Below the pieces are notes generated by a model. That model was not told where the DNA came from, did not search any database, and worked only from the letters and a program-made list of their open reading frames with translations. The position numbers and the translations under genes were made by a program. This document shows, piece by piece, positions 1-64,000 of a DNA stretch of 64,000 bases. The stretch comes from Lunularia cruciata (lineage: Eukaryota > Streptophyta > Marchantiopsida > Lunulariales > Lunulariaceae). Numbering within the stretch: the stretch's first letter is position 1; each line of letters starts with the position of its first letter. Location: NCBI GenBank assembly GCA_948567375.1, contig OX419762.1:36871034-36935033 (forward strand), given 5' to 3'.

Positions 1-415
1 CTGCCAAAAATTTATCATTAAGTAGTTTATTTAGCTTTTGTAACTCTTGGGTGATCTGGCTATTTAAGCTAGGCACTAAAAATGTCATTCATTCAATAGG
101 ATCAAAAGGTGAAGAAAGAGAAAGAGAAAGAGCACCCACTCTCGATTGCTTTGCTTAATTCAGTTTGGAATAGTAGCTATTCTCTTTGTGTCTATTGAGA
201 AATCTTTGAGTTTGATCTTGGTATATGTGCCATGTGTGTTAATATCCTTGGTGAAATCCTTCTAAAATAATGCCTTGATGGGATTTTAGCTGACCAGTGT
301 TGTAATATACAACAGAAGTATAGAAATAAAACTGACTGTTGAGGCGAAGAACTCTTTGTAGGGATGCATGCATGTAGAAACGAGTAGAGTAGGATTCTTT
401 GCAATGAAGTAACTC

Positions 416-552
416 CTTTGCATCAGATTAGATCATCACTTCAAAGATTATTTGGATTTCTATCCTTGGTGATTATGAGTGAAGTACCTTCTTTGCATCA
501 GATTAGATCATCACTTCAAAGACTATTCGGATTTCTATCCTTGGTGATTATG
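416..552. repeat. 75-bp tandem duplication
   Basis: Two head-to-tail copies start at 416 and 491, with only a couple of substitutions between them. The period is a multiple of three, so an ORF on the plus strand (418-645) carries a 25-residue repeat containing LHQIRSSLQRLFGFLSLVIM twice. No other sign of coding was found, so this is annotated as a repeat only. A short GAAAGA-type microsatellite lies just upstream at about 111-133. Confidence 0.8.
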
Positions 553-654
553 CCTTTAGTTTATATTTTTCTGATATGTGTCTTACTTGTAAGATGTTCT
601 TCTTCTAGGAGTGGTTTCTACCAAAAACTAAAAAGCATGACATAACTTTTTTGC

Positions 655-1790
655 AAAAATTAGAGATTGGATGATATTTCTGGAACGCATATAACCGAAT
701 ACTATAAATATTTAAATTTTTTCATAAGTCTGCTTTATGATTATCTCGAAAAGAAGAAGAATAACTACAAATCACAGTGAGTACGTAATGTAGCAACTAA
801 ACTTCTTCACTTGAATCGAATAAGGGTTTGTTCCAATCTAGGTTAAAGTACATAGTCAACCACAACCTACATATAGTCTCACACCTATCTCAATAACCAT
901 TCTAGACATAATTCAGGTGCTGAATTACAACACTGCAACTTAGTTCCCAGTCATATCCTCTTATCAAATAACCAAAACGTAAGGACAATGGAAAAATACC
1001 TGGGTCGGTGCATGTACTGTATTCCTACCGAAGATCAAATTCTAGAAAGGCCACCGACATACTCCCCCAATATGAATGGTTTGCATATTTCGGTTTATAT
1101 CTGTTGAGACCAGATGTTTTGATCAGACATGTTCTGCATCTAACCGGACTCCATGTTCGTCTCCCATGAGAAACTTCACGTAACTACGGTGCTTCAGTGT
1201 TTCGTAATCGTCGTAGTAAAATTTCAACCGCTCATCCAAATCTGACAGCGCTGCGTCATAGTCACCCAAATTTTTCTCAAGATGGCCCCCTCTTGCCAAT
1301 GGTTCCCGTCCTCGCCGTCGATCTCAATGGAACGGTTCAGATCCTCCAAAGCTCCGACCGTGATTCGTAGTTGAGCTCTCGCCAAAGCTCTGTGCTTGCG
1401 AGCAAAATGAGAGACAACAAACATCGGAACTCAACCATGAACCCAAGTAAACGTGAGATCCCCGTATGACTCGAATAGATTGCTCTCACATAATCTGCAG
1501 ATAATGAACGAATTTTATTTTGGAGCTGAGAAAACGAATTTATGAGTTTATTCGTGTTGTTTATATCCGTGTTAATAAAAAATCAATGAGTTTCGAGTCT
1601 TTTAGCACATCAAAGACGGTAGCCGGCAAAGATTTGTCCAAAGTTAAATTATGAATAATTTCTGAAGTCAATACTAATTTTAGCATTTGAATATTTAACA
1701 GGTTTAACATATTTGTTTCTATATTTTCAAGTGCTCTCGGGTAATAAACTCCTATTCCCTCGATTTTTGCTTTTATTCATGTCTTTCTTC
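655..1790. repeat. Segmental duplication, copy 1 (TPR locus)
   Basis: This segment is alignable by eye, in the same orientation, to 13131-14305. Shared landmarks are the 'gagattgg...ttctggaa' start, the 'gatcaaattct' block near 1035 and 13520, the TPR exon, and the 'aatgaacgaattt' stretch beyond it. The two copies differ by many substitutions and small indels, so the duplication is old. It includes the TPR exon and several hundred bases on each side. Confidence 0.8.
1104..1440 (-). pseudogene. TPR-protein exon, frameshifted copy
   Basis: Reading the minus strand gives HFARKHRALARAQL followed by ALEDLNRSIEIDGEDGNHW, clear tetratricopeptide helices that match the open exon at 13590-13973. After the segment ending ILRK the frame is lost by a single-base indel near 1280. 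The continuation, with LKHRSYVKF-like and GDEHG-like segments, is found in another frame as far as about 1104. The shift disrupts the second TPR, so this copy is a pseudogene. TPR proteins are protein-interaction scaffolds; the specific partner cannot be told. Confidence 0.7.
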
Positions 1791-1911
1791 CCATTTTCCT
1801 CTTGTAAAGAAAAAGGCGACCATGTAGAGAATGAGACCGCATCAAGCCGGACAAGGGAGAGATGAAAAAGGTAAAATGGGGCTAGGCCCCAATAGAGTCT
1901 ATATGAGAAAT

Positions 1912-2772
1912 CTATTGTAATGCACCTAAGATATTTGAGCTATGCATGTCATATGGTCTCCAAATAACTGGAGCATGCGAAGAAGCATCACCTAGTGTGA
2001 TTGTTCTCCTATAGATTGCACCAGCCATTGCACTATGTAGAGCAATGGACACACGCTGCCTAAAATATACTACAAAGTATAAGAGTGAAAGTGGTACTCC
2101 TTGCTGCCTAACACGATGAACTCTTGTGCACTCCTTGACAAATGTGTCAAACGCCGTGTCCATTGCTCCATATAACTCCAAAGCTAGAGGGACAAAGAGG
2201 TGACCTCGTTGCATGCCCCTATACTTCGAGACCTTACGACCTGCTGTTGCACTTGCTGCCCATCCAGGGGAATGGGTAATCACTCCCTCCATAATTGTAT
2301 CCCACGTAGGGTCCATAACCACGACATCGGCTACTATCACTTGATCATCTCGGGCCAAGTATAAATTTTTCTTTACACATGTCATCTGCAAAGCATATGA
2401 ACACCCTCTCGAAGCCAAGTATCCACTCTCTCGTTCCATAGCAAACACTATGTCCCTAATAGCATCATGGGTAGCTATCCTCTGTCCTCCAAAAGGACAC
2501 CTCGTCATACAGACCGCGGCTGCATCTACTGTAGAACCACACTCACAAGTGAATAATGAAGATGTAGATGGGTGGACCAAACCTACACGAAACCTCATCG
2601 CTGTAGAGAAAGTAGTTGGTGCAAGTCGGAATGTCCTAATGCACAATCGAGCTAGGATCCAAGAGCCTGCACTCTTGCTGGAGCAAGAGTGAAGATGTGC
2701 TCTAGTAACTAGATGAATGGATGAGTCAACTAAGAGAGAATGTAACATATGCTCACACTTTTGGTCCACCAA
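1912..2772 (-). pseudogene. C-terminal fragment of RLE-type non-LTR retrotransposon (R2-like endonuclease)
   Basis: The 286-codon open frame on the minus strand has a Cys-rich knuckle at residues 76-92 (CECG, then C88 and C92; the third ligand position is Cys rather than the usual His). It is followed by a PD-(D/E)xK-like core: ADVVVMD at residues 148-154 supplies acidic residues and GRKVSKYRG at 178-186 supplies the K..KY motif. This order of knuckle then nuclease is that of the C-terminus of site-specific non-LTR elements of the R2/CRE/NeSL type, where the endonuclease nicks the target for reverse transcription. No RT domain is seen upstream (2773-3600), so the fragment is 5'-truncated. The family call rests on motif order only; homology was not searched. 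Confidence 0.55.
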
Positions 2773-3590
2773 GGAAGACTGTAAACCTCTAGTTCAATGT
2801 GACGACAATGAAGCAAAAGATGTAAAGTCCTCTCATGCCCGTGAGGAAAGATTATCTCTCTTCTGCTATAATAACATCTTTGTTACTGGAGAGAATAGGA
2901 TCTCCCTTCCAACTCTAGCACAAAAGTTTCCAAAACCGGCCTATCAACAACCACAAAACAAATGGAAAGTAAGGGTATCGAGAGAATTCAAATATTCAAT
3001 TTCCTCGTAGATAGCAAGCAAAGCACTACACACCGAGATCGGCTAAGCAGTCTATCTATATGCCAAATCCCGTGTTACACCCTCAAAAGTCCCTTGTACT
3101 CTTGTAAACAGGCACAATATAATGCACACTCAACTTCACTTACTTGAAACACCGGAAACCCTAGGAGGACAACGATTCCATTAGGACTTCTTGTTTTCTT
3201 CGCCGACAACTGCTAGAACGTACCGTATGGGATGGCAAAGATTCTCACCTTTGAAGGTTACCCAACTTGAAGGTGACACAATTGTACAGCTCTGTCAAAA
3301 TCCACAAATGGTTTTCCGTATAGTTCCATGTGCACTTTACTACTACCGCTTCCCCATATCGCGTCGTCAATAGATAGATCCATCTCTTCCGTTTTCTCTT
3401 GGTCCAGATGCATCTCTTCTTGTCCATCAGAGCTTTGGCATCCTTGTCTACCGGCATTTTCTTTTCGTACTTTGAGTATGATCTAAGTTCACGCAATCCA
3501 CACCTCCCCTGCACAGATTGAGGATCGAAGGTCGTCTTAGAAGATGCTGTGAGGGAGGAGCTAAAAGACCGGAAATCCTATTTCCGAACC
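2773..3590. other. No gene recognised
   Basis: Several short ORFs occur on both strands, but none has a recognisable motif or agrees with a neighbouring copy. No RT motifs that could belong to the adjacent endonuclease fragment were found. Confidence 0.5.
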
Positions 3591-4650
3591 CTAAAAGAGA
3601 AAGAAATGCATTGACCCAATTGTGTATGGGTCTATTTGATTTCCGGGACGATCGTCATCATGCACTGCGCACAATCGCATCATTCGTTGAACCGGAATAA
3701 CGCTGAATTCTACTTCCAGCCTACAGTAGCGGAACTTCCGAACTGAGAGCCTTGTAGTAGTTGGCCAGCAATTCAAAGTGAACTTCATGGTCAATGCGTC
3801 CAGAGGTTTGCGAAAGAGCTAAGCCAAGTCAATTGCTCGCTTCCTTGCCAGACGGAACCGCCTTATAAATAAACCAAGAATCAGATTTGCCAGGTCATAT
3901 CAATAAAGAGACCAAGTAGATGTCCGCTTGCTCAAAACGGAGGATGTGTGAGCAGGAAACGAAATTGATGGAGGCTTGAGAAAGCACCTTACACGGGAGC
4001 GGAAGTCGATCCTGTTTACGAACCATAAGCTTGATCCTATTTCCTGTCTCACACAGAACTCGACTTCATGAGCTATCTACGAGACGTTGGTCCGGTTTGA
4101 TTCTCCTAACGTCCAACCCATGATAAACGACGCACTGACCATAAGCGTGATCTTATTTCCTGTGACGCACAGAACTTGATCCCCTTCACGAACTATTTGC
4201 GAGATTTTGGCCCAGTTTGGTTATCCTAACTTCCACGTCCATGATAAACGACGCACTAATTCTGTTTGTACAAAATCCAAGTTGGAAAGATTTCTCAGAT
4301 TGTACGTGATGAACATCTCTGATTCATCGGGAAGTCCACATAGCGTTAGTACTTCGAGGAATTCATCTGCCAAGCTGAAAAGATTACTCAAGATTACATG
4401 ATGGACTTCTGTGATTCGAAGGGAAGTCCACATAGCGGTGAGTACCACGAGGAACTAATCTGCATTCATACCATATTAATGGACCCTGTGTATGTGTAGG
4501 CAGATGCTTATTGAATTTTTCTGGTGAGGCCCCGTGAAGGAGCTTTCCAAAAATTGCTTTAAACCGTTTGTATGTCTCGCGCACGGTATTCTTTAGTAAA
4601 AGGCGAAAGAATAGTTCGCTATGAGCTGGACACACGGTTGTTGCTGTCGT
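3590..4650. repeat. Degenerate repeat unit A
   Basis: This block shares a series of landmarks with 5440-6290, in the same order and orientation: 'tctacttccagcctacagtagcg' (split here only for reference), 'gagaccaagtagatgtc', 'gatcttatttcctgt', and 'aaaggcgaaagaatagttcg'. Unit A has an additional internal doubling of the 'cttgatcctatttcctgt' and 'gataaacgacgcactga' blocks near 4030-4260. The units flank the U2 gene and look like old tandem duplications of a genic segment. Confidence 0.6.
3591..3794 (-). pseudogene. Unidentified protein exon, copy A
   Basis: The minus strand reads FRYCRLEVEF, then MMRLCAVHDDD, then GNQIDPYT. A second copy upstream of the U2 gene (about 5440-5580, minus) preserves YCRLEVEF in one frame and KQIDPYTG in another. 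Agreement at protein level between diverged DNA copies suggests that an ancestral gene was translated here. No family is recognised. Stops and indels differ between copies, so both are probably relics. Confidence 0.4.
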
Positions 4651-5199
4651 GATCAAGTTCCGGAGTCTCTTACTTTCAAGCGGATTTACTGCAAGTACTT
4701 TATCTATGGGTCTAATGGCCAGAGCACCTTCAACAATGGACCGTGTTTAGTGCAGACTGTCCAAACTGAATCACTTCATTCGCTCTGGCCTTCGAGATAT
4801 ACAGTGCATGCTTTCAGTAGGACTACACGGCACGGTACTACCAAGGTCTTTATCAGCAAGATGTGTTACTCCAAGAGGTGGAGCTAGGATTATGCGTAGT
4901 GGGTGAGATCATTTGTTTTGGTGTAAAACTGGTTTATATGTAGCAACGTCACATGACATATGTAGTGAATACACTACTACGGTACCAAGAAATTCATCCA
5001 CCGTTCTACATTACTGGACGGAATTTGGAGGACTCGCTGTGGAGGACTCGCTGTTCCACTCCTATGAAGGCTGTGCTGTGCTGTGCTCTGAAAACACAGC
5101 GACAGAAATATGTGAAAGCCAAGCCATGGAGCTTTAATTCTGTAGAATTTCATTGCAATGCTGCTTTGCTTGTGTTGGGTCTCCCCTTGAAGGAGAGGA

Positions 5200-5396
5200 T
5201 GGGGTGCGCCTGCCCTGGAGGTAGTGCAAGACCAAGGCCACACTGGCGGACCCGAGACAGCAAGCTGCCCCCTTGGCCCCGCACCCGTGAAAGGAATTAG
5301 ATTAATATCGTGAGGGTCGATGACCCTCGTACAAGATATTAAATTGATAAGATCAGATACTACACTTGATCTTAGCCAGATGGCCAAGATACGTAT
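5200..5396 (-). ncRNA. U2: U2 small nuclear RNA gene (or recent pseudogene)
   Basis: Transcribed from the minus strand, the sequence begins ATACGTATCTTGGCC and contains the U2 signature GGCTAAGATCAAGTGTAGTA, including the intact branch-point-pairing GTAGTA at 5358-5363. It continues through 'tcttatcaatttaatatct', a stem-loop GAGGGTC-ATC-GACCCTC, 'cgatattaa', and a 3' region ending in 'ggcgcacccc' near 5200. The length of about 197 nt is right for plant U2, the snRNA that pairs with the intron branch point in the spliceosome. The stem-loop differs from the usual plant sequence at two pairs, each with the matching change on the other side. The Sm-site region (about 'aattccttt') is weak. Confidence 0.8.
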
Positions 5397-5406
5397 CCTT
5401 CGAGCG

Positions 5407-5417
5407 TGAAGTGGGAT
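5407..5417 (-). promoter_or_regulatory. USE-like snRNA promoter element, misplaced
   Basis: The minus strand reads ATCCCACTTCA, close to the plant snRNA upstream sequence element RTCCCACATCG. It lies only about 10 bp from the U2 5' end, whereas functional plant genes have it near -70 with a TATA box near -30. No TATA box fits between. Either the upstream region has suffered a deletion or the match is chance. Confidence 0.35.
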
Positions 5418-5439
5418 GACTATGAAACTTGAATTGAAT

Positions 5440-6290
5440 CCCGTTTCTTGTCCGGTGTATGGATCTATCTGCTTTCCCGATCCCTGTTCATCGTGCACAG
5501 CGCACAGTCACGTCATTTGTGATCGCAATTTCGTGGAACTCTACTTCCAGCCTACAGTAGCGACACTGTCGATCTGAACGCGTTCTAGTAGTTAGCAGAA
5601 TCGAGACGGAAGGACTGGCAGTGTTGCGAATGTGGTGATGTATCAACGGTTGTAAATAGGCCGCGGGTAAGACGAGTATAGTCGGGGTGTGACGATGAAG
5701 TTGAGTGGTTTAATGTATGGAGAGGAACTCAAAAAGAAACTTTGAGGATCGAATGTGTCAAATCTACTGAAAGGAAAAGACTTTTAAACGCGTTATGGAG
5801 TGGGATAGGCCAACATGCAATTCAAGGTCAATGCAACCAGAGTTTACAGAGCAGCTCAGCCCAACGTACCCAAAATCATACAGGCTAGGTCATATCAATA
5901 CAGAGACCAAGTAGATGTCTGCTGGCTCAAAATGAAGAATGTCTGAAAGAAACAAATAAACAAGGGAGGATGTGTGATCAGGAACGGAAATTGATGCAAG
6001 CTTTGAGAAATCACATTACACGAGAACGAAAGTCGATGTTGCTTCAGAAACATACGCTTGATCTTATTTCCTGTCACGCACACAACTTAATCCACTCCAT
6101 GAACTCAGTTCGATTATCAACACCTCCAGGTCATGACGCACTGATTCTATCTACACAATACAAGTTGAAGACATTACTAGGGGGGGACTCCAAAGATTGT
6201 GATAAACCGTTTGTGTGTCCTTCACACGATATTCTTTAGTAAAAGGCGAAAGAATAGTTCGCTGCGTGGTGAACACATGGTTGCTGCAAA
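5440..6290. repeat. Degenerate repeat unit B
   Basis: This is the second copy of the block at 3590-4650. It carries about 210 bp (roughly 5600-5815) with no counterpart in unit A. Its last part, from 6181, is at the same time the start of the direct repeat C/D described separately. Confidence 0.55.
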
Positions 6291-6857
6291 GACATCCACA
6301 AATCAAGATGGGGCATCCACTGTCCCTTTCAGCGGTTAGACAAACTCGATTTGGTTGATGTGCCACCTGCAACTCACAGTACCGATGGAGAAATTGGGAT
6401 GTCTAGCTTCTGAGGTGCTTTTCTCTCTAAGCCTTGAAACATAGTACCTACAGGCACATTCGAGGATTGCCTTACAGAAGTCGACCTAGGCATTGATTTT
6501 GGAGATCTGGATACTTGATTTCAGATGGGAACTCGAAACCCTTTGACTCTGATACCCCCATACGACTAGAGAGAATTGGTCACGCCGGTTCTTTGATTGG
6601 CTTTCCAACTGCTGTGCAATCCCCTTCGTCTCTCCACAGTGAAACGTCCTGGGTGGGACTAAATACCTCACTTCCGTGCTTGCAAGCACAGTTACAAGGC
6701 ATTTTATAATTACCCTAGGCCTTTCATTCTCTCTTTTATTGGATTAACTATAGTTGGATTTCAAACACATGGGCTCCATTTTTCAGTCTCTTATTACCGC
6801 AATGGGTATGAGCAGGTCCTGTATCACCGTTGTCTCGAGACACCATCCACAATCAAC
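6181..6857. repeat. Direct repeat C
   Basis: This repeat is near-identical in order to 7060-7612, with an offset of 874 bp around 'ccgtttgtgtgtccttcaca' (6207 and 7081). Copy C holds about 110 bp (6700-6810) that copy D lacks, after which both share 'gcaggtcctgtatcaccg' and 'tgtctcgagacaccat'. Confidence 0.8.
6486..6700 (-). pseudogene. Unidentified protein exon in repeat C
   Basis: The minus strand reads LASTEVRYLV, PRTFHCGET, QRDQFSL-like and VWGYQSQR, then ends soon after SIQISK. The homologous exon in repeat D stays open for longer. Most substitutions between the two copies keep the residue or are conservative, which argues that this was coding. The family is not recognised. Confidence 0.4.
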
Positions 6858-7059
6858 AATTTGATTTGGGTGATTTTTGGGGAAGTCAACATAGCTATGA
6901 GTACTATGAGAAACTGGCCTACATTCACACTATATGAACAGACTCTATCCAGGACGTGTGCATGTTGGGAAGTGTTATTATCTGTTAGATGTATAGTCGA
7001 CTCAATGTATTCAGTGGTCGGCAGATGCTTTTTTCACTCGTTGTTGATATTCCGGGAGG

Positions 7060-7612
7060 GGGCTCCAAAGATTGAATAAACCGTTTGTGTGTCCTTCACA
7101 CGATATTCTGTAGTAAAAGGCGAAAGAATAGTTCGTGGTGTGGTGAACACATCGTTCCTGCAAAGACATCCACGAATCAAGATGAGACATCCACTGTCCC
7201 CTTGAGCGGTTAGACAAATTCGATTTGGTTGACGTGTCACCTGCAACTCACAGTACCGATGGAGAGATTGGGATGTCTAGCGTCGGAGGTGCTTTCCTCT
7301 CTAAGCCTTGAAACATAGTACCTGCATCCCCGTTAGAGGATTGCCTTATAGAAGTCGACCTAGGCATTCGTTTGGAGACCTGGATACTTGATTTCAGACG
7401 GGAACTCGAAATCCTTTGACTCTGATATCCCCATACGCCTAGAGAGAACTGGTCACGCTGCTTCTTTGCTTGGCTTTCCAACCGCTGCGCAATCTCCTCC
7501 GTGTCTCCACAGTGAAACGTCCTGGGTGTGACTAAATACCTCACTTCCGTGCTTGCAAGCACTGGTTTGCGCAGGTCCTGTATCACCGATGTCTCGAGAC
7601 ACCATCAACAAA
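7060..7612. repeat. Direct repeat D
   Basis: This is the second copy of the 6181-6857 repeat, with about 110 bp missing near its right end. Together with units A and B it makes a cluster of related tandem blocks over 3.6-7.6 kb. Confidence 0.8.
7248..7586 (-). pseudogene. Unidentified protein exon in repeat D
   Basis: This is an open frame of 112 codons containing LASTEVRYLV, PRTFHCGDTEEIAQRLESQ, QRDQFSLGVWGYQSQR and SSSRLKSSIQVSK. It has no membrane segment or known motif. It matches the shorter exon in repeat C (6486-6700). Nearby minus-strand fragments at 7034-7246 and 6151-6372 also agree with each other, so a multi-exon gene on the minus strand was probably duplicated here. The product is unknown. 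Confidence 0.4.
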
Positions 7613-7752
7613 TTATCAGTACGCTGGTGAGTAGTTCAAATGTTTTCATGAGAATCTCCCACAAACTCTCCCCATCGACCCTTCTTTCTTGATTGAAACT
7701 AGTGGCTACTTCTTGATTCTTAAGATCGTTTGACCGTTCATACGCTCCCATT

Positions 7753-8300
7753 TCATTGCTCAACTTCTTCCCCAATGAAGTTCAATCTGCGTTTTCTCTC
7801 GCACCGGAGGAAAAAAATTCCATCATGAACTTTGTTGGATGATTCTTTATAATACATCAAAGTAATATATTTAGGTAAAGATAACTTCACTTCACCAGAT
7901 CCTCCATGTAGTGATAGAAGAATTGTCCTTCTAAAGACACGCTTTGATCTTTTGGGACAATATTCATGATCGCCAGGTAATTCTTTTTCGGGCTGAAAGT
8001 CGAATGGGTTTCTGATCTCATCGGTACCTTCCTCTGCAATTTTCTTCGCCTCGTGACTATCCTTCATGTCCTTGAGAATATTTGCAAATGCTTCATTTCC
8101 TCGTTCAGACTCGAGGCTATCCGCTCCGGAGATGCCCCTTTATACGACAACATTTGGCAACAGTTCTTCTGCTTCATCTTCTCAACTTCACTAACCAACT
8201 CGTGGAAAGGATCCACAGTTATCCTTAATCTATATTTCACTGGACTTTCACAGGAAGTGGATACTTCTACTCTACTTAACTTTTTCTGTTCACTTCAAAC
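7753..8300 (-). pseudogene. Unidentified protein, broken exon(s)
   Basis: The minus strand from about 8300 reads a plausible protein with YRLRITVDPFHELVSEVEKM in one frame. At about 8100 the better frame switches to one with EEGTDEIRNPFDFQPEKEL, CPKRSKRVFRR and LSLPKYITLMYYKESSNK down to 7753. The charged, helical composition looks like real coding sequence, but the two parts need a frameshift or an unrecognised intron to join. A further possible exon lies at 8385-8500 (minus), ending at a GTAAGT. No family is recognised. Confidence 0.35.
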
Positions 8301-8844
8301 TCCATCACGTTGAGAGGTAACTCTGTCAAGCCACTAGAAGACTGGTTGGAGTTATTTCGTATTTTCATCACTGCATTCCCGGCCCTCGACAAACTTACCA
8401 GCAGAGCGTCGACTTCCGGTATCGCCACGTATTTGCACCGGTTTCAACTTCGGAAGTTGAACGTACAACTTCACCAAGACACACCTCCCTGTAATATATA
8501 GAGTCTATATGTACTTACCCTTTGTAATCACACTTCATGCTACAGGTGAAGAAAAGATTTTTAGCCGCCGGGGTAATCTCGATTGTCGATCCTAGGATAC
8601 TTGATGACTACTCCCCGGAAGCTTACACAGTGATGACCGAGCTGGCTCTACGATGTGCCGATTTTGCAAAGAGTTGAAGGCCCTCAATGAAGGTACTGAC
8701 TCTAACACCAATTGCGTATATCAGTGGTATCGAATCAAAGGTCGTCTAAGTTCCGAGTAGAGCCACGAACTAACTCCAGTGAAGAAGCCTCCAGCCAGTT
8801 CAACACTCCATCTAATGAAAATTATACTCTTCTTACAAACATAA

Positions 8845-9120
8845 CTATTTGTATGTCTGACACAAATGCATGCTACTATTCAGAAAAGCGAGTGACTTGA
8901 ACAGGAAGTTGCAAATTGTACCTGCGTAAATCGGACCGTAATACGAGATGCACAGGTGGATAATCGCTGTAGCTTTGCTAGATTGATGGAAGCCATCTTG
9001 CCAAACCGAGCGAAATGATTGCCGGGAAAATAGCCGATCACCTGCAAAAATCTTCATCATTTGCATTGCACTAACGCCACCCCAAAGGATAGCCTTCGTC
9101 TTTCCTTCCACTAATTCAGG
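8845..9120 (-). pseudogene. Unidentified protein fragment
   Basis: The minus strand is open from upstream of the ATG at 9111 and reads VEGKTKAILWGGVSAMQMMK, then RSVWQDGFHQSSKATAIIHL, then YYGPIYAGTICNFL. It has protein-like composition but no motif I can name, and no partner copy in the window to test coding constraint. It may belong with the broken exons at 7.7-8.5 kb. Confidence 0.3.
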
Positions 9121-9187
9121 GTGCTAGCTCGAAATTGATCACGTACTGTGACTGCACATTACTTTGTGAGTAGAAAAGTAGGATAGC

Positions 9188-9502
9188 TTGCAATTCCCGC
9201 CGGAATCTGGAGCAAAACATTCAGGACAAACAAGTTCGGAAGTCAACAAAAATATGGAGCAGATTCCAGATCACCCACCGGAATGTTTTTCTTACGTTTT
9301 CGCCGGCGATTCGCTCTACTTTCTCCACATTCTCCCTGAAAAAAAATTACAGGAGAGGACAATGAGTCAAATGCTCTTGTTGCATCACACTAATTTGAGT
9401 AAAAGTCGCATTTACCATTTCCACATGAGATTGGTTCTCACTGGTGAGGGCAGTCAACTTGCTCAAAAACCATGTTCCTGTGAAGAAAGTGAGTCGGACT
9501 GA
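9188..9502 (+). CDS. Possible ORF, 104 codons, unidentified
   Basis: An isolated plus-strand frame with the segment ECFSYVFAGDSLYFLHILPE. It has no recognised domain and no second copy. It marks the right edge of the genic-looking part of region 1; beyond 9510 the sequence becomes AT-rich. It may be a chance ORF. Confidence 0.2.
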   Translation: MQFPPESGAKHSGQTSSEVNKNMEQIPDHPPECFSYVFAGDSLYFLHILPEKKLQERTMSQMLLLHHTNLSKSRIYHFHMRLVLTGEGSQLAQKPCSCEESESD

Positions 9503-10589
9503 CTGTCTGTCGTGATGTCTTGAAGCAAATCAACCACTTCCAAAATAGTGATAGAATCCTGATTTCCAAAATGGAAATCAGTATTATATTTCCTAGATAG
9601 TTATAGTATGAGTTTGTAGCACCTTTATATTCACATCAATTGTCTTTTTAGACTTGAATCAAGAGTATTGTTTGAAGTGGGAATTGATATTTCAAATAGA
9701 TTGTAGATCAAAATCTGTACTTTATCTTTTGTCTAAATCTATAATTTATGTAGTCATGTACTATTTCTTATTATTTTTAAATTTACGCTAAAATAAATAA
9801 ATTTTAAATAAATAAATTTTGGCATAATATTTGAGAAATTAATTTATTTTAATTGATAAGGTATTGCTTGTTTGAGATTAGATCATTTGTCTTTCAATGA
9901 ACTTAAATATTCAACTTTAATTCAACTAAATCCTTATAATCCATAGTTAGAAGGGAAAGAAATTTACAAGAAACAAAGTACAAAGACCTGCAAAGTTGTC
10001 ATGAGGACCAAGCAAGGAGTACACAGAACAACAAAGAGGTCATGAGGCTTAAGGGTGTCTCATGAACACTGTGAATATTTAGATTTATAGTTCACAGATT
10101 TTGAAGATGCTACTAATAACTAAGAAAGGATGGATCCAAGACTTTTAACAAAAGTATATCTAGGTTTCAAACCTAATTAAATCATCATGGACTGTTTAAA
10201 CAATTCCAGAATAAAAAAGAATCAATATGTAAAAGGAGAAATGATTAACAGAGGTAATAAGAAATACACGATGTTCATTTTGACAGCCTATTTGATCATG
10301 AAAAGCATAAATATACAGCCCATATTATAGCTTTACATGAAAAATAACAAAAAAACACTGACTAGTATCTAAACTTGTGATATATGCTAGCATTTACAAC
10401 ATAAGCCAGTGTTTGAAGTACAATACTAGTCCTAATACATTTATATTTACCCGACTTCTATAGTATGTATAAATATTTTGGTATTAGATTCCACGTCTGA
10501 TATGAATCTAAGATCTCTCCAAATAGTACGGGTTCTAAACTATAATTTTAATATGGTTTTGTGTATTTTCAAATGAAATTTTTTGTAGA

Positions 10590-11105
10590 ATATGTCAAGT
10601 AACAAGTTCCATCTAGGCTAATCTCTACAACATACATATGTTTTTTGAAATTAAGGCTAAAAATATCCAATAAAAAATATTATGTTGTCACAACTCTTGA
10701 TAAGGATTGACTTATATTATCTACAAATATTTTGATATTAAGATTATAATATTTACATAAGTTGGTATCTATAACATCCATGTTATTTTGAGTTTAAATA
10801 AGAGCTTAAATATATATTCACATCCAAATAATGAACAAAAAATTTCAAGGAACAAGTTCTACAAAATTATAAGCCATTATCTAAGAAATCAATAATAGAT
10901 ATTCCCAAATGATAAGTTTTGAGAATTGCATCTATAACATCCACATGATTTTGAGATAATACTAAAGTTAAATATGAGTTCACACCCAAGTAATCAATTC
11001 TCTTTTTCAAGTAACAAGTTTTATAGAATATAGTTTGGCATCTAAAAATCTAACAATTACATTTGTCCTCAAGTGATAAGTTCTAAGAATTGGCTTCATA
11101 TGAAA
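10590..11105. repeat. Degenerate tandem repeat, period about 163 bp
   Basis: Blocks recur at a constant spacing: 'tctataacatcca' at 10768 and 10931; 'tcaag(g/t)aacaagtt(c/t)ta' near 10846 and 11010, with an earlier weak copy near 10600; and 'cacatccaa(a)taat' versus 'cacacccaagtaat' near 10821 and 10983. About three diverged units are visible. Confidence 0.5.
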
Positions 11106-11307
11106 AAATCAATTATTTATTGTTTTGATAAACCACAAATCTAATACCCAAACCTCCACAAGAAACCATTCCGATTAAAGTGCAAGCAACGTCCCAAACA
11201 GTGGCAATTTCAATCATATCTTTTGTCACATGTCCAATCATGTTTGCATTTGAGGTTGTGTCTTGTCCCAATTTAAACTTAATTTGTCTAGACCTTTTAT
11301 CTATCTT

Positions 11308-11620
11308 TTAAGATGCACGAACCATGCATCGAAATGAGAGGGGGAAGTCCTGAAGATGCTCATAACCCGCAGCAACTGAAGATCATGAAATCCTAAACCA
11401 TCGAAATGAAACTGTCCAGTTCTCAAATTGAATAACGAAATAGTAGAAAAGAAAGGAATTCCTGGGAAAAGAGAAAAATAGAAGTGATCTTGATAAATAT
11501 ATTAATTCTAGCTGTAGTAAGATTATTGAGGCCGTCATGATCTAGGGTGGTAATAAGCTTTAAATGACCTAAAACGACATTTGTGGTTATTATCGAGGAA
11601 GAAGAAACTGAAAGATCACA
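11308..11620. repeat. Dispersed repeat R310, copy 1
   Basis: This matches 24739-25050 in the same orientation. Shared landmarks are 'agatgcac(g/a)aaccat', 'gagagggg(a)aagtcctaa', 'agtaagattattgaggcc' and 'gaggaagaagaaa'. It is a dispersed repeat of unknown type with no terminal repeats detected. Confidence 0.6.
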
Positions 11621-12918
11621 AATAAAAATCTAGGACATAATAAGAGAAAAGTGATGAAAATCAAAAACTTATATTACATCGTACTGGCAAACAGTAACTT
11701 CAAAAACAAATCATATTTGACAGAACTGTAAGTTTTCCGTTTATGTTAGTTTATGCGATGCAAGTCCAACGATTCTGTAAGTAGTCCTGATAATCATCAC
11801 TGTTATTGCACACCCATCGATCATTGATCGTTGTAAAACCAATCCTTTATTTCTCTAATGAATTGTGATGTTTGACACACCACATGTCCTGTATCTCACT
11901 TCTCTACCCACAAGACGTAAAAAGAGTAGCTTGACTGCCTGTCAATATACACACAGGCAAACATGAGAGTAGTTTTGGCATTAAATTTATACAAAAAATC
12001 AATTTGAAAATTGATTATCACGCCCGCTTTGCACAATTGAGACGGGGTTAACTGCCAAGAACAAACATTGACGAAACGATTATTTCTTGCTTTGAAAGAA
12101 TAGCTATATTAAGACTATACCAACAACCATAACCAATTACTCTCAATGCTCCCACCTGTAAACATGATCTATACCAACTTACAAAAAGTATATAATACGA
12201 AGAAGTATGGAAGAGTTGAATATTCGCTTAAAGTCCTTGATAGCTAGCCGAAGCTCAATTCATTTTCGTCAAGAATATGTTCACCCACATAAATCCCCAA
12301 AACGGTGCAACGTCCCACATTTCTGTAAATCTTAGACCACATGGGTTGCTTGAGAAACTGGAGCCTATAGGAGAGCTTTACCTCTGTGTATGTTGGAGTG
12401 AATCTTGGCACAGAAGTATTCCAGCGACTGTCTACCAGCCTCAAAGATCACCATTACTTGCGTCATATGTACCCAACCAAATTAGTGAGCATAGTCATCT
12501 CCACCAATATCAACAGACACGCAAACCAAGGAGAGCCCTCATACATATTTCATCCTTTTGTGAGATAACTGTGTATAACGACCCGGAAAGAGACCTATAT
12601 ATCAAAGGTATCCGATATAAAGATATAAAGATATCCGACATAAAGATCCGGTAATGACAGAGATCTACACCTTCTCTTTTATAGAATGTGCCTAGCCTCC
12701 TAGAGCTGTCATCTCCTCGCTATCTGAAAGCTAATACGGAATTTTAGGCTAAAGATATGCGTACTATACATCTAACCTTTCCACTTCAATTTTAAGAATA
12801 TTACTGTACTATGACAAAAATTGTCATCAAGGAAGAGCTTGCGTTTGCTTCACAATGTTAAAAATTAAGCTGAATTTAGGAAATAAAAGTGTTTATTGAC
12901 ACTTTTATTGACCAACAC

Positions 12919-13110
12919 CTATCTCAAAAGAGATGGGATGATGCACTTTTTACTCAATGCATAACATAAATCCAGAGGTATCTTAAACGTCATTTGGATT
13001 TGTTGATTAGCGCAGCTGTAACTTACATGATTTGAGGCATGAAGCTTAACAAGTGACAGTTGCCAAGCACTCCAAGCAGAACTATCATATCTACACAAAT
13101 ATAGGTCCAC
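12919..13110 (-). other. Possible short exon with GTAAGT donor
   Basis: The minus strand reads DLYLCRYDSSAWSAWQLSLV, then LHASNH, directly followed by GTAAGT, a consensus plant 5' splice site. No family is recognised and no partner exon was found. Weak evidence. Confidence 0.2.
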
Positions 13111-13130
13111 TAACCCGTCAATTTCATTGC

Positions 13131-14305
13131 GGAAATTGGAGATTGGCTAATGCTTTCTGGAATGCGTTTAACCAAACATTATAGCCATATAAAGTTTGTT
13201 ATACGCCCGGTTAATGAATCATTTGGGAAAGAAGAAGAAGAAAATGTAAAGAAGGAACCCATGTCACAGTGGGTACGTCATGTAAGAACAACTAAACATC
13301 TGCACTCTAATTGAATAAGGCTCCGCCCCGGATCTACATTGAGTTACATCTCAACCACCAACAACCTACATAGAGTCAGCTCATCTCAATAACGATTTTA
13401 GACATGATTCAGGTGTCTCAAGGACAACACTGCAACTTAGTCCCGGGTCACATTCTTTTACCAAATATGCAAAGAGGAAAATGAAATAGTACCTGGCTTG
13501 GTGCATGTACGGTAATCCTACCGAAGATCAAATTCTGGAAAGGTCACCGACATAGCCCCAAACATTGGATGGCTTGCATAGCTCGGTTGCTATCTGTAGA
13601 CATTTAGATGTTTTATCATGAGAGCATGCTCTGCATCAAACCGGGCTCCATGTTCATCTCCCATGACAAACTTAACATAACTACGGTGCTTGAGTCTTTC
13701 GTACTCGTTGTAGTCAAATTTCAAACTCTTATTCAAATCCGACAACGCTCCGTCATAGTCACCCATGATTCTCTTCAAAATGCCCCTCTCTTGCCAATGG
13801 TTCCCATCCTTTCTGTTGATCTCAATGGAACGGTTCAGATCCTCCAAAGCCCCGGCTTTGTTCCCAAGTTGCGCTCTTGCGAAAGCTCTGTGGCTGCGAG
13901 CAAAACATGAGAGACGACAAACCTCAGCCAGGTACACGTGGGATCCCTCTATGGCTCGATTTGCAGCGGGCTGAATGAATGTACATTACCTTAGACTGAC
14001 TGCTCTCAAAATAACCTGCCGATAATGAACGAATTTTAAATTATGGAGGTGAGAAAACGAATATGAGTTTAATTGTTTTGTTTCATTTCGTATTTCAATA
14101 AAAGATCAACGAGTTTCAGTCTTTTAGCATTTATGGGAACGTCGCCGTTAAGATGTTATCCAAAGTTAAGTTATGAATAACTTCGGTATTTCAATCTTAA
14201 TTTACTTTTTATTTGGTTTACAAATATTTGATTCTATATTTGCAAGTGCTCTACGGGCACTAAGCTCCGCCACACTCGACTTTTTCTCATAGTTTTCTTG
14301 ACCTA
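13131..14305. repeat. Segmental duplication, copy 2 (TPR locus)
   Basis: This is the partner of 655-1790, same orientation, about 12.5 kb away. It carries the intact version of the TPR exon. Confidence 0.8.
13590..13973 (-). CDS. TPR-repeat protein, terminal exon
   Basis: The minus strand encodes about 125 residues ending at a TAG (13590-13592). Two to three tetratricopeptide units are visible: AFARAQLGNKAGALEDLNRS, the unit GNHWQERGILKRIMGDYDGA with LSDLNKSL after it, and ERLKHRSYVKFVMGDEHGA. TPR arrays form helical scaffolds that bind other proteins. The frame is open upstream to about 13973, where 'ttcattcag' could be a 3' splice site, so this is probably the last exon of a longer gene. 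The rest was not found. A start at 13937 would need GTG, so I do not regard it as the true start. The copy at 1104-1440 is broken, and this one may be the surviving gene or a younger relic. Confidence 0.6.
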   Translation of the reverse strand, partial: QPAANRAIEGSHVYLAEVCRLSCFARSHRAFARAQLGNKAGALEDLNRSIEINRKDGNHWQERGILKRIMGDYDGALSDLNKSLKFDYNEYERLKHRSYVKFVMGDEHGARFDAEHALMIKHLNVYR

Positions 14306-14309
14306 ACTA

Positions 14310-16100
14310 TCATTTTAATGAAAAAAAGAAGAAGTCTTCAACTGTGACAAATATAATCTATTCCGAGACATATATTTTTAAAGTTCTCCTTATCGGTTTT
14401 CCTCTCCAAAACAATCACAATATAATGCACGCTCGACATGACCTAAACTTGCCAGCGGGTTGATTCCAGGGAAAACGGAAATACCACTGAATAACCCGCG
14501 AAACAACTGTTTCAACCTTTACGAAACCATAAAAACCCCAAGGAGGAATCAAATCAAGAGTTATCATGAGATTTGAAAAAATAGACATTTCTCATGGTCC
14601 CCGGATTCTTTTATATACGCGGTCTTTATAAGTCAAGACTTAATCTGCATGGAAAATAGTGTGAATCATCCTTGAAAAGGTGACAGTTATCTTTACCATC
14701 TTCAAGTCCCTATGTAAAGAATCGGACCTGAACTCTTCCCCAAGTTTCATGCGTTAATATTGTCTGTTTTTGTCAACTTGGCAATTGTCAGTCAATCGAT
14801 GTCTAAGGAAAGACTTCTGTTTATGCTGTATGCTCAATGAATAATCTATAAGGATGGTGTGTGTGATTGCTTTCTTGAGTTGCCGGTTCGTGTGTTAACA
14901 ATTGATAGAGATTGAGATAATTCTCCGTCTAGAAAGGACTACTCTAAGACTACAACGTACGAGATGAAAATTAGTCTCCATTTTCATACTAAATTTATTT
15001 ATCATTCTCATCGACGAAATTGATATTAATTCAATGATAGAAAACAAGTAACAAAGGTTTTCTAAGAAACTCAGTGAAATTAGATCCAGAACCGGCAAAA
15101 GGCCAGGTTTTGTAGACCATATATTCTGAGTTATGGTAAGGATAACGTGCACACAATATATGTGATATCTCTTTCCATTATGAATGGTGATTTTCGTGAT
15201 TTCCCATGCAACAACCAGTAAATACTGGAGTATTTATTAGCAACTCCAGTATTTTGGAAGTTTATCTTAGAGCTCATCATGTGAGCTCTCATATAACTTG
15301 GATTTTGGGAGTTGTCCCTTTTGCTTTTGATGGTAGAGAAATATATTTCTAACAAGTGTAATTACAGAATAAACATTTGAATAAGTATTCATCAAAGATC
15401 ATCAATAATATCGAAAGAGTAGTGAAAAATTAGAACTTACGAAAATTAATTAAATTAAGATTTCAGATCGTGACTTTTGTCAAAGTCACTTTGAAATATA
15501 TTTCTAAATATGATGAATATGTCCAAGAGGAAAAGAAATGATACGCGTTTAACGGATTCACTCAACATCTGATGATAAAGAACCAAACTAAAAGGTTGAT
15601 GGTAAAAAACCATAAAGAAAAGAACAAACCTTAACCAGACAGTCGAGGTAGACGGAACACGTATGCGGAGAGATGGACTTTCACGGTATGGTTTTTCAGA
15701 AATAGTTTTGACAGATATCGGAGGGATGAATAATAAACTTTATAATTATTTATAGTGAACTATGTAACGAGATGTGATGTTAATAAATTGTGGCACCGGA
15801 TATGCCCTCCAATTTGCAGTCATTTATAAAAATCAGGTGGAATGTTAGTGATGTTTAGGAATGGCCTACTGAAATAAATGATTGTTAGAAGAAGTGGTTT
15901 ATTGAGAGGGTGACCAAGTGGTTTGGTGGGTGTGTTTTGGAATGAGATATATGAAATTTGTTAGCGGATCCAAAATTCCGCTCTCAACTATTCAAATTCT
16001 CAACTCAAATTCACCATCCCGGGTGCAAGTGCTCCTTATATCAGTCAACTAAACAGTGGTTTTGTAGTTTCACATTGGTGTGTTGGTTCATTTCCATAGA
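14310..16100. other. No gene recognised; one hairpin
   Basis: AT-rich DNA without a credible ORF. A perfect 12-bp inverted repeat with an 11-bp loop sits at 15220-15254 (arms aaatactggagt and actccagtattt). Confidence 0.5.
15220..15254. repeat. Perfect hairpin, 12-bp arms
   Basis: The arms AAATACTGGAGT (15220-15231) and ACTCCAGTATTT (15243-15254) are exact reverse complements around an 11-base loop. No U-tract or gene context points to a role. Confidence 0.8.
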
Positions 16101-16109
16101 TTATAGTGG

Positions 16110-17600
16110 CAAATGATAGCACAAGTTATGGGAAAATATCTATGCCGCCTTATGGCAACCAAGAAATTGATTAAGGGTCGAGAGATTTTACTCCAAAAGG
16201 ACGGTGATAATTTAGCAATGGGAGATCAAGTACCTTGTTGTAGTGCAGGAGGCTTGCTCTTGGATGAAGATCCAAGATCTATAGACTCCCATTTGAATTT
16301 GCAACCCGAACAATCATTAGGGAAATTTGGAGGAGGATGGCTTATTTTGTGCTTTGCAAAGCAAAAGAGGATGAAAGGTTCCGCATGACGACGCACCATT
16401 ATGGCCAAATACTGGATATTTAGAGGACCCCAAGCATTTTGCATAGATTCATGGTGGGAATTGCAAAAAGCCTATTTAGAAATCCACTGCTTTTAGTTTC
16501 ATGGCAACAATTTTGATACAAGAGGGCAAGGATTTCCTATTGCTATGACAGGTGATAGGCTTTATAAGAATGGTTGTGGTACATGAAACAATAAAAAAAA
16601 ACTCAAGAGTTGAAGAACAAGGCTATTAGAGAAGGTGTCACAGAGAAGGAATATGGCAAAGTGTGTAGAACTAAAGAAGATAAAATGAATGGAATGTGCC
16701 CACATTTTGCTAGAATGGAAGCCATGTTTGGGAACAAAACAAACATTAGTCCATTTGCTATGGTAAGTTTGGAAGATTTAAATCCCAATTCGAGCAAGGT
16801 TTGCTTGGAGGAGGTCCACGGGGGTGTAGAGGAGTGCTCTCAATTCCCATCTCCCCCAAATGTGGTGCTCCCAAACACATCTTCCAATTTGTCCCAAACA
16901 CCCAAGGGATGGAAAATATACCTAGTATTGACATGGATAATTGAATCCAATTGCCTAAGGAGGAATCACCATTTGTTGCACCGATAGAGGACTCACATTT
17001 TGTTACACCACCTCCACTAACTTCTATAGGGGATGGGTCCAAGTGCACTTTCCTTGACCAAGAAGGAGAACATGACCCAAAGGGGAGAAAAGGTGGAATA
17101 TCATCAAGTAAGGTATCTCGGATGTCACCTAGTATGTCATTGTCTCATGATTTAGCAAAAATCACCATGTTGAACACTAAAGAAGAGGTTATGAATCAAA
17201 GAATCAAAGAAGAGGTTATGACTAGTTGAACTAGAAGCCACAAACATGAGGAAAAGAGAGAAAACATTGATGAAAATTAGAGACATAAAAGCTAAAAGTT
17301 GAAATTAAGAGAAGAAACTAAGTGTAGATAAAAGGAAAGTTGGGTGCAGGCAAACATAGGTTCAAGGAGAAGAGTTTAGAGTCAAAGAACACTCATGAAA
17401 TCAAAATGAGTCTCCTCTGGGCAGGAAAATCTCTTGAGAAAATAAGCCAGTATTTCAAAGTGCTAACTCAATTTCTGCATGAAATTGAACATTTTTCCTC
17501 TTCAAAAGAAAACAATACTTCTACAAATTCATCATACTTTAGTAATAGCAAATATCATGCCACAATGTAACCTGAGTATGTTTAAATTAAAGATGAGTTT
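16110..17600. other. Degenerate sequence, no assignable gene
   Basis: Overlapping ORFs of 60-125 codons occur on both strands, but none has a domain I recognise and all are closed by nearby stops. The stretch may be an old transposon relic. Confidence 0.4.
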
Positions 17601-17639
17601 TAATAAATTGATTTTAAGACTCTGTATTTTGGAATGACT

Positions 17640-18010
17640 ATGGAGTTAAATGGCACTTGTTGGTGCTCATTAGCACTAGCTACCACTCATTGAAGCTTGT
17701 TAGTGCTCATTGGTGCTTGTTGTCAATGCCTCGTGCTGCCCCCAAGTTGCACCAATAGTGAGTGGCACCAAGTGGGTAAAAGGCAACAAAGATGGCACCT
17801 ATTGTTATGGCATGATGTACATGGGCGCTATGTGATGCAGATCAATGATGACTCATAGGCACCTAGTGCCACAAGATGCTGCTTAGTGCCATTGAGTGAC
17901 ACAAGCTGAATACTATGTTTAGGATGTGTAGCCTATTTGATTAAGGATGACGTGCAATGGCGCCCATTGTTGTGGGTGGCACTCATAGGTGCCAAGTGAT
18001 ACCTGATTAA
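17640..18010. repeat. Minisatellite-like TGGTGCC/GGCACC block 1
   Basis: Short motifs such as ggtgct, ggcacc, tagtgcca and cattggtgc recur every 10-25 bp on both strands with no fixed period. The same motif vocabulary forms blocks at 20560-20880 and 21700-22130. Confidence 0.55.
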
Positions 18011-18299
18011 ACATAGTTTGGTGTGAGGCACAAGTGACACATAACACATGAAAGTAGAGATGAGATTTTGACAAGGAGATTTAGGGAATTGGTGATAAAA
18101 AGTATGAGAGAGAATATGATGCACAAATGTACATGAGATGTGTATAAATGCGGAGCCACTCAAGCATGTAACTATGCTAAAGGAGAAGGAGGTGAAGAAT
18201 AAGAGGGAGATGAAACATGGTGTCAAAGTGCTGCTATTGCATCCTCAAGTCTTTGCCATTATACATGATGTTGAATACTAAATGGACTCAATGACCACC

Positions 18300-20330
18300 A
18301 AAGAGTCCACTCTCTCTTATCCAAGTGTTGATACCTGATATTGGTTACAAGAATGGAATATGAGTCACTACTATAAGAACTTGATTTACCTTATGTCCTC
18401 TTTTGCCCAAATAACAGCAGGCCCATCATCATGGACAAATCTATCCACTTATCAAAGGACCAAATGACCAAGTGTATGATGTTCTCTCTACCCTATAGGA
18501 CAAAATTGGGTAGGATGGATAGTACCATGTGGATGGTTCATATAATAAGAGAGTGAAAAAACTGTTTAGATTCAAAAGATCACAAAGAGGTAAACCTAAT
18601 GAAGTGAGATGCTCATATGATCTAACTCTTAGTCTTTTGAACTCATCATCTCACTAGACATCTGAAGAAAAAAAATGCCATGAGGTAAGACCAGGTGTGA
18701 ACTCCCTCCGAGAGTTCCAACCACTACCACATGCTCTGTAGCAACTACTCCACTCCATCCGGAGTAAGATCTATCCACAAGATAACCTCAAAGCATAGCA
18801 AACAGAACAAGATGAAATGGCGAACACTAGGATGTGCAACCTATCCTACAGGCCTTGATTATGTGTGAGGGTATCAACCATGTCTAGTTTTCCACGTCTC
18901 CCATGCATGGAAAATTGGTGCTACCACAAACCCAATATGATGCCAAATAAGTAACATCCACAAAAATAATCTTCTTCTACATGAAGCTTGGGAAGAGAAT
19001 ATGTAGAATTCTCTCTTAATAGACAAAGCTTGAGTCCATTGAGTCTCCAGACTATGAGGTAAGGCAAAAGTCTAGGTCTCTTGAGTCACAACCGTGCAAG
19101 GTAACATATGGTTGGTATCTATCACAATGGTGGCATCAGTTTGGGTCTGCATCTCACTATGGGTATGGGTCTAGCAAGCAATAATACATAGTCTTGGTCC
19201 AAGATAAGCCACACAAGCCCTAGCCTAAGCTAGACTACTCTCACTCTCCTCTACCTAAACATGTGCATTCTTGTACCTCTTCATAGCAAATGCTAACTCT
19301 CTTGCCTAATTCTATAACTGGGCCGTATAACCCTCAACCATGGTAGCGGCACCTAGGATGTCCAAGTCCAAGTCAACTAATCTCTACTCTCTCTCCATCT
19401 CATAAGTAATAAAGTTCAGATGCCTCTACTCCTTTGCAGCAATAGTATCCTCTCTCTCACAAAGGAGTCTCTCTCTCTACTAACAATCTACCATGCTCCT
19501 CAAAGCTCTCCAATCTACTCTTGCGCTCAAGCACTAATCTCTCTTGCTTCTCTATAGTTTGCAATGTATGTAAAGAAACCATCATTGACTACATACTCAT
19601 CCATTGAGTAAAACTCACTTTTGAATCAAGTAAATAGAAAAGTTCACTAATTAAGGTATGTTAAATTAACTCATTTATTAAATCTGGTAATGGTATATAC
19701 AATAGAACTTTGTATATTTTCAAATATAAAAAAATATGCCAAAACTCAAATCTTATCAATCACTCACTGTCCTCATCTTCTTCCTCATCCTCCCCATCAT
19801 CAGCACCGGTATCCTTGTCCTCACTCTTTGCATCCTCATGATCATCATCCTCGTCATCATGTATAATCTCCTCCTCTTCATCACTCAAGTTCATCGCTTC
19901 CTTCTTAAGAATGAAACCTCTGTCCACAAAGAGGTGAGTGAGTATCTGCCCAAGGAAGTTGACTCTGAACTTGCACCCCATGGGTCTCCGCAATTGGCTT
20001 TGCAAACTCCCCACCTCAACAATGATAGGTTGAAATGATAACTCCCTCCAATCATAATCCTCCACACCAAATTTCCTCAACTTTGTCTTGGTGTTGAGAA
20101 CCAAATGCCCATGCACAATCTTGAGCCTAATAGTTGGTGCCACAAGTGCACCCATCAATTATAGAAGCCTTGAAAGCAAGATACACACATTGCCTTGCCA
20201 AATAGCTCTTTGCAACCCTATCTCTTTGTGGAAACCAATCTAAAACAGTTGTGTAAGGAATAGTCTTCCTCCTTGGTGTCTTCTCCCTTGGCATTGCAAG
20301 TGTATCTATAACTATATCCACTATCAATTG
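18300..20330 (-). pseudogene. Decayed ORF: conserved N-part, acidic tract, coiled coil
   Basis: Reading the minus strand from 20330, a basic segment MPREKTPRRKTIPYTTVLDW leads to SYLARQCVYLAFKASIIDG. A frameshift near 20150 joins to a frame with RLKIVHGHLVLNTKTKLRKF and FRVNFLGQILTHLFVDRGF, then an almost purely acidic tail (DEEEEIIHDDEDDD and onward to 19760). Further on (about 19560-19200) fragments rich in E, K and R with heptad-like spacing suggest a coiled coil, broken by stops. This is a multi-domain plant protein of repeat-associated type that I cannot name. Confidence 0.4.
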
Positions 20331-20559
20331 AAATTATCTCCCCTTGATCAAACCTGTACAAGAATTCTTGTCCCAAGAACTCACAAACTCAATACATGGA
20401 AGAACTTGTAAAAACCACCAACCAAAAAATCTTAAACCTCAACAAAGATGTTGGTCACCGCTTGGCAATGACCCCGTACAAGAGAAAGAAGATAGATGCC
20501 ATGGGATGCCACTTTGGGATAGGGAAATCAAGGGAGATTGCCGTGAGATGATGCCTACC

Positions 20560-20880
20560 AGCATTGGCAGATAGGTGTTGTCGTACCAAGCGCAGGGTGG
20601 GACAATGTGAGGTGTGTTGCAATGTCCAATCATGGGAGTGGGCACTCATTGTTGCTATTGTGTAGGCACAATAGTGTTGGGTGCCGCTGTAGGATAAGAA
20701 AATGTTAAAAACAAAGGAGTTGACATTGGGTGACACTCATTGGTTTTGTGAGACAAAGAAGGGGTTTAACAAGTTGACACTTGGTGATATAAGGAGGCGT
20801 GGAGTACATGAGGAGGTACTATAAGACAAACCGTATTGGCACCGGGTGACACTTGTAGGCACTAAATATTGACACTCTAA
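20560..20880. repeat. Minisatellite-like TGGTGCC/GGCACC block 2
   Basis: Repeated gggtgacac, ggcac and cattggt motifs, as in the block at 17640-18010. No fixed period. Confidence 0.45.
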
Positions 20881-20889
20881 AAGTGAAAG

Positions 20890-21690
20890 AAAGACAGAAA
20901 TGGAGATGAACTTTTGAAAACTAGAGAAAAAATGGAGAAACAAACTGAGGAAAGAAAGAAAATACCTCTAGATGTGGGTAATATAGGCCAATTACATTGA
21001 GATTGACCTCCTTGATTCCACCTATAGTTGTTCAAATTTGATGTTTATCCATCCAACACCATTTGATGAAGTTTATTGGGTGTTGAATGGTGTGGAATCC
21101 AATAAGCCAATCTCCTTCTTGAGTATTCTTCATGTCCTCACCGTCTACAATCTTCTTGTAACCCCAAATTTCTGCCATGGAGAATATAGGAAATGCAAGA
21201 ACTCAAATGAGAGAATTTGATTGATAGAATTCTTGGGCTCCTTGCTCCTTGCTCTCCTCTCACCTTTCACTTCTATTCAAAAACTACTACTTTTGCTCTC
21301 ATGAAAAAACTCTCAAACCCTCATTTAAACCCTTCTGCTCAATTTCAACTCTTGGTCCCAAAACAAAAACCATGAAATCTTGTCTCAAAATACAAATCTC
21401 TCTCACCACTCTTGAACCTCCTTGTTCTGCCTAGAAACTCAAACAACACTCAAAATCAATGGGTACATCCTTTTGAAACAAAAAATTGCAAACTCTTTTA
21501 AAAAACACCCTCCTCTTTCAAAAACCACTAAGCTGAAGTGCTCATGAAAACTTCCCAAAATGCTCAATTCAAGAAATGTGAAAGGTATTTGCAAGGGGAG
21601 GGTTTATATAGCCTCCACATGACAAAAAAATGATATAAATTGCACTCAATAAATTTTTATTTTAGGAGAAAGAACCCAAATACAACAAAA
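20890..21690. other. No gene recognised
   Basis: Purine-rich then pyrimidine-rich DNA with CTC/TTC runs (21230-21440). The plus-strand ORFs here have low-complexity Leu/Ser composition and are not believed. Confidence 0.5.
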
Positions 21691-21699
21691 AAAATTAAA

Positions 21700-22130
21700 A
21701 GTCATGAGTAGCAACCAATGGCAACGTGCGGCACACCATGTTACCAACCACGACACCAAATCGTTACATAAGATGAGCACCTTTGAGCACCCTTGAGTGC
21801 CATCACACGGTGATATGTTGAGTACCATTGAGCATCGAGAGGTGAAATCCGAATGTAAACATTATGGCGGGTGGCTCCCAACACCCGTTGGCATCTCTGG
21901 GTAAGTGCGGCTTCTACGGGCAAGCATTGGCTGGCATCACCCTTACTAAAGCACACTAAGTGTCCCTTAGTGCCATCTAGCCACTTTTCTAGAGCACATT
22001 GGGTGTCAATTAGCACCATCCAATGACTTTGAGTGCTTTTGGGTGTCAACCAACACCATCCAACAACTTCAAGTTTATACTATGCATCACCAAGCACCAC
22101 CAACTGTCATTGGGCATTGCCACGTACATT
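21700..22130. repeat. Minisatellite-like TGGTGCC/GGCACC block 3
   Basis: This is the clearest block. Units of the type 'tt(g/a)ggtgtcaa(t/c)(t/c)a(g/a)caccatcca' recur at about 21987, 22010 and 22045, embedded in weaker gagtgcca/gagcacc motifs. Blocks 1-3 share motif vocabulary but not length. Confidence 0.55.
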
Positions 22131-22139
22131 CTTGAATTC

Positions 22140-24730
22140 TTACATAAGATCCATGAAGGGAGCAATATAATTTTTTAGAACTTGGTGTTTTTCAAGGCAA
22201 CAACATATAAGAATGTTTTAAAAACTATGGAAGGAAAATTGGAAACATTACTTACAAGATACAAAGAATTTGAAGAAAGATATTTTAATTGTAGAGAAAC
22301 ATGATCTCTTTTCATTCTAGTATATCATCAACATGACGAGCAAGGAATTATTGCATCACCCTTGACCTACTTTCTTCTCTGCCAAGCTCTATTCTGTTAA
22401 AAGATATTTTTGAATCTATTTGAGTCCCTCTTAAATCTGCCATCATCTTTAAGTTGCACTCTAATCACACAAAGAGAATGCCATCTAGCTTTCAATACTC
22501 CTCCACAATGCTCATTTATCACCCTTGCCGTTGCCAAATATTTGTTAAACTCTTTCTTGTCCTTTATTCAGGCTTATTTGAATGCAAGGAGTAGGTGATG
22601 CATGGGTACATAACCAAAATCACCTAAAAGGTACTCTTTGGCCTCAAAACTTTGACACGCTTCTCTTTGGTTGAAATCATTCCACAGTGATGAATTTTCA
22701 AACAAGTCATGTCGTGACATGATCTTGGCATTCCTGCAAATAAAAAAATCAAATCTAACCTTCAATAAAATCATACAAATGTACAAAGAAGAGCACCAAT
22801 GCTAATGAACTAAACAAAAAGTATAAAAGAATATATAGAACACTTACCTCTAGTAAAATTTATAATTCTCCTTTTATTGTCACAAATCACTTGACCATGT
22901 ATGGAATATGAGCCTTTTGGCTGAAATAGATTTCTCCATCCACAATGGGTCAAGCGGCAAGAGAAAAAAATGTTCCATCTACCAAACCAACATAACTAGG
23001 GAAATCTTATTGTGAAAAAACAATGGATATCCTCCTCTTCTCCTTGTGCTCAAGTCATGCAACTTGACTCTTCATCAAATCTAATATGGGGGTCATAACT
23101 CAATCGGTAAAGGCAATTATTGAACCTTCACTAATTCACCAAATGTTTAATCCCCTCACAACACAAGCTCCATTACCTTGATGCCCCAAATCTATCAAGA
23201 GCTAGAGCTACTTGGATCCACATTGGTGCTTTTCCCCCCCAATAGTTTTTTTCAAAAACAATGCTCATTTTTATCAAATCTACTAATATTGAAAAGGAAT
23301 GAACATCCATTCTAGTAAGTTGGAGAAAAGCCTTTGACTATAGATTTCTAAAATATTTTATCACAAATTCTCAACTACAAGGATAAGTAACTTGGGGTTC
23401 TAGGTATCTATGCATATGTGCATACTCCTACCCACTAATCAATAATTCTAGTATCTCTAAATCTCCTTCTCCATCTTCATCTTCATCTTCTAGTCTTTGC
23501 AACAAGATCTCCAAATATAATTGTTTACACCATTAGTTCTCCATGAGTGCTCCTTCTTGGCATGTTATACTCAACTTGGTTCTCCTTGATCCTTGAATCT
23601 TAAAAAATAACACTTGATTGGCATGCTCTACTCCTCTCACTCCAATGACGTTCTCTGCGCAATGAACAAGCTTGCAAGATAAGATATTAATCCTTATTAG
23701 CTGAAAAAGGAATTTTTAAATAATGAAATTGAGGATTTTATATCAAATTAAATTCACTCCCCCTCTTCCCATCTTCACACAATGTTTACTAATCTTCCCA
23801 CTCTACGGTCAATTTTCTTGTTTTTGTCCTCTTGTGTAGTTCATCTTGTTCTTTTCCATCACTTATCTTCATTGCCTCCTTCGGTGGCCATCCCATTCAC
23901 CCTAATGTAAACTAGGCACTTTATTAACCCTAATGTGTAAATAATGCATTGTGGTGTGATAATGGAAAACTCCATATCCCTTATTTCCTACAAACCACCT
24001 CTTATAGAGTTTGCTGATAATAAGGAACTTGATCTGAAATCCATAGCAAGACACTTTCTTCCTCTGGCTCGCACCCCATACCAATTTAGTGAACGCTTCA
24101 TATAAGCTATATGAAAAAATACAAAGCTTTGTAAAACTATTTCTGAAACACCCTAGTATCTTACTTTTGGCACTTAGACTTAATGGCACCCTAAGTCTCC
24201 AGAAAAGACTTAACAATATTCCAAATGTTGATGCCTACATGAAAATAGTTTGCCATAGCTGGCGGCTTTGAGGTGGACTAACTTGATAACTTCATATGTG
24301 GCATTTGATTGTCCTAGTTGGTAGTGAATGCGTGAATACTTCAGACCTGTCCGCACAAGGCAAAACTTCTTCTCCCTATGTTGTCTCACCCTTGTATGGC
24401 TTGATGTGGTCTTCTCATCCTTTGCGTTTTCTTGCAGTCACCCTTTCTTTTAACTCACTTGATCTTTTGGGTTAAGTATAAGTTTTGGATTTAGTATAGC
24501 CCAACATAGCAGTTAATCATCCTAGTTAGCAATTCAAAGGCGGGACTCCTCCTGACCAGCTCATTAGGTGAATTAGATATTTTAACATTAACAGTTATGT
24601 ATTTTAATTGTATGTCTACATAAAAATAAATGTCTATAGAGACAAAGTGTATCTATCCAAATAGTTCATTGCCATCACATGCTAACTAAAATCCACATCA
24701 AGCTTGGGTTGAGATTGCTTTTCCTAGAAC
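22140..24730. other. No gene recognised apart from a SINE-like head
   Basis: Degenerate AT-rich DNA. The only feature supported is the pol III box A/box B pair near 23.1 kb. The minus-strand ORF at 23902-24216 has no recognisable domain. Confidence 0.45.
23085..23160 (+). repeat. tRNA-derived SINE-like head (pol III boxes A and B)
   Basis: TAACTCAATCGG at 23096-23107 fits box A (TRGYNNANNNG), and TGTTTAATCCCC at 23144-23155 resembles box B (GGTTCRANNCC). They are separated by about 36 bp, as in tRNA genes. A complete cloverleaf is not evident, so a SINE head is more likely than a tRNA gene. The 3' end was not delimited. Confidence 0.3.
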
Positions 24731-24738
24731 TCAAAGTC

Positions 24739-25050
24739 ATGAAGATGCACAAACCATCCATCAAATTGAGAGGGAAAGTCCTAAACATGCTAAACCCCAC
24801 AGCAAATGGAGATGGTGAAATCTGATGAAATAAATTGCCTACTTCTTGAATTGAATAATGTAATCATGAAATTACAAGAATTCCTTAGAAAAGAAGAAAA
24901 TTCAAGTGATAATACATAGATATTGAATCTAACTCTAGTAAGATTATTGAGGCCATCATGGTCTATGGTTGTAACATGCTTAAATGACCAAAATAAACCA
25001 AATTTTGTGGTTCTTGTTGAGGAAGAAGAAATAGAAATATCAGAAATACT
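24739..25050. repeat. Dispersed repeat R310, copy 2
   Basis: Partner of 11308-11620, same orientation, about 13.4 kb away, with substitutions and small indels. Confidence 0.6.
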
Positions 25051-25399
25051 CTCCTTTCAGATGCAACACAGGCCTCTTTGCAAAGAAGAGAGGCAGTGGC
25101 TGTCTCTCCAACCATACTCATATCCTATTACCAATAGCCTATTTCAATCACTTTGCAATGTGCTTGGGCTTTGGGTCTTCACCACAGGTTACCTACAAGG
25201 TTAGCTACAGTAGGCACACTTGGCATGGCTAGGGTCCTCCTCTAACACTCACTAACTACAATTTGAATTTCTCTAAACACACACAAACACACACATAGGA
25301 TTGATACTCAAAATTAAGTTGAAATGATGAGCATTGAGTTATAGCACTTTTCTTCACTCAACCTCAAAATATGAATACTAGACTAAATGAAAATACTCA

Positions 25400-26780
25400 C
25401 TAAAAATGCCTCCTTTGAATAGGTAGAGCACTGACAGTTATCTAACTATGTAAACTGCTTCCTAACAATCTCTAGATCCAAAATGACAACCCATTTCTTC
25501 ATATCTGTCAATTTGGATCTCAAATTGGTTGTTAACCCAATCCAATGTCTACTTCTACTTCAACTTCTATGCACGATGTAACTACAATCACCTCCTATTT
25601 TTCACATCTATATACTACTAACAACTTTGTCATATCTTTAGTCTAAACTAAGACTAAAGTCATTACTATCCTATCTAGCTTCTCCTTCTCTAATCTAATT
25701 TCTCCAATGAACTTGAGTAACTCATCCTAAGACCTTGCACTCCTACCTCAACTACTTCACCTTGGGTATCTCTCTTCACACTACTCTAAAGGTCATCTAA
25801 ACACACCTAGCTAAATCTAATCTGAGACAAACATTATCTCCTACCTCTATCATCTTCCTATCTACTCTCTCGTAAATTGATCAATAATTTATTCATGTTC
25901 ACATCCTTCACTTTCTTCGTCCTAGTCTCTTGCACTAACAACATCAACTCATGCAATCTTGCTTCCTCCAACTTTACATCAACCTCAATACTCAACATCA
26001 ACTTCACTCTCACAATGACTTCTTCCACTGAATTCAATGCATTCCTCAAAATTATCTTCTCCTTATTCACTCCACTGCCAATTCATTCCAGTACATTTTC
26101 AACTCATCCTCAAATTCTGCATTCAATGCTTACTTCTCCTTCACATACTAGACAAGTTGAGCGTCCATATTTCTGATAAATCCTTGCAATCTTTCTTCTT
26201 CTTGATTCCTCGCTATCAGTTCATGCTGCTAAGCTTGATCCTTACCCACTGCACTCAGTTTTAAACTCTCCACCTCCTGCTCTATCACAACTATCATTGC
26301 CTTTGAGTTTAGCACTTCCAGTCTTGAATCAGCAAATTCACTCTTCATCTTCTTGAACAATGCCTTTTGTTCCCTCAATTTTGATGTCTGTCTCTCAAGC
26401 TCTTCACCCCACTTCACAAAAACTCGTATAAACTATCAAAACTCTTCCTCTGAAGTACTTTGGCTTCCTCCTCTCCTTGGGTTAAAGTCCTCTTTAACTC
26501 CAAGATCTCTTCACTCAAATACCTTACTACTTGCAATTCATCTCTCACTTTAGGATGATCTTTCTTCAGCTTCTACTTCTTTCTGTGTAGCTACAAAAGC
26601 AATAGATAGACAATCTTCAACAAATATGCTATCCCACCAACAACATCCACACTTCATTGTCTTTGTACTTATCTTTAGAAGGTGCTTCCTTTGTTGGTTC
26701 CTTACCCCAAAGTCTTCACTTTCTGACCTTCAAAGTTTTCTTTTCCAATCTCTCTTCATCTTTCTTGACTTTACTTGCTT
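25400..26780 (-). pseudogene. Decayed coiled-coil protein relic
   Basis: Two minus-strand frames read as coiled coils: 26417-26229 (ELERQTSKLREQKALFKKMK, then ADSRLEVLNSKAMIVVIEQE) and 26070-25858 (VKLEEARLHELMLLVQETRT). They lie in different frames with stops between, so the ORF is decayed. The style resembles the coiled-coil part of the relic at 18.3-20.3 kb, and the two could be the same family. E1 begins immediately to the right, at 26791. Confidence 0.35.
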
Positions 26781-26790
26781 TACTTAGTCT

Positions 26791-27480
26791 TGTAACACCC
26801 ATTTGTGCATGTGTGTGATATTCTGATATTTAGCTTGATATTACAGTACTTGAGAGATATTATTTATATAGAGATACATGATGGTTCTAAATTAGTCATG
26901 ATTAGCTAAAGTTAATCATAGCTAAGATAGAAGGGACTTTATTTTAAAGGAAGTGAAAAAGATGAGCACTACCATTTTGAATTCTATTGTGTTTACTTAG
27001 TATTATTCCTAAGTGTTTGACTTTGAGGAAAGAGTTGAAAACTCTTGGGCCCACAAGTATTTTTGTTTTGGATTCTTCTATAGTCCAAGGATAGCCTATG
27101 TGAAGGAATCTTTGACTTAGTGGTTGGGTCAAGATAAGACCACATGCTTAGGAGAATATTCCCATGAGTATAGATATTCTTTTAGCTTTTTGACTTTATT
27201 TGACTTTTAACCTAATAACTTGAGTTCCTCAAGTAATTAGTAACTTTGGTGCATAACTATTTCATGATTATATAAACTAGGGGTGAGGAGGTATTCATCA
27301 ACCTTCCATTTGCAACTATCTCTCTCTCATTGAGTTCTCTAGTGAGCAATGTCTTGAGTCATGGAGTGTTAGCCTTGGAGGAATATGATGGAGTTGGAGT
27401 TCTTTGCTTTCTTAGTCCATGGTGCGTTACCACACTAGCCATCATAGGTTCATCTTGAGTGAGAGACATGCCTAATCACA
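26791..27480 (+). repeat. E1 5' LTR
   Basis: 690 bp, TGTAAC...TCACA. It is alignable over its length with the E5 LTR at 49587-50272, and its right part with the E1 3' LTR remnant at 39042-39290. A TATA-like TTATATAAAC lies at about 27269-27278. Confidence 0.8.
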
Positions 27481-27483
27481 TTT

Positions 27484-27501
27484 TTGGTTCCATTGCCGTG
27501 A
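27484..27501 (+). other. E1 primer-binding site (non-Met tRNA)
   Basis: TTGGTTCCATTGCCGTGA starts 3 bp after the LTR end. It resembles the TGGCGCCGTTGCCGGGGA-type site used by Athila/Tat elements rather than the TGGTATCAGAGC site of E2 and E3. E5 has the nearly identical TTGGTTCCATAGCCGTGA in the same place. Confidence 0.6.
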
Positions 27502-28202
27502 CCTCTCTATAAGGCAAGATAATGTTCCGCATTCAATTCTACATTAGGCAGAAGGAGGCTATGAGAGTTCACTTAGAGAGAACATTGGGGGAGGAGAAAG
27601 TTGAACTTATGTTAGAGAACCAAGACCTATTTGTATTCCATGAAGTTCATTGTGATGTTTTTGAGGTGATTTTGTACATCTTGTACACATGAGAGGATTT
27701 GGAGAGATTATGTGAGGTGGATTATAGATTTTGGGCAAAATTTCAAGTTTGAGATCTGGACTTGAAATTTCTATACATGATAGTTTGACTTATCTTTCAG
27801 TTTTCACACTTAAAATTATTGTGAGAGCTATTATGTGCACTAGGATAGAATTTTTGGAAGTTGATAGGATAAATTGCTCCCTCAACTACATTCTCTCTAG
27901 AAAATTTTACAAAGTCTATCTTTTCTTTAGTTTTCAGATGATTGTTTTGAGACTTTCCAAGAAAATTCAATGCATTGTATCCTATTTGTTGACACAAAAT
28001 TAGAGGGAGATCATTTTTTTGTAGAGAGATAAAGTTTTTAAAGTGAGGGAGGTGGTTTTCAAACCAAATCTGAAATATGTGTGTTGAATAGAAAACATGC
28101 ATAGGCCAAATGGCTCAATGAAAAGACCTAAAAGTTTTTGAGGAAGGACACCCTGGAGTTGTGATCAAATGTTAAAAATTTCAAAGGATTGAGGCATACC
28201 AA

Positions 28203-28791
28203 TTGAGAGATTTGAGTCACATTGTTAGGAAAGGTCAATTCTATAGAGTTGAGACCTCATGTATGAGGAGTGTGAGAGCAACAAAAAGCATGTTTGAGTG
28301 TTTAGACTCATCTTGGGAACATGGAGGGTCACCAAGAGTAGAAATTGAGGCTATGCAAGGTTCCCCAAGGGTCCTTGGGGAACCTTGCATAGCCTCAATT
28401 TCTACTCTTGGTGACCTTGAGGTGTTTGTAGGGGTAAAATTGAGGAGAAGAGAGTAAAGAATAGAATTTGAAGAAAGTGTTGAGAGTATCCAAAAATCTA
28501 CACCACTTGGAGGAAAGACCAAGTATAAATGTTTTTTATGTGGAGAGAAGGGACATTAAGGCAAGCTCATATCCATTGACCTTTGAGAGGAAGAGATTGA
28601 GAGAAAAGGGAGGCTTACTTGACTTGGGTCTGCATGTTGAACCTTCTTCACCAAGATTGAGAGGGAGAAAATCTAAGATCAAAGAGTTATGTGAGATTTG
28701 TGGAGTGGAAGGACTTCCAAAAGGACATGAGTGTAGTGTAGTAAAAGCACTTTTCAGAGACCTTGGTGAAGGATCTTGGAGAGAGTCTTAG
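28203..28791 (+). pseudogene. E1-family leader ORF with Cys/His motifs
   Basis: This lies between the primer site and gag. It reads PLTFERKRLREKGGLLDLGL, then SKIKELCEICGVEGLPKGHE followed by C, a C-x2-C-x8-H-x-C pattern. The E5 counterpart (51153-51476) keeps an additional upstream CFLCGEKESKAISC segment that looks like a zinc knuckle with one ligand changed. Two copies agree at protein level, so the family appears to encode a small Cys/His protein ahead of gag. Its role is unknown; a nucleic-acid-binding role is an inference from the motifs. Confidence 0.45.
28327..28416. repeat. Perfect 44-bp inverted repeat with 2-bp spacer
   Basis: The left arm (28327-28370) starts GGTCACCAAGAG and ends CCCCAAGG; after GT (28371-28372) the right arm (28373-28416) is its exact reverse complement, ending GGTGACC. 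In the E5 copy the left arm continues directly into 'ttgaggtgattg', so the right arm in E1 is an extra, inverted copy of the adjacent 44 bp. Confidence 0.95.
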
Positions 28792-29059
28792 TAAAGCTAC
28801 ACAAATACTACCACCTTCATCAACTAGTTCTCAAGATTAGTAATGGAGATAATCTTTCAACTTATGGATGAATTATCCATGAGGGTTTGATTAATATGCA
28901 CTCTAGAATTTGATATTTCTATAGAAATCTTGGAGTAATTGGAACCTTTTGTGATCCCTAGGGTGGATTATTCTCAAATGGTGTTAGTCATGTACAATTC
29001 TATTAGTTATAGAGTGTGAGAAAAGAAAAGAAAAAATTGGAGAGAAAGATAGTGAGGAG

Positions 29060-29974
29060 TTAAGATGAGGAAACTTCTGGTTTTCTTTGGCAAGGATGGA
29101 GACGATATGGGGAAGATATGGAGATCTTTGTGAGATACCTCAAGAGAGCTTGCATAAGAAATAATCAGAGGAGGAAGAATGAGTGGGTCTCATTATTACC
29201 AGATTTTATTCAAGATGCAACACTTACATGGTATGAGTCACAATACAAAAAAATAAAGAGGAGAGATGTGCAAGAAGAGTCTTGGGAGAGTTTGACTTTA
29301 ACACTCATTGAGAAATTTCTTCTAGATTAGAGTTATGAGAGATTGATGAGTGAGGTTACCTATCTGAAGCAAGGAAATGGAGAGAAAGTGAGAGTCTATG
29401 TGGAAAGAGTGGAGAAATTAGAGTATAGATTTTGCATAGTGTTGAGGAAGGGTGAGGATGATGTGAAGATTACTATGATTGGCGTAGGAGCTATGCTCAC
29501 CAAGAATTTTGTGGGAGGGTTGAGACCAAAAATAAGAAGTAAGGTGAAATATGAGAAACCTTCTTCCAAGGTTGAAGCTATCAAGATTGCAATTTGAATG
29601 GAGGAGAGTTTGGAAGGAGATGAGAGTGATTGGTGGTGAAGGAGGTTGTGCATCCTCCTCAAGGCAACAAGTATGGGGAAAATTCTGATACTTTGATGGC
29701 AAGGGTTGAACCACAAGTAGTAGTTGTTCTAGTTCTTGCACCTCCACCAAAAGATCCACTTCAAACTATCATAGAACAACTTGCCAATCTCAAGATCAAT
29801 GTCGTGCAACTAAGGGAGAAGAGAGAGGTGAATCAGAATGAAAGGAGAGGGTCTAGGAGCTATGGAAGCTATCCATATAGAGTAGGCCAATTAGCCAAAA
29901 ATTTCAATGATAGAAATTGTTTTGGTTGTGGAGGAAGAGGCCACATCCAAAGGAATTGCATAAATTCCACTTAA
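29060..29974 (+). pseudogene. gag: E1 gag
   Basis: Capsid-like segments are visible: FVRYLKRACIRNN, LLPDFIQDATLTWYESQYKK, LTLIEKFLLD, and QGNGEKVRVYVERVEKLEY. They are followed by a zinc knuckle CFGCGGRGHIQRNC (CX2CX4HX4C) at 29918-29959. Gag packages element RNA in cytoplasmic particles. The frame is broken by stops near 29328 and 29595 and by frameshifts, so the copy is inactive. The E5 gag at 51830-52600 is the same family. Confidence 0.75.
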
Positions 29975-30535
29975 CATGGAGGAAGGGATTATGAAAGAGC
30001 AAATAGAAGGAAAGAGGGAGGGAGTGAAACCCAAGTGTCTCCTAATCCAAACAAAGATAAGTGGATATCATCTATAGATGTGGTTAAGATCAAGTGAGAA
30101 GGGAGAGTGCTCAAACTCCAAGGGTCTTAATTTGGAGCTTTTGGCATAAGAGAAGAAGATAGCTTGTTTTGAAAAGGATGTGCACACTTCTAAAGGATTC
30201 ACTCCTAGCAAGGATAATCTTATATCTACTAGGAGCACTTGCACCTCAACACCATCAACAACAAAGACTCCAAGAAAGAAGTTGGGGATGGAAGACTTCT
30301 TGATCTCCAAGCAAAAATGGAACTATAATGTGTTGGAGGATGTTGGTAGTCACAAGGCTAACATTATAGTGTGCCAATTGATTACTTTGAACCTACCTTT
30401 ATGAAGGAGTTTAAAGGTGGGTTGAGTTCTACAAGGAGCAAGAGGAAGAAGGAGGCAAACGATCTAGTATCAATGGGAGTGGTGGATGCTAAGCCAACAC
30501 CATAGGAAGCTTGTGAATATGCCTCCAAGATTGAT

Positions 30536-30802
30536 GTGAGAGTGAATGGTCACAACATCAAGGATACATTGGTTGATGGAGGATCAACAATGAATGCCAT
30601 GTCAAAAAGGTTGATGAAGAAGTTTGGTGTGATATACTCAAGGCCTTTAACATTTGTGGTGAGCATGGAAAACAAACAACAAGTTCAACCAATAGGGATG
30701 ATGGATAAGGTGGTAGTTTCAATTATCGGAATTCAAAATCTCATGACTTTCCAAGTCTTGAAGGATTCAAGCTATGATTTACTTCTTGGGAGCCATGATT
30801 GA
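30536..30802 (+). pseudogene. E1 aspartic protease
   Basis: The active-site region reads LVDGGSTMNAMSKRL with the Asp at 30575-30577, and the flap/C-terminal region ends DLLLGSHD. DGG in place of D(S/T)G is also present in the E5 copy (53140), so it is ancestral to the family rather than decay. Related Tat-lineage elements also show DGG. The enzyme would cleave the Gag-Pol polyprotein. Confidence 0.65.
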
Positions 30803-31920
30803 GAGCAACATGTACAATTGATCAATGGCACAAAGGGCCCTTGAGGATTAGGCCATCAAACACTAGAGTCATAGTTCCAATCACTAACACCACCAACACT
30901 TCACATTTAGATACACCATCTTCTAATTATTGGGAATCAGATTCAAAAGAAGGAGCTTCAAGTGTGAACACAAGCATGGAGGACAAGATTTCCATGGAGG
31001 ATGATGAATCTGAATTTAGTTTTGATGTGTATTCCTTGTGTCCTATGGATTTTGCACCAAAGCCAAAGGTTTTGAAGGACCCAGGTAAATCACCATTGAC
31101 ACTTGAGGAGATAGAGAGGAGGTTATCTACCCTCAAGTATGATCCAAATGCTAACAAGGAGGAGAAGGTGAGATTTAAGGAGATTTTTTGCAAGTTCATC
31201 CACTTATTTGTTTTTGATTACAAAGATCTCAAGGAAGTCACCTTGGAGGAGCACAAGATAGAGGTGGCATCACATGCAAGACCAGTCTACCAAAATTAAT
31301 GTTGCATTAGCCCCCCAATAATTTTGGTAATGAAGGAGGAGATTGATAAGCTCAAGGAGGCTGGATTTATCTTTGAGATGGAGAATTCAAAATGGGTGTC
31401 TCCAATTGTGATTTTGAAGAAAAAGAATGGCAAACTTTGGGTATGTGTGGATTATAAGAAGCTCAATGTTGTTACCAAAAAGGTTTACTATCCATTACCA
31501 TTCATTGATGAGATCTTGGAGGAGGTTGCAGATCATGAGAGGTATAGTTTTGGAGATGGTTATAGTGGATATAACCAAATCAAGATTTTACCAGAGCATC
31601 AACAAATCACCACATTCACCACACCTTGGGGAACTTATGCTTTCAAGATCATGCCTTTTGGGCTTTACAATGCTCCAACCACATTCCAATGCTTCATGAA
31701 CACGGTATTTGAATCTTTCATTGGGAAATTTGTGAGAGACTTCATTGATGACTTTTGTCTCTATGGGAGCAAGGAGGAGCACTTTTAGCACCTAATCAAG
31801 GTCTTACAATGCTTGGATGAAGCAAATGCATCACTCAACCTAGAGAAGTGCATATTTGGATGTGAAGGTGGTCTACTTTTGGGGCACATCATCTCCAAGG
31901 ATGGAATAGCAGTTGATATT
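30803..31920 (+). pseudogene. E1 reverse transcriptase
   Basis: A linker (30799-31299) is followed by the RT: KWVSPIVILKKKNGKLWVCV, DYKKLN, YSFGDGYSGYNQI, FTTPWGTYAFKIMPFGL and the catalytic FIDDF (31741-31755), then LNLEKCIFGCEGG. The catalytic aspartates are intact here, but stops occur near 31298 and 31786. The polymerase would copy element RNA to DNA. Confidence 0.75.
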
Positions 31921-32420
31921 AAGAAGAGGAGGAGAGTTTATAGGAAGCATTACAACAGCCATGCTATGACATTTCTCTATCACACATAGAGTATTACATC
32001 TTATAAGCCAAATTCCAATGGCTTGGTAGAGAGAACCAATTTGGCCTTGTGCATGATGTTGTTGGCCAAAGATGCAAAAATGGAGAGGGTTAAATACAAT
32101 TAGGACAAGAGGATTCATGTAGTTTTGTGGGAGTATAGGACAAGCATGAAGAATTACATAGGATATTCTCTATTTCAATTGGTATATGGTATTGAGTCTA
32201 CTTTACCTATTCACTTTGATCTTCCTACCTTCCAAAGCATTCATATGAGATTTAAGAAAGCACAAGGAGGTGATGTAGAGAAGTCAAGGAAGGATCAACT
32301 CATGGAATTGGAAAAAGCAAGAGCAATTACTTTGGTTCAATTGGAGCAAGTCCAAAGGAAACAAAAGTAGATCTTGACAAGAGGCAAGGCAAGAAGAAGG
32401 TGGAGCATTTCAAAGAGTTA
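31921..32420 (+). pseudogene. E1 integrase C-terminal remnant after internal deletion
   Basis: Directly after the RT (KDGIAVDIKKR) the sequence jumps to integrase text: SNGLVERTNLALCMML, then LWEYRTSMKNYIGYSLFQLV and YGIESTLPIHFDLP. RNase H and the catalytic core are therefore deleted. The tail RGKARRRW ends at the E2 insertion. Confidence 0.65.
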
Positions 32421-32424
32421 GAGT

Positions 32425-32429
32425 AATAA
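32425..32429. repeat. E2 target-site duplication, left
   Basis: AATAA directly precedes the E2 5' LTR. The same five bases follow the 3' LTR at 39042-39046. Confidence 0.9.
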
Positions 32430-32442
32430 TGTAATACCAAGG

Positions 32443-32740
32443 GTTAGCCATATGATCTAGATGTGAAATTCGGTTTGGTAACATCTAGAATGATGTTATA
32501 CATGATGGTCAAAATAGATCAGATAGAAGTATCACCAAAAGAGTACTTCTACTAATAGGGCAGAAACCGAAATAGACTTGAGAACCTTAGAACCAATAGC
32601 TAGACATATGATTTAAAGGTGAGAATTGGTTTGGTAACATTTGGAAGGATGTTACACATGATGGACTAAACAGATCAGAAAGAGGTATCACCAAAAGAGG
32701 ACTTCTACTAATAGAGTAGGAACCGAAATATGCCTGAAAT
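32443..32740 (+). repeat. Internal doubling of E2 U3 region
   Basis: 'catatgat(c/t)ta' at 32449 and 32605 begin two diverged copies that share 'ttggtttggtaacat', 'tacacatgatgg'-like and 'gtatcaccaaaagag' blocks at the same spacing. The doubling is present in both LTRs, so it predates the insertion. Confidence 0.75.
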
Positions 32741-32923
32741 CTTTGAAGGCAATTTCGGAGGCCTAAACGGATGAATTAGGCCTCAAAAATGTGCAGGTTC
32801 TCCCCAACAAAGGAAAGGCTAGCCTTCCCTCCCCCTGGTTTGTCTCGTCGAGAGCTTTCCAACGGTACCTTACTCTTGTGATTCTGAGATTCCTACAGGA
32901 AGATTCCCTAAAAGATTCCCTCT

Positions 32924-32942
32924 GGTCAAAGCTCGTTTGACC
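32924..32942. promoter_or_regulatory. Inverted W-box pair in E2 LTR
   Basis: GGTCAA (32924-32929) and TTGACC (32937-32942) face each other 7 bp apart, about 130 bp upstream of the TATA box. The core TTGAC(C/T) is the WRKY-factor site linked to stress response in plants. The pair is conserved in the 3' LTR at 38799-38817. Function is inferred from the motif only. Confidence 0.4.
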
Positions 32943-33167
32943 AACCAGATAGGACCTAGACCAGACAAGGTCACCCATCCAAGTAAGTAATCCAAGGGTG
33001 GAGCTTGCTAACATGTCACTTATCTGTGTCCCTAATCCTATGGTGGAGCTTCCTTGGAGGAGATCCTCTTTGCCTATATAATAAAGAGAAGGTGCTCCCT
33101 TGGAGCATCGAATGTTTGAGTGTGCAATCTGTGTTTTCTCTCTTCTCTTGTCCTCGGAGTATTACAA

Positions 33168-33179
33168 TGGTATCAGAGC
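33168..33179 (+). other. E2 primer-binding site
   Basis: TGGTATCAGAGC, complementary to the 3' end of initiator tRNA-Met, one base after the LTR end. Confidence 0.95.
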
Positions 33180-33306
33180 GAGTGTTATTGTCCAAGAGAG
33201 AGGATCACCCCTCTTGGAATAGCACGAACTACTGAAACTGAGTAATTTGAGGTGAAGAACATAGAGTAATCGCTAGACTTAGGAAGGACTTTAGAGAGCG
33301 GATGGG

Positions 33307-33751
33307 ATGGATGCACTGGGGGGACAATTTCCTGCACCTAGCTTTCCATTCTCAAACCCATTCCACATCAAGGTTATGAACATCCAGCGTGAGCAGATGA
33401 GAGTATCGCTAGTTTATCACTTTGGTGCGGAATTCATGGACAGAGTGATGAACTCACCAAACCCGGTGATTCTACCTGTGGTAATATATGATAGAGAGTA
33501 GGATTTGACAATCAACATTCTATTATGATAATATGGATATGAATGTCCCAAATCCTCTCCCTTTCAACATTCAAGTAGAAATCCGTTATGTAGTGAGGCC
33601 GAAATTGATGTTTAGAGATTTTGTGGTTAGGAATTTTGGTGAGGAGTATTATCAACGAGTGATAGCTTCTGAGGTCCCAATGGTAGTTCCGATAGTTCGT
33701 GCACCTTCCAGAGTGATTATATTGACTCTGTATTGAAGTAGACGTTAGCAA
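33307..33751 (+). pseudogene. E2 leader with two related domain copies
   Basis: Two ORFs between primer site and gag read similar patterns: 33307-33501 has PFHIKVMNIQREQMRVSLVY, FGAEFMDRV and SPNPVILPVVIYDRE; 33533-33736 has PFNIQVEIRYVVRPKLMFRD, FGEEYYQRV and SEVPMVVPIVR. The second is in frame with gag. A related tail (EEPLILLVVTYRER) lies in the E3 leader near 42420. This looks like a duplicated N-terminal Gag-associated domain, now separated by stops. Its role is unknown. Confidence 0.45.
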
Positions 33752-34867
33752 TTGGGTATTGAAGGAACCATGGATCCGCAGTTGCAAGCGCTAGTGCAAG
33801 GAATGCAAGGAATGCAAGGGATGTTGAATGAATTTCGAGAGATTAAGATGACCATGGAGACATTGCAAAGTCAAGTGCAGATCCTCAGGAACGATCAAGC
33901 CATGCAAGAAGAAGAGCCGTCTCAAAACCCAGTACCTACGAATGAAGTACTTGGAGAGGCACCCGTGCCTACGAACCCTATCAACGATGAAGCCACATTG
34001 CTACTCCGGATGAAGAAGACCTGCAACATCGAGCCTTACAAGGGGCAGCGTACAATGGGAGTAGTAGAGAATTGGATCTCGAGAATGAATCGATATTTTT
34101 GATTGTTCTCAACAGAGATCACAGAGCATGCTGCAGGCGTGTTTGCATGTGGGTACTTGACCAATAAAGCCCTCACATGGTATGATGCTTGGGAATGATC
34201 CATGCTGGCAGAGAGAAGAGAGGTCACATGGACAGCAATGCAAGAAGGACTGCTCAAGAATTTCCAATCGGTGGATTCTATGCAGATGGCTCAAACCCGA
34301 CTATGGGGATTGAGACAGAAGAATAGCGTACAAGAGTATGTGGAGGCATTTCTGGATCTACAAGTCGCAATTACCAACATGAGTCCAGCAGAGGCTCTCG
34401 ACAATTTCAAACGAGGGTTGAAAGAGCGGATTCGCCAAGAAGTCATGGTGCAAAACCCTCGCACGGTATTTGAAGCTATTGCTTGTGCGCAAAGAATAGC
34501 TGGAGCATTAGGTGGAGGTGAAGGAGTAGTTCCACCTCAACATTATCGGGCAGAAATGCTACACATGGGTAGACCAGTACCAATGGAATTGGGCAACCTT
34601 CGATTCTGAGATCGAGGAGCACGGCTGCTTCAAGGGGAGCGGGGACGGGTAGAAGAACAAAGAGATGGAGTCCCACGAGGAGAAGGGACTCGAGGAGAAC
34701 AACGCCGTTGTTACAATTGTGGCCGTATTGGGCACATATCTACCAATTGTCGCACTTGTTTCCCTAGAGGCCTTTGGCCTTTGTACAGGCAATCCTTGAA
34801 CAACATGGAGAGGCACATTGAAGAAGAGGAGGTGGAAACCACTTTGGAAAACAAAGATCGCCAGTAA
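33752..34867 (+). pseudogene. gag: E2 gag
   Basis: One frame of about 370 codons starts at 33752 (a second ATG at 33770, MDPQLQALVQGMQGMQ). It carries a short coiled coil, capsid segments (IEPYKGQRTMGVVENWISRM, TWTAMQEGLLKNFQ, LWGLRQKNSVQEYVEAF) and a zinc knuckle CYNCGRIGHISTNC at 34709-34750, and ends at TAA 34865-34867. In-frame stops lie at about 34102, 34197 and 34607. The pol frame that follows is a different one. Confidence 0.85.
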
Positions 34868-34949
34868 ATGTACCTCGCGGCCTTACTGGCTCAATAAGGA
34901 AGTAGAGAAGTGAGGGAAGGAAGAAGAATAATGCGCAAAGATCCCAAAA

Positions 34950-35502
34950 GGTAACCTCACAATTGATTGTCGTAAATGGAATCCTAGAAGGTAATCAAGT
35001 GAGAGTATTAATAGATCCGGGAGCAACAGAGAATTTCTTGTCTCGCTCTATTGCAATAAGCTTGGGAATGGACCTAGAGAGAGATGGAAGTGAAGAAGTA
35101 GAGTTACCAAATGGGCAAACAGAGAGGATTGAATCATTACCTAGACGGGTAACCCTCTCTGTAGGAGAATATCAGGAAGCAATTGAGTGGCGAGTGATAT
35201 AGTTAGCCCGTTATGATGCAATTTTAGGCATGCCATGGATGGAGCAGTACAACCCAATGGTGGATTGGAGGAAGAAAGTAGTGAGAACCCACCAATGGTC
35301 AATCATTAGGGTTAAAGAAAAATCACACATGCAGAAACTGCCTCTATATGTCGTAGGGACGACAACTGTCTTTAAGACCGATAGATGTTTTATGGGTCTA
35401 ATAAGAGAAGTCCAGAGTGCACAACTCGCTGGAAAAATTCCTGAGAAATTGAAGGATGTGGTGGATGAGTTTCAAGATGTCTTTCCCGATGATCTACCCT
35501 GA
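34950..35502 (+). pseudogene. E2 aspartic protease
   Basis: VRVLIDPGATENFLSRSI carries the active-site Asp (35014-35016) in DPG context rather than D(S/T)G. The decayed relative E4 also has Asp-Pro here (about 40958), so proline seems ancestral to this family. ILGMPWMEQYNP is the conserved C-terminal region. Stops at 35200-35202 (TAG; E4 has TGG) and 35500-35502 (TGA) interrupt it. Confidence 0.75.
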
Positions 35503-36720
35503 GGATTACCACCTAAAAGGCGAGTAGATCACAAAATAGAGACACTCCCGAGGAAGACACCTCCTTGTAAGGCCCCATATCGCCTATTACCTCATGAGTT
35601 GGAGGAATGTAAGACTCAAATTGAGGAGATGCTACAAAAAGGGTTCATCCAACCTAGCGTATCACCATATGGGGCCCCTGTCTTGTTTGTGAAGAAGAAG
35701 GATGGTACAATGCGCATGTGCATTGACTATCGGGGTCTCAATCAGCAAACAATGAAGAACAAATACCCCTTACCTCGCATGGATGACCTGTTTGATCAAC
35801 TCCATGGAGCGAGATACTTCACCAAACTGGACATGCAGAGCGGTTACAATCAAATCCAAATTATAGAGGATGATGTGTACAAAACTGCCTTTCGAACTAG
35901 GTATGGCCACTTTGAGTATCTTGTGATGCCTTTTGGCCTCACCAATGCGCCTGCCACTTTCATGAGCCTAATGAATGACATATTTTGTCCATACTTGGAT
36001 AAGTCTGTTATCGTCTTCTTGGATGATATCTTAGTATATAGTAGCACGATGACAGAACACAAACAACATCTACGAGAAGTCCTCCAGATTCTAAGACAGA
36101 ATCAGTTGTACGCCAAAATCTCAAAGTGTGAGTTTGGCAAGTCTGAAGTAGACTACTTAGGGCATAGAGTAAGTGCAGAGGGCATTCAAGTATTGACAGA
36201 TAAAATAGAGGTCATTCAAAAATGGAGTGTTCCAGAAGATCAGACTCAACTTAAGAGCTTCTTGGGGTTGACGGGATTCTATCGTAGATTTGTCAAGGAC
36301 TTCTCCAAGGTTGCACAGCCTTTAATGGCACTACTTGGCAAGGGGAAGAAGTGGACATGGGGAACTGCACAAGAGTTGGCCTTTCAAGAATTGAAGGCCG
36401 CCTTGTTACATGCACCAATCTTGAAGTGGTATGACCCAAAACGTCCAATCAAGTTGGCTACGGATGCATCAGGCGTAGCAGTAGGAGCAGTCCTACAACA
36501 AGAGTGGCATGACGGATCGCATCCAATTGCATATTTCTCTTGAAAGTTGTTACCGGTAGAGCGCAACTACCACACCACAGAATGAGAAGAGCTGGCCATC
36601 GTTCTAGCAACCAAGCATTGGAAGCACTACCTGGGCAAGAAGGCATTTGTAGTAGAGATAGACCACAAACCTCTAGTCTACCTCGAGACGCAAAAGGATC
36701 TATCTCATTGCCAAATTCGG
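35503..36720 (+). pseudogene. E2 reverse transcriptase and RNase H
   Basis: RT motifs are complete: [59 protein letters not shown] and the catalytic FLDD (Asp pair at 36022-36027). The connection [11 protein letters not shown] and [17 protein letters not shown] follows. RNase H begins with [16 protein letters not shown] and continues after stops at 36541-36543 and 36583-36585 to the EIDHKPLVYL segment. Length and motif order are typical of Ty3/Gypsy. Confidence 0.9.
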
Positions 36721-38060
36721 TGGGCAGAGTGGCGACAATGCTTCAACATGACAATCACCTACGTGGAAGGTAAGAAGCAACTTGTAGATGCATTCACCCG
36801 CATGCCAATGGCCAACAACTTGGTGGCAAAGGTTAAGATTAACCCTGAATTCTGGCAAAAGATTCTAGCTGCTACAAAAACTGATCCACAGATTGTAGAA
36901 GCGCAATCGTCCAAAGGTGTCACCTGCACCCAAAGACTCACCTTTTGGGAGGGCCGATTGTGGATCCCAAATGTCCCAGAACTACGCACCACCATTCTAG
37001 CAGAATGTCATGATTCGGCCATTGCAGCTCATGTCGGAGTGGACAAGACCTTGGAAGCAGTCAAGCGCCATTACTATTGGCCCAAGATGAGCAACGACGT
37101 GATGGACTATGTGCGTAGCTGCCTACTTTGTCAACAGAACAAAGCTTCTAATCAAGCTCTTGCAGGGCTCCTTCAACCTCTTCCCACTCCTACCCAACGT
37201 TGGGAATAAGTGAGTATGGATCTCGTCTGTGAATTACCCAAGACCACCTCAGGGTTTGACTCCATTGTGGTCTTTGTGGACCGGCTCAGCAAAATGATTC
37301 ATGTACGCCCTACCACCAAGGAGGTGACCGCTCCACAACTAGCTCAACTATACTTAGATGCAGTCTTTGCTCACCATGGCTTGTCTAAAGTACTCATCAC
37401 CGATAGAGGCACCCAATTCACCAATTTGTTTTGGCGAACACTCTTTGGTTTCTTCAAAACCAAGTTGGCCATGTCTATAGCTTACCACCCACAAACAGAT
37501 GGCCAAACAGAGCGGGCTAATCGCACGATTGAAGACATGTTACGCGGCTTCACCTTAGAAGAGCAAGAGAGGTGGGACACCCTACTACCGTTGGTGGAAT
37601 TCACTTACAACAATTCAGTGAATGCCTCCACCCAGGTCACTCCGTTCTTCCTCATGTATGGTGAGCATCCCTTCACACCTTCTAGCTTGATGAAGATCCG
37701 TCCAGTGACTACCAAGGTTGATGCAATCAACACATTTGTTTCTAGAATCCAACAAGGTGCGGAGAGCGCCAAGCACAGGTTACAGATTGCACAAAATCGA
37801 CAAAAGCAGTATGCTGATGCACACCGTAGGCACATGGAGTTCAATGTTGGGGATCAAGTGTGGCTATCGACAACCAACCTCACATTAGTTGGATCTCGTA
37901 AGCTCAGACCTTGTTTTATTGGGCCTTTGTCGATTCTTCGTCGCATCGGCGCTGTGGCCTATCACCTTAAGCTACCACCAAACATGAAGATCCATCCAGT
38001 GTTCCATGTCTCCCTATTACGCAGATATGCTCCCCGATCAGGCCAAGGTACTTCCACACA
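36721..38060 (+). pseudogene. E2 integrase
   Basis: The zinc-binding HHCC domain (HDSAIAAHVGVDKT, then CLLCQQNK near 37120) is followed by a core with Asp at 37219, Asp at 37402 (LITDRGTQF) and Glu at 37510 (TDGQTERANR), a DD35E spacing. The GPLSIL segment near 37920 corresponds to the GPY/F module. A stop at 37207-37209 precedes the core. Integrase inserts the cDNA into the genome. Confidence 0.9.
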
Positions 38061-38089
38061 GGACACTCGACCTTGTCCGACAATCATTG

Positions 38090-38290
38090 ATGGCATAGAG
38101 GAATATGAAGTGGAGCGGATTCTCCAAAAGCGCATGCGTGGTACTCGCCATCCGCGGGTGGAATATCTAGTACATAGAAAGGTTACCCCCTCTATGAAGC
38201 AACCTGGGAACCCGCTGCCAATTTGGCACATGCACCGGTGTTGGTGCAAGCATTTGAGCAACAATTGCACAATGAGGACGTTGCGTCTTA
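38090..38290 (+). pseudogene. E2 chromodomain, frameshifted
   Basis: EEYEVERILQKRM and HPRVEYLVH match the N-terminal half of a chromodomain, the histone-methyl-lysine reader that chromoviruses carry at the integrase C-terminus. After VHRK the frame is lost; the second half (with LYEATWEP-like text) is found in the next frame. This defines E2 as a chromovirus. Confidence 0.85.
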
Positions 38291-38304
38291 AAAGGAGGGA
38301 GGTC
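38289..38304 (+). other. E2 polypurine tract
   Basis: AAAAGGAGGGAGGTC lies directly before the 3' LTR and would prime plus-strand synthesis. Confidence 0.85.
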
Positions 38305-39041
38305 TGTAATACCAAGGGTTAGCCATATGATCTAGATGTGAAATTTGGTTTGGTAACATCTAGAATGATGTTATACATGATGGTCAAAATATATCAAATA
38401 GAAGTATCACCAAAAGAGTACTTCTACCAATAGGGCAAAAACCAAAATAGACTTGAGAACCTTAGAACCAATAGCTAGACATATGATTTAAAGGTGAGAA
38501 TTGGTTTGGTAACATTTGGAAGGATGTTACACATGATGGACTAAACAGATCAGAAAGAGGTATCACCAAAAGAGGACTTCTACTAATAGAGTAGGAACCG
38601 AAATATGCCTGAAATCTTTGAAGGCAATTTCGGAGGCCTAAACGGATGAATTAGGCCTCAAAAATGTGCAGGTTCTCCCCAACAAAGGAAAGGCTAGCCT
38701 TCCCTCCCCCTGGTTTGTCTCGTCGAGAGCTTTCCAACGGTACCTTACTCTTGTGATTCTGAGATTCCTACAGGAAGATTCCCTAAAAGATTCCCTCCGG
38801 TCAAAGCTCGTTTGACCAACCAGATAGGACCTAGACCAAACAAGGTCACCCATCCAAGTAAGTAATCCAAGGGTGGATCTTGTTGACATGTCACCTATCT
38901 GTGTCCCTAATCCTATGGTGGAGCTTCCTTGGAGGAGATCCTCTTTGCCTATATAATAAAGAGAAGGTGCTCCCCTGGGGCATCGAATGTTTGAGTGTGC
39001 AATTTGTGTTTTCTCTCTTCTCTTGTCCTTGGAGTATTACA
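38305..39041 (+). repeat. E2 3' LTR
   Basis: 737 bp, the same length as the 5' LTR, with about 16 substitutions counted by eye and no length difference. Followed by the AATAA duplication. Confidence 0.95.
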
Positions 39042-39290
39042 AATAATTAGTGACTTTGGTGCATAACTATTTCACAAATATATAAACTAGGGGTGAGGAG
39101 GTGTTCATCATCCTTCCATTTGTAACTATCTCTCTCTCATTGAGTTCTCTAGTGACCAATGACTTGGGTCTTGGAGTGTTAGCCTTGGAGGAGTATGATG
39201 GAATTGGGGTTCTTTGCCCTCTTATTCCATCGTGTGCTACTATAATAGGCATCAAAGGTTCATCTTGAGTGGGAGATAGGCTGGCTCACA
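39042..39290 (+). repeat. E1 3' LTR remnant
   Basis: This corresponds to the right 250 bp or so of the E1 5' LTR (from 'tagtaactttggtgcataac' to the end). The left part was lost before or at the time E2 landed. Confidence 0.8.
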
Positions 39291-40130
39291 ATCCTACAAC
39301 CTTAGGCTGTATACTCTCTTTGACCTCTCTTCTCTCTAGAATACTAACCTTAGCTTCTCCTCTGAATTCAGCAAATTCAACCTAAGATAAAAATGTGCTA
39401 CAAATGGTACAAAGTAATGAGGAGGCAAATTTGTTCTCCAATTCTTGATCATTTGTCTTGTTTGCTGGTGAAAGCACTTTGCCCAATTCATTTATTCTCT
39501 AAGAAAAATTTGATGGAAAAACACCACCTGATTCTTTGTTATATAAGTGGTTCTCTTGGGTTGGAAGATTGCCATCATAGCCTCAACAATACTTCATCTT
39601 ATTGTGTCTTGATATGTATCCACCTTGTAGCCATTCTTGGTTCTTGGTTCTTGGATTTTGGAGAATTGAACTCTCAGTTGGCTTTGTGATACGTATTCCT
39701 TTGGGACAACTACTAAGAGGAATTTCCATGACATTTTGACACTTCCTCGACCAAGTCTAAACCTTATAGTATTCCAATGTGTGGTCATTCCTTAGTCATT
39801 CTTCTCTTGATAATCACACCTTTTACATGCATTCCTCCTATCACTAACAATTTTATCCCACTCATGACTTAGCCATTTTCTTGATTGCACATTCTTGTCT
39901 GGCACGTTCAAAGGAAGTTGTTGTTGATTCTTTGCATCGGGTTGATCACTCTATAGTGGAGTTTCCTTACTTTGGGTTTACCTCCTGACCAGTCCAATCT
40001 GAGTCCTCCTTCTCCTACATGAAGTGAACTTCTTTAGGTTTGACCCGAATACATTATTCTTCTTCTTTCTTAGCCATTCAATTCCAATTGGACTTAAGCT
40101 ATATACTTCTTCTTAAAAACACAAAAAAGG
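39291..40130. other. No gene recognised
   Basis: DNA between the E1 3' end and the first recognisable E4 sequence. Small ORFs only; no LTR or primer site that would start E4 was found. Confidence 0.5.
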
Positions 40131-40133
40131 GTA

Positions 40134-41856
40134 TCACAATGATGCTTGGGAATGATCATTGTGGTTACAAGAAGACATATCACTTGGATGGCAATGCAAG
40201 AAGAGTAGTTGCAGTATTTCCAATCTATGGATTCCATGTAGATGGCTTGAACTCAACTTTGGAAGTTGAAGTAAAAGATCAACATACAAGAGTACTTGGA
40301 GGGATCTCTTGATCTATAGGTCATTATAACCGGTATGAGTCCAATAGAAACTCTTGACAATTTCAAACAAGATTTAAAAGAGCAAATTTACCAAGAGGTA
40401 ATGGTACAAAATCTCTTAGACTATTTTTGAGCCATTACATATGCTCAAGGAATAGCAAGGGTGCGTGGAGGAGGTGAAGGGGTAGTCCTAATGTGACACT
40501 ACCATGCTAAGACATCCTATTTTGGTCGACCGATTCTTATGGAATTGTGCAACACTAAGAAGCATGACCACTCCAAGAAGAATGAAGACAGATCAAAAAA
40601 GGAGAGATGGAGTCCCATGAGGAGAGGGGCTTGAGTAAAACAATGATGTTGTTACAATTGTGATTGAGTTGAGCACATAACTATGAATCGTCATGCTCAT
40701 CTTCCTAGAGGCACTCAATCTCCAAACAAGCAACCTTTGAACTACATGGAGAGATGAATTGTAAAAGAGAATGTTGAAAGCACATCAAAAAACAAAGATC
40801 ATCCATAATTTACCTCACGGTCTTATTGGCTCAAAGAAGAAGAATAAAAGTTGGGCAAAGAAGAGGATGAGTGTGCAAAGTTTGAGGAAGACAAATGTAT
40901 AATTTATTGTCAGAAATGGAGTCCTAGAAGGCAATCAAGTGAGAGTATTGATAGACCCTAGAGCAAAAGAGAATTTCTTGTCTCACTCTATTGCAATAAG
41001 GTCGGGAGATGGAATTAGAGAAGGATGAGAATGAAGAAGTACATTTATCTAATGATCAGACAAAGTGGATTGAGTCATTACCTAGAAAGATAGCACTCTT
41101 TGTAAGAGATTATCAAGAAGAATTTGATTGGCAAGTGATATGGTTAACTCATTATAATGAAATCTTAGGCATGCCATGGATGAAGCACCACAACCCTAGG
41201 ATTGTAGTAAGAAATTTGGAGATTGGAGAAAGAAAGTTGTGAGAACTAGCTAATGGAAGATCATTGGGGTTAAGATCCCAAGAAAGATCACAAAGGTAAT
41301 TGCCTTTCTATGTCATAGGGATAATAACTATCAATAAGATAGATAGACATTTCATGGGTCTAATAATGAAATCTAGAGTGCACAACTTGATGGATAAATT
41401 TTTGAAAATTTGAAAATATGGTCAATGAGTTTCAACATATCTTCTCAATGATTTACCTCAAGATTACCACCAAAAAGGAGAGTAGATCATGAAATCAAGC
41501 TACTTCTAGGAGAGACACCTCCTTGTAAGGGTCTACTATATTGATTGTCACCTCTTGAGTTGGAGTGCTAGGCTCAAGGAGATGTTATAGAAAGGGTTTA
41601 TCTAACCCAACGTATCACCACATGGAGCTCTTGTCTTGTTTATGTAGGAGAAGGACGGTACAATGCACATGTGCATTCATTGCTACAGCCTAAATCAAGA
41701 AATGATGAAGAAAAAATACCCATTACCATGCATGGATGATATATTTGATCAACTCAATGCGGTAAAACACTTCACTAAATTTGATTTGTGGAGTGGTTAC
41801 AACCAAATTAGGATTGCAGAGGATTACATACAAGGTAACAAGGTATGGTCACTTTG
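40134..41856 (+). pseudogene. E4 gag, protease and start of RT
   Basis: The gag zinc knuckle (about 40650) has lost ligands. The protease retains NEILGMPWMKHHNP. RT reads YPLPCMDDIFDQLNAVKHFT and WSGYNQIRIAED up to the E3 insertion, which splits the RT before the PFGLTN motif. Confidence 0.75.
41852..41856. repeat. E3 target-site duplication, left
   Basis: CTTTG, repeated at 47444-47448 directly after the E3 3' LTR. Confidence 0.9.
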
Positions 41857-42256
41857 TGTAACAATATGGAGTTTAGCAATGAGTTAGTTGGGCTTAAAAA
41901 GTAGCACATAAGACAAATTAGCCTAGAATATTCCAGAAGTATCTAGCTAGCTTAGCTTGCACCTCAAGTAAATAGCTTCTAGAAGGAAGCTTCTAGAAGC
42001 TTCCAATTAGCTTAGCTTGCATACTAAGTAGGCAACTTCTAGACAGAAGCTTCTTGAGAAGCTAACCTAGTTAACTTGGCTTGCACTCTAAGAAAGCGGC
42101 TTGAGGAAGCTTCTTGAGAAGCTTCTCAAGGGCCTTGTATGCTACTTAAAAATAACAAAGCCAAAGCTCATGCTAGGATTTGGAGTTTTCTCACATTCAA
42201 GTGTCCTAATGTGAGTTTCTATTCTCCTACTTCTCTCCTTGGTCTCCGTCTTTACA
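41857..42256 (+). repeat. E3 5' LTR
   Basis: 400 bp. It contains alternating GAA/TTC arrays (41977-42003 and 42046-42125). The TATA region (about 42144) has decayed to 'cttaaaaataac', while the 3' LTR keeps TATAAATA. Confidence 0.95.
41977..42125. promoter_or_regulatory. Heat-shock-element array in E3 5' LTR
   Basis: GAAGCTTCTAGAAGCTTC at 41986-42003 is four alternating nGAAn units at exact 5-bp spacing, a perfect HSE. TTCTAGAA precedes it at 41977-41984. GAAGCTTC with a following GAA at 42046-42060, and again GAAGCTTCttgaGAAGCTTC at 42106-42125, are further partial arrays. HSEs bind heat-shock transcription factors. Responsiveness is inferred from motif alone. Confidence 0.6.
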
Positions 42257-42257
42257 T

Positions 42258-42269
42258 TGGTATCAGAGC
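42258..42269 (+). other. E3 primer-binding site
   Basis: TGGTATCAGAGC, initiator tRNA-Met type, one base after the LTR. Confidence 0.95.
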
Positions 42270-43470
42270 AGGAATGGGATGGATGGAATTTATGGACCAC
42301 AAAATCCAATTTCACCAAACCATTGGGATTTTCATGTCCATATATTACCCAAGCACCACTTCATACAATTCATCACCTCACGCTTTGGGTAGGATTTTCT
42401 ACATATGATCATCGTGCCTGAGGAACCCTTGATACTTCTGGTTGTCACTTATAGAGAAAGATGGACGTGTTGTATCTATTTGTTAATCAATTAGATAAAT
42501 TGGGAGTAGTAGGATAGAGTAGTAGCTATAGCGGCAATACCGGACGTTATCCTTGCAATGCAGCAACAAATTGAGCACCTTACTTGATTGTTGGATGAAT
42601 GAGATCAACAACAACAAGAACATATAGAGAGAGCATCAGTTTGAGATGGAGAAGATCATATTTGATTTCCAAAACCCAAGGTGTTTGAAGGAAAGAATCT
42701 TCCAAGCACAATGGAAACTTTTTTGTTTGATTGTGAACATTACTTCAAAGCCACTTGTCTTCAAGATGAACGGAAATAGATTCTCTTGGCTTCTAGCCAA
42801 TTGGATGGTGTGGCAAAACTTTGGTGGCATTTTTGAGTGGAGCAAGCTGAATGACAGATTGTTGCACCAATCTTGATATGGACAGAATTCAAGGATGCAA
42901 TACTTGGTCCATTTCAAACTATAAATGCCACCTGAGCCGCATGAGATAAATTGGCAGAGTTGAAGCAGATTTTCTTAGTAAGAGGTTACATCACACAATT
43001 TTAGAACATCATCATGCAAATTCCAGATGTACAAGAAGAAGAAGTTCTGGATTGATTTGTGCGGGGATTGAAGTCACGAACAAAATTGGAGGTGACCATG
43101 CGAGAACCACAAAACAAAAAAGAAGCCATGCAATTGGCTGAGTGCTTTGATTCCTTGGTTGCAACAACTTGGTCTTGACCTCAACTTACACCAAGCTTAC
43201 CAGTACAATATGTACGGGTGGAAGAACCATCACCAATGGAGATTAATGTTATCCAATGGAGGCCACTTGGTGCAGTAGATAGAGAAAGATTATGATAAAA
43301 TGGAGGCTATTTTTATTGTTGCCAAGTTGAACATCGCATTGCTCAATGTCCACTTAGGAATAGGCAACCTCAACAAGTTGCCCAAATAGAGTTTGTGGAA
43401 TCAAATGATAGGGAAACGAAGAATCCCAATAGGAGATTTCAAGCCGCCTATGGGGAGCTTGATTAGTTCC
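42270..43470 (+). pseudogene. gag: E3 leader and gag
   Basis: Fragments in several frames follow the gag plan. There is a leader tail with EEPLILLVVTYRER near 42420, a capsid-like region (about 42640-43180), and a knuckle region near 43310-43360 with CQVEHRIAQCPL-like text. Heavily frameshifted; assigned mainly by position. Confidence 0.5.
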
Positions 43471-43499
43471 AATGGGATTGAAGGCTCGACCTATGCAAG

Positions 43500-43894
43500 T
43501 TTGCTTCACTTGCAAGGTATGATATCTAATTAGGGTTGTAGGGTTTTGGTTGATTTTGGAGGTTCAAAGAATTGCATGTCTATGCAAGTAGCAATAGAAT
43601 GGGGCATTCTTATCAAGCCAGTGATTGGAAGCAGTTTGATGATGGTAGATGGTAGAAAGAGTTTTGCATTCCGCACCTCGCATCCTATTACCTTCAAGAA
43701 TAGGAAAGAGTATTTGGAGTGTATGAGGTCTATAGTGGCACCTCTACACTATGATATCATTTTAGGTCTACCTTGGCTTGAACGTCATAAGGTTCAATTT
43801 GATTGGACCCGATGCCAAATGCAAGTATAACACCAAGGTAGGAATTTTCAATTAGGATGTTTGGCACCTCTGAGTAAGACACCTAAGAAAAGTC
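43500..43894 (+). pseudogene. E3 aspartic protease
   Basis: LVDFGGSKNCMS holds the active-site Asp (43552-43554) but reads DFG instead of D(S/T)G. YDIILGLPWLERHKVQFDW is the conserved C-terminal region of Ty3/Gypsy protease. Confidence 0.7.
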
Positions 43895-44074
43895 AGTCCC
43901 AAGATGGGAAGTTTGTCAAGAAGGTAGCCATAGAGTGAACCTTGAAGGGAGTGGAGTCCCAAGATGGGAAGTTTGCCGAGAAGGCAGCCATGGAGCAAGC
44001 TTCAAAGAGAGATGACTCCCTGGAAGGGAAGTTCGTTAGTAAAGCAACCATAGAGCAAGCTTTGGAGGAAAATA
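43895..44074 (+). repeat. 60-bp in-frame tandem repeat in E3 PR-RT linker
   Basis: Three copies start at 43895, 43955 and 44015 (a(g/c)tccc...gggaagtt). Each encodes about 20 residues of the type SQDGKFAEKAAMEQA. The period keeps the pol frame, so the linker expanded while coding. Confidence 0.85.
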
Positions 44075-44148
44075 AATCTATATTCATGGTGTGGATCAAG
44101 CCGATTGCACAAGAACAATTGGAAGAGGGCTAACAGCCTCATCAAGCA

Positions 44149-45275
44149 ATGGTTGATCGGATAGTTGAGGAGTTTGTAGATGTGTTTCCAGATGATCTGC
44201 CAAAGGGATTACCCTCTGATCGAGGTATGCCCTTCAAGATTGAGTTATTGCTAGGGAGTATTCCAATGAGTAAACCGATCTATCGGCTCTCACCAAAGGA
44301 GTTGGAGGAGTTGCAAACAACACTTACAGAGTTGTTGGAGAAGGACTTCATACAACATAGTACCTCTCCTTGGGGAGCACCGGTACTATTTGTTCCAAAG
44401 AAGGATGGAGGACTTCATTTTTGTATTGATTACTATGGGCTCAATAAGCAAACCGTGAAGAATGCATATCCCTTGCCTCGGATTGATGACTTGCTAGATC
44501 AACTAAGTGGCGCATGCTACTTTTCCAAGTTGGATCTTGCAGCGGCTAGTGGCAAATTCCTATTGATAGAGAGGATGTGCAAAAGACTACCTTTCATACA
44601 AGGTATTGGCATTTTGAGTGGAAAGTTCTACCTTTCGGACTCACTAATGCTCCAACAATCTTTGTGGATCAGATGCATCGGGTGTTGGATGGACTATTGG
44701 ATCGGTCAGTGGTGGTGTTCTTGGATGATATCTTAATTTATAGTAAGACAGAGGCAGAACACATGAATCATGTGCAAGAAGTCCTAAGACAACTACGACA
44801 ATGGAAATTTTACTCCAAGAAGTCAAAGTGTGCCTTTTGGCAAAAAGAGGTTACCTTCTTAGGTCATAAGATCTCATCAGAGGGGATCAAGATGGAAGAA
44901 GAGAAAATCAAAGCCATTATTGATTGGCCTACCCCAAAGGATGCTACCAAAGTATGGGCATTCAATGGATTGGCCAGTTTTTTCCGACAGTTCATCCATT
45001 ATTATGTCATTGCACCATTGACTGACCTCTTAGGAAAGAACTCGAGCTTTCAATGGACCACCAAGCATGAAGAAGCATTCCAAAAGTTAAAGCATATGGT
45101 GTCTTCAAGACCCATTCTTCAACCATATGATCCTCAACTACCCTGTGTGGTTGATTTTGATGCTTCTAACTTTGCAATTGGAGCCGTGCTGCAACAAGAA
45201 TTCCCAAATGGACTCCATTCCATTGCCTTTGTGTGTTGCCAACTCAATACGGCTGAATGTAACTACTCTGCTTGA
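44149..45275 (+). pseudogene. E3 reverse transcriptase and RNase H start
   Basis: [18 protein letters not shown] opens the [34 protein letters not shown] and YFSKLDLAA follow, then a frameshift near 44570 leads to [13 protein letters not shown] and the catalytic FLDD (44724-44729). The connection VTFLGHKISSEGI and the RNase H start VVDFDASNFAIGAVLQQ end at a stop near 45273. Confidence 0.85.
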
Positions 45276-46800
45276 GATTGAGAACAACTTGCAATGGTAT
45301 ATGCCACCAAGGTATGGAGGCATTACCTCTTGGGGAAACAAGTGATGATGCAAACTGATCACAACCATTGTTGCAAACCTTACACTTGGAACACATGAAG
45401 AGTCAATGATGGGAGGAACAACTCCAACTGTATGACATCAAACTTGAGAACAAACCAGGTTGGTTCCATGTCATCTCTGATGCTTTATCATGACGACCTG
45501 ATTTGAAGTCTCTTCTTCTCATCACAGTGGCAATTTCAATGGTGTCAATTGACTCCAAGGTCCAAAACTAGTTTCTGTCAGCTCTACACCAAGATCACTT
45601 CTTCCAAATGGTACATGGTTGCCTTATGGCATGCGATAAGGAGTGCAACACCTTCTCCATCAAGGAGGGTCTTTTATTCCATGAAGACCGGATCTATGTT
45701 CCAGCTAAAGGTGATATTTGACTTGTGCACCTTCAAGAAGCACATGATTTACCCATTGTTGGTCACATGGGTGTAGACAAGACCTTGGGTACCCTCCAAC
45801 ATCAATGGTGGTGGCCCAACATGACACGAGATGTTCAAGAATTTATCCAATCATGTGAGAGCTACCAACATAACAAGGTCAACAACCAAAAGCGGAGTGG
45901 ACTCCTTCAACCACTTGCCGTTCCATCCGCTCGTTGGGAGCATGTGAGCTTGGATCTCATTACATCCTTGTCATAGACAAAACAAGGACACACCGTTATT
46001 GTGGTGTTTGTGGATAAGCTTAGTAAGCAAATCCACTTGGCACCAACCTATGATACCATGGATGCTCCAACCTTAGCACAAATCTACTTCAACAATGTCT
46101 TCAAGCATCATGGGATGACACGTGTACTCATCTCCGACCGTGATCTTCAATTTACCAAGAAGTTTTGGCAAGCACTCTTCCAAATACTTGGCACCAAGCT
46201 TGCTTTGTCCATGGCCTATCATCCTCAAACTGATGGACAAACCAAATGCACAAATTGTACATTGGAGGATATGATGCGTGCTTTTGTCAATGTCCACCAT
46301 ACCAATTAGGATGAATGTCTTGTAGCTGCAGAATTTGCCTACAACAATTCCAAACATGCAAGCACCGGATTTTCTTCTTTCTTTCTCAATTTTGGCCAAG
46401 ATCCACTTGTTCCAAATTCTCTTCTTGCTCCCTCTTCATCTCAGGTTCCTCATTCTTCCAAATTCTTGACCCCTATATCCCAATCTCTCCAACAAGCCAA
46501 GTCTCACCTCCTTGTTGCTCAGAATCACCAAAAACAATATGTGGACCACCATTGTCGTGATCTTACCTTTGAAGTCAGTGATAAAGTCATGTTATCCTCT
46601 GGTAACCTCCCTCTCCCACTAGATACCCAAGTTCATAAACTTGCCTCTAATTGGACAGGACCCTTTGATATCATTCAAATTGTCTCTCTTGTTGCTTATC
46701 AACTTGCATTGCCTTGTCACATGCGTATCCATCCTATCTTTCATATTTCTAAGTTGAAACCTTTTGTTCCTAGCCCCTCTTGCTTTTCCTTTGGAGTCTA
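45276..46800 (+). pseudogene. E3 integrase
   Basis: HLQEAHDLPIVGHMGVDKTL keeps the His ligands, but the second Cys of the CC pair is Tyr (CESY, near 45868). The core has Asp in VSLDLI and in LISDRDLQF. The catalytic Glu of the QTDGQTE motif is Lys (QTDGQTKC, near 46244). The GPFDIIQIV segment near 46657 is the GPY/F module. The enzyme would be inactive even apart from the stops. Confidence 0.85.
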
Positions 46801-46829
46801 ACCTCTCCCTCTTCCTATCCCTATCAATG

Positions 46830-47000
46830 ATCATGAGGAGTATGAAGTTGATCGTATCCTTGTGAGTCGCCATATTCAACAAGGCCGTCACCAACATACA
46901 GAGTACAAGGTCCTTTGGAAAGAGTATCCCCTTCATGATACCACATAGGGACCTCTTTCTCACCTCCGGAATGCACATAAGGCCATCCAGGAATTCAAAG
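46830..47000 (+). pseudogene. E3 chromodomain
   Basis: EEYEVDRILVSR, HTEYKVLWKEYPLHDTT, then a TAG at the position of the conserved Trp, then LSHLRNAHKAIQEF. This is the C-terminal histone-reader module of chromoviruses. Confidence 0.8.
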
Positions 47001-47030
47001 CTTCATTGGCGACAAGGACATCACCAACTA

Positions 47031-47044
47031 GCGATAGGGGAATA
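47031..47044 (+). other. E3 polypurine tract
   Basis: GCGATAGGGGAATA directly precedes the 3' LTR. Confidence 0.7.
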
Positions 47045-47443
47045 TGTAACAATATGGAGTTTAGCGACAAAGTTAGTCGGGCTTACAAAGTAACACATGA
47101 GACAAATTAGCCTTGTATATTCCGGAAGTATCTAGGAAGCTTCTTGGAAAGCTTCCTGGCTAGCTTAGCTTGCACCTCAAGTCAATAACTTCTAGAAGCT
47201 TCCAACTAGCTTAGCTTGTACCCCAGGTAGGCGGCTTCTAGAAGGAAGCTTCTTGAGAAGCTTCCTAGTTAACTTGGCTTGCACTCTAAGAAAGTGGCTT
47301 GAGGAATCTTCTCAAGGGCCTTGTATGCTACCTATAAATACCAAAGCCAAAGCTCATGCTAGGATTTGGAGTTTTCCCACATTCAAGTGTCCCAATGTGA
47401 GTTTCTATTCTCCTATTTCTCTCCTTGGTCTTGGTCTTTTACA
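47045..47443 (+). repeat. E3 3' LTR with HSEs and TATA box
   Basis: 399 bp. HSE-type arrays are TTCTAGAAGCTTC at 47190-47202 and TTCTAGAAGGAAGCTTC with GAAGCTTC at 47236-47264. TATAAATA at 47333-47340 lies about 70 bp downstream of the last array. The number and arrangement of the GAA/TTC units differ from the 5' LTR by small indels. Confidence 0.95.
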
Positions 47444-49026
47444 CTTTGAGTACTTGGTGATACCATTTGGACTCACCAACACACCAAAAATTTCATGAGT
47501 TTGATGAATGACATATTTGGTCCATACTTAGATAAATCTATTTTCAATTTTCTTGATGACATCTCAATCTACAACAAGATGATGATAGAGCACAAGCAAC
47601 ATCATCTATTTTCATTTTTCTTGATGACATATCAATCTACAAAAAGATGATGATGGAGCACAAGCAACATCTATGAGAAGTCCTCTACATTTTGTGATAG
47701 AATCAATTATATACCAAAAACCCAAAGTGAAATTTTGGCAAGTCTGAAGTAGATTACTTGGGGCATAGAGTGAGTGCAAAAGATATCCAAATATTAATAG
47801 ATAAAATAGAAGTCATTTAGAAATGGAGTGCTCTAAAAGATCAAACTCAACTCAAGAGTTTCATAGGATTGATGAGGTTCTATCTTTGATTTTTCAAGGA
47901 CTTCTCCAAGTTTGCACAACCTCTAATTCCACTTCTTGGCAAGGAGAAGAAGCCAATGTGGAGAATTGGCCTTTTAGGAATTAAAAGATACATTATTACA
48001 TGCACCAATCTTGAAATGATATGGCCCAAAACTTCCAATCAATTTGGCTATCAATGAATCAGGCATTGCAATAAGAGTAGTCCTACAATAGGAATGGAAT
48101 GATAGATAGCTCCCAATTACATATTTGTCTCAAAAGCTATTATCGACAAAATGCAACTATCTCACCATCAAACAAGAAGATTGGCCATTGTCCTTGCAAC
48201 CAAGCATTGGAAGCACTATATTAGCAAGAAGGCATTTGTAGTGGAGATAGACCACAACCCTCTAGTCTACTTTAAGACATAGAATGATCTATCTTGTCAA
48301 TAGATTTGGTGGGTAGAGTGAAGATAATGGTTCAACATTATGATCATATATGTGGAAAGCAAGAAGCAACTTACAATTACCTTCACCCAAATGCCAATGT
48401 TAAACAATCTAGTAGTAGAGATCAAGATGGACCTAGAATTTTGGTCAAGGATTCTCGCTACTACAAAATTTGACCCACAAATGGTTGGAGCTCAATTATC
48501 CAAAAGTGTAACCAATACGCAAGGACTCACCTTTTGTGATGGCAAGTTATGGATCCCAGATGCCCCAAACATAAGAGCCACTATCCTAGCAAACTGTCAT
48601 GATTTTGCCATTGTAAGCCATGTTGGAGTGGACAAAACCTTAGATGTAGTAAAATGCCATTATTACTAGCCTATATGAGCAATAATATGATGGAGTATGT
48701 TGAAAGATACCTTCTTTATCAACAAAATAAATCTTCTAATTAGATTCCCATAGGACTCCTTCAACTCCTACTTATTCCTACACAATGTTGGGAATAGGTT
48801 AGCATGGATCTGGTTTGTGAATTTCTCACAACCACCTCAAGGTTTGACTCCATTGTAGTCTTTGTAGACATATTGAAAATAATGATTCATATGTGTCCTA
48901 TGACCAAGGACATGATTACTTCACAATTAGCTCAATTGTACTTAGCCACATTCTTTTCTCACCATGGCCTATCTTGATTGAGGCACTCAATTTACTTTTT
49001 TTATGTAAGAACACTCTTTGCCATCT
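47444..49026 (+). pseudogene. E4 RT, RNase H and integrase (right part)
   Basis: RT resumes after the E3 duplication with FEYLVIPFGLTN. YVESKKQLTITFTQMPM (about 48343), LTFCDGKLWIPDAPNI and SHVGVDKTLDVVKCHYY follow the E2 order through the integrase zinc domain to the core (near 48810-49020). Many stops; not functional. Confidence 0.75.
47537..47672 (+). repeat. 68-bp tandem duplication spanning the RT FLDD motif in E4
   Basis: Copies at 47537-47604 and 47605-47672 each contain 'ttcttgatgacat', the catalytic FLDD codons. The period is not a multiple of three, so the duplication also shifts the frame. Confidence 0.85.
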
Positions 49027-49456
49027 TGTAAAGATCAAGATCAAGACCAAGGAGAGAAATAAGAGAATGTAAGATCACATTGGGACATTTGAATGAGGGA
49101 AACTATGAATGCACAGCATGAGCTTTGGCTTTGGTATTTATAGGGAGTATAAAAAGCTCTTGAGAAGCTTCTTAAGAAGCTTTCTTGAGCCGCTTTCTTG
49201 GAATGCAAGCCAAGTTAACCAAGAATCTTCCCAAGAAGCTTCCTTCCAAAAGTCGCCCACTTGGCATGCAAGCTTAGCTAGTTGGAAGCTTCTAAAAATT
49301 TCTTTTAGAAACTGCCTACTTGGGGTGCAAGCTAAGCTAGTTGGGAAGCTTCCCAAGAAGCTTCTTAGATACTTCTAGAATATTTAAGGCTAATTTGGCC
49401 TATTTACTACTTTGTTAGCCCCAACTAACTTCATTGTTAAACTCCATATTGTTATA
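49027..49456 (-). mobile_element. Solo LTR of the E3 family, reversed, inserted in E4
   Basis: The reverse complement aligns with the E3 LTR from TGTAAC (changed to TATAAC) to TTTACA. It lies in the E4 integrase, flanked by CATCT (49022-49026) and TATCT (49457-49461), a target duplication with one mismatch. It keeps the TATA box (CTATAAATACC on the minus strand) and HSE-like GAAGCTTCttaaGAAGC arrays. It probably arose by LTR-LTR recombination of a full element. Confidence 0.85.
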
Positions 49457-49586
49457 TATCTTCAAAACCAAACTTGCCATGTCCATGGTATACCATCTAC
49501 AATTTGATGGAAAAATAGAGCGTGCTATTTGCACTATTGGGGACATGCTCTAAGGCTTCACCTTAGGTGAGCAAGATAGGTGGGAT
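49457..49586 (+). pseudogene. E4 integrase, last visible part
   Basis: Text corresponding to E2 37450-37575 (FKTKLAMSMVYH-like, then the ERAI-like Glu region and LGEQDRWD) continues after the solo LTR and stops where the E5 LTR begins. Confidence 0.7.
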
Positions 49587-50272
49587 CGTAACATCCATTT
49601 ATACATGTGTGTGATATTGTGATATTTAGTTTGGTATAACACGTACTTAACAGATATTATTTATATAGAGATAAAGGATAGTTCTAAATTAGTCATGATT
49701 AGCTAAAGTTAGTTATAGTTAAGATAGAGGGGACTTTACTTTAGAGGAAATGAAAAAGATGAGCATCACTATTTTGGATTCTAGTGTGTTGACTTGGTAT
49801 TATTCTTAGGTGTTTGGTTTTGAGGAAAGAGTTGAGAACTCTTGGGCCAATAAGCCTTTTTGGTTTGGATTCTTCTATTGTTCAAGGATAGCTCATGTGA
49901 AGAAATCTTTGACTTAGTGGTTGGGTCAAGACAAGATCACATGCTTAGGAGAATATTCCCATGAGTATGGATATTTCTTTAAATTTTTTACTTTATTTGA
50001 CTTTTAGCCTAGTAAGTTAAGTTACTCTAGTAATTAGTAATTTAGGTGCGTAACTATTTTATAAGTATATAAATAAGGGGTGAGGAGGTACTCATCATCC
50101 TTTAATTTGCAACTATCTCTCTCTCATTGAGTTCTCCAGTGAGTCATGTCTTGAGTCTTGGAGTGTTAGCCTTAGAGGAGTATGATGGATTTGGGATTCC
50201 TTGTCTTCTTAGTCCATGTTACCATAATAACCATCAGAGGTTCATCTTGAGTGAGAGGTAGGCCGGCTTACA
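49587..50272 (+). repeat. E5 5' LTR
   Basis: 686 bp, alignable to the E1 5' LTR. The first base is C instead of T (CGTAACATCC). It ends CTTACA, followed by the primer site TTGGTTCCATAGCCGTGA at 50276-50293. Confidence 0.85.
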
Positions 50273-51152
50273 TTTTTGGTTCCATAGCCGTGATCTCTCT
50301 AGAAGGCAAGATAATGTTCCGTATATAATTTTATATTAGATAGAACGAGGCTATGAGAGTTCACTTGGAGAGAACATTAGGGTAGGAGAGAGTTGAACTT
50401 ATGTTAAAGAACTTGGATATATTTTTATATCTGGTAGTTCATTATGATGTCTTTGAGATGATTTTGTTCATCTTGTACACATGAGAGGATTTGGAGAGGT
50501 TTTGTGAAGTGGATTGGAGATTTTGGGGATTAAGATGATTTTGCATAAAATTCAAAGTTTGAAATCTAGACTTGAAATTTCTATACATAATAGCTTACGT
50601 TATTCTTTAGTTAGCACATTTAAAATTATTGTGAGAACTACTATGCGCACAAGGGTAGAATTTTTGAAACTTGGTAGTGTAAACTGCTCCTGTAATTACA
50701 TGCTCTCTTGAAAATTAAGTAGAGTCTGTCATTTCTTCAGGTTTTTAGTGGATTGTTTTGAAACTTCCCAAGAAATTTCAATGCATTGTATCCTACCTGT
50801 TGACTTAAAATTTAGAGAAAGATCATTCTCTTGTAGAGAGTTATAATTTTTTAAGTGGAGGGTGGTTTCCAAACCAAATCTGAAATATATGTACTGAATA
50901 GAAAGATGCCTAGGCCAAATGGATTTATAAAAAGATCTGAAATTTTTTAAGGAGTGATGCCCTATAGTTGTGATCAAGTCTGAAAATTTTCAAATGATTG
51001 TGACATACAAGTTGAGAGATTTGAGTGACATTGCAAGGGGGGTTCAATTCTGCAAAGTTGAGATCTCATGTATAAGAAGTGTGAGAGCAACAAAAGCATG
51101 TTTGAGTGTTTAGACTCGTCTTGAGAACATGGTGGGTCAATAAAAGTATAAA

Positions 51153-51476
51153 TTGAAGCTATACAAGGTTCCTCAAGAGTTTGAGGTGATTGTAAGGGTG
51201 GATTTGAGGAAAAGAGAGTTTAGAATAAAATTTGAAGACAATGTTGAGAGGATCCAAAAACCAACATCACTTGGGAGAAAGAGTGAGTCCAAGTGCTTTC
51301 TATGTGGAGAGAAGGAAAGTAAGGCAATTTCATGTCCATTGACCTTTGAGAACAAGAGATTGAGGGAAAGGAGAGGCTTACTTGACTTGGGTTTGCATGT
51401 TGGACCTTCTTCACCAAGATTGGGAGGGAGAAGATCTAAAACCAAGGAGTTGTGTGAGGTTTGTGGAATGGAGTGA
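51153..51476 (+). pseudogene. E5 leader ORF with Cys/His motifs
   Basis: An open frame of 107 codons contains RIQKPTSLGRKSESKCFLCG, ISCPLTFENKRLRERRGLLD and KTKELCEVCG. It has the same layout as the E1 leader ORF (28203-28791). The first Cys cluster reads CFLCGEKESKAISC, a knuckle-like spacing with Ser in place of the His. Confidence 0.45.
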
Positions 51477-51829
51477 CATGAGTGTAGTAGAGTAAAAGCA
51501 CTTTTCGAGACTTTGGTGAAGGATCTTGGAAAGAGTCTTAGTATAGCTACAAAAATACTACCTCCTTCATCAACTAGTTTTCAAGATTAGTGATGGAGAT
51601 AATTTTTCAACTTATGGATAAACTATCCATGAGGGTTTGATAAATATGCACTCTAGGATTTGATGTTGCTATAGAAATCTTGGAGCAACCTGAACCTTTT
51701 ATGTTCCCTAGGGTCAATTACTCTCAAATGGTGTTAGTGATGTACATACTCTATTAGTCATAGAGTGAAAATTTTATTTTTTTTGAGAGAAAGATAGTGA
51801 GGGGTTAAGATGGGAAATTTTTGGTTTTC

Positions 51830-52600
51830 TTTGGCAAGGATGGAGAAGATATGGAGGCCTTTGTAAGAGATTTCAAGAGAGCTTGCATAGAAAACAATGA
51901 CAGGAGGAAGAATGAGAGATTGATGAGTAAGGTTACCTTTCTCAAGCAAGGAGATGGATAGAAAGTGAAAGTCTATGTAGAAAGAGTGGAAAAGTTATTG
52001 TCTAGATTTTGCATAATGTTGAAGGAGGGTGAAAATGATGTGGAGACTACTATGATTGGCAAAAGAGATATGATCACCAAGAAGTTTGTAGGAGATTTGA
52101 GACCACAAATTAGAAGCAAGGTGAGATATGAGAAACCTTCTTCCAAGGTTGAAGCTATCAAGATTACAATTCGTGTGGAAGAGAGTTTGGAAGAGGATGA
52201 GAGTGATTTGGTGGTGAAGGAGGTTGTGCATCCTCCTCAAGGTTACAAGTATGGTGGACCTTTTGATACTTTGGTGGCAAGGGTTTCATTACAAGTAGTA
52301 GTTGCTCTAGTTCTTGCACCTCCACCAAAAGATCCACCTCAAACCATCACAAAACAAGTTGTAGATCTCAAGATCAATGTGGTACAACTATAGAAGAAGA
52401 GAGAGGTGGATCAGAATGTAAGGAGAGTGCTAAGGAGTTATGGATAGCTATCCATATAGAGGAAAGCCAACCAACCAACAATTTCAATGATATAATTTTT
52501 TTTTGGTTGTGGAGAAAGAAGCCACATCCAAAGGAATTGCCCAAAGTCCACTTACCATGGAAGAAGGGGTTATGAGGGAGCCAATAGAGAGAAAGAGGGA
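51830..52600 (+). pseudogene. gag: E5 gag
   Basis: VYVERVEKLLSRFCIMLKEG, VGDLRPQIRSKVRYEKPSSK and VVKEVVHPPQGYK match the E1 gag. Where E1 has an intact knuckle, E5 (about 52500-52560) has a frameshift after a T-run, so the Cys/His ligands fall in different frames. Confidence 0.75.
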
Positions 52601-53089
52601 GGTAGTGAAACTCAAGTGGCTCCTAATCCAAACAAAGGTAAGGAGATAACATCTATAGATGTGGTTGAGAGCAAGGATGAGAAGGGAGAGTGCTCAAACT
52701 CCAAGGGTCTTAATTTGGAGCTTTTGGCACAAGAGAAGAAGAGACTTGTTTTGCATAGGATGTGCACTCTTCTCAAGGATACTCTTATGTCTACTAGGAG
52801 CATTTGCACCTCAACACCATCAACAACAAAGAGTCCAAGAAAGAAGTTGGAGATAGAGGACTTCTTGATCTCCAAGCAACAATGGAAGTACAATGTGTTG
52901 GAGGATGTTGGTAGTCACAGGGTTAACATCAAAATGGGCCAATTGATTGCTTTGAACCCTACCTTGAGAAAGGAGCTTAGAGGTGGTTTGAGTTCTACAA
53001 AGAGCAAGAGGAAGAAGCAAGCAAAAGCTCTAGTATCAATGGGAGTGGTGGATGCCAAGCCAACACCATGGGAGGCTTGTGAATATGCC

Positions 53090-53380
53090 TCCAAGATTGA
53101 TGTGAGACTGAATGTCACAACATTAAGGATGCATTGGTTGATGGAGGATCAACAATGAATGCCATGTCAGAAAGGTTGATGAAGAAAGTGTGTATGATAC
53201 CCTCTAGACCTTCAACATTTGTGGTGAACATAACAAACAAGCAACAAGTTCAACCAGTGGGGGTGATGGATTAGGTGGTAGTTTCAATTATGGGAATTCA
53301 AAATCTCATGACTTTTCAAGTCTTAAAGGATTCAAGCTATGATTTACTTCTTGGGAGGCCATGGTTGAGAGCAGCATGCG
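53090..53380 (+). pseudogene. E5 aspartic protease
   Basis: LVDGGSTMNAMSERLMKK-type text with Asp at 53140-53142 and LLLGRPWLRAACA at the end. It preserves the same DGG as E1. Confidence 0.65.
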
Positions 53381-53387
53381 CAACTAA

Positions 53388-54600
53388 TTGATGGCACAAA
53401 GGTCTTTGAGGATTGGGGCATCAATCTATAGAGTCATAGTTATAATCACTAACACCACCAACACTTCACATTCACATACACCATCTTCTTATTATTGGGA
53501 ATCAGATTCAAAAGAAGGAGCTTCAGGTGTGGACATAAGCATGGAGGAGGAGAATTCCACGGAGGAGGATGAATCTGAATTTGATTCATATGTGTATCCC
53601 TTGTGTGCTATGGATTTTGCACCTAAGCCAGAGGTTTTGAAGGACCTAGATAAATCACAATTGACACTTGAGGAAATAGAGAGGAGGTTATCTACCTTCA
53701 AATATGGCCCAAATGTTACCAAGGAGGAGAAGGTGAGATTTGGAGAGAGTTTCTGCAAGTTCATCCACATGTTTGCTTTTAGTTACAAGGATCCAAAGGA
53801 AGTCACCTTGGAGGAGCATAAGATAGAGGTGGAGTCATATGCAAGACAAAAGCAACATTCCATTAGCCCACCAATAGCTTTGGTTGTGAAGGAGGAGATG
53901 GATAAGCTCAAGGAGGTTGGATTTATCTTTGAGGTGGAGAATTCAAAATGTGTGTTTCTAATTGTGATTGTGAAGGAAAAGTATGGCAACCTTTGGGTAT
54001 GTACAAATTACAAGATTATGTGTGGGTTGTTACAAAGAAGGACTACTTCCCATTACCATTCATTGATGAGATCTTGGAGGAGGTTGCAAGTCATGAGAGG
54101 TATAGTTTTGGAGATGGTTATAATGGATATAACCAAATCAAGATTGCACTAGAGCATCAATAACTCACCACATTCACCACTTTCAACAGCATGCCTTTTG
54201 GACTTTGCAATGCTCCAGCCCCATTCCAATGGTCCATGCATAAGGTATTTGAACCTTTCATTGGGAAATTTTTGTGATACTTCATTAATGACTTTTGTGT
54301 CTATGGGAGTAAGGAGGAGCACTTTGAGCACCTAATCAAGATCTTGCAATACTTGGATGAAGAGAATATATCACTCAACCTAGAGAAGTGCTCTTTTGGA
54401 TGTGAAGAAGGTCTACTTTTGGGGCACATCATCTCCAAGGATGGAATAGCAATTGAACATGAAAAGATGAGGAAAATCTTAGACCTTCCATTGCCTTCAA
54501 GCTTGAAAAAGTTATGCCAATTCTTGGAGATGGTTGGGTACTATAGGAGGTTCATCTTCTCATTTTCCAACAAGGTTTATGCATTGACCATCTACATGAA
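53388..54600 (+). pseudogene. E5 reverse transcriptase
   Basis: The linker (SESEFDSYVYPLCAMDFAP-like) and RT segments (KLKEVGFIFEVENSK, YSFGDGYNGYNQIKIA, MPFGLCNAP) match E1. The catalytic box reads FINDF: the first Asp is Asn, so the polymerase is dead. LNLEKCSFGCEEGLLLGHII and FLEMVGYYRRFIFSFS follow. Confidence 0.8.
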
Positions 54601-55175
54601 GAAGGGTGTAGATTACATGGTGATTTTGGAAGACAAGGAGACTCTTAAAGTTTTTGAGGAGTTCAAGCAATCCCTTGTTGTAGCTTCAATTCTTGCTAAA
54701 CCTGATTGCAGTAAGCCTTTCATCCTCTATATTGATGCTTCTAATGTAGCTATAGGATGCACTCTTAGCCAATTGGACCAAGATGGGCATGATCATCCAA
54801 TAGCTTATGCTAGTAGACAGATGGTTTTAGTAAAAAATAATTACTCTATTACGTAGAGAGAAGTGTTGGTAGTGATCTTTGGTCTAAAGAAGTTTAGACA
54901 CTACTTGATTGCAGGGAAAGTCACCATTATCGTAGATCACAAGGCTTTGAAGTACGTCTTCAACAAGCCTTATGTGGAAGGGAAGCTAGCAAGGTGAATG
55001 ATACTCTTGTCTGAGTATGACTACACCATTGAGGATAGGTCAGAGACGAAATATGCAAATGTTGATTTGTTATCTAGTGCTTATGATCATGATAGAGATG
55101 AGCCAATGGATGATTCCTTCCCAGATGAGGAGCTCATGACAATCTTAGTCACTCAAGAGGTTGTCACGCCATTTG
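54601..55175 (+). pseudogene. E5 RNase H
   Basis: FILYIDASNVAIGCTLSQ carries the first catalytic Asp, IIVDHKALKYVFNKP a later one, and ANVDLLSSAYDHD ends the domain. Stops lie at about 54854 and 54995. The following acidic tail MDDSFPDEELMTI leads to the E6 junction. Confidence 0.8.
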
Positions 55176-56212
55176 TAGTGTTGCATCTAGATTGCTCAGA
55201 CACTAGAGTTTTAGTGATAGTAGTTAGAGTTATTTTTGTAGTATCTTAGAGACTACTTTCCGATGGTCAGATTTGGTGTTTGGGGTACTGATTTCACGGT
55301 GGGGCCCACCGTCACTTTGCATCGTTTGCACCGTCGAGTGTGCCATCAGTGGGACCATTTGGGTTTTAGAGCTAGCTCAAGTCCAGGGGTATAGTTTTGA
55401 AGTGAGCTTGAGAGAGCTCACTTCTCTGATGTTGAGCCTTTGAGTTCCTGGTTATGGTGGACAGAGGCCGGTGAGCGTCACCTGGATTCTCTATGCTTGA
55501 GTGGGTGTGGCTTGACTGTTAACAGTGCCCAGTTGTTGGCAGTTTATAGAGTGACAAATCAAGTACTGATCTGAGTTGAGTTGAGTTGAGAGTGGTAAGC
55601 AATCTGATTACATCAGAGAAGTGAAGTCAAAGGGAAATCGGGTGCAGGAACTTTGAGTGTTGGTGGTATCTCCAAACTCGGTGGATCATTGGTAGCTCGA
55701 TTCAAGTTCAATGTTTCTCTAGTGTGCAGAAGCTCATTTGATTGATACAAATTTGGCAGTTAGGCGGACGGTGTGCGGAAGCGCTGGCCAAATTTCGAGT
55801 AAAGAAGGAGCAAATTTTGAGCAGTGGTTGTGATTTTGAGCTCAAGAGGTGAAGGTAGGACCAATTTGCTGCGAGTTGGGCTCAAAAAGTCAAATTGAAG
55901 TTGGAGTTGTGAAGCTATTCTCATGAATTTGTGATTTGGAGAAACTTGTGTTGTCAATTTGGCTCGAGTGGAAAGTTAGCTAGGGATTTGGTGGACAACC
56001 AACTTTAGGGTTTACGTCAGATTTTGGTTGGGATTTACGTTAGATTTTGGCCAGATTTGGAGGAGTTTTGCTATTTTGAGGCTTCAAGGCATAGGGCTAT
56101 GAGAGGCTACAAAGGCCTAGAAGGGCTTGCAAGCCAGCTTGCTGGCGTGAGGCTAGCTAGTTTAGAGTAGATCTTGGTCATTGGTTGGCAAAATCTGCCT
56201 TTCATGCTAGAT

Positions 56213-56290
56213 TGTGCGCAATAGGGTTTGACCCCTAGATCTCTTGTTAGTAGACTAGTGCCCTAGCCAACTGGTCCACCCTCACTTGTT
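56213..56290 (-). repeat. tRNA-like sequence in E6 leader/LTR
   Basis: On the minus strand TGGACCAGTTGG fits box A and GGGGTCAAACCC fits box B, separated as in a tRNA, with a good T-arm (TAGGG/CCCTA). The anticodon stem does not pair well, so this is a tRNA relic or SINE head rather than a working tRNA gene. Confidence 0.35.
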
Positions 56291-56314
56291 GTCCTAGTGA
56301 TTGTGCCACTAGAG

Positions 56315-56386
56315 TGGCAGAGTCAGTCCCGTGTGTCGGCAGAGTCAGTCCCGTGTTGTATGGCAGAGTCAGTCCCGTGTTGTGTT
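56315..56386. repeat. Three-copy repeat, about 23 bp
   Basis: GGCAGAGTCAGTCCCGTGT occurs at about 56316, 56338 and 56362 with short variable spacers. Confidence 0.9.
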
Positions 56387-56764
56387 ATGAGATGAAGGGT
56401 TTTTGTTTAGATTTCATGTGATTGGACCCCCCTCCATTCTCTGCTTCTTGTTTGTGCACCATGTTGTGTGAGGTGCCCTGACTTTTGAGCGTTGGTGCTT
56501 TTGGTGTGCTCTCAATGGTGAGGCTAGAGTGATGACCAGTCCGACTACCTTTGTTTCTCTCCGAAGAGGCAGGAAGTGATGACCTACAGACCGTGAAAGT
56601 GCGTGTTATGATGGCAGGTTACAAGTTGCGCTTTCCCCTAGTGTAGTTATCTTGGTTAGAGTTACATCAGTGGGTGGTGCTTAGTTGGTATTGGCACATG
56701 GTGGTGTTGGCACTTGCGGTTGCAATTGGTGGTTTGGGTTTGCTATTGTGGTTATTTTGTCACG

Positions 56765-58453
56765 ATGGAGTTCTTTGGAGATTCTAGAAGAGTTAGCCCT
56801 ACAGTATGCAATGGGTTTACTCGGAGTGGTGCTCGGTATCAGCCTGTATCTCAAGTCCCAATGAGGGAGGAGATTGACTCTGAGTTGGAGTTTGACAGAG
56901 GAGCTGATTCAGTTGAGAGTGCACTTGGTGTGTCCGCACCGTTGTTGTGGGACATGGATGAAATTTATGGGACCTCCAAAGGCCCTAGGCGTTACTCTAG
57001 TACAATGGATACCATTGAGTTGGATGACTTCATCCAAGAGTTCGATAGTTGGTGTGATTTGTAGCAGAGGTAGAACCCGACTTTGTTCACACCCTTCATG
57101 GCATGGAAGGGGTTGTTTCAGCACTTGGAGGGTCTGCCAATGGATGACTACCATGAGTTTAGGAGAACTCATTTGGAGGAGATTGAGTTATGGAGACAGT
57201 ATTGGTCTCCACACTATGTCTCCATCACTTTAGGCTTGGTGGCCAAGAGTAGATTGGTTGTACCTACGAGTTCTAGCTCAAGTAGTGTGGGTGGAGCTAG
57301 TGGAGGTGCACTAGCTGGTGATAGTGCTACTACGAGTGGAGGTACCGCTGTAGGAGGTGGTGTGGTATTGGGGTTTAACACCATGGTGGAGTTCTTCCTA
57401 TGTTTGAGGCTGAATTACCTGGGAGTGCGGACTGACAAGTTGAGGAGCTTGCAAGAGTTCCAGCGAAAGGCTAGAGAGAGCCTACGTGAGGCATACACTT
57501 GCATGAGGTGGTTGATTAGTTTCACTCAAGGAGTTACTGAGGGCCGGGCAGTCCAGTTTTGGTATGGGATATTGGAGAGAGAGTTACGACATAGAGTTTG
57601 TGATGCTACGTTGTTGTAGGCTACTTTGCCTACTTTGGCAGTAGTCTTTGGTTTGGCTGAGCGTATTGAGCTCAACATGGTGGAGGAGAGAGTGGTGACA
57701 TCTGGATTTGGTAGGGAGACCTCATCCACGGCTGTGACTTCTTCTAGAGTGCAGTAGAGTGCACCATGCCCAGTTGGTTTTTGAGGACAGGGTGGACAGC
57801 CCAAATCCTATGGAGCGAGTAGAGGGCCTAGTGGAGTTAGACCCTTACCTTCATTTTTGGGTCAACAACAGCCAATGAGTGGTGGTGTTGCTTATTGGAC
57901 TTGTGGTGGACCTCACCATCCAAGAGAGTGTACTCAAGGAAGTGGACCTGATACCTTGGGTGCATCACAGCCAACATAGAGGCAGTGTGAGCATTGCCAC
58001 AGATTTGGTCACACTAGTGACCGGTGTTTTGACCTACACCCGGAGTTACGGAGTGGTCGGGCTGCTATGGCAGGTAGTAGAGGAGCTCCAGTTCATGGAG
58101 GACAAGGTGGTGTTAGAGGATCTACACCTAGTAGGGGTGCAGTACCTACCTTTACTTCTGACACAGCTATGGCTACTCGGATTGAGCCGTTGGAACAAAG
58201 ATTGGCTAGTATGGCTATTGCTCAGAGGAGATCAGATTCGAGTGCTGAGGCTTCCACCTCATATGCAGGTGATAGAGATGCTTTGGACTTCATGTGCGGA
58301 GCAGCACAAGTGGATGCATCTACAGTAGTGACTAGGAGTGTAGTACGTGCTCCAAAGCCTAGAGGAGCATCAGTGGAGTTGGACCCACAGAGAGAAGAGG
58401 TTGGGAGACAGGTCAGACTTCCCCAGTCTTTCATGCTATCTGATGCATTGTAG
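56765..58453 (+). pseudogene. gag: E6 gag with two zinc knuckles
   Basis: One frame from ATG 56765, interrupted by stops at about 57062, 57617, 57754, 57781 and 57976. It has an acidic N-part, a Ser/Gly-rich linker (about 57260-57370), then capsid text: FFLCLRLNYLGVRTDKLRSL, FQRKARESLREAYTCMRWLI, and FWYGILERELRHRV. The first knuckle (about 57896-57930) has Tyr for the first Cys. The second, CEHCHRFGHTSDRC at 57986-58027, is a perfect CX2CX4HX4C. The frame ends at TAG 58451-58453, and pol continues in the same frame. Confidence 0.75.
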
Positions 58454-58564
58454 ACAACATCCATGGTTCCTAGATGTCCCAGTGCAAGTGTGGTAGGTGG
58501 TGATGGAGTGCATGATGGACTACTTGCTAGTTAGCCACCTGCTACTACACAAACTGAGTCTAGC

Positions 58565-59500
58565 ATGATGTTGGGGGCGGCTCAGCTGATTATGCGGCGT
58601 CCTTTGTTTTTGGCCAATGATATGTTTACATTGGGAGTTGACCCAGCCCCAGTATTCCAATTGGCTGCCATGTTGTGTGAGAGTAGGGATGGTGCAGTTC
58701 CTACTACTAGAGCAGAGGTGGTTGGTAGTGGAGCTGACTTGGTTGAGGAGCATGGGATCCGTTCAGCAACCAGTGGTTTATGGCAAGCAACAACAGCTAG
58801 ACTAGAGGAGTTGCTAGCTAGACCAGCCTTTGAGAGAGCATGGTTTACACCTGGTGTTGTCCTATTGGATAACCAGAGGGGGATTTTTTGTTTGGTGAGA
58901 CCTTCAAGGAAGGTCTATACACCATATAGAGTCTTGTTAGACTCTGGTTCACAGCCTCTTATGTTGGGGAAGGCTGCAGTTGTCGGTCTGGAGTTACGGA
59001 AGACCGATGTGGAGAGGTGTACATTTCAGATCCAGACATCTCTTGGTAGTGGTTCGACATAGTACATCATACATGGAGAGCTTGTTGTCTAGGTTTAGCC
59101 TGGTCATCTGATTGATAGCTCGGTGGTGAGAGCTCAGGCTATTGCGACAATAGCTGAGTCATATGATACCCCATATGTGTTATACCCCATGGGTTTCAGC
59201 ATTGACTATTTGGAGGAGACAGCCTCTTATAGACCTGGTTGGCAGTCTGGTGAGGGACGGGTATGTTGCCTACCAATACGCTTCAGTAGTGGCAGTCTTG
59301 GCTCACTACAGTTTGGGACCATGGCAACATCAGTTTTAGCTTTTAGTGGTGCAGTTACTTGGCCTGGTGACTTGTTGGAGAGGAATGCCCATGCAGAGGA
59401 TACTCCAATACCAGAGGAGATCACTCGGCTTTGGAGTACAAGTGGGATTGTTCCATCCACTTTGGATGTTCCATTGTGGAGTTTAGAGGAGGCATTGTAG
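58565..59500 (+). pseudogene. E6 aspartic protease and linker
   Basis: YRVLLDSGSQPLMLGKAAVV contains a canonical DSG (Asp at 58940-58942). After stops at about 59060-59100 the conserved second half reads VLYPMGFSIDYLEETASYRP. A linker follows (LWSTSGIVPSTLDVPLWSLE), with a stop at about 59498, leading into the methyltransferase. Confidence 0.7.
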
Positions 59501-59599
59501 CAGCATGCATATCAGTTGGTGCAGCAGGCTTGGAGTGAAGCCTTCGTACCATCAAGAGATGAGTGTGAGGATGAGCCTCCAGAGGCGATTGCTTTGACA

Positions 59600-60572
59600 C
59601 CTCTGGATACCATACTCATTGCTTGGCATTATCCGGTAGAGGGAATATGCCTATTGGAGTTGTTTGGTAGGATCAGCACCGGACTAGCTGTGGTGTTACA
59701 GGCGGGTAAACGAGTACAAAGGTACTTGTATGTAGAGAGAGATGAGATTGCTAGGCAAGTCTCCTACATCATGTGGCACACTTGGCCTATCGGTATCCGG
59801 ATTTATTATTGATGTCAGCAGTCAGAGGTTACCAGAAGGCCCTAGAGGAGACATTTCCATATTGGGGGCGCATGACCTAGAGAGACATGGGCCTATTCAC
59901 TTGGTGATTTCTGGATGGCCATGTTAGGGACATACACATGCTGGTAGAGGATTGGGTCTTCAAGATCCTTGTTTTGGTGTGTTTTGGGAGATGTTACGGA
60001 TACTATGACATCTCCAGGTTCATCAGTCTATTTCTCCAGTTTACCTTTTGGAGAATGTTCCTTTGATGGGTGATTCTTGCACTAGAGTGGTGGGGAGTAC
60101 ACATCAAGTCCATTCTTGGATGGGACCTGCTGTATTGTTAGATGCAACCAGAGTGGGATCATAGGCTCATTGTCTTTGTCTTTGGTGGACGAACCTCTTA
60201 TCCAAAGAGGTTCTACAGCGCGCTTATGATGGGATTCAGCGACTTGACCACATCCTTATTGATGATATCTTGGATGTTGGGCGTTAGTCTCATACAGTGG
60301 TAGTGGCTGATAGGTCACCTATGGCAATGGTGAACCTAGTTGGACAGCCTAGAGCTACATTTCCCACACTCATGAGTTTCCTAGGCTCTCATGCTTTTTG
60401 AGAGGGAGGACTTGGACTTGTTTGGGACTTATAGTTACAGTAGTTGGTGGAGCCCAACGCTAATGAGAGAAAGCGGGCAATGGGTTTTTGCACCGGTACT
60501 ACCGCTGTTCCAGCAATGTCAGAGGCATCCAGGCGTCAGGTGTTAGGTCAGGCTATGGACCTAACTGTTTGA
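59600..60572 (+). pseudogene. C5-cytosine DNA methyltransferase, DNMT3-like, inside E6 pol
   Basis: C5-MTase motifs occur in canonical order. Motif I: LLELFGRISTGL (59651-59686, SAM-binding loop). Motif II: YLYVERDE (59723-59746). Motif IV: HLVISGWPC with the catalytic Cys at 59922-59924, followed by TAG where Gln is expected. Motif VI: YLLENVP (Glu-Asn-Val at 60051-60059). Motif VIII: LLDATRVGS and, after a TAG, LWWTNL (60180-60197), like the FWGNL of DNMT3. Then ERKRAMGF (60465-60488) and motif X RRQVLGQAMDL. About 325 codons matches a DNMT3 catalytic domain without a large target-recognition insert. Plant DRM enzymes are circularly permuted; this one is not. The frame shifts twice between 59770 and 59860, so no enzyme can be made. 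Confidence 0.75.
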
Positions 60573-61240
60573 CCTGGATTGTGAGCCTTGGCTTGGCAAA
60601 GCAGCATAGGATGCACTTGATAGGCATCACCACTCGAACACTTGTGAGCCCTGTGCCTATCGAGACAATTCAGGCACATGCTGGGGGCGATGGACCGAGT
60701 GGACATGGTATTCTTGGGACACAATCTGTAGCTACTAGGGAGAGTGGTCTACTTGGAGTCCATCCAAGTGAGCGTGGACTACTTGGATTACACCCTTGGT
60801 CCACAAGGGATGTAGCTAGAGGACGTGTGGAGCTTGCAGCCAGAGTGGAGGGAGTTTTTCACACAGAGGTTGGGACCTCTAGTGGTCGGGAGCATGACAC
60901 TATTGCTCCCAAGGGCCCAGTGTAGCAGCCAATTAGTCCGTCTTCCATTCCTACTACAGTTACAGAGGATACTTGGGAGTCAGATCTTGGACCCAAGCTT
61001 ATTGGAGAGGAAAGACGTAGGGTTTGGAGGTTCTTGAGGAGTCACACGAGTTAATTTGCCTTCAGTATGAAGGATTTGGGTGCTCTAAAGGGACCTGGTA
61101 TACGGATTGAGCTAACTAGCGACACACCAGTTTTCTGACATCCTTATTGATATAGTGATATGGAGAGGACATTGATTTAGAGCCGGAGAAGTGACCTTTT
61201 TGAAGCTGGTTTGGTGGAGACTTCACATGGAGAGTAAGCA
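60573..61240 (+). pseudogene. E6 MTase-RT linker
   Basis: After a frameshift, LTWIVSLGLAKQHR continues from motif X. Then comes a long hydrophilic linker with two similar units (SGLLGVHPSERGLLGLHPW), a stop at about 60923, and text leading into the RT (GPGIRIELTSDTPVF). Confidence 0.5.
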
Positions 61241-61830
61241 TCAGCGACAGTGATGCCAGCCAAGAAGGATATGGATGGCAACTATATAGATAGGCGGATG
61301 TGTGGAGATTACCGTCCTATCAACCGATAGACCAGGGCTGATCGGTTTGCCATGCCTACACCGGAGGAGATTTTTGATGTGATTGGGCATGCAAAGATCT
61401 TTAGTACTTTGGATCTTTGAGTGGGATATCATCAATTACCAATCAAGGAGGAGGATAAGACCAAGATAGCATTTTGGGCTATTGATCCTCATGGCAAGGA
61501 TGTGTTATATCAATGGAGGTTCTTACCATTTGGGTTAAAGAACGCTCTTGCTGAGTTCCACATGGTCATGGATAGGATCGTAGCTGGATTGGATTTTGCT
61601 CGGTGCTATATTGATGGCATTTTGGTTTATAGCACTACTATGGAAGAGCATGAGAGACAGTTGTTAGAGGTGTTTGAGAGGTTGAGATCTCATGGACTCA
61701 AATTACATCCTGGGAAGTGTAGGTTCTTCCACGAGCATATTGGGTATTTGGGTCACACTATCTACCGCGGAGGACTTGGTGTTCAGCAGACCAAGGTGGA
61801 AGCTATTGCACGTATTCCTTGGCCTACGGA
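61241..61830 (+). pseudogene. E6 reverse transcriptase
   Basis: RMCGDYRPINR, AKIFSTLDL, VGYHQLPIKEEDKTKIAFW, RFLPFGLKNALAEF and the catalytic box RCYIDGILVYS, where the second Asp of the expected YxDD is Gly. HPGKCRFFHEHIGYLGHTI follows. An 11-bp tandem duplication (GAGCACAATGC at 61834 and 61845) shifts the frame at the end of the domain. Motif order and spacing are Ty3/Gypsy. Confidence 0.8.
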
Positions 61831-62430
61831 TGTGAGCACAATGCGAGCACAATGCGAGCATTCCTTGGGTTGGAAAACTTCTATTGCCGCTATGTTAGAG
61901 GATTTAGTGCCATTGCCAAGGCCTTGACAAAGCTGACCAAGCTTACACAGGAGTGGTGTTGGGGAGATGAGCAGGAGAGAGCTTTTGTAGAGCTCAAGGA
62001 GAGGTTGACATCTGCTCCTATTTTGAGGAGACCAATCAAGGGATGACCATTTCAGGTTCACACTGATTGGAGTATGTTGGGGCTTGGAACGATGCTCACC
62101 CAACATGATGATGAGGGGAAGGAGTTTGTGGTGGCCTATGCTAGTTGCTCCAACAATTCAGCAGAGGCGAAGTATAGTTCATATGAGGGAGAGTGCTTGG
62201 CAGCAATTTGGGCAGTAGCACATTTCCAATGTTACCTATTTGGTAACCCCTTCACTCTAACCATTGATCATTAGCCACTAAAGTGGTTGATGGAGTCCGA
62301 CAAGCTTTCATGGAAGCTTGCACAATGGGCACTAATTTTACAAGAGTATGATTTCACGATTGTTCATAGACCTAGAGTGGTGAATCGTGATGCAGATGGA
62401 TTGAGTAGAAACCCATGTCCCAACCAGTAG
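61831..62430 (+). pseudogene. E6 RNase H
   Basis: AFLGLENFYCRYVRGFS and CWGDEQERAFVELKERLTSA precede RNase H. The catalytic positions are VHTDWS (Asp), YEGECLAAIWA (Glu), LTIDH (Asp) and NRDADGLSR (Asp), all visible. Stops lie at 62044 and 62273. Confidence 0.8.
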
Positions 62431-62639
62431 GATCAGACCGGAGCACGTTGGCATGGTGAGACAGATGAGGAGATGGTGCCAGGTTGGCATGCATCGGCCC
62501 TTCTATGTACATTTGCAGAGGCTTTGGTGGTATCTCTCTCAATGCATACAAGAGGAGTTATTGAGGTCATAGATCTAGAGAGTGAAGATATTGGTACAGT
62601 TCAGCAAGACATTCATGATGATGTCTAAGTGATGGACTA

Positions 62640-63615
62640 TCTTCACACTGCTTTTGTGGGTGGCACAGTTGGGGCCAAGGAGAGAGACCATGTTCTTCAG
62701 CGGGCCAGACAGTTCAGATTGGAGGGTAGACATCTTTTGCGTGTATGGGAGGATGGTAGAGTGTGAGTAGTACCCCTTCCATCTCAGAGACCACAATTGG
62801 TCTGTCATGCTCATGAGGAGCTAGGACATTTTGGAGTAAAGCGTACATATAGCTTACTCCAAAGTCAGTATTGGTGGTGCGGTATGCAAACTGAGGTACA
62901 GCAGTTTGTTCCCAGATGTGTGGTTTGTGACCAAGTTAGAGCATCATTCAATGCTCCTACGCCATAGTTACACCCATTACCTATCATGGGATTGGGTTAC
63001 CATTGGAGTTTGGACTTTGCCGGACCTTTACCGCTGACTGTGAGACATCATCGGTATGTTTTGGTGATGGTGGAGCACTTCTCCAAGTGGATTGAGTTGG
63101 TGGCACTTCCTGACAAAGTCTAGTGAAGGGACAACTTACTCATTCTTGGATCAAGTTCTTAGTCATTTTGGTGCACCAGCTGAGGTTTTGAATGATCATG
63201 GTACAGAGTTCTTGGGGGAGTTTCAGGTCTTGTATGACAAGGCCTTGATTGATCATCGTACTACATCCCGAGATCACTCTGAGGCAAATGCCTTAGCAGA
63301 GAGAGTGGTTCAGACGGTGAAGAGAGGATTGTGAAAGTATGGTTTGCAGAGAGGCCACTTGGGAGATTGGGATCTCCAATTACCTTGGTTGGCCATGGGC
63401 TATCGGTTCAGCCGGAAAGCCTCCTTAGCATCCTTCTCTCCATACTTTCTACTCTATGGACAAGATCTAGATTTACCTACAGCCATTTGTCGAGATGCTA
63501 GTGTACTTTTGGACTTGGATGACCCCGATGTATGGATGAACGCATGTTCTCAGCGGGTAGAGATCTTTTGGAGAGTGATGCCGATGGTCTTTGAGAACTT
63601 GGCGATTGCTTAGCA
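62640..63615 (+). pseudogene. E6 integrase
   Basis: The zinc domain is HEELGHFGVKRTY with CVVC near 62925. The core has Asp in WSLDFAGP (63013-63015), Asp in VLNDHGTEF (63194-63196) and Glu in ALAERVVQTVK (63299-63301), close to DD35E spacing. A frameshift with a TAG-TGA pair lies near 63120. LPWLAMGYRFSRKASLASFS and YFLLYGQDLDLP follow. The catalytic triad residues are all present although the frame is broken. Confidence 0.8.
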
Positions 63616-64000
63616 TAGAGATACTTTATGTTATGCTACCATTCAAGGAGGAGGTTATAGACCCCCGATCCGCTGATTTTCATCCAGACGACTATGTATA
63701 TCTACAGCAGACAGTACCGACAACACTTGATGTTTCTACAAGCCGCACTATCTTGAGAGTGCACGAGGTTTTGCCATCTAGAGTCCTTGTATTAGAAGGA
63801 CATGATGGTGTTGTTTGGAAAGATCATGTGCGCCCTGCCACCTCCCAAACATTGATGGTACTATGGACCCAAGCTTGGCACTTGTACGTGCAGGCTTGAG
63901 GTGTATGTTATGTGGCTCTTCTGGTGGAGCTGCTACTATGTTAATGTGTGATAGCTGTTTGAGAGGATGGCATATGGCATGTTTGACTCCTCCCCTCACG
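63616..64000 (+). pseudogene. E6 integrase tail and PHD finger (cut by window end)
   Basis: DYVYLQQTVPTTLDVSTSRT and VVWKDHVRP form the integrase C-terminal tail in one frame. In the next frame, after LPNIDGTMDPSLALV, a C4HC3 zinc finger begins at 63902: CMLC, 11 residues, CDSC, four residues, His, two residues, Cys (GWHMACLTPP). This spacing and the CD.C...GWH..CL wording are diagnostic of PHD fingers, readers of histone H3 tails. The final CxxC pair lies beyond the window. A small indel near 63830-63890 separates the finger from the integrase frame. Confidence 0.8.

What the first reader, a model, noticed from the sequence alone, without database searches (positions are those of the whole stretch)
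59600..60572. A Ty3/Gypsy retrotransposon that encodes a DNMT3-type DNA methyltransferase
Seen: motifs I (LELFGRISTGL), II, IV (VISGWPC), VI (LLENVP), VIII (LLDATRVGS...LWWTNL), and an ERKRAMGF...RRQVLGQAMDL C-terminus, in that order, between the protease and RT of E6. Known: these are the C5-MTase motifs; canonical order and the WxNL and MGF...LG blocks point to DNMT3 rather than to the permuted plant DRM or to MET1/CMT with a large TRD. From memory, and not checked, retrotransposon-borne cytosine methyltransferases have been reported in charophyte algae and dinoflagellates, so a land-plant case with this architecture would extend a rare phenomenon. Inference: the element may methylate its own cDNA or insertion sites to hide from or engage host silencing.
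Basis: partly seen in the sequence, partly recalled or inferred. Interest (0 to 1): 0.95.

Follow-up and report, generated by a model that had tools for sequence, protein, structure and literature searches.

The report
Plant retrotransposon carrying DNA-methylating enzyme
A jumping gene found in many similar copies in a probably non-flowering plant-lineage genome carries its own DNA-methylating enzyme and a chromatin-reading finger, the kinds of tool that hosts use to silence such elements.

Summary
The window copy (about 55162-64875, ending 875 bp past the window) is old and broken. In its genome (566 Mb) the 128 best-scored MTase matches are full-length and 95-100% identical; 77 of 128 have no stop (only best candidates scored, so a lower bound). 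Eight copies read keep the C5-MTase motifs with scattered private changes; nearest solved structures are DNMT3A/B/C. The family is a ~9.9-kb Ty3/Gypsy element with DIRS-like split repeats and 4-bp target duplications; A-repeat divergence is as low as 0.9%.

Not in the finding: (1) the MTase lies in a gag-PR-MTase frame ending at TAG-CAG-CCA, the tobamovirus-type readthrough motif (27 of 28 copies sampled; TAG in 28 of 28), with RT-RNaseH-IN following in frame; (2) that second frame ends in a PHD finger nearest those of CHD4, KMT2C/D and PHF12.

The host has DRM, a DNMT3-like gene beside a DUF3444-like exon, and CHG-type decay: probably a non-flowering streptophyte; land plant or charophyte is unresolved. 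Precedent: KnitGypsy-Dnmt3 of Klebsormidium (PMC5890265). This is a new variant of that kind. cDNA self-methylation is inferred, not shown.

The parts
55162..55610 (+). 5' A repeat of the split-repeat element (its A2 and B repeats lie beyond the window end in L009)
   Evidence: 88.8-89.3% identity to the A repeat of copy A; 4-bp target duplication AGGT with the 3' end in L009; A1/A2 K2P 0.119
56684..60925 (+). Remains of ORF1 (gag-PR-MTase), broken by stops and frameshifts; start mapped approximately from copy A
57986..58027 (+). CCHC zinc knuckle of gag (CEHCHRFGHTSDRC)
   Evidence: read from the ORF at 57980-58453; motif recognised from recall; no Pfam hit on this piece; copy A's ORF1 has only a sub-threshold Retrotrans_gag match (13.9 bits, cut-off 24.1)
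58940..58954 (+). Aspartic protease active-site motif DSGSQ
   Evidence: read from the ORF at 58535-59062; motif recognised from recall; no Pfam hit on this piece
59645..60569 (+). DNMT3-type C5 cytosine methyltransferase domain, decayed in this copy
   Evidence: PF00145 22.8 bits on 59793-60569; PDB nearest DNMT3A; unbroken copies
60923..60931 (+). ORF1 stop TAG followed by CAG CCA (CARYYA readthrough motif)
   Evidence: same in 27 of 28 other copies sampled
61421..61834 (+). Reverse transcriptase (open piece tested; RNase H follows to about 62400)
   Evidence: RVT_1 74.7 bits
62760..63300 (+). Integrase (zinc-binding and DDE core), position mapped from copy A
   Evidence: 93% DNA match to copy A over 59846-64000; Integrase_H2C2 and rve hits in copies A and E; window pieces 63068-63334 and 63335-63613 alone gave no Pfam hit
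63902..64000 (+). C-terminal PHD finger, cut by the window end (continues about 39 bp in L009)
   Evidence: PF00628 33.9 bits; 17 of 20 further copies keep all eight Zn ligands

Best explanation
This is a decayed member of a many-copy, recently active Ty3/Gypsy retrotransposon family with split direct repeats in a probably non-flowering streptophyte. Shown by sequence: ORF1 carries gag and protease motifs and a DNMT3-type MTase with its catalytic motifs; it ends at a conserved UAG-CAG-CCA; RT, RNase H, integrase and a PHD finger follow in the same frame; most copies examined have 4-bp target duplications. Inferred: ribosomes mostly stop at the UAG, so the MTase is made at gag level and enters the particle, while readthrough yields the less abundant RT-IN-PHD part. 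Inferred: the MTase methylates the element's own cDNA (mostly at CG) before or at integration, so new copies arrive looking like host heterochromatin. Inferred: the PHD finger on the integrase steers insertion to nucleosomes with an unmodified H3 tail. I put about 0.9 on the identity, 0.75 on readthrough and 0.35-0.4 on cDNA self-methylation as the main role.
For: Identity. In the eight copies read, PCQ and ENV are present in 8 of 8, RxR of motif VIII in 7 of 8 and LFGGISTG in 6 of 8 (read by eye). Repeats, ends and duplications. Readthrough: 8 of 8 and 19 of 20 copies have TAG CAG CCA, the remaining one TAG CAG CCT; UAG-CARYYA is the efficient tobamovirus readthrough motif (passage of PMC3542737). 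PHD. SymbioDIRS retrotransposon DNMT3s methylate CG in yeast (PMC5890265, section 10). Among variants shared by copies, MTase has 9 nonsynonymous and 10 synonymous changes against 12.1 and 5.8 expected, a weak sign of constraint similar to RT (6 and 8 against 8.9 and 4.2).
Against: Selection on the MTase is only weakly supported: P = 0.034 for the excess of synonymous changes and 0.105 for the lack of nonsynonymous ones; private changes look neutral (37/15 against 34.9/12.6), and the copies were chosen for long frames. Pairwise, the element's MTase is no closer to the host's DNMT3 exon (30% over 71 aa, 37.0 bits) than to its DRM exon (30% over 128 aa, 39.3 bits), so DNMT3 rather than DRM rests on motif order and PDB ranking; no tree was built. 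The analogous K. nitens enzyme gave no methylation in yeast, which its authors call inconclusive. Copies decay by C-to-T at both CG and CHG, so host methylation reaches them anyway. The gag identification is weak. PHD ligand choice is judged from relatives and recall only.
Confidence: 0.6

Rival explanations
1. The MTase is used for restraint, not stealth: gag-level MTase methylates cDNA or sibling copies so that the family silences itself and limits harm to the host.
For: CG decay in the window copy shows that a copy was methylated, and the family is numerous; de Mendoza et al. list this option (PMC5890265 discussion).
Against: The family still reached at least 128 near-identical copies. CHG decay as heavy as CG decay points to host enzymes rather than a CG-type DNMT3. 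Same molecular step as the best explanation, so sequence cannot separate them.
Confidence: 0.25
2. The MTase no longer acts on DNA: it is a structural or RNA-binding part of the gag protein, or methylates RNA.
For: It shares ORF1 with gag. Constraint on it is weak. RNA methylation was proposed for the Symbiodinium LINE enzyme.
Against: PCQ and ENV are present in 8 of 8 and RxR in 7 of 8 copies read, and similarity is to DNMT3, not to the RNA enzyme DNMT2 (E 3.7e-10 against 0.038).
Confidence: 0.2
3. A host DNMT3 fragment or pseudogene happens to be inserted in this one copy.
For: The window copy taken alone is broken and unique in the window.
Against: At least 128 copies carry it full-length; in copies A and B it shares one open frame of 1428 aa with the upstream gag-PR part; it is only about 30% identical to the host's own DNMT3 and DRM exons over the parts aligned.
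Confidence: 0.01
4. The host reads TAG as an amino acid, so the TAG between the frames and in decayed copies is a sense codon and there is no readthrough.
For: TAG is by far the commonest in-frame stop (50 TAG, 14 TGA, 0 TAA in the 51 of 128 matches that have stops, counted by eye).
Against: 77 of 128 MTase matches have no stop codon of any kind inside. CAG/CTG is the most depleted of 32 trinucleotides in all three stretches tested (0.43, 0.58, 0.61), and C-to-T changes in the window copy fall mostly at CG and CHG (28 of 33), so TAG and TGA are the stops that decay would make.
Confidence: 0.03

Closest known systems
KnitGypsy-Dnmt3 of Klebsormidium nitens (de Mendoza et al. 2018, PMC5890265; outline, passages and sections 9-11 read)
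   Same: Gypsy domain set, intronless DNMT3 of canonical order, DIRS-like repeat order, streptophyte host.
   Different: There the DNMT is described in the Pol ORF; here it is in the gag-PR frame, cut off from RT by a conserved UAG-CAG-CCA. A C-terminal PHD finger is present here; the term PHD does not occur in that main text (supplements not seen). The discussion says K. nitens has fewer DNMT-bearing copies (than Symbiodinium, in context); here at least 128. No K. nitens sequence was at hand, so kinship was not tested.
SymbioDIRS-Dnmt3 of Symbiodinium (same paper)
   Same: Retrotransposon-borne DNMT3, split repeats.
   Different: Tyrosine recombinase instead of DDE integrase.
Gypsy elements with a chromatin reader on the integrase polyprotein (chromodomain; Tudor in Ectocarpus; PMC12477816, passages)
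   Same: Reader domain at the C-terminus of the integrase polyprotein.
   Different: In passages seen, PHD is reported on Ginger1 transposases, which have a Gypsy-like integrase (PMC2836005); a title in a reference list places it in CR1-like LINEs.
Host DNMT3 (L001, L027) and host DRM (L002)
   Same: C5-MTase of the DNMT3/DRM kind.
   Different: About 30% identity to the element's MTase over the parts aligned; DRM is permuted; host DNMT3 is interrupted by introns and followed by a DUF3444-like exon.

Membership tests
DNMT3-type C5-MTase | Canonical order of motifs I-IV-VI-VIII then the MGF...LG block, with nearest relatives among DNMT3 | tested here: met
   first 29 of 54 PDB rows are DNMT3A/B/C, next HaeIII at 4.3e-4. 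Pairwise scores to host DNMT3 and DRM exons are about equal. No tree was built.
DRM | Permuted order (MGF...LG block before motif I) | tested here: not met
   the host's own DRM (L002) shows the permuted order
Ty3/Gypsy | RT, RNase H, then DDE integrase in that order | tested here: met
   copies A and E
Ty3/Gypsy | Ordinary LTRs at both ends | tested here: not met
   Repeats are A-internal-B-A-B
DIRS | Split direct repeats | tested here: met
DIRS | Tyrosine recombinase, no target duplication | tested here: not met
   rve integrase and no recombinase hit in the frames scanned; 4-bp duplication in 5 of 7 copies examined
KnitGypsy-Dnmt3 kind | DNMT within the Pol ORF | tested here: not met
   MTase is in the gag-PR frame; RT begins after a conserved stop
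KnitGypsy-Dnmt3 kind | Common ancestry of the MTase-bearing element | not testable with these tools
   no K. nitens sequence held; protein database switched off
Type I (tobamovirus-like) readthrough | UAG followed by CARYYA | tested here: met
   27 of 28 copies besides the window copy; motif from PMC3542737
Type I (tobamovirus-like) readthrough | Readthrough product made | not testable with these tools
   needs a reporter assay
PHD finger (C4HC3) | Eight Zn ligands with PHD spacing | tested here: met
   PF00628 42.6 and 40.9 bits in copies A and E; 17 of 20 sampled copies

The most novel reading that the evidence does not exclude
A plant retrotransposon builds a portable version of the DNMT3 strategy: gag-level DNMT3 in the particle plus an H3-tail-reading PHD finger on the integrase. 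It thereby writes and reads its own silent chromatin as it inserts, and so spread to high copy number in a plant that methylates CG and CHG heavily.
Probability: 0.3. Interest if true: 0.88.

Novelty: new variant of a known kind. Interest (0 to 1): 0.72.

Why it matters
[quoted passage not shown] a 2025 passage cites the same work). If the host proves to be a bryophyte or other land plant, that statement falls. More generally, a family with many near-identical copies, most of those scored with an unbroken MTase stretch, makes an old question testable: why would a transposon carry the enzyme class that silences it? The gag-frame position and the PHD finger give specific predictions about dose and targeting.

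Tried and rejected
Rejected: chance insertion of a host gene; DRM or CMT origin; alternative code. No relative confirmed by tblastn in viral contigs (with the MTase, 44 with RT) or genome contigs. The plant snRNA upstream element was not found above the U2/U5 hits, which gives no support for a plant host. A whole-genome copy count by DNA pattern, a count of MTase-less copies and a land-plant marker search did not complete. No tree was built: only about 105-117 aa of the host DNMT3 and DRM MTase exons and fragments of PDB sequences were at hand.

Weak points: the selection test rests on 8 copies (7 for RT) picked for long frames; the pooled pN/pS of 0.46 mixes private and shared changes. In one search my first PHD pattern had a wrong spacing and gave 0 of 20; corrected (17 of 20; the others have a stop, a lost cysteine, or no PHD in the stretch held). 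The 77/51 split and the stop counts were counted by eye, twice. L003 was called CMT-like by eye only.

Full report
What is in the window. Translating 59500-60700 in three frames shows the reported motifs in order, broken by stops and frameshifts. The longest piece passes Pfam's cut-off for C5 DNA methylase narrowly (22.8 against 22 bits), and its first 29 of 43 PDB rows are DNMT3A/B/C. Against this, the N-terminal piece alone has no hit, an X-masked join of the pieces falls to 17.6 bits in Pfam although its DNMT3A match rises to 5.3e-07, and a phage MTase profile also matches (28.7 bits). RT lies downstream (RVT_1 74.7 bits) and a protease motif upstream. At the very end of the window, outside the finding, is a PHD finger (PF00628, 33.9 bits). 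No other copy lies in the window.

The family in the genome. The window lies in a 565.8-Mb assembly of 74 contigs. A Pfam search scored 123 of 2161 candidates for C5-MTase, most of them covering the same stretch of the profile, many in frames of several hundred to 1428 aa. A search with the MTase of one unbroken copy scored 128 of 12,977 candidates (best only): 127 cover residues 1-310 and one 2-310, at 95-100% identity; by my count 77 have no stop, and the other 51 hold 50 TAG, 14 TGA and 0 TAA. Copy number is therefore a lower bound.

Anatomy. Eight copies (A-H, chosen for long frames) were read in 10-kb pieces. The element is about 9.9 kb: a 450-bp A repeat, the coding part, a ~107-bp B repeat, A again, B again. 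This is the DIRS-like order that de Mendoza et al. report for KnitGypsy-Dnmt3. Ends are TGTC...GACA, with a 4-bp target duplication in 5 of 7 copies examined (A, C, E, F and the window copy; not D or H; B and G not examined). A1/A2 K2P is 0.009-0.027 in five copies, 0.11 in D and 0.119 in the window copy: some copies are young, this one is old.

Coding. ORF1 is 1428 aa from stop to stop in copies A and B and ends after the MTase; ORF2 is 1037 aa where open (D, E), with RT, RNase H, integrase and a C-terminal PHD finger. Gag in ORF1 rests on a CCHC knuckle and a sub-threshold Pfam match (13.9 bits, cut-off 24.1); protease on its DSG motif. In the eight copies PCQ and ENV are present in 8, RxR of motif VIII in 7 and LFGGISTG in 6; one (H) has a stop inside the MTase. 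The closest structure is DNMT3A (E 3.7e-10); HaeIII follows at 4e-4, DNMT2 at 0.04 and DRM at 0.07. ORF1 ends at TAG CAG CCA in 8 of 8 copies and in 19 of 20 further copies taken from the list, the last having TAG CAG CCT; ORF2 follows in the same frame. UAG-CARYYA is the readthrough motif of tobamoviruses (PMC3542737 passage). In the 20 further copies the PHD keeps all eight ligands in 17, has a stop or a lost cysteine in two, and was not found in one stretch. Its nearest solved relatives are CHD4, KMT2D/C, PHF12, DPF3 and KDM5B; ATXR5 is also on the list. That several of these read the unmodified H3 tail is recalled, not tested.

Is the MTase kept by selection? Among changes private to one copy, nonsynonymous and synonymous counts match a context-matched neutral draw (37/15 against 34.9/12.6). 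Among changes shared by copies, synonymous ones are in excess (10 against 5.8, P 0.034; nonsynonymous 9 against 12.1, P 0.105). Shared changes in RT of seven copies show the same pattern (8 against 4.2; 6 against 8.9). This is weak support for constraint like that on RT. Three older copies met by chance in the fetched flanks also have the MTase; a related Gypsy element in L022 (RT 36%, integrase 34% identity; a 1611-aa frame) shows no MTase or PHD hit at E 1e-5.

The host. The genome encodes a permuted MTase, i.e. DRM (L002), and a DNMT3-like gene (L001; best PDB row DNMT3C at 2.4e-15) next to an exon with a DUF3444 match just under the cut-off (25.7 bits, cut-off 26.1, E 1e-5). DNMT3 with DUF3444 is described for non-flowering streptophytes and not found in angiosperms (PMC6453930 passages). 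CAG/CTG is the most depleted of 32 trinucleotides in all three stretches tested (0.43 in 1-56600, which includes 1.4 kb of the element; 0.58 in 1-26000; 0.61 in 56600-64000). In the window copy's MTase, C-to-T changes hit 17 of 82 CHG and 11 of 46 CG sites but 5 of 269 CHH sites that are invariant in the eight other copies. So this copy was methylated at CG and CHG, and TAG and TGA stops are the expected decay products. Land plant or charophyte remains open. The element's MTase is about 30% identical to the host's DNMT3 (over 71 aa) and DRM (over 128 aa) exons, with similar scores, so it is not a recent capture from them, and its class rests on motif order and PDB ranking.

How it most likely works. 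The gag-frame position predicts an MTase made at structural-protein dose and packaged; RT-IN-PHD would be made by readthrough. The simplest use is methylation of the element's cDNA before or at integration; relatives in Symbiodinium methylate CG in yeast, while the K. nitens enzyme gave an inconclusive negative. The PHD finger on the integrase polyprotein would tether insertion to H3 tails, as is proposed for chromatin readers on other Gypsy elements (PMC12477816 passage). Whether methylation hides the newcomer, protects cDNA or restrains the family cannot be decided from sequence.

Novelty. Known kind: retrotransposon DNMTs, including a streptophyte Gypsy (2018). New here: a second streptophyte family with at least 128 copies, the gag-frame MTase before a conserved readthrough-type stop, and the PHD finger on the integrase polyprotein. 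My searches listed no paper whose listing or passages, as far as I read them, report this combination; the library lacks most subscription journals, and most listed papers were seen only as titles and abstract starts. Of nine papers opened, one (PMC5890265) was read in named sections, the other eight as passages.

Noticed in passing
window 4527-7156, minus strand: One U2-like and three U5-like snRNA hits in 2.6 kb, two of the U5 hits lying largely in a 510-bp duplication (6180-6689 and 7055-7562); no plant upstream sequence element found, so possibly pseudogenes.
   Followed up: partly
window 33800-38322: A chromovirus-like Gypsy element with long open frames, an SH3-type integrase tail and a weak chromodomain hit.
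   Followed up: no
window 26792-31933 and 49588-54473: Two 81-86% identical copies of another Gypsy-like element.
   Followed up: no
copy A, L011 (B1/A2 junction): B1 and A2 meet in the palindrome GACAGCTGTC, two bases more than the integrated ends GACA/TGTC; it looks like a circle junction and may be the integrase substrate.
   Followed up: no
L022 about 3264-5453, minus strand: Related Gypsy element (RT 36%, integrase 34% identity) in an uninterrupted 1611-aa frame, with no MTase or PHD hit: a possible outgroup from before MTase gain.
   Followed up: no
L023, L024, L025: Second copies of the family lie near others, some in the same orientation and close by.
   Followed up: no
window 651-1771 and 13127-14287: Two 74% identical copies of a stretch; the second contains a TPR-repeat reading frame.
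   Followed up: no
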